Assembly: GCF_000338295.1 (NCBI RefSeq)
Contig: NZ_ANMO01000222.1
Span: 1 to 32,070 of the forward strand
Direction: 5' to 3'
DNA: 32,070 bases
Origin: Rhodopirellula europaea 6C
GTDB taxonomy: Bacteria; Planctomycetota; Planctomycetia; Pirellulales; Pirellulaceae
In this document: positions 1 to 32,070 of the stretch, piece after piece
How positions within the stretch are numbered: position 1 is the stretch's first letter
How the letters are laid out: each line of letters begins with the position of its first letter
Position numbers and translations under genes: made by a program
Notes under the pieces: model-generated
The model's database searches: none
Told to the model about the DNA's origin: nothing
Seen by the model: only the letters and a program-made list of their open reading frames with translations

Positions 1-844
1 TCACTCGGCCGGCGCGATCCGCCGCCAGATCGCTGGTCGATGGGTTGGGCTCGCCCGTGTGATTGAGCAATGCATAGGTCAACGATCTCAACACCGGTTC
101 CGCATATCGCCAGCCGATGCACTGAAGCGTTCGAAAACCATTGGCAACATAAATCGCTTTGTGACCAATGCTTCGGAAGTCGCGGCAACCAAAGCGTGCC
201 ATGGACTCGAAGACTTCGTTGGCTCCGGCGGAACGAACGTAGCCAGCGATGGCAACGTCGGCGGCTTCCACGTCCCACTTCAGCATCGCTTCTTCAAAAG
301 ATCTCTTGGCAAGATGCGGCGGCGGAACAGCCGACTCGTCGACGGCCGCCATCGTCCAATCGCCTTCTTTTACATCCTGCGACTGGGCGGACTTGAAATA
401 ATCCAACGCCCAAAAAATTGGCAACCATCGATCTTCGTCAGGTGAACCAAGACTGGCCAAGTGCGCCGAGTTCACCACCAACACAGCGTGAAATTTGAAA
501 CCCACCGAAGGTCTCGGCTGCACGTTGCGAACTCCTGCCAACAACAAAGCGGTCAACACTTCGCGGTAGCTGGTCCCGCTCCGAAATTTGTCCGCAAAAG
601 CTTGGACAACTTTTTTCCTGGGAGTTTCCTCCAACAACCGAACCAATGGCTCGATGTCGTCGCTGAACCGAACCGTGTTGTGCTCCAATTTCGCTTCCGC
701 GGCGCTGACTCGCGGTAAACCTCGCATCATCGCAACTTCGCTGAACGCCAATCCGGCGGTCACTCCACCAATGACTTCCATGAATTGGCGACGTTGCAGA
801 GGCAGCGTCCTGGTGGAAGATATGGTTCGTTTAATTTGATTCAT
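1..844 (-). CDS. Tat-signal secreted protein of unknown function (3' end beyond window)
   Basis: Reading the minus strand from ATG at 844, the frame stays open for 281 codons to the window edge, so the C-terminus is missing. The protein starts with a basic stretch followed by RRQFM (residues 18-22) and a hydrophobic run, which fits a twin-arginine export signal. The mature part continues with HNTVRFSDDIEPLVRLLEE and later has Trp-rich segments (WLPIFWALDYF). I do not recognise a catalytic motif. Similar Tat-signal proteins of unknown role are common in planctomycetes, but that is recollection. It is transcribed divergently from the PQQ-like propeller gene at 1050, with 205 bases between them. 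The gene is clearly real because codon structure is uninterrupted and plus-strand reading frames here are short and fragmentary. Confidence 0.8.
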   Translation of the reverse strand, partial: MNQIKRTISSTRTLPLQRRQFMEVIGGVTAGLAFSEVAMMRGLPRVSAAEAKLEHNTVRFSDDIEPLVRLLEETPRKKVVQAFADKFRSGTSYREVLTALLLAGVRNVQPRPSVGFKFHAVLVVNSAHLASLGSPDEDRWLPIFWALDYFKSAQSQDVKEGDWTMAAVDESAVPPPHLAKRSFEEAMLKWDVEAADVAIAGYVRSAGANEVFESMARFGCRDFRSIGHKAIYVANGFRTLQCIGWRYAEPVLRSLTYALLNHTGEPNPSTSDLAADRAGRV

Positions 845-925
845 CGCAATGTTCCCTTACGCGGCATGAAATCCGTTGACTCACCGCTCAATTGTAAAGG
901 TTGTTCGCTTAGAACGCCTCGTTTC

Positions 926-941
926 CCCGCCTCTCGGCGGG
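926..941 (+). terminator. GC-rich hairpin followed by TTT
   Basis: The sequence CCCGCC-TCTC-GGCGGG forms a 6-bp all-GC stem with a 4-base loop, followed by TTTCC on the plus strand. It lies between two divergent genes, about 110 bases before the propeller gene start, so it is misplaced for an ordinary gene-end terminator. It could act as a leader attenuator or be chance. The T run is short. Confidence 0.3.
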
Positions 942-1049
942 TTTCCTCGCGAACCCGAGCGTGCCAGCACTGTTCCGCGCCGCTAAACTCCCATGCAGCA
1001 ACACCGAACCTTTCCTGACAAATCCATTGCCACCAACCCACTGGGCAAC

Positions 1050-2423
1050 ATGACACTCAACTTCTCTCGATCGAATCGATCTCAACGCGTTCACATTGCC
1101 TTTATCGCAGCGATCGCTCTTGCAAGTTTGTCCATTTGTTCGCAAACCAGAGCCGATCAGTGGTCTCAATTTCGAGGCGACCAAGCGAACGGCGTTGCGG
1201 AAACGGCACATCCGGCCAATTGGAGTGAAACCGAAAACGTCGCTTGGACGAATCCCATGCGGGGCGAAGGATGGTCGTGCCCAGTTGTCTGGAACGATCG
1301 AGTCTTCCTGACCGAAGCGGTTCCATCTGAAACGAACGCCGAATCGGCCGGAGACAACAGCAATCGAGCGCAGGGCAGGGACCCGAGTCAAAAGACATAT
1401 CAATGGCAAGTCGTGTGCTTGGACTCAAAATCAGGCAGCGAGCTTTGGCGACAAACCGCCCGCGAAGGTCGACCGGTGATGGAACGTCATAGTTCGAACA
1501 CTTACGCGACGGAGACACCGGTTACCGACGGCAAGCACGTTTACGCGTACTTTGGAATGATGGGGGTGTATTGTTTTGACATGGAAGGAGAACTGGTTTG
1601 GCAACGCGACCTCGGTCAGTACAAAATGCGGGCGGGCTGGGGAACGTCCAGCTCACCCGTGTTGTTGAACGACAAACTGTTCCTCCAGGTCGACAACGAA
1701 GAGCAGTCATTCCTCGTCGCACTCGATGCCGCAACCGGAGAAGAAGTTTGGCGAGTTGCTCGCGACGAACCATCCCAGTACAGCTCTCCGATCGTTTGGA
1801 AGAACAGCCTCCGCACCGAGTTGATCGTCGGCGGAACGAACTATCGATCGTACGATCCCCAGACCGGCGAATTGCTGTGGCAATTGAACATGCAAAAGGG
1901 TCGCAGCTCAGCCACACCGCTTGCTATCGGCGACCGTCTGTATGTCGGCACCGAATACCGAAACCGCGGCGGCAGCGATGATGGCGGCGGGTTCTTGTTC
2001 GCAATCGCCCCGGGGGGGCAGGGCGAGATTGGTACTTCGGAAGATTCAGCGAACGACGACTTCATCGTTTGGAAGAATCCCGAGTCGGGCATTCAGATGG
2101 CCTCGCCAGTGCTTTGCAAAGGTCACCTGTATCTTTTGGAGCGGCGGAGCGGTGTGGTTCACTGCATCAATGCCGAGACCGGCGAAATGGCCTACGAGAA
2201 ACGCATCCCTCGAGCCCGTGCGTTTTGGGCCTCGCCGTGGGTGATGGACGATCAAGTCTTCTGCATCGACACCAACGGCACGACGTTCATTTTGGCGGGC
2301 GGTCCCGAGTTCGATGTGGTCGGCAAGAACGAGATCGATGAACTGACTTGGTCGACGCCAGCGATCGCGGACGGTGCGTTGTACTTCCGCACGGCATCCA
2401 AACTGTACTGCATTCGCGAGTGA
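1050..2423 (+). CDS. secreted PQQ-like beta-propeller repeat protein
   Basis: This encodes a 457-residue protein related to BamB and PQQ-dependent dehydrogenase propellers. After a signal peptide (hydrophobic run AFIAAIALASLSI, cleavage near SQTRA) comes WSQFRGDQANG, a typical opening of planctomycete members. Repeating blade signatures of the form Asp-x-x-(T/S)-G-x-x-x-W appear, for example DAATGEEVW, DPQTGELLW and NAETGEMAY. No dehydrogenase catalytic residues are evident, so it is more likely a scaffold or binding propeller than a quinoprotein enzyme. I chose ATG 1050 because it places the signal peptide at the N-terminus; an in-frame ATG at 993 would add 19 residues ahead of it. It acts outside the cytoplasm. 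Its partner is unknown. Confidence 0.85.
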   Translation: MTLNFSRSNRSQRVHIAFIAAIALASLSICSQTRADQWSQFRGDQANGVAETAHPANWSETENVAWTNPMRGEGWSCPVVWNDRVFLTEAVPSETNAESAGDNSNRAQGRDPSQKTYQWQVVCLDSKSGSELWRQTAREGRPVMERHSSNTYATETPVTDGKHVYAYFGMMGVYCFDMEGELVWQRDLGQYKMRAGWGTSSSPVLLNDKLFLQVDNEEQSFLVALDAATGEEVWRVARDEPSQYSSPIVWKNSLRTELIVGGTNYRSYDPQTGELLWQLNMQKGRSSATPLAIGDRLYVGTEYRNRGGSDDGGGFLFAIAPGGQGEIGTSEDSANDDFIVWKNPESGIQMASPVLCKGHLYLLERRSGVVHCINAETGEMAYEKRIPRARAFWASPWVMDDQVFCIDTNGTTFILAGGPEFDVVGKNEIDELTWSTPAIADGALYFRTASKLYCIRE

Positions 2424-2731
2424 TATCACGCGATTGCCGGAGCAGCTTGTCCACTACAAACACGCCATTTGTTCGCCGTAGCTCCCGCGTACAAAAGGCG
2501 TCAACGCCTGAAGGACTCTTTGGTTGTCACCGCTCACTTCCGCTTTCCTGCGCGACAATGGACAAACTCACTTGCCGAGCGTTCCAACTGAGGTTCGTCA
2601 ACGCCCAGTGGTCTGTCACGACTTGTTTTTAGGGTAGTGGATGAGGCCACGAGTCCTGAACTGGCGTCAAATCCAAGGACTCGTGGCCTCGTCCACTACG
2701 ATCAACCCAAACTTTTAGCTGTAACAGACCA
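2424..2731. other. 308-bp spacer between propeller gene and AraC gene
   Basis: This non-coding stretch contains a small hairpin at 2496-2509 (AGGCG-TCAA-CGCCT), a 9-base direct repeat GTCCACTAC at 2449-2457 and 2691-2699, and the large palindromic element at 2607-2733. No convincing protein or RNA gene is seen. Both flanking genes point into it, so it should carry termination signals for both strands. Confidence 0.6.
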
Positions 2732-2733
2732 CT
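2607..2733. repeat. nested palindromic (MITE-like or bidirectional terminator) element
   Basis: The inner arms are 24 bases each, at 2634-2657 and 2676-2699, complementary at 23 of 24 positions, with the single difference a G-T wobble, around an 18-base loop. Outer arms AGTGGTCTGT (2607-2616) and ACAGACCACT (2724-2733) are perfect complements, and the match extends to 12 of 13. The right outer arm ends inside the TAG stop codon of the AraC gene (complement of 2732-2734). The two-level terminal symmetry looks more like a small mobile or dispersed repeat than a simple terminator, but either role is possible. Copy number elsewhere cannot be seen here. Confidence 0.7.
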
Positions 2734-3484
2734 AAAGTTCGTTGTCCTGTTTAGCTTTGCGGAAGTGGCTGGGTGACATTCCGGTCGCACGTCGAAACTG
2801 GCGAGTGAAAGCGCTCTGATCGGCATAGCCGGCTTCATGCGCAATATCAACGATGGGCATATCCGTTGTCTCGAGATGTTCACATGCAAAATCGATGCGT
2901 TGCTTCACCAACCATTGCCCGGTATTAAGACCAAACGCGATTCGCATCCGGCGGTCCAATTGAAAACGTGACAGATTCGCGACCTCCGCCATGTCAGTCA
3001 CGCTGGTTGGCTTGTCACGATTTCGCTCCGCGTAGGCGACCGCTTTGGCAACGCTTTGATAGTCATCGCTTGATTTGTTCGGCCGACCCAAATCTCGCGA
3101 GATTCCAACAACGCCCACCGAGTTCCCATCTCGACCGCGGAGCGGATACTTGTTGGTCAAGCACCACCCCTCGTCTCGTGATGCATACAGGTGCAATTCC
3201 AATTGAGCTTCGAGTGCTTTCCCGGACTGCAAAACGGCTTTGTCTTGTGCTGTGAAGTTCGCACCAAAGGGTGCTCGCAAAATTTGCTCCGACGTGCGAC
3301 CAATCAATTGTGACTTTTGCTTGAGCCCGCAGCGCTGCACCAAGGTTTCGTTGACGACGACATATTGACCCTCCGCGTTCTTGATGAAGTACACCGTGTC
3401 GTGCAAACCATCGAACAAACGCTCGGCCGTGAAAGGTTCGGCGAGCAGTTCAAACAACTGATTCGGAAGGCTGCTTAAAGGCAT
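2732..3484 (-). CDS. AraC-family transcriptional regulator with N-terminal PAS domain
   Basis: A 250-residue protein. Residues about 17-130 form a PAS-like sensor (LFDGLHDTVYFIKNAEGQYVVVNET; later GWCLTNKYPLRGRDG and VGVVGISRDL). Residues about 150-245 form the double helix-turn-helix of the AraC family, with the typical second-helix region DIAHEAGYADQSAFTRQFRR followed by GMSPSHFR. I prefer ATG 3484; an upstream in-frame start at 3553 would add 23 residues without obvious homology. It is divergent from the DapA-like gene at 3606 with a 121-base shared promoter region, so it probably controls the hydroxyproline-type operon and responds to its substrate or to a redox or ligand signal in the PAS domain. 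The stop codon overlaps the palindromic element. Confidence 0.88.
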   Translation of the reverse strand: MPLSSLPNQLFELLAEPFTAERLFDGLHDTVYFIKNAEGQYVVVNETLVQRCGLKQKSQLIGRTSEQILRAPFGANFTAQDKAVLQSGKALEAQLELHLYASRDEGWCLTNKYPLRGRDGNSVGVVGISRDLGRPNKSSDDYQSVAKAVAYAERNRDKPTSVTDMAEVANLSRFQLDRRMRIAFGLNTGQWLVKQRIDFACEHLETTDMPIVDIAHEAGYADQSAFTRQFRRATGMSPSHFRKAKQDNEL

Positions 3485-3583
3485 TATTAGATTGTGCGCA
3501 TTTTCAAGTCGGTTATCGTGACTCGGACAAGACAACTTTGCCCATCGGAGCATACTCTATCGTCCAACATCAACCATTCAATC

Positions 3584-3591
3584 GCGATCGC
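3584..3591. promoter_or_regulatory. GCGATCGC palindrome in the divergent promoter region
   Basis: A perfect 8-bp palindrome, overlapping a second one (ATCGCGAT, 3581-3588), lies 14 bases before the DapA-like start codon. It may be an operator for the neighbouring AraC regulator, but CGATCG-rich words are frequent across this window, so the evidence is weak. Confidence 0.2.
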
Positions 3592-3605
3592 AGAGTGATT
3601 TCGCC

Positions 3606-4577
3606 ATGAGCACCAGCCAACCCGCCGTCGATGCGTCTATCTTTCAAGGATGCATTCCCGCCCTGATGACCCCATGCGACGCTGATCGGCAAATCAACTT
3701 CGCCGGTTTGGTTCGCAAAGGCCAAGAGATGATGTCGGCGGGCATGACAGCGGTTGTCTACTGCGGGTCTATGGGCGATTGGCCGCTCTTAACGGACCAG
3801 CAACGGCAACAAGGTGTTCGCGAATTGACCCAGGCCGGTGTGCCCGTCATCGTTGGAACCGGCGCACAGAACACGTCATTGGCCGCGGCTCACGCCAGCC
3901 ACGCAGCCGAAGTCGGTGCGGCTGGATTGATGGTGATCCCGCGTGTGCTCTCACGAGCCACATCGCCGATCGCACAACGACATCACTTCGCCGCAATCCT
4001 TTCGGCGGCCCCGAATCTGCCTGCCGTGATCTACAACAGCCCGTACTACGGGTTCGAAACGAAAGCCGACTTGTTCTTTGACCTGCGAGCCGAGTTCCCG
4101 AACTTGGTCGGATTCAAAGAGTTCGGTGGTGCCGCATCGCTGTCCTATGCTGGCGAACACATCACCCACGCCAGCGACGATGTCTTGTTGATGGCTGGCG
4201 TCGACACCCAGGTTTACCACGGCTTTGTCAAATGCGGTGCGACGGGCGCGATCACCGGCATCGGCAATTGCCTGCCCAACGAAGTCCTGAAGTACGTCGA
4301 ATTGTGCGAGGCCGCGGCCGATGGCGATTGCCAAGCTGATCAGTACGCCCGCGAATTGTCCAACGCCTTGACGGTGTTGTCGACGTTCGACGAAGGCCCC
4401 GACTTGGTACTCTACTACAAGTACCTGCTGTTCTTGTTGGGAGACGCCGACTACGAATTCCAATTGAATGCGTCGGACACGCTCTCACCGAGTCAAGCAA
4501 TTTTCGCCGAAAGACAACTCGTTCAATTTCAACGCTGGTGGAAAAACTGGTCCGGAAAATCCTACACTCGTTCGTGA
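3606..4577 (+). CDS. DapA-family lyase, probable 1-pyrroline-4-hydroxy-2-carboxylate deaminase
   Basis: This 323-residue protein belongs to the class I aldolase DapA/NAL family. The Schiff-base lysine is K171 in GFKEFGG, and the tyrosine of the YNSP motif is Y143. The 2-keto-acid binding loop is represented by GTGAQNT. The segment YCGSMGDWPLLT and the FDEGPDLVLYYK region near the C-terminus match, from memory, the HypD/LhpC group of hydroxyproline operons rather than true lysine-biosynthetic DapA. That enzyme releases ammonia from pyrroline-4-hydroxy-2-carboxylate to give alpha-ketoglutarate semialdehyde in the cytoplasm. The next gene, an FAD D-amino acid dehydrogenase starting 11 bases downstream, would supply its substrate. 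The family is functionally diverse, so substrate assignment rests on similarity plus context. Confidence 0.82.
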   Translation: MSTSQPAVDASIFQGCIPALMTPCDADRQINFAGLVRKGQEMMSAGMTAVVYCGSMGDWPLLTDQQRQQGVRELTQAGVPVIVGTGAQNTSLAAAHASHAAEVGAAGLMVIPRVLSRATSPIAQRHHFAAILSAAPNLPAVIYNSPYYGFETKADLFFDLRAEFPNLVGFKEFGGAASLSYAGEHITHASDDVLLMAGVDTQVYHGFVKCGATGAITGIGNCLPNEVLKYVELCEAAADGDCQADQYARELSNALTVLSTFDEGPDLVLYYKYLLFLLGDADYEFQLNASDTLSPSQAIFAERQLVQFQRWWKNWSGKSYTRS

Positions 4578-4587
4578 GCTGCGATTC

Positions 4588-5850
4588 ATGAACGCAATCC
4601 AATCTCCCAAATCAGTGACGATCGTCGGCTCCGGCATCGTTGGAATCGCTTGTGCCCACTACTTGGCGGAGGCAGGACTCGACGTCACTGTCATCGATCG
4701 TGGCAGCATCGCGGGAGAATGCTCTCACGCGAATTGCGGTTATATCTGCCCCAGCCATGCACTGCCGCTGACTGAACCAGGAGCGTTCTCCGTTGCCTTG
4801 AAATCAGTCTTCAACCCACGATCACCATTCCGAGTCAAACCGCAGGTCAGTCCGGCGCTTTGGAAATGGATGATGCAGTTCGCCAAACGTTGCACCCATC
4901 GGCAGATGCTGGCGGCGGGCAAACCGCTGCAGGCAATCCTGGAAGCCTCGATGAGCGAATACCATTCGCTGATTGAACGGCTGAAGCTCGATTGCGAATG
5001 GAAAGAAGAGGGGCTGCTGTACGTTTTGCAAACCGAACGCGGCATGGAATCTTTTGCGAAAACCGATCGACTGGTGTCCGAAGAGTTCGGAATCCCAGCG
5101 ACTCGCATCGACGGAAACAACCTGCCTAAATTTGATCCCGGTCTAAAAGATGGCTTGGCAGGCGCGTTCCTGTACCCCAACGACACCTCGGTGCGTCCCG
5201 ACAAACTGAACTCGCAATGGGCGACGAATCTAAAAGAACGAGGCGTTCGTTTCGTTGAGAACTGCGAGCTAAAATCAGTCCGAAAAGAAGCCGGCCGGAT
5301 CGTCGCCATCGAAACTAACCAAGGTGACTTCACCGCCGACCACTTCGTTTTCGCGATGGGAGCCTGGAGCACCAAATGGGAATCGGCACTTCAATGTTCT
5401 GTCCCGGTCCAACCGGGCAAAGGCTACTCGGTCACCATCGAGAAACCGGATCACTCGCCCAGTCATGCAATTCTCTTTCCAGAGCACAAGGTTGGCGTCT
5501 CGCCATTTGACGATGGGTTACGCTTCGGATCAATGATGGAATTCGCAGGCTATGACACCTCTATTCCCAAACACCGAATCCAACAACTGCGTGATTCAGC
5601 TCGGCCGTACTTGGTTGCTTCCGTTGACGGGCCAGCCCAATCACAATGGTACGGCTGGCGACCGATGACCTGGGACAGTTTGCCAATCATCGGTTCGCTG
5701 CCGGAACTTAAAAATGGCATGCTTGCGACGGGCCATAATATGTTGGGTTTGAGCCTTGCTCCGGCAACGGGCCGCTTGGTCGCCGAGATGGTCACCGGAC
5801 AAACAACGCACTTGGACCCAACGCCTTACTCTCCGAGCAGGTTTGAATGA
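4588..5850 (+). CDS. DadA-like FAD-dependent D-amino acid oxidoreductase (probable cis-4-hydroxy-D-proline dehydrogenase)
   Basis: A 420-residue DAO-fold flavoprotein. The N-terminal Rossmann motif is TIVGSGIVGIACAHYLAEAG (GxGxxG, residues about 9-30) followed by VTVIDRG for ribose binding. The C-terminal FAD signature is GWRPMTWDSLPIIG and GHNMLGLSLAPATGRLVAE. The chosen start is ATG 4588, 11 bases after the preceding stop; the frame is open back to 4468 but that would overlap the lyase. DadA-type enzymes oxidise D-amino acids and pass electrons to the respiratory chain. Next to a HypD/LhpC-like lyase the best guess is cis-4-hydroxy-D-proline oxidation. A hydroxyproline 2-epimerase and a ketoglutarate semialdehyde dehydrogenase, needed to complete the route, are not in the window. 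Confidence 0.85.
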   Translation: MNAIQSPKSVTIVGSGIVGIACAHYLAEAGLDVTVIDRGSIAGECSHANCGYICPSHALPLTEPGAFSVALKSVFNPRSPFRVKPQVSPALWKWMMQFAKRCTHRQMLAAGKPLQAILEASMSEYHSLIERLKLDCEWKEEGLLYVLQTERGMESFAKTDRLVSEEFGIPATRIDGNNLPKFDPGLKDGLAGAFLYPNDTSVRPDKLNSQWATNLKERGVRFVENCELKSVRKEAGRIVAIETNQGDFTADHFVFAMGAWSTKWESALQCSVPVQPGKGYSVTIEKPDHSPSHAILFPEHKVGVSPFDDGLRFGSMMEFAGYDTSIPKHRIQQLRDSARPYLVASVDGPAQSQWYGWRPMTWDSLPIIGSLPELKNGMLATGHNMLGLSLAPATGRLVAEMVTGQTTHLDPTPYSPSRFE

Positions 5851-6773
5851 ACCGTCGACTGGTCATCTGTGGTTGCCTTCTTCTCTCGACCTGGTCGTTG
5901 GGCAACGGGCAATCGCCACTGCCAGTCAATTCGGGACATTTGCTGCAGACGCCAAAGCTATCCCAAGGGGAGCCTACCGCCGGCAAACGAGTGGCCGTCA
6001 CTCCGGTTGAATACGCCGAAACCGATGTGCACCACACCGTCTACCTTCCTCAAGACTGGACGGCAGACGGAGAATCGTTGCCGATCATCTTCGAATACAC
6101 CGGCAATCACTTTCCAGCGTCAGGTTCGACTGGCGAAGTCGCCGACGCGGGATTGGGATTTGGATTGTCCGCTGGCCAATTCATTTGGGTGACGCTGCCG
6201 TTCATCAGCAACGACCACCAACGCAATCAAATCTCTTGGTGGGGCGACGAAAACGCGACGGTGGAATATGCCAAGCTCAACGTCCCCCGTATCATCAAGC
6301 AGTTTTCCGCGGATCCAGACCAAGTGTTCCTCTGCGGATTTTCGCGAGGTGCAATCGCAGTGAACTACATCGGATTGTATGACGATGAGATTGCTAGCTT
6401 GTGGACCGCCTTCATCACCCATGACCATTTCGATGGCGTTCGCGAGTGGAAAGGAACGGACTGGGGCAGTCCTCTCGCAAGATATCGATCCGAAGCGAGC
6501 AAGCGTCTGAAACGCGTGGGGGATCGCCCCTACTTGATTTGCCAAAATGGTTCGTATGGAACGGAAGAGTTCATTCGCAACCTGCTTCCCGAAGCCCGCA
6601 ATTTCACCTATCTGCCAGTCAACACGTCCGAGGCACTCGGTCCATTCCCAAACGAGTTCGCCAAGGCAGGGCACAACGATCGCTGGCTGAATCGCCCCAG
6701 CCGATATCGTTCAGCGGCTTGGAACTGGATGAACCGTGTTTTGTCTGAGCAGCCAGCGAAGACAACCGACTGA
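5847..6773 (+). CDS. secreted alpha/beta-hydrolase, probable esterase
   Basis: A 308-residue protein with an N-terminal signal peptide (CGCLLLSTWSL, cleavage near GNGQS). The nucleophile elbow GFSRG is present with Ser166, preceded by DPDQVFLCG, as in poly(3-hydroxybutyrate)-depolymerase or esterase-type alpha/beta hydrolases. A late His (AGHNDRW) is a candidate for the triad. The start overlaps the stop of the flavoenzyme gene by ATGA, which implies translational coupling, so it belongs to the same operon as the hydroxyproline-type genes even though it is exported and they are cytoplasmic. Its substrate is unknown; an ester or peptide-like precursor that yields the catabolised amino acid is a possibility. 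Confidence 0.8.
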   Translation: MNRRLVICGCLLLSTWSLGNGQSPLPVNSGHLLQTPKLSQGEPTAGKRVAVTPVEYAETDVHHTVYLPQDWTADGESLPIIFEYTGNHFPASGSTGEVADAGLGFGLSAGQFIWVTLPFISNDHQRNQISWWGDENATVEYAKLNVPRIIKQFSADPDQVFLCGFSRGAIAVNYIGLYDDEIASLWTAFITHDHFDGVREWKGTDWGSPLARYRSEASKRLKRVGDRPYLICQNGSYGTEEFIRNLLPEARNFTYLPVNTSEALGPFPNEFAKAGHNDRWLNRPSRYRSAAWNWMNRVLSEQPAKTTD

Positions 6774-6818
6774 ACAACCAAACTGAAACACGTTTCCGTG
6801 CTAGTATCCCCGCTCAAA

Positions 6819-9251
6819 TCAGTCACCGTGCCACTTCAGAGGCAAATGCACATTGAACGAATGAAGCTTCTGCTTGGTTTCCTCCGCAGCACAAAATAGC
6901 ACGGTTGGTTTGCCGTCTTCGAGGTACAGTTGCGGGCGTTCAAGACGGTGCACGGACTGCTGAGTTCCGTCCGCCCATGGGATGATGCGTTCCGTCACCA
7001 ATGGTGAATTGGCCGGTTCCCAGTGCAAACCATCGACCGACTGAAACAATGCCAAGGAGTCACTGCCGGTTCCGTTGAAGTGTCCATTGTGATCATTGAC
7101 GATCGCCCAGCACATGCCATCTTGGAACCAGATGTAAGGGTCTTCCGCTGGAAAGGCGACTCCCGGTGCGGTGAACAACGGTTTGTTCTGCTTTCGAAAC
7201 GGTCCCGTCGGTGACTGAGAAGTCGCGGCAAGGTGAACGACCGGGCCTCCAAACGGCATGCGTCTTTTCTTGCCAACCGCTTTGTAAATCAACACAAACG
7301 TCCCATCATCCCGACGCAAGATCGACGGGTTGCTCACCATCAATGCATCCGACGCCGACGCATCTTCGCTGATGTTGATCAGTGGCTCGTCAAAACGTTT
7401 CCATGGTCCGTTGGGGTGATCGGAAACCGCGACACCAATGCGTTGATTGTTGCGATGAATCATATTCAGTTTTCTGGTCGGTGCACCGTCACCCGTGTTC
7501 CCCATGTAGTAGAGGTAGTACTTCCCATCGAACTCATGCACGGTCGGGTTGTGAGTGCACATGCCGTCCCACAGTTGTTCGCCTCGAACGGGCAGGGCAA
7601 CATCGACGAAGTGGTATGGCCCCAGCGGATCATCCGACACCGCGTGAGCAACCTCCGAATGGGTGACCCAAGCATTGTGTCCCGACTCTCGCGGCCAGCG
7701 ACTGTAGAACAGATGGCAGGTGCCGTCGACGTCACGCACCATACTGCCGCCCCAGATGTAGAAATTCTCGTCGATGAATTTCGCTCTCGCTGGCACCGGC
7801 TCAATCATCGAGTTCAAATCCAGCCCCGGACGAGAACGTTCTCCTCGAGCGGCTTTTTCAACAGCCTCTGTTCGTGAGTCCTCTTCTTTCCTGACATTGA
7901 CGCCGTGAGCGTCGTGCCACTTCGGCAGCACATTGCCGGCATCCCAGGCCTCAATCATCCGCGATAGCCGATCCACTTGTTCAGGATGCTGTTCGGCCAA
8001 GTCTTCGCGTTCCCACGGATCGTTCGCCAAATCAAACAACAGCTTTCGGTTCTTGTAGCGACTGTCAACCAACTTCCAATTCCCGTCGCGAACCGCGTAG
8101 CCATACGAATCATCGCCCATCGAGTAACGCCAAAACAACGGGCGTTTGGGCAACTCCGTTCCCGCGTCGGTCAAACCGGCCAACAAGTTTTGGCCGTCCA
8201 GCTTTTCATTCTTGCTCGGGTCCAATCCCGCTGCGGCGAGGACAGTGGGAAAGACATCAAGCGCCGTGACCGGCGATTGCTCTCGAACTCCGCCCGGCAA
8301 AGTCCCTGGCCAAGAAACCAAGAACGGCACCCGAATCCCGCCTTCAAACAGCATGCCCTTGTGACCTCGGTACGGCAAATTCATCGCATGCTCACGCCGC
8401 CCACCGTTGTCGCTGTAAAAGACAATCAACGTGTTATCGTCCAACCCCGATTCGCGAATTTGGTCGACGACTCGCCCAATGCCTTCGTCCATCCCAGCGA
8501 CCATCGCTCCGTAAACCGCTCGACCCCCGTACTCGATGTGTGCCGTCTTCTCCAGATGAGCCCGAGTGGCTTGGTCGGGAGCATGCGGTGCGTTGTACGC
8601 TAAGTACAAAAAGAACGGGTCCGTCTCGTGACGCTGAATGAATTTGACCGCTTCCGTTGAAAAGTCATCCGTCAAATAAGTCAACGACTTGCGATCGACC
8701 GGTTCATCACCGCGATGCACACCGAGCAAAGGATCCATTCTTCCCAAGTCTCCCCAATAGCTCAATCCGCCTCCACTGAAGCCAAACCACTCATCGAATC
8801 CACGGCGATTGGGCCAGAACGGTTTCGCGTCGCCCAGGTGCCACTTGCCAATTGCACCGGTGACATAACCGGCTTCTTTCAAAGCATCCGCAAGCGTCGT
8901 TTCCGAGAGCGGCATCCCCGGCGTGTCGTCACCGTGCCACTGCGGATCCGGTTCAGGGTTGCCCTCATGTCCGAATCGCTGTTGATACCTTCCCGTCAAC
9001 AACCCCGCGCGGCTGGGACTGCAATAGGGATGCGAAGCGTAGCCGTTGGTGAAGACCACGCCTTCCCCCGCCAACTCGTCCAATCGCGGTGTGGGAATCT
9101 CCTTGCATCCATTGAAACCAACGTCGCTGTAGCCAAGGTCATCGGCAACGATCAACACAATGTTCGGACGTTCCTTGGCATCGACACTGGATGCGGCCAG
9201 AACCAAAAGGCCGATCAACATCGAGGACAAAAACTTTGTTCGGTTCAACAT
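6819..9251 (-). CDS. sulfatase fused to a GH43-like beta-propeller domain
   Basis: An 810-residue secreted two-domain enzyme. Signal peptide residues 1-25 ([15 protein letters not shown]). The S1 sulfatase domain spans about 28-450, with metal ligands in [13 protein letters not shown], the formylglycine site [11 protein letters not shown] (Cys77) and the canonical GKWHLG motif. From about 482 to 810 lies a second domain with [53 protein letters not shown] and [11 protein letters not shown], repeated blade-like acidic motifs of five-bladed propeller glycosidases (GH43/GH117-like). The two domains together suggest desulfation plus glycosidic cleavage in one polypeptide. ATG 9251 is chosen because it begins directly at the signal peptide; a GTG at 9302 overlaps the previous stop by GTGA and is an alternative. 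It is the last gene of the minus-strand sulfatase cluster. Confidence 0.85.
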
Positions 9252-9298
9252 AGCAGGCTGCAAGGTGGGAATTGAAACTGAAACGACGGCCAATGAAT

Positions 9299-10972
9299 TC
9301 ACTTCGACTTGTAGTCTTTTTCGCTATCGACGGTGTAGCGAAGCACAGCAGGAAATCCTTTGCCGCGAACTTTCGTAAGCTGTTGCTTCCAAACGATTCG
9401 AAGCTCTTCCAACTGCGTCTTCGCGGCAGGATCGTCGATTAAATTGTTCAACTCGTCGGGATCGGTTTCCAAATCAAACAACTCTTCATAGATCGGTTGC
9501 TCACCTCGCAACGATGCCTCGGCATGATTCCGATACACGGCGATTTCCTTGTCGTGAATGCCATACAGCATGGTGGACGACTTGATACCAAGATCCTTGG
9601 CCACCTGAATCTTGACCGAGGCGGGAACACAATCGTTGCGGTAGTACCGGATGTATTTCCAACGCTTGTCCTGCACCGCCTCAATGCGTGGGTTGCCGAA
9701 ATGAGTCACCCACAAGTTTTCGGTGAAAACATGATCACGAATCGCGCCGCCTTGACCACTCAAAAGTGGCCGCAACGACAGGCCTTGAAAGGTGTCAGGC
9801 TTTTCAATCTCAGCCAGATCCAGCATCGTCGCAGCGATGTCGATCGTTTGAACCAACTCGTTGCAACAAGCCCCTCTCAGTACGGTTGGCAGTTCTGGAT
9901 CGAAGACGATCATCGGCACATGCGTCGTCTGCTCGTAACACAACGCCTTTCCACCAAGACCGTGTTGCCCCATGAACAACCCGTGGTCGGAACAGAAGAT
10001 GATGATCGTGTTGTCGTCCACGCCTTCTGTCTCGAGCTTGGTGCGTAGGTTTCCGATCAAACAATCGATCCCGGTCATGGATTGCATCTGCCGAATGGTG
10101 CGTTCTTTCAACGCCTCGGGAGTGTCGACAAAGTTGTAGCTGGCCTGCCGCTCACTCGCTCGCAACACATCCGCTGGCAAACGCGGCGTTTCAATCTCGT
10201 CCTTCGCAACGTAGTGCTCCGGCAATGGAATCTCGATGTCACGGTAGAGCGACTTGTAGATTTCATCATCGCTTTCTCGCTGTTGCATGGTGCCCGTTCC
10301 CGCACTGTGCGGCAGGTTCAAACAGATGCTCAAGCAAAACGGCTTGTCCGCCGGACGTTCGTCCAGGAATCGCACCGCACCGTCCAAGCGATGTTCATAC
10401 GACATGAAATCCTGAGCACCTTCGTTGACGATTTCGACTTGCGTGTCGTAGGTCGCCCCCTCAAAGATCTCGTGGACGTCTTTGGGATAGAAGCGGATGT
10501 GCCCGTGTCCGGCGTAGAAGAAATCAAACGACTCTTCCATCAAACCGCTGTTGTAGCCGCCCTTTCCAATCGGCGCGTGGTTCTTTCCGACATAGCCGGT
10601 GTAGTACCCGCTCTCTCGCATGATCACAGGATAGGATTTCGCCCAAGCCTCGGGCGCGACACTGGTTCCTGAATTGAAATTCACACCGTGCTTGCGTTCG
10701 TACTGGCTGAGAAAGATCGAAATCCGACTCGGAGTGCAGATCGCACTGGTCACATAGGCTCGATCAAAATAGACGCCTTCGCGAGCCAACTGGTCGATGT
10801 TCGGTGTCCGAGTCAACTCGTTTCCGTCGCAGCCCATCATCCCGTAGGACTGGTCGTCCGTCAGAACGAATAAAAAGTTCGGTCGAGAGTCCGCAGCAGG
10901 CAGGCTGGTAGCACACATCGCCGCGAAAAACAGCAAGATTCGTGCAATTCTTTTCAAAGAGTAGATTCGCAT
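9299..10972 (-). CDS. secreted S1 sulfatase
   Basis: A 557-residue sulfatase. The signal peptide is [19 protein letters not shown]. The sulfatase start is [14 protein letters not shown], the formylglycine motif is [11 protein letters not shown] (Cys79), and the second active-site motif is GKNHAPIG, keeping Lys and His but not the Trp. A later metal-site block reads [16 protein letters not shown]. The family hydrolyses sulfate esters after conversion of Cys to formylglycine; no maturase is encoded in the window. ATG 10972 is preferred since it starts at the signal peptide; the frame is open further upstream to 11083 but that would overlap the neighbouring gene. It is 61 bases downstream of the lectin-fold gene and 47 bases before the fused sulfatase, probably the same transcript. 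Confidence 0.9.
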
Positions 10973-11033
10973 GAGTTCGGGTTTATGCAGGGAAGAGCAG
11001 GGCAGGGGAGAAAGAGCGGGAAACAAACCAAGT

Positions 11034-11753
11034 TCACTCGGTCGCGAAAACACGAAGGTTGTCAAAATCGATGCTGCTTCCATTCACGGTCATTCCGAAC
11101 TGAGTCTTGGTCGGATGAGCGAAGCCGGGAGAATCCAACGAGACCACTTCTTTGCCATCGAGGTGAACAGTCATCACGGTCCCATGGATGGTCAGTTCCA
11201 AGTGATGCCAGGTGCCCGGCTTGGCATGGATGGCGGCGGAGGCTTGCGTGCGAGCCAACAGGTTCTCCAATTCTTTCTGTTGTTCCGCCGGCAGCGATTT
11301 CGCCTTTCGTTTTTCGCGAACTTCCAGATTCATCAAACCGAGTTTGTCATCGCTGATCATCATCCGTTTTGGTGTCAGTGATGCACGAGCCACATGCCCG
11401 GCATGCACGGATTTTTCATTGTTATCGTCGATCACAAAATTGAACCGACTTCCTCCGTTGAATCGAAAGTCAAACGCAACATGCAAATCAGCAAACTCCA
11501 TTTGCTTTCGCATGATCGAACCATGGTCGTCCCGCACTTGCTTTCCGAACAACACGCCATCTTGAAGATTCCATCCGGCCTCCATCCCTGACCCCACCCG
11601 ATAACCATCCCCAAGAACCGAACGACCGTCAAACGAATCTTCGAACACCACTTCTTTCTCGGAAACGGCACTCGATCCTTCTTCCGCAAGAAGCATCGGT
11701 TGTGAAAGAAAACAAAGCGTTGAAAACGCGATCAGGCAGGCAACTCGAGACAT
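11034..11753 (-). CDS. secreted lectin-fold (DUF1080-like) protein
   Basis: A 239-residue protein with signal peptide (CLIAFSTLCFLSQPMLLA). The mature part looks like a concanavalin/LamG jelly roll: VVFEDSFDG near the start, GWNLQDGVLFGKQ, HVAFDFRFNGGSRFNFVID, then KPGTWHHLELTIHGTVMTVHLDG and a closing IDFDNLRVF. This order of strands resembles DUF1080 (3-keto-disaccharide hydrolase-type) proteins, but it is shorter than its neighbour at 11817 and lacks that family's clear FDGxxxxxW opening. A Lys/Glu-rich insert (EKRKAKSLPAEQQKELENL) is unusual. It could bind or cleave glycans. It sits in the middle of the sulfatase cluster with 61-63 base spacers on both sides. Confidence 0.75.
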   Translation of the reverse strand: MSRVACLIAFSTLCFLSQPMLLAEEGSSAVSEKEVVFEDSFDGRSVLGDGYRVGSGMEAGWNLQDGVLFGKQVRDDHGSIMRKQMEFADLHVAFDFRFNGGSRFNFVIDDNNEKSVHAGHVARASLTPKRMMISDDKLGLMNLEVREKRKAKSLPAEQQKELENLLARTQASAAIHAKPGTWHHLELTIHGTVMTVHLDGKEVVSLDSPGFAHPTKTQFGMTVNGSSIDFDNLRVFATE

Positions 11754-11816
11754 CGGACCAAACTTTCAAACAGTGATACTGGGCAAGGCAATCGGGAGAA
11801 AACGTCTCTGTTTCCG

Positions 11817-12827
11817 CTACTTGGCAGAGGACCTCGGGACGATCCAAATGTTTCGAAACCGGTTGGGATTGCCGTGGTTTTGAAGATAGATCGGACCTTC
11901 CGCCACTTCGGGTCTTGGACCTGCTGGCCCGCGCCCCGTTCCCTCTGGCAGTTCCACACGGTCGTGAATCAGGACACCATTTTGGTGCACCGAGATCACT
12001 GCGGACTGGACCTTCATTCCGTCCTCGAATCTGGCGGCGGTGAAGTCGATTACCATGCTCTGCCATGCCAGCGGAGGCAGGCAAACATTCCAATCGGCTT
12101 CGCGAATTCCGTAGATGCTTCCGCACCATGTGTTGACGGGTTTCAACATGACAATGTCCTGCCATGCCTCGGGACGGGGGTCCAATCCAAAGTTGTCAGA
12201 GATCTGCACTTCATAGGCACCGACCGCGAAAACGCCACTGTTGCCGCGATGCGGGTGACTGACCGGCGGCTCAGGTTTCAGCGGAATTTGAAATTCAAGG
12301 TACAGTCGGAAATCCTGAAACGTTGCTTTGGTTCTTGCTCCCGCTTTGAGAACACCATCCTCGATCTTGCCGTTCTTCCAAGCGTTCGTGTTCGTGCCAT
12401 CGAACAACACGATCGCGTCAGCCGGTGGCTTCTTTCCGACAACCGATGCACTGCGATCAATCTTTTGCCAACCAGCAACACGCGACTCGATTCCCTCGCG
12501 ATCCGACCACTCATGCACGACAGGACTGCCATCCCAACCTGTGCCGGGAAATCCACCGTCGTACACCGAAACGTAGAACCGGCCCTCAGACGGAGTGACC
12601 TGCATCGCTTGATTGTCGCGAACAAATTCGCCGACAAACTCAAATCCATCGAATTCCGCTCGAGCTTTCCCAGCGTTGGTCCAGACGAAGGCATTGGGAT
12701 ATGGCTGAATCTTCGGTTTCGTTTTTGCGGTCGTGTCCGCGGCCAGTGCGCCGCACACAGGACCAACAACCATCAAAAAGAGAGCACAAAGACAAACAGG
12801 CACTTTGGAGCGAGCTTTCATTGACAT
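11817..12827 (-). CDS. secreted DUF1080 (3-keto-disaccharide hydrolase-type) protein
   Basis: A 336-residue secreted protein. The signal peptide is VPVCLCALFLMVVGPVCGALA. After an N-terminal segment of about 100 residues comes the DUF1080 core: AIVLFDGTNTNAWKNG, FQDFRLYLEFQIP, HRGNSGVFAVGAYEVQISD, GSIYGI, WQSMVIDF, NGVLIHDRVELPEGTG and GPIYLQNHGNP, in the family's normal order. Members of this family act with Gfo/Idh/MocA oxidoreductases in an oxidation-dependent route of glycoside cleavage through 3-keto sugars. Here such an oxidoreductase is encoded immediately upstream. ATG 12827 is preferred (12821 is nearly equivalent); a GTG at 12899 overlaps the previous stop by GTGA. Confidence 0.87.
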   Translation of the reverse strand: MSMKARSKVPVCLCALFLMVVGPVCGALAADTTAKTKPKIQPYPNAFVWTNAGKARAEFDGFEFVGEFVRDNQAMQVTPSEGRFYVSVYDGGFPGTGWDGSPVVHEWSDREGIESRVAGWQKIDRSASVVGKKPPADAIVLFDGTNTNAWKNGKIEDGVLKAGARTKATFQDFRLYLEFQIPLKPEPPVSHPHRGNSGVFAVGAYEVQISDNFGLDPRPEAWQDIVMLKPVNTWCGSIYGIREADWNVCLPPLAWQSMVIDFTAARFEDGMKVQSAVISVHQNGVLIHDRVELPEGTGRGPAGPRPEVAEGPIYLQNHGNPNRFRNIWIVPRSSAK

Positions 12828-12895
12828 CGAACACGTGACTTGATTGAGGAAGACGACTACACAGGGAGGGGCATCATGCGGGTAACGCAAACGCC

Positions 12896-14269
12896 TCACA
12901 TGTCGATCTCATAACCAGACCGATAGGGTCGTTTCATCATCGCAGCGGCCTGTTCATCGCCAACGACACTTTCTGTCGCTTGATCCCACTCGACTTTGCG
13001 TCCAAACCGACAACAGATGCCGGCCAAGTGACACACGTTGAGCATCTTCATGTGGGAATGCACGTCGGAAATCGGCAGCACTCGATTGTCAATCGCATGC
13101 ATGAAGTTCGCCCAGTGTGCAGGGCGGTCATTGCCTTCCATGGGCATCCCGCAATAAATCTTCGAAATCGCATCTTCGGCTAGCGGGTTCGATTCCAAGT
13201 CTTCAACGGGTTTGCCAACCAGCTTGCCACGATTGACAAAGATCCGGCCTCGTTCGCCTTCAAACAAAATCCCATTGTCGACGTCATGGCGAATGTTCAT
13301 CTCGACATCGCCATCCGCGAAAACGACGCGAAGATCAAACGCTCGTGCGGTGTTGTAGCGATTGTTCTGCAGCGGCATTCCGTCGCGAAACTCCACATCA
13401 TGTTTCGCGGTTCCGTCAACTAAAACGGGGTCATTGTTCTGCCCCGCCGCGGCGATCCCCAGCATCGCGATGTCAACGTGGTGGGCTCCCCAGTCGGTCA
13501 GTTTGCCTCCGGAGTGTTCGTACCACCAACGGAAGTGAGTGTGCCCATTGGTGTAGTTCTTGTCCGCTCGCTTGGCGTCCTTCGCATAGCGATATTCCAT
13601 TTTAGGCCCCGGCCCCAGCCAACGATCCCAGTCCAATCCTTTGGGCACGCCGGCGACGGGAATCTCGGGACTCCATCCCCCCGCGTCGATTCCAACGACC
13701 AAGCGCTTAAGTTTGCCCAGGCGACCTTCCGCGATGATTGCCAGAGCACGATTGAACTTGTCGAAACTGCTGCGTTGCTGCGTTCCGACTTGAACGACAC
13801 GTCCGGTTTGCTGTTGAACCTTCCGGACCAACTTTCCTTCGTCGATCGTCAACGTCAGCGGTTTTTCACAGTACGCATCTTTGCCCGCCAACATCGCCTC
13901 AATCAGAATTTTTGCGTGCCAGTGATCGGGCGTTGAAATCTGAACCAAGTCAATGTCATCGCGAGAAAGCACTTCGCGGTAGTCACGAAACAATTCGGCT
14001 TTGCCATCACACAGCAATTCGTTGCCATGCTTCAGATGATCTTCGTCGACATCACACAGCGCGACCAAGTCCGCGAATTCTTTTCCAACGGGCGAAGTCC
14101 GTGTCCCATTTCCGCCGACGCCGATCAACGCAAACCGTTTGCGTTCGTTCGGTGATTTCGCGAGTGATTGCCGAGCAGGCATGGCCCACGGAGTCAGAGT
14201 AGCCGCCGTGACAAATCCGGCGGTCTTCAAAAGATCTCGGCGTGACTGGGAGGCTTGGGGAAAGCTCAT
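12896..14269 (-). CDS. Tat-exported Gfo/Idh/MocA oxidoreductase
   Basis: A 457-residue protein that begins with SRRDLLK (Arg10-Arg11), a clear twin-arginine signal. The Rossmann motif is LIGVGGNGTR (residues about 48-57) followed by LVALCDVDEDH; the family's EKP catalytic motif is at 135-137 (CEKPLTLT). Later GGKLTDWGAHHVDIAMLG carries the conserved Asp/His pair. Tat export implies folding with bound NAD(P) in the cytoplasm, as for Zymomonas glucose-fructose oxidoreductase. A role in oxidising a sugar hydroxyl on a glycan, paired with the DUF1080 protein directly downstream, is the likely function by family knowledge. Substrate unknown. The start at 14269 is fixed by the Tat motif. Confidence 0.9.
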   Translation of the reverse strand: MSFPQASQSRRDLLKTAGFVTAATLTPWAMPARQSLAKSPNERKRFALIGVGGNGTRTSPVGKEFADLVALCDVDEDHLKHGNELLCDGKAELFRDYREVLSRDDIDLVQISTPDHWHAKILIEAMLAGKDAYCEKPLTLTIDEGKLVRKVQQQTGRVVQVGTQQRSSFDKFNRALAIIAEGRLGKLKRLVVGIDAGGWSPEIPVAGVPKGLDWDRWLGPGPKMEYRYAKDAKRADKNYTNGHTHFRWWYEHSGGKLTDWGAHHVDIAMLGIAAAGQNNDPVLVDGTAKHDVEFRDGMPLQNNRYNTARAFDLRVVFADGDVEMNIRHDVDNGILFEGERGRIFVNRGKLVGKPVEDLESNPLAEDAISKIYCGMPMEGNDRPAHWANFMHAIDNRVLPISDVHSHMKMLNVCHLAGICCRFGRKVEWDQATESVVGDEQAAAMMKRPYRSGYEIDM

Positions 14270-14361
14270 GAACGATCAATCGTGACGGAATGGGACAGTG
14301 GGTTTGAAATGCGTCACTCATCGAAGGAGCGAATCAACAAATGATTCGCCCCGCGAGAGTG

Positions 14362-15915
14362 TCACTTCTTTTTCTTCTTCAGATTTCGTTGCTGCGAACG
14401 GATGGTCACGCCCGGCCGTTGCATCTTCGAATTCACGTCACGAAAAACCCAGGGTTCCCAGGCCTTGCGAGCCGATTCCCACTGTTCCAACGTTCGAGTC
14501 GGATACCAACTTGGCCATCCGAATTTCTCGTAGTCGTACTTGTCCGCATTCGCGTGAACCCACTCATCGACAGAACCCGCAGGCAGCGTTTCCGGATAGA
14601 CGTCCAACGCGCGAAACTCGTCGCTCACACCCTCGTCTTGAATCACTTCACGACGCCATTGCTCGAGTTCCCGTAGCATTTTTTCTCGAACATTGGCGTA
14701 CTTGGGATCGTCGGCGACATTGTGGACTTCATGCGGATCCGTTCGCAGATCGTACAGTTCCAACTCCGGTTTCGTCGGAGCAAAGAAAGCCGCTTGTTCG
14801 GGTGTGAGTTCGCCACGCATGTGCATGACGTTCATTTCAGCTAGCACTGGGTAAGCCCCTTCCTTGTACTGGTTGTATTGGCAGTACGCTCGCTCAGGCA
14901 TCAAGTTGTGAATCAGCTTGAAGTCCGCTGACCGGATCGCTCGCATCGCATCATGCGTTTCGTCCATTTTGTCTCGCGAGGCAAAGACATACTGACGATT
15001 CCGAACCTCTTCGCTCAACAGATTCTTTCCATGCAGAGGCACGGGGGCATCGATCCCAGCAGCTTCCAAAATCGTCGCGCAGATGTCGATCGACATCACC
15101 ATGTCATCGCTGACTTCACCTGGCGAAACCTTGCCCGGCCAACGCATGATCATGGGAATACGAATCCCACCGTCGTAGAGGAACTGCTTGCCGCGAATGT
15201 GACACCGACCATGGTCTCCTATGAAGAACACAATCGTGTTGTCGGCGAGACCTTCCTCGCTGAGTCGTTTCAGTATCTCGCCGACCTCACGGTCAACCAA
15301 TTGCATCTGCTCCAATCCGTTGGCCCAATCACGTCTGACAAAGGGCGTGTCGGGATAGTGGGGCGGCAACTCAACATCTTCGATCGCGATGGGTCGTTGC
15401 GGGTCGCGTTTCCATTGCCGGTGAGTGCCACCGAACGTGATCCGAGCAAAGAACGGCTGCCCGTCGGTTCGTTGGTTCCAATCGGTGCCATCAAACAGTT
15501 CATCCTTCTGGTCTGGCAAGAAATTGCAGTCCGTTTTGTAGCTCATCAATGCGGTGAAGTAGCCCGCATCGGCAAACAGATGCGGGATTGGCCGAATCCC
15601 GTGCGGCAACGGTTGCTTGTCATATTCGCGATGTTGATTGGCACCAATGAAATTCTGGTGGAACCCCGTCATCATCGCTGAACGCGAAGTCGAACAGACC
15701 GGCGAAGTCGTGAAGGCTCGTTCGTACCGAATCCCTTCGGATGCCAGTTTGTCGACATTGGGTGTATGGATCCCCTTTGTGCCGTAACACGACAAATCGG
15801 GGGACCAATCTTCGATCGTGATCCAAAGCACATTGGGACGGTCGTCCGCGAAAGCGGAAGCAGCATCCACAACACCAATGGCGAAAACCAAAAGCAGAGA
15901 AAGCACGAATTTCAT
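14362..15915 (-). CDS. secreted S1 sulfatase with variant CSTSR signature
   Basis: A 517-residue sulfatase with signal peptide KFVLSLLLVFAIGVVDAASA. The sulfatase start is NVLWITIEDWSPDLSCYG. The formylglycine motif reads CSTSRSAMMTG (Cys74), with Thr in place of the usual Pro or Ala. The second motif is SYKTDCNFL instead of GKWHLG: Lys kept, His absent. Such variants occur in heparan N-sulfatase-like groups, from memory, so this probably marks a subfamily rather than inactivity. The C-terminus ends in a run of five lysines. ATG 15915 is chosen at the signal peptide; upstream in-frame codons to 16032 would overlap the preceding sulfatase gene. It lies 61 bases after that gene. Confidence 0.88.
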   Translation of the reverse strand: MKFVLSLLLVFAIGVVDAASAFADDRPNVLWITIEDWSPDLSCYGTKGIHTPNVDKLASEGIRYERAFTTSPVCSTSRSAMMTGFHQNFIGANQHREYDKQPLPHGIRPIPHLFADAGYFTALMSYKTDCNFLPDQKDELFDGTDWNQRTDGQPFFARITFGGTHRQWKRDPQRPIAIEDVELPPHYPDTPFVRRDWANGLEQMQLVDREVGEILKRLSEEGLADNTIVFFIGDHGRCHIRGKQFLYDGGIRIPMIMRWPGKVSPGEVSDDMVMSIDICATILEAAGIDAPVPLHGKNLLSEEVRNRQYVFASRDKMDETHDAMRAIRSADFKLIHNLMPERAYCQYNQYKEGAYPVLAEMNVMHMRGELTPEQAAFFAPTKPELELYDLRTDPHEVHNVADDPKYANVREKMLRELEQWRREVIQDEGVSDEFRALDVYPETLPAGSVDEWVHANADKYDYEKFGWPSWYPTRTLEQWESARKAWEPWVFRDVNSKMQRPGVTIRSQQRNLKKKKK

Positions 15916-15976
15916 GAAGGCAACTGAAGAGTAGGTTGGGAAAGGTAGATAAAAAGCATCCGTCAATCGAATGGGC

Positions 15977-17458
15977 TCAATAGGCGCCGTTTGTCCCGAA
16001 CATCTCTTTCTTGGATGGACGTGGACGGACACGGACCGAGTGATCTGGCTCGCCCGTCACACGGTCAAACTCATCGGGTGTTCGTCGACTTGGCAAGTAG
16101 TCACCCGTTCGCTTCGTCCAATCAGTGAGTGCGGTTTGCAATCGCGTGCGTACCGAGTGATAGGCCGGGTCCTCGAAGCGATTGTGCAGTTCGCCGGGGT
16201 CGCGTTGCAGATCATAAAGTTCCCACTTTGCACGAGGTGAAGTGAAACAAGCCGATTGTTCGGGCGTGAGTTCTCCCGCGTCATACAAACGCAGCATGGC
16301 TTGCCAAGTCAGGCCCCGTCCCGCGTCAGCGGATGGTGTTGGAGGAAGGTCGACGTAGTCATTGCGAATCAACTTGTATTGCTGGGTCGCCACGGCGCGA
16401 GCATGGTCCTCGTAGTCGTGCCAGTGATCTTCCGCAAAAGCGAATTCGCGATGCGATTGCGTGCTGTCTTTCAAAACCGGAATAAAGCTTTTGCTCGAAG
16501 CGGAGAATGCTTCGCTGCCTTCCACGCCAGCCAATTCCAAGAACGTGGCACCAATGTCAACCGCGCTGACCAAAGCCTTCGTCGTCTGGCCCGCCTTGAC
16601 TTGGTCGGGATAACGAACGATCCACGGGGTTCGGATTCCACCATCGTAGAGCGATGTCTTGTCACGAGGGAACGGACGGCCATTGTCGCTGATGAAGAGA
16701 ACGACCGTGTTGTCAGCGACGCCCTGTTCGGCCAGTTTTCGCATCACCTTGCCGACGTAGGAATCGAGACGCCCAATCTCGTCATAGTAAAGACGCAGGT
16801 CTTCGCGGACATCAGGAACGTCTGGAAGGTGCGGAGGAACGATCACGTCGTCGTGTGTGTGAGGTGGATCCAGGGCACCGTCGTTGTATTCGCGGTGCGG
16901 GTCCAGAGCGGCCAACCACAGGAAAAACGGTTGATCCTTGGGACGTTCCTCGCAAGCTCGTTCCCAATCTTCGCAACCACTGGGCTGCGCCGCGATCATC
17001 TTGGCAGGTTGTCCGTCTTTTCCACTGGGGAGCACAAAACCGGCCGTCGAGGCTTCGTAGATTTTGTCGAAGTGATCGCGAACAGCGTCTCCCATGTGCC
17101 ATTTGCCAGCCGCGGCGGTGTAATAGCCCGCTGACTGCAATCGCCCCACGAATGTGTCGCTTGATTCCGGCAACGGCCAGTGCAACTGTTCCGCGCCCGT
17201 GTTGTGGGGATACTTGCCTGTGATGATGCTCGCACGGGATGGGCTGCAGGAATTCGTGGTCAGGTAAGCGTGTTCGAAACGCATGCCTTCCGCTGCCAGA
17301 CGATCGATATTGGGAGTGCGAATCGCCGGATGACCATAGGCCCCGCAATCGTCCCAGTTCATGTCATCCGCGATGATCAGAACGATGTTCGGAGGGGACT
17401 GAGCCATCACGGACGAGGTGATGTAACAAGCGATCAGAGCAACAAGGAATCGGTGCAC
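15977..17458 (-). CDS. secreted S1 sulfatase
   Basis: A 493-residue sulfatase starting with GTG at 17458, directly at a signal peptide (FLVALIACYITSSVMAQ). Sulfatase block NIVLIIADDMNWDDCGAYG, formylglycine motif CSPSRASIITG (Cys71), canonical GKWHMGD, and NTVVLFISDNGRPFPRD as the late metal site. The architecture and CSPSR signature fit iduronate-2-sulfatase or heparan-type groups broadly, but substrate cannot be assigned. It is the first gene of a tightly spaced seven-gene minus-strand run ending at 6819, and a promoter for that run should lie in the 448-base region upstream. Confidence 0.9.
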   Translation of the reverse strand: MHRFLVALIACYITSSVMAQSPPNIVLIIADDMNWDDCGAYGHPAIRTPNIDRLAAEGMRFEHAYLTTNSCSPSRASIITGKYPHNTGAEQLHWPLPESSDTFVGRLQSAGYYTAAAGKWHMGDAVRDHFDKIYEASTAGFVLPSGKDGQPAKMIAAQPSGCEDWERACEERPKDQPFFLWLAALDPHREYNDGALDPPHTHDDVIVPPHLPDVPDVREDLRLYYDEIGRLDSYVGKVMRKLAEQGVADNTVVLFISDNGRPFPRDKTSLYDGGIRTPWIVRYPDQVKAGQTTKALVSAVDIGATFLELAGVEGSEAFSASSKSFIPVLKDSTQSHREFAFAEDHWHDYEDHARAVATQQYKLIRNDYVDLPPTPSADAGRGLTWQAMLRLYDAGELTPEQSACFTSPRAKWELYDLQRDPGELHNRFEDPAYHSVRTRLQTALTDWTKRTGDYLPSRRTPDEFDRVTGEPDHSVRVRPRPSKKEMFGTNGAY

Positions 17459-17906
17459 GAGAATCCAGCAGGAGAGAGGCGGGTAAACGTTCGCTTTCGC
17501 AAGAAAACGCGAACATCAACGAAGATGCCTCGAGTCGACACGAAGCCCTCTGCGGCGTCGGCAACGCCCTTCAGAGATCCTATACGTCAAACATCGAGCC
17601 TTCAGCGGCCCGCCAGTCTACACCGATTCCGAGATTCTCGCGCCGGTCCTCAACGCGTGAAAACGAGTTTTCAATCAATCCAAACGTATAGATCCCAGTC
17701 GGTTCAGGGGAGACTCCCGCGGCCCCATCACCACTGAGCCTCTATACATCTCACACGGGATTTCTCTTCGCTTCCGACAACCGTTTCGCATCAATCGATT
17801 GTCTGCAGATCCTCGTCACCACGACGTGAGTGAGTCGTGTCGATGGACTGACCAAACACCCAATCGGTCCCGCGATCCCCATCGGAATCGTCCTCTGCTC
17901 CGTCGT
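17459..17906. other. 448-bp spacer upstream of the sulfatase run
   Basis: No protein or RNA gene is convincing here. The region must hold the promoter of the seven-gene minus-strand run and the end of the SGNH hydrolase transcript. A 6-bp stem, 8-base loop hairpin (CACGAC / GTCGTG) occurs at 17820-17839 and is a weak terminator candidate for the SGNH gene. TATA-containing words occur at 17580-17586 and 17684-17691, but I could not pair them with a good -35 box. Confidence 0.4.
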
Positions 17907-19055
17907 TCACTGCACGCCGATTGCTTTGCGAAGCACGGGATCAAACACGTCGGCCTGACGCATGAAACCAAGGTCGCTGGCGTGAGAACCATCGGTCGCT
18001 CCGTCGCCATCGGTTCCATAAAGTTCATCGCCAGCGATGTAGTGCAGCCCCGTCACGCCGTCGGCAAGCAGCGACTTGTACGCCGCCTGCAGAGCCTCAT
18101 GATTCGCAGTGTGATGAGCATCACGTGCGGGCAAGATCCAACTGTTTGTGTTCCGGCGATCTTCCACCAAAACAATCGGCGTGTCCGGTTTCGCGGCACG
18201 AAGTTGCTTGACCAACGGAATGCACCTTTCGGTCACCATCGCCGCATTCATGTTGGGCAGGCAATCGATGACGTAGACCGCTGCGTCGACTTGGACCAAG
18301 AACTCTCCGACTTCAGCATGCATCTTTCCATTGCCAGAAAAGCCCAGGTTCACGACCGGCTGATCGAAACGACGTCCCAAAATCGCGGTGTGGACCATAC
18401 CAGGACGGCTAGCACAAGCTCCGTGTGTGATGCTGGTTCCGTAGAACACGATCGGCTTCTCACGTGTCGGCAACTGTTCGAATTTGCTGTCCGGCGAAAC
18501 ACCAATCTTCAACGACTCGATGCCATTGTAAAGCGGAAGGTAAGCGGCGTACTCACGCATCCCCGGTGCCAATGAATCAATGACCTTTGTTTTGACTTCT
18601 TGTGATGTCGGGCGAGTGACCTGCACCCATCGCCAGTTGCCTTCACCGTCGCGGGCATAAAAATCGACCCCGCTGACTCCGGTCGCAGGCATGTGCGGCA
18701 TCGCCAGATTCTTGTTCAGCAATTTGTAGTGCGCGTGAATGGAGGTGGCATCTGTTTTGAATCGAACCATCATTCCCGCAGAGTGACGACTCAGGTTCCA
18801 AACGTTTGAAGTCACCGAACCGTTGGCGGACGCCGGGAATCGATCAAACCATCTCGCACGTTCTTGGTCGGGCAAGATCCTTCCTTCGATGTTCTGCTCC
18901 GCGACGTCGTACCACGCGACGCCGTCCTCGACCGTTCGGCCGGTCGCCATCTCAGGATCCAAATTGCCGATCGAGTCGGCAACCTTCTCTTGAGCCTCAA
19001 CCGGGACGATAAACCAAGGCAACACAGCGACGAAAATGAACCATCGAATCTTCAT
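17907..19055 (-). CDS. secreted SGNH/GDSL hydrolase, probable carbohydrate esterase
   Basis: A 382-residue protein with signal peptide IRWFIFVAVLPWFIVPVEAQ. The N-terminal ~190 residues form the beta-rich accessory domain typical of this group (SANGSVTSNVWNLSRHSAGMMVRFKTD). The catalytic domain starts with VFYGTSITHGA, placing the nucleophile at Ser208, then NLGFSGNG (oxyanion Asn/Gly), and the terminal DGSHASD supplies Asp355 and His358. All SGNH blocks are intact. Family members deacetylate polysaccharides or cleave other sugar esters. It is upstream of the sulfatase run and on the same strand but 448 bases away, so it may be separately transcribed. Removing acyl groups would complement sulfate removal. 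Confidence 0.88.
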   Translation of the reverse strand: MKIRWFIFVAVLPWFIVPVEAQEKVADSIGNLDPEMATGRTVEDGVAWYDVAEQNIEGRILPDQERARWFDRFPASANGSVTSNVWNLSRHSAGMMVRFKTDATSIHAHYKLLNKNLAMPHMPATGVSGVDFYARDGEGNWRWVQVTRPTSQEVKTKVIDSLAPGMREYAAYLPLYNGIESLKIGVSPDSKFEQLPTREKPIVFYGTSITHGACASRPGMVHTAILGRRFDQPVVNLGFSGNGKMHAEVGEFLVQVDAAVYVIDCLPNMNAAMVTERCIPLVKQLRAAKPDTPIVLVEDRRNTNSWILPARDAHHTANHEALQAAYKSLLADGVTGLHYIAGDELYGTDGDGATDGSHASDLGFMRQADVFDPVLRKAIGVQ

Positions 19056-19249
19056 TTGGAATGACTTTCTGATGCGGGGCAGGGGAGGGAAGGAGACGGA
19101 TCCTGTTGCGGATCAATCCAGCTTCTTCGCTGAACAAAGAGGCGGCTGACCAACATAATCGCCCTGAAGCTCCCAATGTGGGACAGCGACATGGAGCAGG
19201 GCAGGGCAGTGCGGCTTTGCAGGGACAGCACCTCCGAATCAAACGATGG
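19056..19249. other. spacer with G-rich GGGCAGGG-type words
   Basis: A 194-base gap between two minus-strand genes. It has GGGCAGGG at 19077-19084, an overlapping GGGGAGGG at 19082-19089 and GGGCAGGG at 19199-19206, all on the plus strand. On the minus strand these are C-rich leader sequence of the SGNH gene. No gene is seen. Confidence 0.5.
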
Positions 19250-20096
19250 TCACACCCGGTTGATTCGGCTTCCCAATGATTTCAACCGGAATGCGAACGC
19301 GATCATTGCGATGCTGGAGATGATCGCAAGTGCTCCCAAAATCCTGACCAGCGTCAGCCCAAATCCCATCGGCGCGGCCAACAGGGCGATGCCGATCAAA
19401 ACAGAAAGCACGCCAGCCAAGATCAACCAGCCTTCGCCTTGGATGTGTCGACGATCTTGAATCGCAGCCGCGATCTCAACCACACCCGAAACGACCACCA
19501 TCGCACCAATGACGCTGATCACAATCGTCGCGGTCAACCCAGCGACCAACATCGGATTAGCAAACACGAATATGCCAGCCAAAAATTCGATCACACCTCG
19601 AACAATCGTTCCCGTTCGCGACGGAGTGTCACCGACCACTCCCGCGATGATCGCCATCACACCATCAAAAGCCAAGAAGAATCCGGCGACTTGGGCAAAC
19701 GTTGCCAACGTCATCCCGGGTTGAAACAACGCGTAGATGCCCAGAACCAACAGCAACAAACCTCGGATCAGCGGCAACCACCAAAGCGACGCCACATCCG
19801 ACAGCACGTTCCGCATCGCGTCCTTCGGTTCTAAATCAGACATGCTTCGATTTCCCAAGTCTTCAAGTGGATTCGCGTGATTGCAGAGCCGAGTTGGCCA
19901 TGCCAACACAATTTTGCCTAGCGATACGCGCCGGTATCAATTTCAATCTTCGCACTTTGAGAGCAGCAATCCAACCGACCATCGGGCTTTTCCCAATCCG
20001 TTCGACTCGTTTTCGCTGCCAAGTGTCTGCATCACTCGATGAACTTCGGTCTCCTTCATGGAAGGCATTCTTTCTCAATCGCGGGGCAGGGCAGGG
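19077..20096 (+). other. cluster of GGGNAGGG octamers (KOPS-like)
   Basis: Within one kilobase the plus strand holds five copies of the pattern GGGNAGGG, at 19077, 19082, 19199, 20084 and 20089. Further copies are at 1373, 2016, 7590 and 11000. Eight of the nine read GGGCAGGG. I found no copy of the reverse complement on the plus strand. The pattern equals the E. coli FtsK-orienting polar sequence consensus. Whether it has that role here is inference. Confidence 0.45.
19250..19843 (-). CDS. HdeD/DUF308-family membrane protein
   Basis: A 197-residue protein made almost entirely of hydrophobic helices; about six membrane segments can be drawn, for example IRGLLLLVLGIYALF, VAGFFLAFDGVMAIIAGVV, GLTATIVISVIGAMVVVSGV and LAGVLSVLIGIALLAAPMGF. 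The repeating pair-of-helices pattern with G-[IV]-x-x-[LF]-x-x-P (LGIYALFQPG, LIGIALLAAPMG) is the DUF308/HdeD signature. HdeD is linked to acid resistance in E. coli, but the molecular role of most homologues is unknown. ATG 19843 (MSDLEPKD) is preferred over an upstream start at 19909. It is divergent from the SYLF-domain gene. Confidence 0.85.
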   Translation of the reverse strand: MSDLEPKDAMRNVLSDVASLWWLPLIRGLLLLVLGIYALFQPGMTLATFAQVAGFFLAFDGVMAIIAGVVGDTPSRTGTIVRGVIEFLAGIFVFANPMLVAGLTATIVISVIGAMVVVSGVVEIAAAIQDRRHIQGEGWLILAGVLSVLIGIALLAAPMGFGLTLVRILGALAIISSIAMIAFAFRLKSLGSRINRV

Positions 20097-20247
20097 CGGA
20101 TGGAGTAGCCGGAATGTGCATTCGGCTCCACAATGGCATGGGAATCGCCACGGGATTGCAATGCGATGGCAAATGGTCGCGGTCGCAATTCACTCCCCCG
20201 ATCAAACGTTCTCGACTGAAAACGATCTCACCAAAGGAATGTGCACG
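19844..20247. promoter_or_regulatory. 404-bp divergent intergenic region
   Basis: This lies between the HdeD-like gene (minus) and the SYLF gene (plus). It has two overlapping GGGCAGGG words at 20084-20096 and a bulged hairpin of about 11 bp at 20101-20130 (TGGAG... / ...CTCCA). A good Shine-Dalgarno AAGGA at 20234-20238 lies 9 bases before ATG 20248. The plus frame is open upstream to 19702, but that part shows no domain and precedes the signal peptide, so I treat it as non-coding. Confidence 0.5.
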
Positions 20248-21300
20248 ATGGAGTCTTCTACCCAACCGCAATTTCGTTTCACGCGCCGAATCTTAATAAC
20301 GATCGCACTGATGCTGATTGGATGGACGCAGCCCGCGACCGCGCAGATCAACGAAGAACAAACGGTCCAGGCCGCGACCGCGGTACTGAACGAAACCATG
20401 TCCACGCCATTGAGCCAAATCCCAGCACAAATGTTGCAGGATTGTCATGGGGTCGCGATCGTCCCCAACGTGATCAAAGGCAGCTTCATCGTCGGTGCTC
20501 GGCACGGCAAAGGATTGCTGTTCATCCGCGATCCCGACGGCACTTGGCACGCTCCCGTGTTCATCACCTTGACCGGAGGCAACGTCGGTTGGCAAGTCGG
20601 CGTGCAAGCCTCGGACATCATCTTGGTTTTCAAGACCGCTCGAAGTGTTCAAGGCATCTTGTCCGGCAAATTGACCTTGGGTGGTGATGCCTCCGCAGCA
20701 GCCGGGCCAGTCGGACGCCAAGCCGCAGTGGCCACCGATGGTCAACTGCAAGCTGAGATCTACACCTATTCTCGAAGTCGTGGGTTATTCGCGGGAGTCT
20801 CCATTGACGGGACCGTCCTTCGAGTCGATCAAGTCGCGACGGGCATGTACTATCAAAGCCCCGCACCCGGCCAACCGGTTGTAATCCCCACCTCGGCGGC
20901 CCAGCTGACTCAGGCCATCGCTCGCTACGCCGGGCAACAAGTGCAGGTCACACCGCCCGAACCCCAATCACAGTTCGCTCAACAATACCGGAGCGATCGC
21001 CCCGCGGTGCTGCAGGATCAATTGCTGCAAATCGCTCCTGAGCTCTTCAAGTTGCTGGATCCGCAATGGACAGCTCACTTGGCACTACCGCTGTCAGCCA
21101 ACCCAAACGAAATGCCTGACCCCAACGCGTTGGCAGCCGCGGTTGCGAAATACGATCAAGTCGCGGCTGACCCACAGTATGCATCCTTGGCCGGACGTCC
21201 TGAGTTTCAATCCGTTCATAGTCTATTGAAGCACTACCAACATTCGCTGATTCCGAACGCTCAAACGCTGCAGCTTCCACCTCCGCCGATCAAACGTTGA
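20248..21300 (+). CDS. secreted SYLF (Ysc84-type lipid-binding) domain protein
   Basis: A 350-residue protein. The signal peptide is ITIALMLIGWTQPATAQ. The SYLF domain follows: VLNETMSTPLSQIPAQ, CHGVAIVPNVIKGSFIVGARHGKGLL, GGNVGWQVGVQASDIILVF, and SRSRGLFAGVSIDGTVLRVD. SYLF domains bind phosphoinositides and actin in eukaryotes; in bacteria they occur in exported proteins of unknown role. A C-terminal extension of roughly 120 residues (from PPEPQSQFAQQYR) is Gln/Pro/Ala-rich and carries no domain I know. ATG 20248 has an upstream AAGGA, which decides the start; ATG 20239 is the alternative. The sulfatase gene follows after 49 bases, possibly on the same transcript. Confidence 0.87.
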   Translation: MESSTQPQFRFTRRILITIALMLIGWTQPATAQINEEQTVQAATAVLNETMSTPLSQIPAQMLQDCHGVAIVPNVIKGSFIVGARHGKGLLFIRDPDGTWHAPVFITLTGGNVGWQVGVQASDIILVFKTARSVQGILSGKLTLGGDASAAAGPVGRQAAVATDGQLQAEIYTYSRSRGLFAGVSIDGTVLRVDQVATGMYYQSPAPGQPVVIPTSAAQLTQAIARYAGQQVQVTPPEPQSQFAQQYRSDRPAVLQDQLLQIAPELFKLLDPQWTAHLALPLSANPNEMPDPNALAAAVAKYDQVAADPQYASLAGRPEFQSVHSLLKHYQHSLIPNAQTLQLPPPPIKR

Positions 21301-21349
21301 TTATCCTCTGAGCCGCACCTTCGCCCCGCAACTCTAAACGAACGATCGA

Positions 21350-22726
21350 ATGCGTTTTCTTCTGCTTCTGCTCGCGTGTCTGCCGCTGACCGTTTCATCC
21401 GCCAACGATTCGCGGCCCAACATCGTTCTGATCATGGCGGACGACATTGGTATCGAAGGTCTGGGGTGCTACGGCGGAGTCTCTTACGAAACGCCTGCAC
21501 TGGATCAATTGGCCAGCGATGGCGTGCGGTTCACCCACGCGTACTCGCAACCGTTGTGCACACCGACCCGGGTTCAGCTGATGTCGGGCAAGTACAACCA
21601 TCGCAACTGGAAGACGTTTGGAATCCTCGATCCAAACGTAAAAACCTTTGGCCACCGAATAAAGGAAGAGGGTTACGCGACAGCGATCTTTGGCAAGTGG
21701 CAATTGCAATCGTACGACCCGCCCGGGTATCCCGGCGCCGATGAACGCCGCGGAACAGGCATGCATCCCAAGGACGCGGGCTTTGACCAGTACGCGTTGT
21801 TCCATGCCTTGCACACCGAAGACAAAGGCTCGCGCTACGCCAACCCAACGATGCTGGAAGGCGAAGCAGGGCAGGTCGGTACGCTGAAAACTTATGCGGG
21901 TCAATTTGGCGAAGACATCTGGGTCGAGAAAACGATCGACTTCCTCAAACAGGACCGCGACGAACCCGCCTTTGTTTACTACCCGATGGCTCTGCCTCAC
22001 TGGCCGTTCGTCCCGACACCAATCAGCGACGACTGGGATCCGTCCCAACCGGTCGTTGAGCAACTGAAGTACTTCGAGGACATGGTCGAGTACATGGACG
22101 TTGCGGTTGGGAACTTGATCAACGGCCTGCAGTCCAACGGTTTGCGAGAGAACACGATTGTCATTTTCTACGGCGACAACGGGACGCACCTGCAAGTGGT
22201 CTCTAAGCTCGCCGACGGTCGGTCCATCCAAGGTGGCAAGGGCCTGACCAAGCAAACCGGCATTCACGTACCGTTGATCGTTTCATGGCCCGGCCACATC
22301 CAGCCCGCCGTGAGTGACAAGCTGATCGATGCTTCGGATTTCTATCCGACGTTGATTGAATTGGCGGGCGGCAAAGTGGTGGAGGATCCAACGATGGACG
22401 GAATCAGCTTCGCCCCGGAATTGTTTGGCAAACAGGGACAGGAAAAAGAGTCCCTGTTCTTTTGGTACGACCCTCGTCCCGGCGAAGACAAATCGCAGTT
22501 CAGCCGCGAAGTGTTCGCACTCAATCGAACCCACAAGTACTTTCGCGATGGCCGCCTGTTTCGTTTAACAGATCGCCCGCTCGAAGAAATCGCCGTCGAT
22601 CTGGAACATGCCACCGAGCAAGATCGAGCCGCAATGAAGCGACTCCAACCACGCATCACCGAGGCGATGGCTGGAGTCGACGAACCACCATTGCTCGACG
22701 CGACTGGTCAACCGATCTCACCGTGA
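21350..22726 (+). CDS. secreted S1 sulfatase with CTPTR and GKWQL signatures
   Basis: A 458-residue sulfatase starting at a short signal peptide (RFLLLLLACLPLTVSSA). NIVLIMADDIGIEGLGCYGG supplies early metal ligands; the formylglycine motif is CTPTRVQLMSG (Cys70). The second motif reads GKWQLQS, with Gln where most sulfatases have the active-site His. VIFYGDNGTHLQ is the late metal site. I recall CTPTR plus GKWQL as a recurrent planctomycete subgroup, so it is likely functional. This gene is separate from the minus-strand sulfatase cluster and shares little beyond family motifs with those four proteins. Its end converges on the AraC gene with a 69-base gap. Confidence 0.9.
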   Translation: MRFLLLLLACLPLTVSSANDSRPNIVLIMADDIGIEGLGCYGGVSYETPALDQLASDGVRFTHAYSQPLCTPTRVQLMSGKYNHRNWKTFGILDPNVKTFGHRIKEEGYATAIFGKWQLQSYDPPGYPGADERRGTGMHPKDAGFDQYALFHALHTEDKGSRYANPTMLEGEAGQVGTLKTYAGQFGEDIWVEKTIDFLKQDRDEPAFVYYPMALPHWPFVPTPISDDWDPSQPVVEQLKYFEDMVEYMDVAVGNLINGLQSNGLRENTIVIFYGDNGTHLQVVSKLADGRSIQGGKGLTKQTGIHVPLIVSWPGHIQPAVSDKLIDASDFYPTLIELAGGKVVEDPTMDGISFAPELFGKQGQEKESLFFWYDPRPGEDKSQFSREVFALNRTHKYFRDGRLFRLTDRPLEEIAVDLEHATEQDRAAMKRLQPRITEAMAGVDEPPLLDATGQPISP

Positions 22727-22774
22727 GCTTTTGACTCGCTTGGGCCTGTGGTCACAAAACAAACGTCTGGTTGC

Positions 22775-22794
22775 GAGGTCGCCGCAGGCACCTC
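22775..22794. terminator. bulged hairpin between convergent genes
   Basis: GAGGT-C-GCC pairs with GGC-ACCTC around a GCA loop: 8 base pairs with one bulged C. It lies in the 69-base gap between the convergent sulfatase and AraC genes, two bases before the AraC stop. No clear T run follows on either strand, so it is only a candidate bidirectional terminator. Confidence 0.35.
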
Positions 22795-22795
22795 A

Positions 22796-23620
22796 TCAAG
22801 TGACGCGGTGGTTAGCCCGAAACTTCCTGGGGGAGCAACCGCAAACCTTTCGGAACACTTCATTGAACCGGCTTAGACTCTGAAACCCTGATGCCAAGCT
22901 AACATCGAGCACTGATCGATTGGTCGTTACAAGCAACCGCTGAGCCTCCGACAAGCGATGCTGAGTGATGAAGCTGGTGATCGAGATACCAAACGTCTTC
23001 CGAAACAAACACATGGCATAGTTTGGATGCAGATCGACCGCCTTCGCGATCGACGCAGACGTTAGTGGCTGATAAAAATGGCGAGCGATGTAGCACGCCA
23101 ATTGATCGGCGGTGGACAAATCGTCCACGGGCTCGGCCGTTCCACCAATGGACTTGTTGTGCGCAAACCGGAGCAGACGAGCTTGGATCTCGAGCTGTGC
23201 GGCACGTGCGAGCGCGGGATCACGACTAGCCAAATCGGACTCCCATCTCTGAAAGGACGCCAAATCTCTTTCGTCCTGAACAGAACTGACCAACACTTCT
23301 CCCTGCAGTGTTCGGTTCACAATGTCAGCATCGACTCCGGATCGCATGAATTCGTTCAGCGGCAACGTCACGACGAAGTAAGGATCGTCCCCATCAAACT
23401 CAACGATCTGATGAGGAATGGCTGCCCAAAACAATCCCATCTGCCCCGGATGAATGGTGTCCCTGTGTCCACCCACCAAATAGGTCAAAGACCCAGACGC
23501 AAGGAAATTCAACTCGATCTCGCTGTGACGATCGGCACGCGGCATCGCCACGGGCGTCCACCTCTCACATGTGAAACCGTACGGAGCGAATTCGGGGCGA
23601 GTCGTATCAAACTGCTTCAT
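22796..23620 (-). CDS. AraC-family transcriptional regulator with N-terminal cupin
   Basis: A 274-residue regulator. Residues 20-100 form a cupin effector domain (HSEIELNFLASGSLTYLVGGHRDTIHPGQMGLF). Residues about 170-270 form the AraC helix-turn-helix pair: SIAKAVDLHPNYAMCLFRKTFGISITSFITQHRL and DVSLASGFQSLSRFNEVFRKVCGCSPRKFR. The arrangement and the HPNYAM segment resemble MelR-type sugar regulators. ATG 23620 is preferred over a TTG at 23653. It is divergent from the secreted DUF1593-pectate lyase-GH127-pectate lyase operon with 246 bases between starts, so it is the probable sugar-responsive controller of that operon. Confidence 0.9.
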   Translation of the reverse strand: MKQFDTTRPEFAPYGFTCERWTPVAMPRADRHSEIELNFLASGSLTYLVGGHRDTIHPGQMGLFWAAIPHQIVEFDGDDPYFVVTLPLNEFMRSGVDADIVNRTLQGEVLVSSVQDERDLASFQRWESDLASRDPALARAAQLEIQARLLRFAHNKSIGGTAEPVDDLSTADQLACYIARHFYQPLTSASIAKAVDLHPNYAMCLFRKTFGISITSFITQHRLSEAQRLLVTTNRSVLDVSLASGFQSLSRFNEVFRKVCGCSPRKFRANHRVT

Positions 23621-23866
23621 CGACCTTAGAATTCCGTGACTTATTTGCTGCAAACGAGAAGATCCTCGGAAGAACGAAGCTTAGTCTAATCCCATCACAT
23701 GCAATGAAGTGGTACGAGCGGTTCGTCAAATTGCGAGTGATGCCTAAACGACTTCTTTGCAAAGCAGACGTGGTGTGAGCATTTGGTCGTTAGTCGCGGC
23801 AATTGCCCGCAGGCTCGTGTCTGTCCGCAGATTTCGTAAACAGCAAACTTGTTTTCAAACGCCCTC
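23621..23866. promoter_or_regulatory. divergent promoter region with two 10-bp palindromes
   Basis: The gap between the AraC gene and the pectinolytic operon contains two perfect palindromes, CTTTGCAAAG at 23755-23764 and GGCAATTGCC at 23798-23807, 43 bases apart centre to centre, near four helical turns. They are candidates for regulator binding or for hairpins. AraC proteins usually bind direct repeats, so the link is uncertain. Confidence 0.35.
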
Positions 23867-25432
23867 ATGATTGAACCTTCTCGAAAAGCAGCTCTCGTCT
23901 ACCTCTTCACTGTGTTGATTTTCGCGATCGCGGCTTACCGTCCAGTGAACACGGCCGGTTCCGACAACCAACTCGGGAGCGATGAAAACTCGCGGTCTGC
24001 AGACACGAACGCTGTCCCCGCCAAGAATCAATCCTCGGAAGCCTTTCGCGATCCATCCGTCAATCCTGCCGCGAAGAAAAAACCACGCGTGCTAGTCACC
24101 AGTGATGGCGAGATCGATGACCAGTGTTCGCTGGTGCGATTCCTCTTGTACGCCAATGAATGGGACATCGAAGGGATCATCACATCGAGTTCCCAGTACC
24201 ACGCTCATGGACATCGATGGCCTGGCGACGATTGGGTCCAACCATACTTGACGGCCTACTCCAAGGTCTATCAAAACCTTGTCCAGCATGACCCGGAGTA
24301 TCCAACCATTGAATTCCTTCAGTCACGCACGCTGCTCGGGAACGTTCGAACGGAAGGTGAGATGGATGAAATCACCCCCGGATCGCAACACATCGTCAAG
24401 GTCTTGTTGGATGAAACCGACGACCGACCAATTTGGATTCAAGCCTGGGGTGGCACAAACACCATCGCTCGCGCCCTGCAGACAATCGAGTCGGAGCATC
24501 CGGACCAAGTTGAATCCGTGGCAAACAAGATGCGGTTCTTTTTCATCTGGGAACAGGACTCCACTTACCAGTCCTACATTCGACCACGCTGGGGCAAGCA
24601 TAACATTCCAACGATCATCTCCGATCAGTTCATTGCGATCTTCTACCACTGGAAGAAATACCTCCCCGCTGAGCAGCAATCCTTCCTTGCCGGGTCGTGG
24701 ATGCGTCCCAACATCTTGGAAGACCACGGCCCTTTGTGCGCACTGTACCCAGCCCACAAGGGAGACGACAAAGGTTTTGACGCAGGTGATTTTCGATCCG
24801 AAGGTGATTCGCCCGCCTTCCTGCATACGATTCCGGTTGGACTGCGGAGCATGGAATCACCGGGCTGGGGCGGTTGGGGCGGCCGGTACGTCAAAGTCCG
24901 CGAGAACACTTGGTTGGATCCAGTCGCGGACTCGACTTACAGCTATCCCGATGGCCGTTGGTACGGAGACTCCGCCTGGGGACGTTCGCGGCTTCGCGAA
25001 AACAGGCCAAACGATGCGGAGCTGACGCTGTACGTCAAACCCATTTGGCGATGGATGGAAGCGATGCAAAATGACTTCGCCGCCCGAGCAGATTGGTGCA
25101 TCAAGTCATTCGCCGAGGCCAATCATCCACCCATTGTAAAGCTTGCAACGCCACTCGACTTGCAGGTTCAAGCCGGCAAGGAAGTGAGTTTGAGTGCACA
25201 TGGATCGAGTGATCCCGACGGAGATCAACTGAGCTACCGTTGGTGGCACTACCAAGAAGCGGGCACTTTCCCACACACCATCCAGATCCGTGATGCCGCC
25301 CAACAAGACGCCTCGTTCAGCGTGCCCAAGTCGGCTCGGCAAGGCGAAACCATTCATCTGATCTGTGAAGTCACCGACAATGGGACGCCCGCATTGACTC
25401 GCTACCAACGCGTCCTCATCCAAGTCAAATGA
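23867..25432 (+). CDS. secreted DUF1593 nucleoside-hydrolase-like protein
   Basis: A 521-residue protein. A membrane or signal segment ALVYLFTVLIFAIAAY lies at residues about 8-24, followed by a low-complexity linker. The DUF1593 domain starts at RVLVTSDGEIDDQCSLVRFLLYANEWDIEGII; Asp80, Glu82, Asp84 and Asp85 echo the calcium-binding DxDxxxDD site of inosine-uridine nucleoside hydrolases. A C-terminal all-beta domain from about residue 425 (VSLSAHGSSDPDGDQLSYRWW) looks PKD-like. DUF1593 proteins are often found with polysaccharide-degrading genes, and some are annotated as cellulose-binding, but their reaction is unproven. ATG 23867 is preferred over a TTG at 23849. First gene of the operon; the next frame can start with an ATGA overlap. 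Confidence 0.82.
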   Translation: MIEPSRKAALVYLFTVLIFAIAAYRPVNTAGSDNQLGSDENSRSADTNAVPAKNQSSEAFRDPSVNPAAKKKPRVLVTSDGEIDDQCSLVRFLLYANEWDIEGIITSSSQYHAHGHRWPGDDWVQPYLTAYSKVYQNLVQHDPEYPTIEFLQSRTLLGNVRTEGEMDEITPGSQHIVKVLLDETDDRPIWIQAWGGTNTIARALQTIESEHPDQVESVANKMRFFFIWEQDSTYQSYIRPRWGKHNIPTIISDQFIAIFYHWKKYLPAEQQSFLAGSWMRPNILEDHGPLCALYPAHKGDDKGFDAGDFRSEGDSPAFLHTIPVGLRSMESPGWGGWGGRYVKVRENTWLDPVADSTYSYPDGRWYGDSAWGRSRLRENRPNDAELTLYVKPIWRWMEAMQNDFAARADWCIKSFAEANHPPIVKLATPLDLQVQAGKEVSLSAHGSSDPDGDQLSYRWWHYQEAGTFPHTIQIRDAAQQDASFSVPKSARQGETIHLICEVTDNGTPALTRYQRVLIQVK

Positions 25433-25521
25433 CGAAGCCTCTGTTTACTCGTCGCGAAAAACGACAGAGACCTTTTCTATCGAAAACTGCCACCTCCCCA
25501 CACTTCACCAAGTCCCCATCC

Positions 25522-26889
25522 ATGACTCGTCCTTTCCTCAATGTGATCGCCATCGTTGGCGTCCTGTTCATCACCGCGGATGTTTCCGCGCAGAAGCCTT
25601 TGGCCTTTCCGACCGCAGAAGGATACGGAAAGTACACGACGGGCGGTCGCGGCGGCCAAGTGTTCGAAGTGACCAACCTCAACGATTCCGGTGAGGGCAG
25701 CCTGCGGGCCGCGGTGGAGGCGAAAGGCCCGCGAACAGTTGTTTTTCGAGTGTCCGGAACCATCAAGCTGAACAGCGACCTGCGAATCAAAAACCCGAAC
25801 ATCACCATCGCTGGCCAAACCGCCCCCGGAGACGGAATCTGCCTCCGAGGTTACCCGCTGATGATCAGTGCTGACGAAGTGATCATCCGATACATCCGAG
25901 TCCGATTCGGCGATGAATCGGGAAAAGACGCCGACGCGATCTCGGCCAGGTACGTCAAGAACTTGATCCTCGATCATGTGTCGGCTAGTTGGAGCGTTGA
26001 CGAAACGATGTCCATCTACCACTGCGAAAACGTCACGGTTCAGTGGTGCATGATCACAGAGAGTTTGTTCGACTCCAATCATTCCAAGAGCAACCACGGT
26101 TTCGGCGGCATTTGGGGATCCAATCACAGCACCTACCACCACAACCTGATCGCACATCATTCCAGTCGCGACCCTCGGTTCGCATCCGGATGCGGCAACA
26201 CGGATTACCGCAATAACGTGGTGTACAACTGGGGCTATCGCAGTTGCTATGGAGGCGAAAAGAGACAGAACGACAAGTTCAATTTCACCAACATCAACAT
26301 GGTCGCCAACTACTACAAACCCGGCCCGGCGACGGATCCAGCCAGGGCAGCAGAACTGGCCGAACCGTCGTCTCGAGGCCCCGACGACAAAGGTCATTGG
26401 TATGTCGCCGACAATGTGATCGAGGGCAGTCCTTCCGTCTCAGCAAACAACTGGAGTGGCGTTCGCGGATCCAACTACATCCAGCTCGATGAACCCTGGG
26501 ACGCAATGCCGATCCACCAACAAACGGCTCAAGAAGCGTACGAATCTGTTCTGCAGCATGCGGGAGCCTCTTTACCGAAACGAGATCCGATCGATTCACG
26601 CATCCTCCAAGAAGTCCGTGAAGGCACCGCGACTTACGAGGGTGTCTATAAAACGAAGAAACGTGTCGGCAGCAACTCTGAAATCACTGGCATCATCGAT
26701 TCGCAGGAAGACGTTGGTGGTTGGCCAGAACTAGAAAACGCGTCCACGGCTCCGGACACGGACCACGACGGTATCCCCGACGCCTGGGAAACCGCGCATG
26801 GAATGGACCCGAATGACACCAACGACGGCAACCAAATGAACGCCGACGGCTACACCATGTTGGAACAGTACATCAACAGCATTCAATAG
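25522..26889 (+). CDS. secreted pectate lyase-like protein with calcium-repeat tail
   Basis: A 455-residue protein with signal peptide FLNVIAIVGVLFITADVSAQ. The parallel beta-helix begins with FPTAEGYGKYTTGGRGG and VFEVTNLNDSGEGSLRAAVE, typical of bacterial PL1-related pectate lyases, then FRVSGTIKL, NITIAGQTAPGDGICLRG and ILDHVSASWSVDETMS. Near the C-terminus (from residue 412) DTDHDGIPDAWETAHGMDP is a thrombospondin-type-3 or EF-hand-like calcium repeat, often used for attachment or stabilisation. The lyase would cleave polygalacturonate by beta-elimination outside the cell. ATG 25522 fits the signal peptide; the frame also has ATG 25429 overlapping the previous stop (ATGA), which would add 31 residues. 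Confidence 0.88.
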   Translation: MTRPFLNVIAIVGVLFITADVSAQKPLAFPTAEGYGKYTTGGRGGQVFEVTNLNDSGEGSLRAAVEAKGPRTVVFRVSGTIKLNSDLRIKNPNITIAGQTAPGDGICLRGYPLMISADEVIIRYIRVRFGDESGKDADAISARYVKNLILDHVSASWSVDETMSIYHCENVTVQWCMITESLFDSNHSKSNHGFGGIWGSNHSTYHHNLIAHHSSRDPRFASGCGNTDYRNNVVYNWGYRSCYGGEKRQNDKFNFTNINMVANYYKPGPATDPARAAELAEPSSRGPDDKGHWYVADNVIEGSPSVSANNWSGVRGSNYIQLDEPWDAMPIHQQTAQEAYESVLQHAGASLPKRDPIDSRILQEVREGTATYEGVYKTKKRVGSNSEITGIIDSQEDVGGWPELENASTAPDTDHDGIPDAWETAHGMDPNDTNDGNQMNADGYTMLEQYINSIQ

Positions 26890-26961
26890 GCGTTTTTAAC
26901 AGCAACGCTCTTGACGCATTCGTTTTACCTCGCAACCACCGTTGAATACGGACCACGCTTC

Positions 26962-28977
26962 ATGCGAATTGCTTGCAAAATTCTTTCAATCCATGTTGGC
27001 TTCTGGCTGCTTGCTTGCAATGCCACTGCTCAGCCGATCGCATCTCCCCCTTTCCGCTCCGTTGAACCGATCGCGATTGGAGAGGTGAACTGGACTGACG
27101 GTTTTTGGGCTCAACGTCTGGAAAGCTGTCGTCGCAAGACCATCCCAGCGATGTGGGAAATCATGCGGGGAACGCAGTACAAGCCCTACCTGGAACATTT
27201 CCGCATCGCCGCGGGACTGTCGGAAGGCAGGTACCGCGGCGCGTCGTTCAATGACGGTGACTTCTACAAATGGATCGAAGCAGTTTGCCTGCTGCAAGCC
27301 GTCGACAAGGACCATGTCTGGGATCAACGACTTGATGAAATCATCACGATCATAGAAAAGGCACAGCGAAGCGACGGTTACCTCCACACGCCCGTCCTGA
27401 TCGCAAACCGAAATGGTGATGACAGTGTTCAACCGTTTGGTGATCGCTTCAATTTTGAGATGTACAACATGGGGCATCTGATGACGGCGGCATGCGTCCA
27501 TCATCAGGTGACGGGCAAAAATAGCTTGCTTCGCATCGCCCAGCGAGCCGCTGACTTTCTCGACGATGCGTACCGCAACCCAACGCCTGAACAAGCCGGG
27601 CACGCGATCTGCCCGTCACACTACATGGGACTGTTGGATCTGTATCGCACCACTGGCGAGTCTCGTTACCTGGATCTCGCAAAACGATTGGTCGAGATGC
27701 GTGACCTGACAATGGACGGAGGTGACGACAATCAAGATCGCATCCCGTTCACCCAACAAACCGAGGCGGTCGGCCATGCCGTACGAGCCACCTACCTCTA
27801 CGCGGGAATTGCTGACCTTTATGCGGAAACCGGCGACAAAGCCTTGTGGTCATCGCTGGAGACCATCTGGCGAAACGTCGTTGACAAGAAAATGTACATC
27901 ACGGGCGGTTGTGGTGCCTTGCATGACGGTGCCTCTCCCGATGGTTCCAAAAACCAGCGCGAAATCACTCGCGTCCATCAAGCCTTCGGCCGCAACTACC
28001 AACTCCCCAATGCGACGGCCCACAACGAAACCTGTGCGAACATCGGCAACGTGCTTTGGAACTGGCGGATGTTTCTCGCCAGTGGCGAAGCAAAACACAT
28101 CGATACGCTGGAACTGGCACTTTACAACTCTGTTCTGTCAGGAGTTGATCTCAACGGAACGAACTTCTTTTACATTAACCCGCTTCGACAATCTGACATG
28201 GCACCGGTGGCACTGCGATGGGCCGGCGGACGAAAACCGTTTGTCACATCGTTCTGTTGCCCACCCAACCTAGCGAGGACAATTGCTGGTGTTGGCCAAT
28301 ACGCCTATGGCAAATCCAACGACACGGTCTGGGTCAACTTGTACGGAAGCAACACGCTGGACACAAAACTGATTGACAGTGGCCACGTTCGCATCGAACA
28401 AACCACCGGCTACCCGTGGGACGGACGCATTGAAATCACCATCGCAGAATGCCAGAACCAACCGATGTGTTTGAAGCTGCGAATCCCCGGTTGGACCACG
28501 ACGGCCACTGTGAACATTGATGGTGTTCCAACCGACGCCAAAATTGAACCGGGCAGCTACGTTTCATTGAAACGAGTCTGGAGTCCGGGCACAGTCATCG
28601 AACCGGACTTTGCAATGCCCGCACGTCTCATCGAATCGCATCCTCTCGTGGAAGAAACCCGCAATCACGTGGCAATCAAACGCGGCCCCGTCGTTTACTG
28701 CTTGGAATCTGTCGACCTTCCCAACAACACCTCGCTAGCAGCGATTCGAGTCCCGGAAGACGTGAGCCTGAACCCGCGTTTCGATCCTGAACTTCTCGAC
28801 GGGGTCACCGTCTTGGACGGCGTCTTGAACCGAAGAGAAGACGATGAATGGGGAGACCACCTGTACCGTGAATTCAATTCGGCGACGACTGTCCCTGTAA
28901 CGCTGCAGCTCATTCCCTATTTCGCTTGGGCCAACCGTGGCAATTCTGAAATGTCGGTTTGGTTGCCTCTCGATTGA
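26962..28977 (+). CDS. secreted GH127-like (DUF1680) beta-L-arabinofuranosidase
   Basis: A 671-residue protein with an N-terminal export signal (HVGFWLLACNATAQP). The all-helical barrel typical of GH127 is present, with FNDGDFYKWIEAVCLL early on. The zinc site can be read directly: Glu356 and Cys358 in NETCANI, and Cys432-Cys433 in FCCPPN; Cys432 corresponds to the nucleophile Cys417 of HypBA1. The acid/base Glu322 of HypBA1 lies 16 residues before the first zinc Glu; here that position is Gln340 (HQAFG). The rest of the family pattern is preserved (YQLPN, GNVLWNWRM). ATG 26962 is chosen over a TTG at 26911. GH127 enzymes release beta-L-arabinofuranose, including from hydroxyproline-linked arabinans. 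The Gln needs explaining: altered substrate, other proton donor, or different alignment. Confidence 0.86.
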   Translation: MRIACKILSIHVGFWLLACNATAQPIASPPFRSVEPIAIGEVNWTDGFWAQRLESCRRKTIPAMWEIMRGTQYKPYLEHFRIAAGLSEGRYRGASFNDGDFYKWIEAVCLLQAVDKDHVWDQRLDEIITIIEKAQRSDGYLHTPVLIANRNGDDSVQPFGDRFNFEMYNMGHLMTAACVHHQVTGKNSLLRIAQRAADFLDDAYRNPTPEQAGHAICPSHYMGLLDLYRTTGESRYLDLAKRLVEMRDLTMDGGDDNQDRIPFTQQTEAVGHAVRATYLYAGIADLYAETGDKALWSSLETIWRNVVDKKMYITGGCGALHDGASPDGSKNQREITRVHQAFGRNYQLPNATAHNETCANIGNVLWNWRMFLASGEAKHIDTLELALYNSVLSGVDLNGTNFFYINPLRQSDMAPVALRWAGGRKPFVTSFCCPPNLARTIAGVGQYAYGKSNDTVWVNLYGSNTLDTKLIDSGHVRIEQTTGYPWDGRIEITIAECQNQPMCLKLRIPGWTTTATVNIDGVPTDAKIEPGSYVSLKRVWSPGTVIEPDFAMPARLIESHPLVEETRNHVAIKRGPVVYCLESVDLPNNTSLAAIRVPEDVSLNPRFDPELLDGVTVLDGVLNRREDDEWGDHLYREFNSATTVPVTLQLIPYFAWANRGNSEMSVWLPLD

Positions 28978-29009
28978 ACCTGCCCACAACCATCAACTTC
29001 CACCGCTTT

Positions 29010-30023
29010 ATGGCGAACCTCAGCATGAACAACCATCCGTCCATTCCACTACTTGCCGAACTTCTGTCGCTCGTCTTCGCCGGCCTCGTCTGCACGCCCC
29101 TTGCTTCAGCCGAGGAAAACAACGCTCCCATCGGATGGGCCTCGGTCAGTGGTCGCGGAGTCGAAACGACAACTGGAGGGACAAATGGTGATGTCGTGAC
29201 AGCCCGCACCGCGAAGGAATTGGCCGAGTATGCGTCTCACACCGAACCACTCACCATTTTGATCGAAGGAACGATCACCGGAGATGGCGAAGTGAAAATC
29301 GCGTCCGACAAAACGCTTCTCGGTTTGGGCGAATCCACATCACTCAAGAACATCGAGCTGAATATGAGTGGTGTATCGAACGTTATCATTCGTAACCTCC
29401 ACATTTCGCATGCCCGAGACGCGATCGCATTGCGTCGAACCCATCATGTATGGGTCGACCACTGCGACCTGTCGGAATGCGGCGATGGCTTGCTCGACAT
29501 CACCCACCAGTCCGACTTTGTGACCGTTTCCTGGACACGTTTTTCAAAGCATCACAAAACAATGTTGATCAACAGCGGCACCAGCCAACCTGAAGATTCA
29601 GGTTACCTCAACACGACCATCCATCATTGCTGGTTCGATGGTTCCGACACTCGCAATCCGCGTGTGGGCTACGGGAAAGTTCACGTGTTCAATTGTTTGT
29701 ACTCCCGCAACGACTACGGGATCGGATTGCATTCACAGTGCTTGGTACTCGCCGAACGCAACCACTTTGATCAAGTGAAAAACCCGATCAAGCAAATGTA
29801 TCGGCCGGATCCAACAGACATCCATCATGGTTTCTGTGAATCGGTGGAGAATGTTTTCCAGGATTGTCGAGGCACGCAGGATGACGAAGGAAAGAGTTTT
29901 TCCGCGAAGGAATTCTATGAATATGATTCCGCCATGGATGAAGTTGATCATGTTCCGGAGATTGTGAGAATGAACGTGGGGCCCAAAAAACACATCGGCA
30001 AAGCCGCGGCACAAGGGCAATGA
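29010..30023 (+). CDS. secreted pectate lyase (PL1 family)
   Basis: A 337-residue protein with signal segment LLAELLSLVFAGLVCTPLASA. The mature part opens with GWASVSGRGVETTTGG and has the PL1 core: ILIEGTITG, SDKTLLGLG, NVIIRNLHI, DAIALRRTHHVWVDHCDLS, then DFVTVSWTRFSKHHKTMLIN and the catalytic-arginine region DTRNPRVGYGKVHVFNCLY. The WVDHCDLSEC...DGLLDI acidic cluster is the calcium site. It is about a quarter shorter than the other lyase at 25522, has no calcium-repeat tail, and belongs to a different branch, so the two are not recent duplicates. ATG 29010 lies 32 bases after the GH127 stop; ATG 29025 is an alternative. Last gene of the operon. Confidence 0.9.
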   Translation: MANLSMNNHPSIPLLAELLSLVFAGLVCTPLASAEENNAPIGWASVSGRGVETTTGGTNGDVVTARTAKELAEYASHTEPLTILIEGTITGDGEVKIASDKTLLGLGESTSLKNIELNMSGVSNVIIRNLHISHARDAIALRRTHHVWVDHCDLSECGDGLLDITHQSDFVTVSWTRFSKHHKTMLINSGTSQPEDSGYLNTTIHHCWFDGSDTRNPRVGYGKVHVFNCLYSRNDYGIGLHSQCLVLAERNHFDQVKNPIKQMYRPDPTDIHHGFCESVENVFQDCRGTQDDEGKSFSAKEFYEYDSAMDEVDHVPEIVRMNVGPKKHIGKAAAQGQ

Positions 30024-30118
30024 GTCGCTGAAGGTGAATTCTTTGGGGAGGACCAGGGGACGCAGGCTCGGGTGAACGCGGACTCGTAGGACGAGGACCT
30101 AGCAACCCCGGAATGGGA

Positions 30119-30124
30119 TACAAT
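30119..30124 (+). promoter_or_regulatory. possible -10 box TACAAT
   Basis: TACAAT lies 52 bases before the HPS-like start codon, preceded by GGGA. No good -35 is seen at 16-18 bases upstream. The gene's start is supported by GAGG at 30166-30169, 7 bases before ATG 30177. Confidence 0.25.
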
Positions 30125-30176
30125 TCGGGCCTCCCGCCTGAACCCCACCATCCCTCCCACCTTACGAGGCCGCGAC

Positions 30177-30869
30177 ATGCGTCCGATCGTTCAGATTTCG
30201 TTGGACCTAACCAACATTGATGAAGCCCTGGAAACCGCCGAGCTTGCCATGCGCGCCGGCGTGGATTGGTTGGAAGCCGGCACACCGCTGATTCTCGCGG
30301 AAGGCTTGCACGGCGTGCGTGAACTTCGCGCCGCGTTTCCCGAAACGCCGATCGTCGCCGACCTCAAAACGATGGACGGCGGGTACCTCGAAGCCGAGAT
30401 GATGGCCAACGCCGGCGCGACCCACGTCGTGGTGATGGCCCGGGCTCACGAAGAAACCATTCGCTGCGTCGTCAAAGCGGGTGCTGACTTTGGTTGCGAA
30501 GTCATGGGCGACAACATGGTCAGCGAAGACATGGTCGCCGGTGCCAAACGATTGGAAGACCTGGGCTGTGGCTTTGTCATCCACCACATCGGCTACGACG
30601 AACGCCGAGGCATCGCGGCTCGCGGCGATCGCATGCCAAGCCCGCTCGACCAATTGCGTGAAGTCGTGGAAGCGGTCGAGGTTCCCGTTCAAGCCGTTGG
30701 TGGTTTGTCGATTGAACAAGCCATCGAATGCCCCAAGTACGGCGCACCTTTGGTGGTTTTGGGAGCACCGCTGACGATCGATGCCGACGCGTTTCGCACC
30801 GCCGATGGTGATCTGGAATTCTCCCTGCGAATGATCTGCGATGCCGTGCATGCACAAGAAGTCGGCTAA
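30177..30869 (+). CDS. OMPDC-superfamily protein, hexulose-6-phosphate synthase-like
   Basis: A 230-residue cytoplasmic protein of the orotidine-5'-phosphate decarboxylase superfamily. The conserved DxKxxD motif is visible as ADLKTMDGG, with AGTPLILAEGL ahead of it and VGGLSIEQ as the phosphate-binding end. GTPLIxAEGL plus KTMD is closer to 3-hexulose-6-phosphate synthase than to 3-keto-L-gulonate-6-phosphate decarboxylase (UlaD), from memory. HPS condenses formaldehyde with ribulose 5-phosphate. Some members of the branch have other roles in pentose metabolism, and no hexuloisomerase gene is adjacent. ATG 30177 has an upstream GAGG. It is 154 bases after the pectinolytic operon and may have its own promoter. 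Confidence 0.78.
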   Translation: MRPIVQISLDLTNIDEALETAELAMRAGVDWLEAGTPLILAEGLHGVRELRAAFPETPIVADLKTMDGGYLEAEMMANAGATHVVVMARAHEETIRCVVKAGADFGCEVMGDNMVSEDMVAGAKRLEDLGCGFVIHHIGYDERRGIAARGDRMPSPLDQLREVVEAVEVPVQAVGGLSIEQAIECPKYGAPLVVLGAPLTIDADAFRTADGDLEFSLRMICDAVHAQEVG

Positions 30870-31001
30870 CAGCGACAACTAGCTCTCTGTCATAACCCGC
30901 AGCGCGAGCAAGGGATGGAGTTGCCCAGAACTCCTCGCGATTGCTCTCGTATTATCAGACGTTCCGAATCTTCTTCACTTCGTCAATCAACAGGCAACCC
31001 C

Positions 31002-32030
31002 ATGCAATCCGCCGCGGTGGTGAACTACGCTCCGGAACCGAATTCCGTCGAAATTCGCGAAATCGATCGTCCTGAGATCGGCTCACAAGATGTCCTGTTG
31101 GAAGTCTCCCACGTCGGCGTCTGCGGCAGCGATCTTCATCAATGGACCGCACATCATTCTTGGCCGGTGAACTACCCCGTGGTTCTGGGCCATGAATTTG
31201 GCGGACACGTCGTGGAAACGGGAAACGACGTGGAGGGCTGGAACGAGGGCGATCGCGTGGTCAGCGAAACGGCTGCGATCATCGATTCCAACAACCCCAT
31301 GACGCGGCGTGGCCTCTACAACTTGGACCCAACACGCAAAGGGTTTGGCTACGGAGTCAACGGTGCAATGACTCGCTATGTTCGCGTTCCCTCGCGAATT
31401 TTGCACAAGGTTCCCAAGTCGCTCGCGTTTGAACACGCTTGTCTGACCGAACCATGCTGCGTCGCTTACAACGCAGTCGTTCGCAACGCACGCATTGAAC
31501 CGGGCGATCGGGTCATCGTGATGGGCCCCGGCACGATCGGCATATTGTGCGCCGCCATGGCCCGACTTTGCGGTGCCGAGGTGGCTCTGGTTGGACTGGA
31601 ATCCGACCGACATCGATTGAACATCGCGGAAGAAAACTACGGCTGCCACGGCATCGTCGGTGATCCCACCAACTGGGCCAACGAGCGTGATGGGATGGGA
31701 TGCGACGGCGTGATCGATGCCGCCGGATCCAGCGTCACGCTGGAAATCGCCATGCAAGTTGTGCGACCGGCAGGATGGATCAGCAAAGTCGGTTGGGGAC
31801 CACAACCGCTCGACTACAACCTGGATCCACTGGTTCAAAAGAATGTGACCTTGCAAGGAAGCTTCAGCCACAACTGGCCGATTTGGGAACGCGTCTTAGC
31901 TTTGCTCACAAGCGGACAACTGAACGTCGCACCAATCATCGGAGGCATCTGGCCGATCGATCAGTGGCAGACCGCTTTTGAAAAAATGCACCGCGGCGAA
32001 GTCGTCAAATCGGTGCTCCAACCCATTTAA
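31002..32030 (+). CDS. zinc-type medium-chain alcohol dehydrogenase without structural-zinc cysteines
   Basis: A 342-residue MDR-family dehydrogenase. Catalytic zinc ligands are Cys41 (GVCGSD), His64-Glu65 (GHEFGG) and Glu150 (TEPCC). The NAD-binding motif is MGPGTIGILCAAMARLCGAE. The loop that normally carries four structural-zinc cysteines (residues about 91-109, IIDSNNPMTRRGLYNLD) has none, though the following TRKGFGYG is as in relatives that have it. It is similar in type to threonine or sorbitol dehydrogenases; substrate unknown. ATG 31002 is chosen because upstream frame to 30915 shows no conserved residues. Together with the HPS-like gene 132 bases upstream it could process a sugar or alditol. 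Confidence 0.85.
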   Translation: MQSAAVVNYAPEPNSVEIREIDRPEIGSQDVLLEVSHVGVCGSDLHQWTAHHSWPVNYPVVLGHEFGGHVVETGNDVEGWNEGDRVVSETAAIIDSNNPMTRRGLYNLDPTRKGFGYGVNGAMTRYVRVPSRILHKVPKSLAFEHACLTEPCCVAYNAVVRNARIEPGDRVIVMGPGTIGILCAAMARLCGAEVALVGLESDRHRLNIAEENYGCHGIVGDPTNWANERDGMGCDGVIDAAGSSVTLEIAMQVVRPAGWISKVGWGPQPLDYNLDPLVQKNVTLQGSFSHNWPIWERVLALLTSGQLNVAPIIGGIWPIDQWQTAFEKMHRGEVVKSVLQPI

Positions 32031-32070
32031 TCCCAGGTGGCATAGGCTTCCAGCCAATTGTGTTCGGCAT
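32027..32070 (-). CDS. possible 3' end of a convergent gene
   Basis: On the minus strand a frame enters from the right edge, reads EHNWLEAYATWD and ends with TAA at complement 32027-32029. That stop overlaps the dehydrogenase TAA by two bases. Only 14 codons are visible, so this is a guess based on plausible composition and tight gene packing. Confidence 0.3.
   Translation of the reverse strand, partial: AEHNWLEAYATWD

Follow-up and report, generated by a model that had tools for sequence, protein, structure and literature searches.

How marine planctomycetes with more than 100 sulfatases cut the chains that they desulfate is largely open. The genome of Rhodopirellula europaea 6C has 122 sulfatase places, and 110 sulfatases are given for R. 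baltica (PMC2754498). Because sulfatase use by these bacteria is poorly known, a locus that places sulfatases beside a Gfo/Idh/MocA oxidoreductase (Gfo/Idh) and DUF1080 (PF06439) proteins raises the question of whether, on what substrate, and by which chemistry desulfation is joined to chain cleavage. The locus, at positions 6819–19055, is in a 32,070-nucleotide stretch of contig NZ_ANMO01000222.1 (the window). A sequence-only reading proposed an exported pathway that desulfates, deacylates, oxidizes, and then cleaves a glycan. Comparisons support a recurring association of Gfo/Idh, DUF1080, and sulfatase genes; they lend the deacylation step no syntenic support and show neither a glycosidase-free locus nor a fixed gene order.

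Gene Content and Organization of the Locus

The eight consecutive minus-strand genes are of the families first read from the sequence; Pfam matches identify four PF00884 sulfatases, an SGNH hydrolase, Gfo/Idh, and PF06439 (3keto-disac_hyd) (table 1). Gaps among the first seven genes are 47, 61, 63, 68, 92, and 61 bases, as had been claimed (47–92), with lengths that depend on start codons chosen for signal-peptide consistency. Export of all eight proteins, also claimed, is consistent with hydropathy: seven have a clear N-terminal hydrophobic stretch (12-residue mean of 2.2–3.0), and in Gfo/Idh the stretch that follows SRRDLLK is weaker (1.13). The genome has one match to TatC. The cluster had been said to lack SusC/D, and a Pfam scan of 20 window proteins shows no such pair; nor do the eight genes include a sugar isomerase or transporter with a Pfam match. 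A scan for promoters and terminators was uninformative (2 and 12 sites, each under the shuffled mean). The protein of the convergent gene adjoining SulfA had no significant match in a PDB search (best E of 0.19); in genome G369, one frame (L151:8660-10651) joins its homolog (64%) to a GH117-like domain (75%).

Table 1. Features in and next to the locus, in window positions.
Feature	Position	Strand	Basis
Unknown-family protein, convergent, adjoins SulfA	5847..6773	+	No Pfam match
SulfA, S1_19-like sulfatase (CSPSR) with C-terminal GH117-like domain	6819..9251	-	Pfam Sulfatase, 225 bits
GH117-like five-bladed propeller domain, C-terminal in SulfA	about 6822-7802	-	Glyco_hydro_43, 44 bits
SulfB, sulfatase (CTPSR), recurs in module	9299..10972	-	Pfam, 149 bits
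DUF1080b, diverged PF06439 protein	11034..11753	-	46.6 bits (cut-off 26.8)
DUF1080a, PF06439 3-keto-disaccharide hydrolase-like, conserved N-terminal extension	11817..12827	-	115 bits (cut-off 26.8)
Gfo/Idh/MocA oxidoreductase, Tat-type SRRDLLK leader	12896..14269	-	PF01408 + PF19051
SulfC, S1_8-like sulfatase (CSTSR)	14362..15915	-	PDB 9bb9 S1_8A, 4.1e-105
SulfD, S1_8/sulfamidase-like sulfatase (CSPSR)	15977..17458	-	PDB 4mhx, 4.1e-50; 9bb9, 3.1e-48
SGNH/GDSL hydrolase	17907..19055	-	PF14606 + PF14607; 448 bases from neighbor

Sulfatases and a Glycosidase-Like Domain

The structures closest to the sulfatase part of SulfA are 6bia (named Sulfatase; 8.7e-95), the kappa-carrageenan sulfatase 6prm (1.2e-93), and 9hh3 (S1-19; 1.2e-92). 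SulfB is closest to 6hr5 (6.4e-62), which we take to be an ulvan sulfatase. The formylglycine motif of S1 sulfatases is C-x-P/A-x-R. It is present in SulfA, SulfB, and SulfD and not in SulfC, despite the strong match of the latter to an S1_8A structure; each of the SulfC orthologs (69–91%; L031, L035/L074, L082, L162, and L164) likewise has CSTSR. SulfD has a close ortholog only in G130 (L031, 93%), with best matches in other compared loci of at most 32%. Searches of the compared loci with the SGNH protein (tblastn at 1e-10 or blastp at 1e-8) found a match only in this same, fully syntenic relative. As judged by sequence comparison, neither SGNH nor SulfD is conserved in the module, and the SGNH gene probably lies outside it; synteny thus lends no support to the proposed deacylation.

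The locus does contain a glycosidase-like component, which had been missed, in the GH43/GH117-like domain at the C terminus of SulfA. This domain matches 3r4y (1.5e-10), and in a Foldseek search with its AlphaFold model (pLDDT of 93.5), rows 1–16 were all GH117 or neoagarobiose/anhydrogalactosidase entries, identifying these as the closest fold. One row at TM 0.62 is just under these 16. Though the propeller fold is that of GH117 anhydro-L-galactosidases (BpGH117, SdNABH, Zg3597, and Zg3615), identity to their structures is only 16–18% (TM of 0.66–0.68, rmsd of 4.5–6.6). Unlike these enzymes, the domain is fused to a sulfatase and belongs to its own sequence family (14 aligned sequences, 64% mean column identity), in which D26, H30, E50, D79, H84, E220, D221, and E288, among others, are invariant in all 14; its role as a glycosidase is putative.

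Gfo/Idh and DUF1080 Proteins

Gfo/Idh is a probable glycoside 3-dehydrogenase, as judged from its relatives. Its best NCBIfam match is the glycoside 3-dehydrogenase BT_2158 family, at 116 bits far below the cut-off of 750. It aligns with its best PDB matches, 8tdf (1.6e-22) and 8tdh, including at the EKP and D/H motifs, and RR, EKP, and TDWGAHH are invariant in all nine aligned sequences. Alternatively, Gfo/Idh could by itself be a GH109-like, redox-neutral glycosidase, with the DUF1080 genes unrelated to it. GH109 enzymes have a Tat leader on a Gfo/Idh fold, and matches include the alpha-N-acetylgalactosaminidase 2ixa (3.2e-5), which is presumably a GH109 member, and 6t2b (named GH109; 2.7e-4). 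A GH109/Gfo-Idh protein of unknown function is reported as most abundant on arabinogalactan in Maribacter (PMC11036162). However, the closest solved structures are not those of GH109, and the Gfo/Idh clade co-occurs with DUF1080a, making this alternative very unlikely.

DUF1080a belongs to PF06439 and retains the family motifs NSG, GxY, and QxH, with 4qhz as its best PDB match (8e-20). Its model is only fair (pLDDT of 72) and has Foldseek matches to 4qhz, 3hbk, 3u1x, and 8tda, a 3-keto-2-hydroxy-glucal hydratase of B. theta, the last of which is weak (E of 2.5e-3, probability of 1.00). DUF1080b, earlier read as another protein of lectin fold, is likewise a PF06439 member, though a diverged one. 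In a profile alignment, it is without the NSG and QxH motifs; in an alignment of seven sequences, it has its own set of invariant H, D, N, and R residues. Profiles of DUF1080a and DUF1080b, built from shallow alignments, do not match each other.

These features bear on whether the locus could be purely hydrolytic, with both DUF1080 proteins acting as ordinary glycosidases or as carbohydrate-binding modules of concanavalin-like fold, no 3-keto chemistry on the polymer, and Gfo/Idh in a side role such as handling released monosaccharide. A classical glycosidase fold is present in the GH117-like domain, and DUF1080b, without family motifs, recurs as an attachment to sulfatases, a placement expected of a binding module. 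DUF1080 is also reported as a periplasmic domain of planctomycete kinases (PMC11032199). We consider a purely hydrolytic locus doubtful, given the motifs kept by DUF1080a, the invariant polar residues of DUF1080b, and the pairing of DUF1080a with Gfo/Idh genes, which in G075 (L163) extends to another Gfo/Idh (38% identity).

Recurrence across Pirellulaceae

Within the genome of strain 6C alone, co-location of these families is only weakly above chance. For this comparison we took 122 of the 125 sulfatase matches and 44 of the 47 Gfo/Idh matches, having dropped rows under the cut-off and additional fragments of a single gene, and merged 32 DUF1080 matches into 27 places, the window's two DUF1080 genes counting as one. 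DUF1080 is within 3 kb of Gfo/Idh at 4 of 27 places (random mean of 0.97, maximum of 6 in 2000 draws) and within 3 kb of a sulfatase at 6 of 27 (2.5 expected), whereas Gfo/Idh is as close to a sulfatase at 6 of 44 (4.3 expected). Therefore, the case for an association comes from comparison across genomes. The number of places and the last of these proximities would suit a chance neighborhood in a sulfatase-rich genome, but recurrence in relatives, the contrast with a paralog clade, and domain fusions contradict this explanation, which is highly improbable.

Gfo/Idh belongs to a distinct clade that has 18 further loci (69–94% identical) and is present in 9 of 149 Pirellulaceae genomes; among the best 80 of 363 relatives kept, 14 are in the clade. 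We compared 19 clade loci (the window, L031, L033, L036, L038, L071–L083, and L089; second copies L032, L034, L035, and L037 excluded) to 21 paralog loci (50–60% identity; a subset of those found, six from genomes also holding the clade). Within 10 kb of Gfo/Idh, 16 of the 19 clade loci have a sulfatase, 11 have a DUF1080 gene, and 11 have both, in contrast to 7, 1, and 0 of the 21 paralog loci, although mean flanks are shorter in the clade (15.8 vs. 17.3 kb); several compared loci run into contig ends. Collapsing sister pairs (window/L031, L036/L038, and L072/L083) leaves 16 loci, with a sulfatase in 13, DUF1080 in 10, and both in 10. With the general DUF1080 HMM alone, 9 of 19 clade loci have DUF1080; counts from the DUF1080b and GH117-like HMMs lean toward the clade because these were built partly from its loci. 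GH117-like domains are near clade Gfo/Idh in eight loci, with strong matches in the window, L031, L071, and L082 and weak ones (32–54 bits) in L072, L079, L081, and L083. Sulfatase, DUF1080, and GH117-like genes are all missing from the stretch examined in three clade loci (L073, L077, and L080).

The same association is seen at the level of genomes. SulfB orthologs (52–86%; the copy in the window counted) are in eight of nine clade genomes and 4 of 140 others, DUF1080a in seven of nine and 1 of 140, the GH117-like domain in eight of nine and 8 of 140, and a GH16 beta-porphyranase in five of nine and 1 of 140. DUF1080a directly adjoins Gfo/Idh in 7 of the 19 clade loci, is far from it in genomes G087, G141, and G075, and is absent from G011 and G115. 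In G130, stop codons break both DUF1080b and the GH117-like domain. Whether the order of Gfo/Idh, DUF1080, and sulfatase genes is conserved was surveyed, and it is not fixed; both order and strand vary. The locus is, by these sequence comparisons, a patchy and reshuffled gene set.

Fused proteins link the same domains. Sulfatase–DUF1080b fusions occur in five relatives (L035/L074, L151, and L156 by Pfam; L076 and L082 by our own HMMs), a sulfatase–sulfatase–DUF1080a fusion in L162, a DUF1080–GH117-like fusion in L032, and sulfatase–GH117-like fusions in the window, L082, and L168. A fusion-like GH2–Gfo/Idh frame in R. maiorica (L037/L078) was not counted because its GH2 barrel, cut short, covers 82 of 302 profile positions and a match starting from residue 7 of the window's Gfo/Idh puts the Tat leader inside the frame.

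Predicted Function and Substrate

We put at about even the chance that the locus encodes an exported, modular system in which desulfation, a GH117-type glycosidase, and 3-keto cleavage together act on a red-algal sulfated galactan. S1_19-, S1_8-, and SulfB-type sulfatases would strip sulfate, and the GH117-like domain of SulfA would remove a terminal, alpha-linked residue (L-galactose- or anhydrogalactose-like). Gfo/Idh, with NAD(P) bound before Tat export, would oxidize a free 3-OH on a galactose unit, and DUF1080a would then use elimination and hydration to break the glycosidic linkage next to the 3-keto group. Apart from the recurrence, co-occurrence, and fusions, this explanation draws on PMC9007349, in which DUF1080 proteins figure as 3-ketoglycoside hydrolases. 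Counted against it are the nearest relatives of SulfA and SulfB, the low Gfo/Idh score, the weak 8tda match and fair model of DUF1080a, the stop codons in G130, the genomes with DUF1080a distant (three) or absent (two), the three empty clade loci, the lean of the DUF1080b and GH117-like HMMs toward the clade, and the near-chance co-location within strain 6C.

The substrate could also differ while the chemistry is the same. We think it less likely than not that ulvan, carrageenan, fucoidan, or a sulfated glycan of some other kind takes the place of porphyran or agaran; this judgment concerns the substrate, and the mechanism overlaps with that of the preferred explanation. The nearest structure to SulfB and the named carrageenan relatives of SulfA fit such a substrate, as does GH29 (the alpha-L-fucosidase family), which is near Gfo/Idh in L033 and adjoins it in L077. 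Conversely, the GH117-like domain and a GH16 gene that adjoins Gfo/Idh in Rhodopirellula rubra, R. sallentina, and Aporhodopirellula aestuarii, together with the skew of GH16 toward clade genomes, point to red-algal galactan; the best PDB match of the R. sallentina protein is the beta-porphyranase 4awd (8e-105). We infer that agaran or porphyran is somewhat more likely than carrageenan. Neither the genome of strain 6C nor that of its closest relative, G130, has a homolog of this GH16 protein at E ≤ 1e-30, and the substrate of the window's own locus may therefore differ.

A more elaborate version, which we regard as unlikely, is that the secreted proteins form a split glycosidase, redox-neutral overall, that acts on a sulfated polysaccharide of marine origin. 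Gfo/Idh, holding on to its NAD(P), would oxidize C3, one DUF1080 protein would eliminate, DUF1080b would hydrate, and Gfo/Idh would reduce the 3-keto sugar again after its release; an outside supply of cofactor would then be unnecessary. Sulfatases and GH117-like domains would be physically coupled to this system through fusion, and DUF1080b, given its invariant residues and recurrent sulfatase fusions, would represent a PF06439 type with a new function.

Comparison with Known Systems and Implications

In Bacteroides thetaiotaomicron, BT2157–BT2160 form a 3-keto glycan pathway of glycoside 3-dehydrogenases and a DUF1080 hydrolase/hydratase, which Nasseri et al. reportedly described in Nature in 2024. 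The locus shares with it Gfo/Idh, aligned to 8tdf and 8tdh, and a PF06439 protein, DUF1080a, whose fold weakly resembles that of 8tda. It differs in a Gfo/Idh far below the BT_2158 equivalog cut-off, in having four sulfatases, a GH117-like domain, and a diverged second DUF1080, and in the lack of an isomerase or transporter among its eight genes. Porphyran and agar utilization loci of Bacteroidota have GH16, GH117, GH29, GH2, and S1 sulfatases. Relatives of the window carry a similar set (GH16 beta-porphyranase, GH117-like, GH29, GH2, and S1 sulfatases), whereas the window is without SusC/D and GH16 and adds Gfo/Idh and DUF1080. Caulobacter also uses periplasmic C3 oxidation, of lactose, followed by proposed DUF1080 cleavage, but its dehydrogenase is the membrane-bound LacABC complex rather than a soluble Gfo/Idh, and sulfatases are not mentioned in the passages on this system (PMC9007349). 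In the accessible parts of the literature, mostly outside subscription journals (including PMC9007349, PMC4807772, PMC2754498, PMC11131199, PMC11032199, and PMC11036162), we found no such locus joining DUF1080 or 3-keto cleavage with sulfatases, and no mention of GH117, GH109, or Gfo in that of PMC11131199.

The locus and its fused relatives offer a small set of proteins for joint expression and assay, and red-algal galactan is the substrate with which to begin. If the preferred explanation is true, 3-keto cleavage of glycans extends from the simple glycosides of gut bacteria to marine sulfated polysaccharides, and the exported set would cut a chain by two routes at once, an ordinary glycosidase and an oxidize-then-cleave pair.

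Gene Content of the Locus

The window genome comprises 7.19 Mb in 273 contigs. The window sequence and Pfam bear out the eight minus-strand genes and short gaps of the sequence-only reading. Its gene list stands for content, except that it overlooked the glycosidase-like domain that the first sulfatase (SulfA) carries at its C-terminus, and the small protein that it called a second lectin-fold protein is a second PF06439 protein (DUF1080b). The latter is a stand-alone gene with SulfB and DUF1080a on either side. The locus is fully syntenic with that of genome G130. There, in-frame stops break both the GH117-like domain and DUF1080b, and hence the G130 locus may be decaying. The protein encoded convergently to SulfA has a homologue in the same frame as the GH117-like domain at locus L151.

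Coordinates of features in the window and at other loci
Feature	Location	Strand
SulfA (C-terminal GH117-like domain)	window 6819..9251	minus
SulfB	window 9299..10972	minus
DUF1080b	window 11034..11753	minus
DUF1080a	window 11817..12827	minus
Gfo/Idh	window 12896..14269	minus
SulfC	window 14362..15915	minus
SulfD	window 15977..17458	minus
SGNH	window 17907..19055	minus
Protein convergent to SulfA	window 5847-6773	
Pectin cluster	window 23849-30023	plus
Second cluster, window genome	L046:8729-17010 (G000:C142)	minus
Frame with DUF1080a-like stretch, window genome	G000:C269:23859-24671	
GH117-like domain and DUF1080b broken by stops, G130	L031:3231-4211, 7640-8356	
DUF1552 and PSD/PSCyt genes, G141	L168:9307-13160	
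1714-residue protein, G053	L158:4311-9455	

A second cluster of the window genome encodes a sulfatase, a DUF1080 protein, a Gfo/Idh protein (27% identical), and three sulfatases. Elsewhere in the window, a pectin cluster of Sde182-like, PelZ-like pectate lyase (159 bits vs. 840), GH127, and PL1 genes is kept at 84–92% in G130. The GH127 scores 954.6, barely over the 950 that NCBIfam sets for aceric acid hydrolase. Aceric acid, a sugar of rhamnogalacturonan-II, is unexpected for a marine bacterium.

Recurrence across Genomes

Co-location within the window genome alone is weakly above chance, and across genomes the Gfo/Idh–DUF1080–sulfatase association exceeds chance. Both co-occurrence in 149 Pirellulaceae genomes and neighborhood counts show this. 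A Gfo/Idh relative of some kind (E ≤ 1e-80) is present in 146 of the 149 genomes, and nine, counting the window genome, hold the clade of orthologues at least 72% identical to the window protein. Clade genomes are enriched in orthologues of DUF1080a (7/9 vs. 1/140 others) and SulfB (8/9 vs. 4/140), the GH117-like domain (8/9 vs. 8/140), and a GH16 beta-porphyranase (5/9 vs. 1/140), with Fisher p of ∼1e-6 to 1e-9, or 8e-4 to 1e-7 by genus, genomes not being independent.

In a species-level scan (one genome each for 84,980 species), 14 of the best 80 of 363 Gfo/Idh relatives fell in the clade at ≥69% identity, and below the clade identity among these 80 falls to 49%. With the window, G130, G141, G011, and G075, these 14 yield 19 clade loci, which we contrasted with a set of 21 paralogue loci at 50–60% identity, six of them from genomes that also hold the clade. 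Within 10 kb of Gfo/Idh, sulfatases occur at 16 of 19 clade loci versus 7 of 21 paralogue loci, DUF1080 at 11 versus one, both together at 11 versus none, and GH117-like domains at eight (four weak) versus none; flanks are shorter on average for clade loci. The DUF1080b and GH117-like HMMs were partly built from clade loci, and the general DUF1080 HMM alone gives 9 of 19. Three clade loci (L073, L077, and L080) have no sulfatase, DUF1080, or GH117-like gene within 10 kb; in L077, a GH29 adjoins Gfo/Idh.

Domains of the module are also fused to each other. The GH117-like domain is joined to a sulfatase in the window (by Pfam), L082, and L168, to DUF1080 in L032 (strain CA13), to an FAD oxidoreductase in L155, and to GH2 in L157; Pfam GH43 scores of L157 and L168 are slightly under cut-off. 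Sulfatase–DUF1080b fusions occur in L035/L074, L151, and L156 by Pfam and in L076 and L082 by custom HMMs. In L162 (genome G112), two sulfatase domains and DUF1080a share a single 1390-residue frame, and the one TGA flagged in the DUF1080a match coincides with the frame's own end.

Predicted Functions

By sequence, the SulfA glycosidase domain matches GH117 (3r4y, 1.5e-10). Its AlphaFold model (pLDDT 93.5, built from 14 sequences) has GH117, alpha-neoagarobiose hydrolase, or anhydrogalactosidase entries as its first 16 Foldseek matches (TM 0.66–0.68, 16–18% identity). As modeled, the domain is a GH117-fold relative far from characterized members. At L131, a Prolixibacteraceae MAG locus from another phylum, a GH117-like gene (59%) is close to two Gfo/Idh genes and a GH29. 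At L158, a protein with ThuA, GDSL, DUF7133, and copper-binding domains adjoins a GH117-like gene and is possibly an exported redox partner.

Sulfatase subfamilies are named by nearest match only: in sequence, SulfA is closest to 6bia (8.7e-95), followed by kappa-carrageenan sulfatase 6prm and S1-19 entries, SulfB to 6hr5 (6.4e-62), SulfC to S1_8A 9bb9 (4.1e-105), and SulfD to sulfamidase 4mhx (4.1e-50). SulfC and its orthologues in L031, L035/L074, L082, L162, and L164 all have the formylglycine site CSTSR, with Thr where Pro/Ala is usual.

Gfo/Idh contains PF01408 and PF19051. Among NCBIfam models it comes closest to BT_2158, a glycoside 3-dehydrogenase (116 bits vs. a cut-off of 750), and its EKP and D..H motifs align with those of the nearest PDB entries, 8tdf and 8tdh; R10-R11, EKP, and TDWGAHH are invariant in nine of nine aligned sequences. 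DUF1080a retains the family motifs and is nearest to 4qhz (8e-20). With a pLDDT of 72, its model is no more than fair; in Foldseek it matched 4qhz, 3hbk, 3u1x, and 8tda (E 2.5e-3, probability 1.00), the last described as a B. theta 3-keto-2-hydroxy-glucal hydratase. The NSG and QxH motifs of PF06439 are absent from DUF1080b, which has its own invariant polar residues among seven sequences, including H77, H117, H120, R123, D135, D136, N142, R146, H183, and H213. A DUF1080a-like stretch (41–47% identity) also lies in a ∼1,200-residue frame with relatives in many Pirellulaceae genomes.

Judging by family, the sulfatases would desulfate and the GH117-like domain would hydrolyze. Family relationship, fold, and pairing suggest that Gfo/Idh oxidizes C3 and that DUF1080a cleaves. 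Gfo/Idh may be exported by Tat with bound cofactor, given its leader, TatC, and the precedent of glucose–fructose oxidoreductase. In 4-linked L-galactose units of agaran and porphyran, the 3-OH stays free, making internal oxidation possible.

The main alternative is a purely hydrolytic sulfated-glycan locus. Its chief support is an endo-xanthanase named within the DUF1080 family in PMC9007349, together with a kinase-associated use of DUF1080 in PMC11032199. PMC9007349 also names the DUF1080 protein BT2157 a 3-ketotrehalose hydrolase and proposes another for 3'-ketolactose. The preferred reading of the module is a putative combination of desulfation with GH117-type and 3-keto cleavage. There is precedent for 3-keto cleavage, for porphyran loci, and for GH117 separately. 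In the part of the open-access literature covered, no report joins 3-keto cleavage, porphyran-type enzymes, GH117, and sulfatases in one exported, fusion-linked module.

Substrate

In three species, R. rubra, A. aestuarii, and R. sallentina, Gfo/Idh is followed by a GH16 gene. The one from R. sallentina has beta-porphyranase 4awd as its nearest PDB relative (8e-105), and the other two are 73–74% identical to the R. sallentina gene. The G141 locus, on one strand over ∼25 kb, has GH16, two DUF1080b, a second Gfo/Idh, a sulfatase–GH117-like fusion, and GH29, followed by SulfB, SulfA, DUF1080, two further sulfatases, and the Gfo/Idh orthologue. DUF1552 and planctomycete cytochrome (PSD/PSCyt) genes also lie within it, and pairs resembling these, judged by N-terminus only, are in L074, L151, and L160.

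PMC4807772 reports three beta-porphyranase genes apiece for R. rubra and R. sallentina. It also describes GH43/GH117 matches within sulfatases from three Porphyra-associated planctomycetes, taken there as distant relationship. Judging from genomes other than those three, fusions like the present ones are a possible alternative reason. The window genome has no homologue of the R. sallentina type of GH16 at E ≤ 1e-30, so porphyran itself is uncertain for it, and our best guess for the window substrate is a red-algal galactan.
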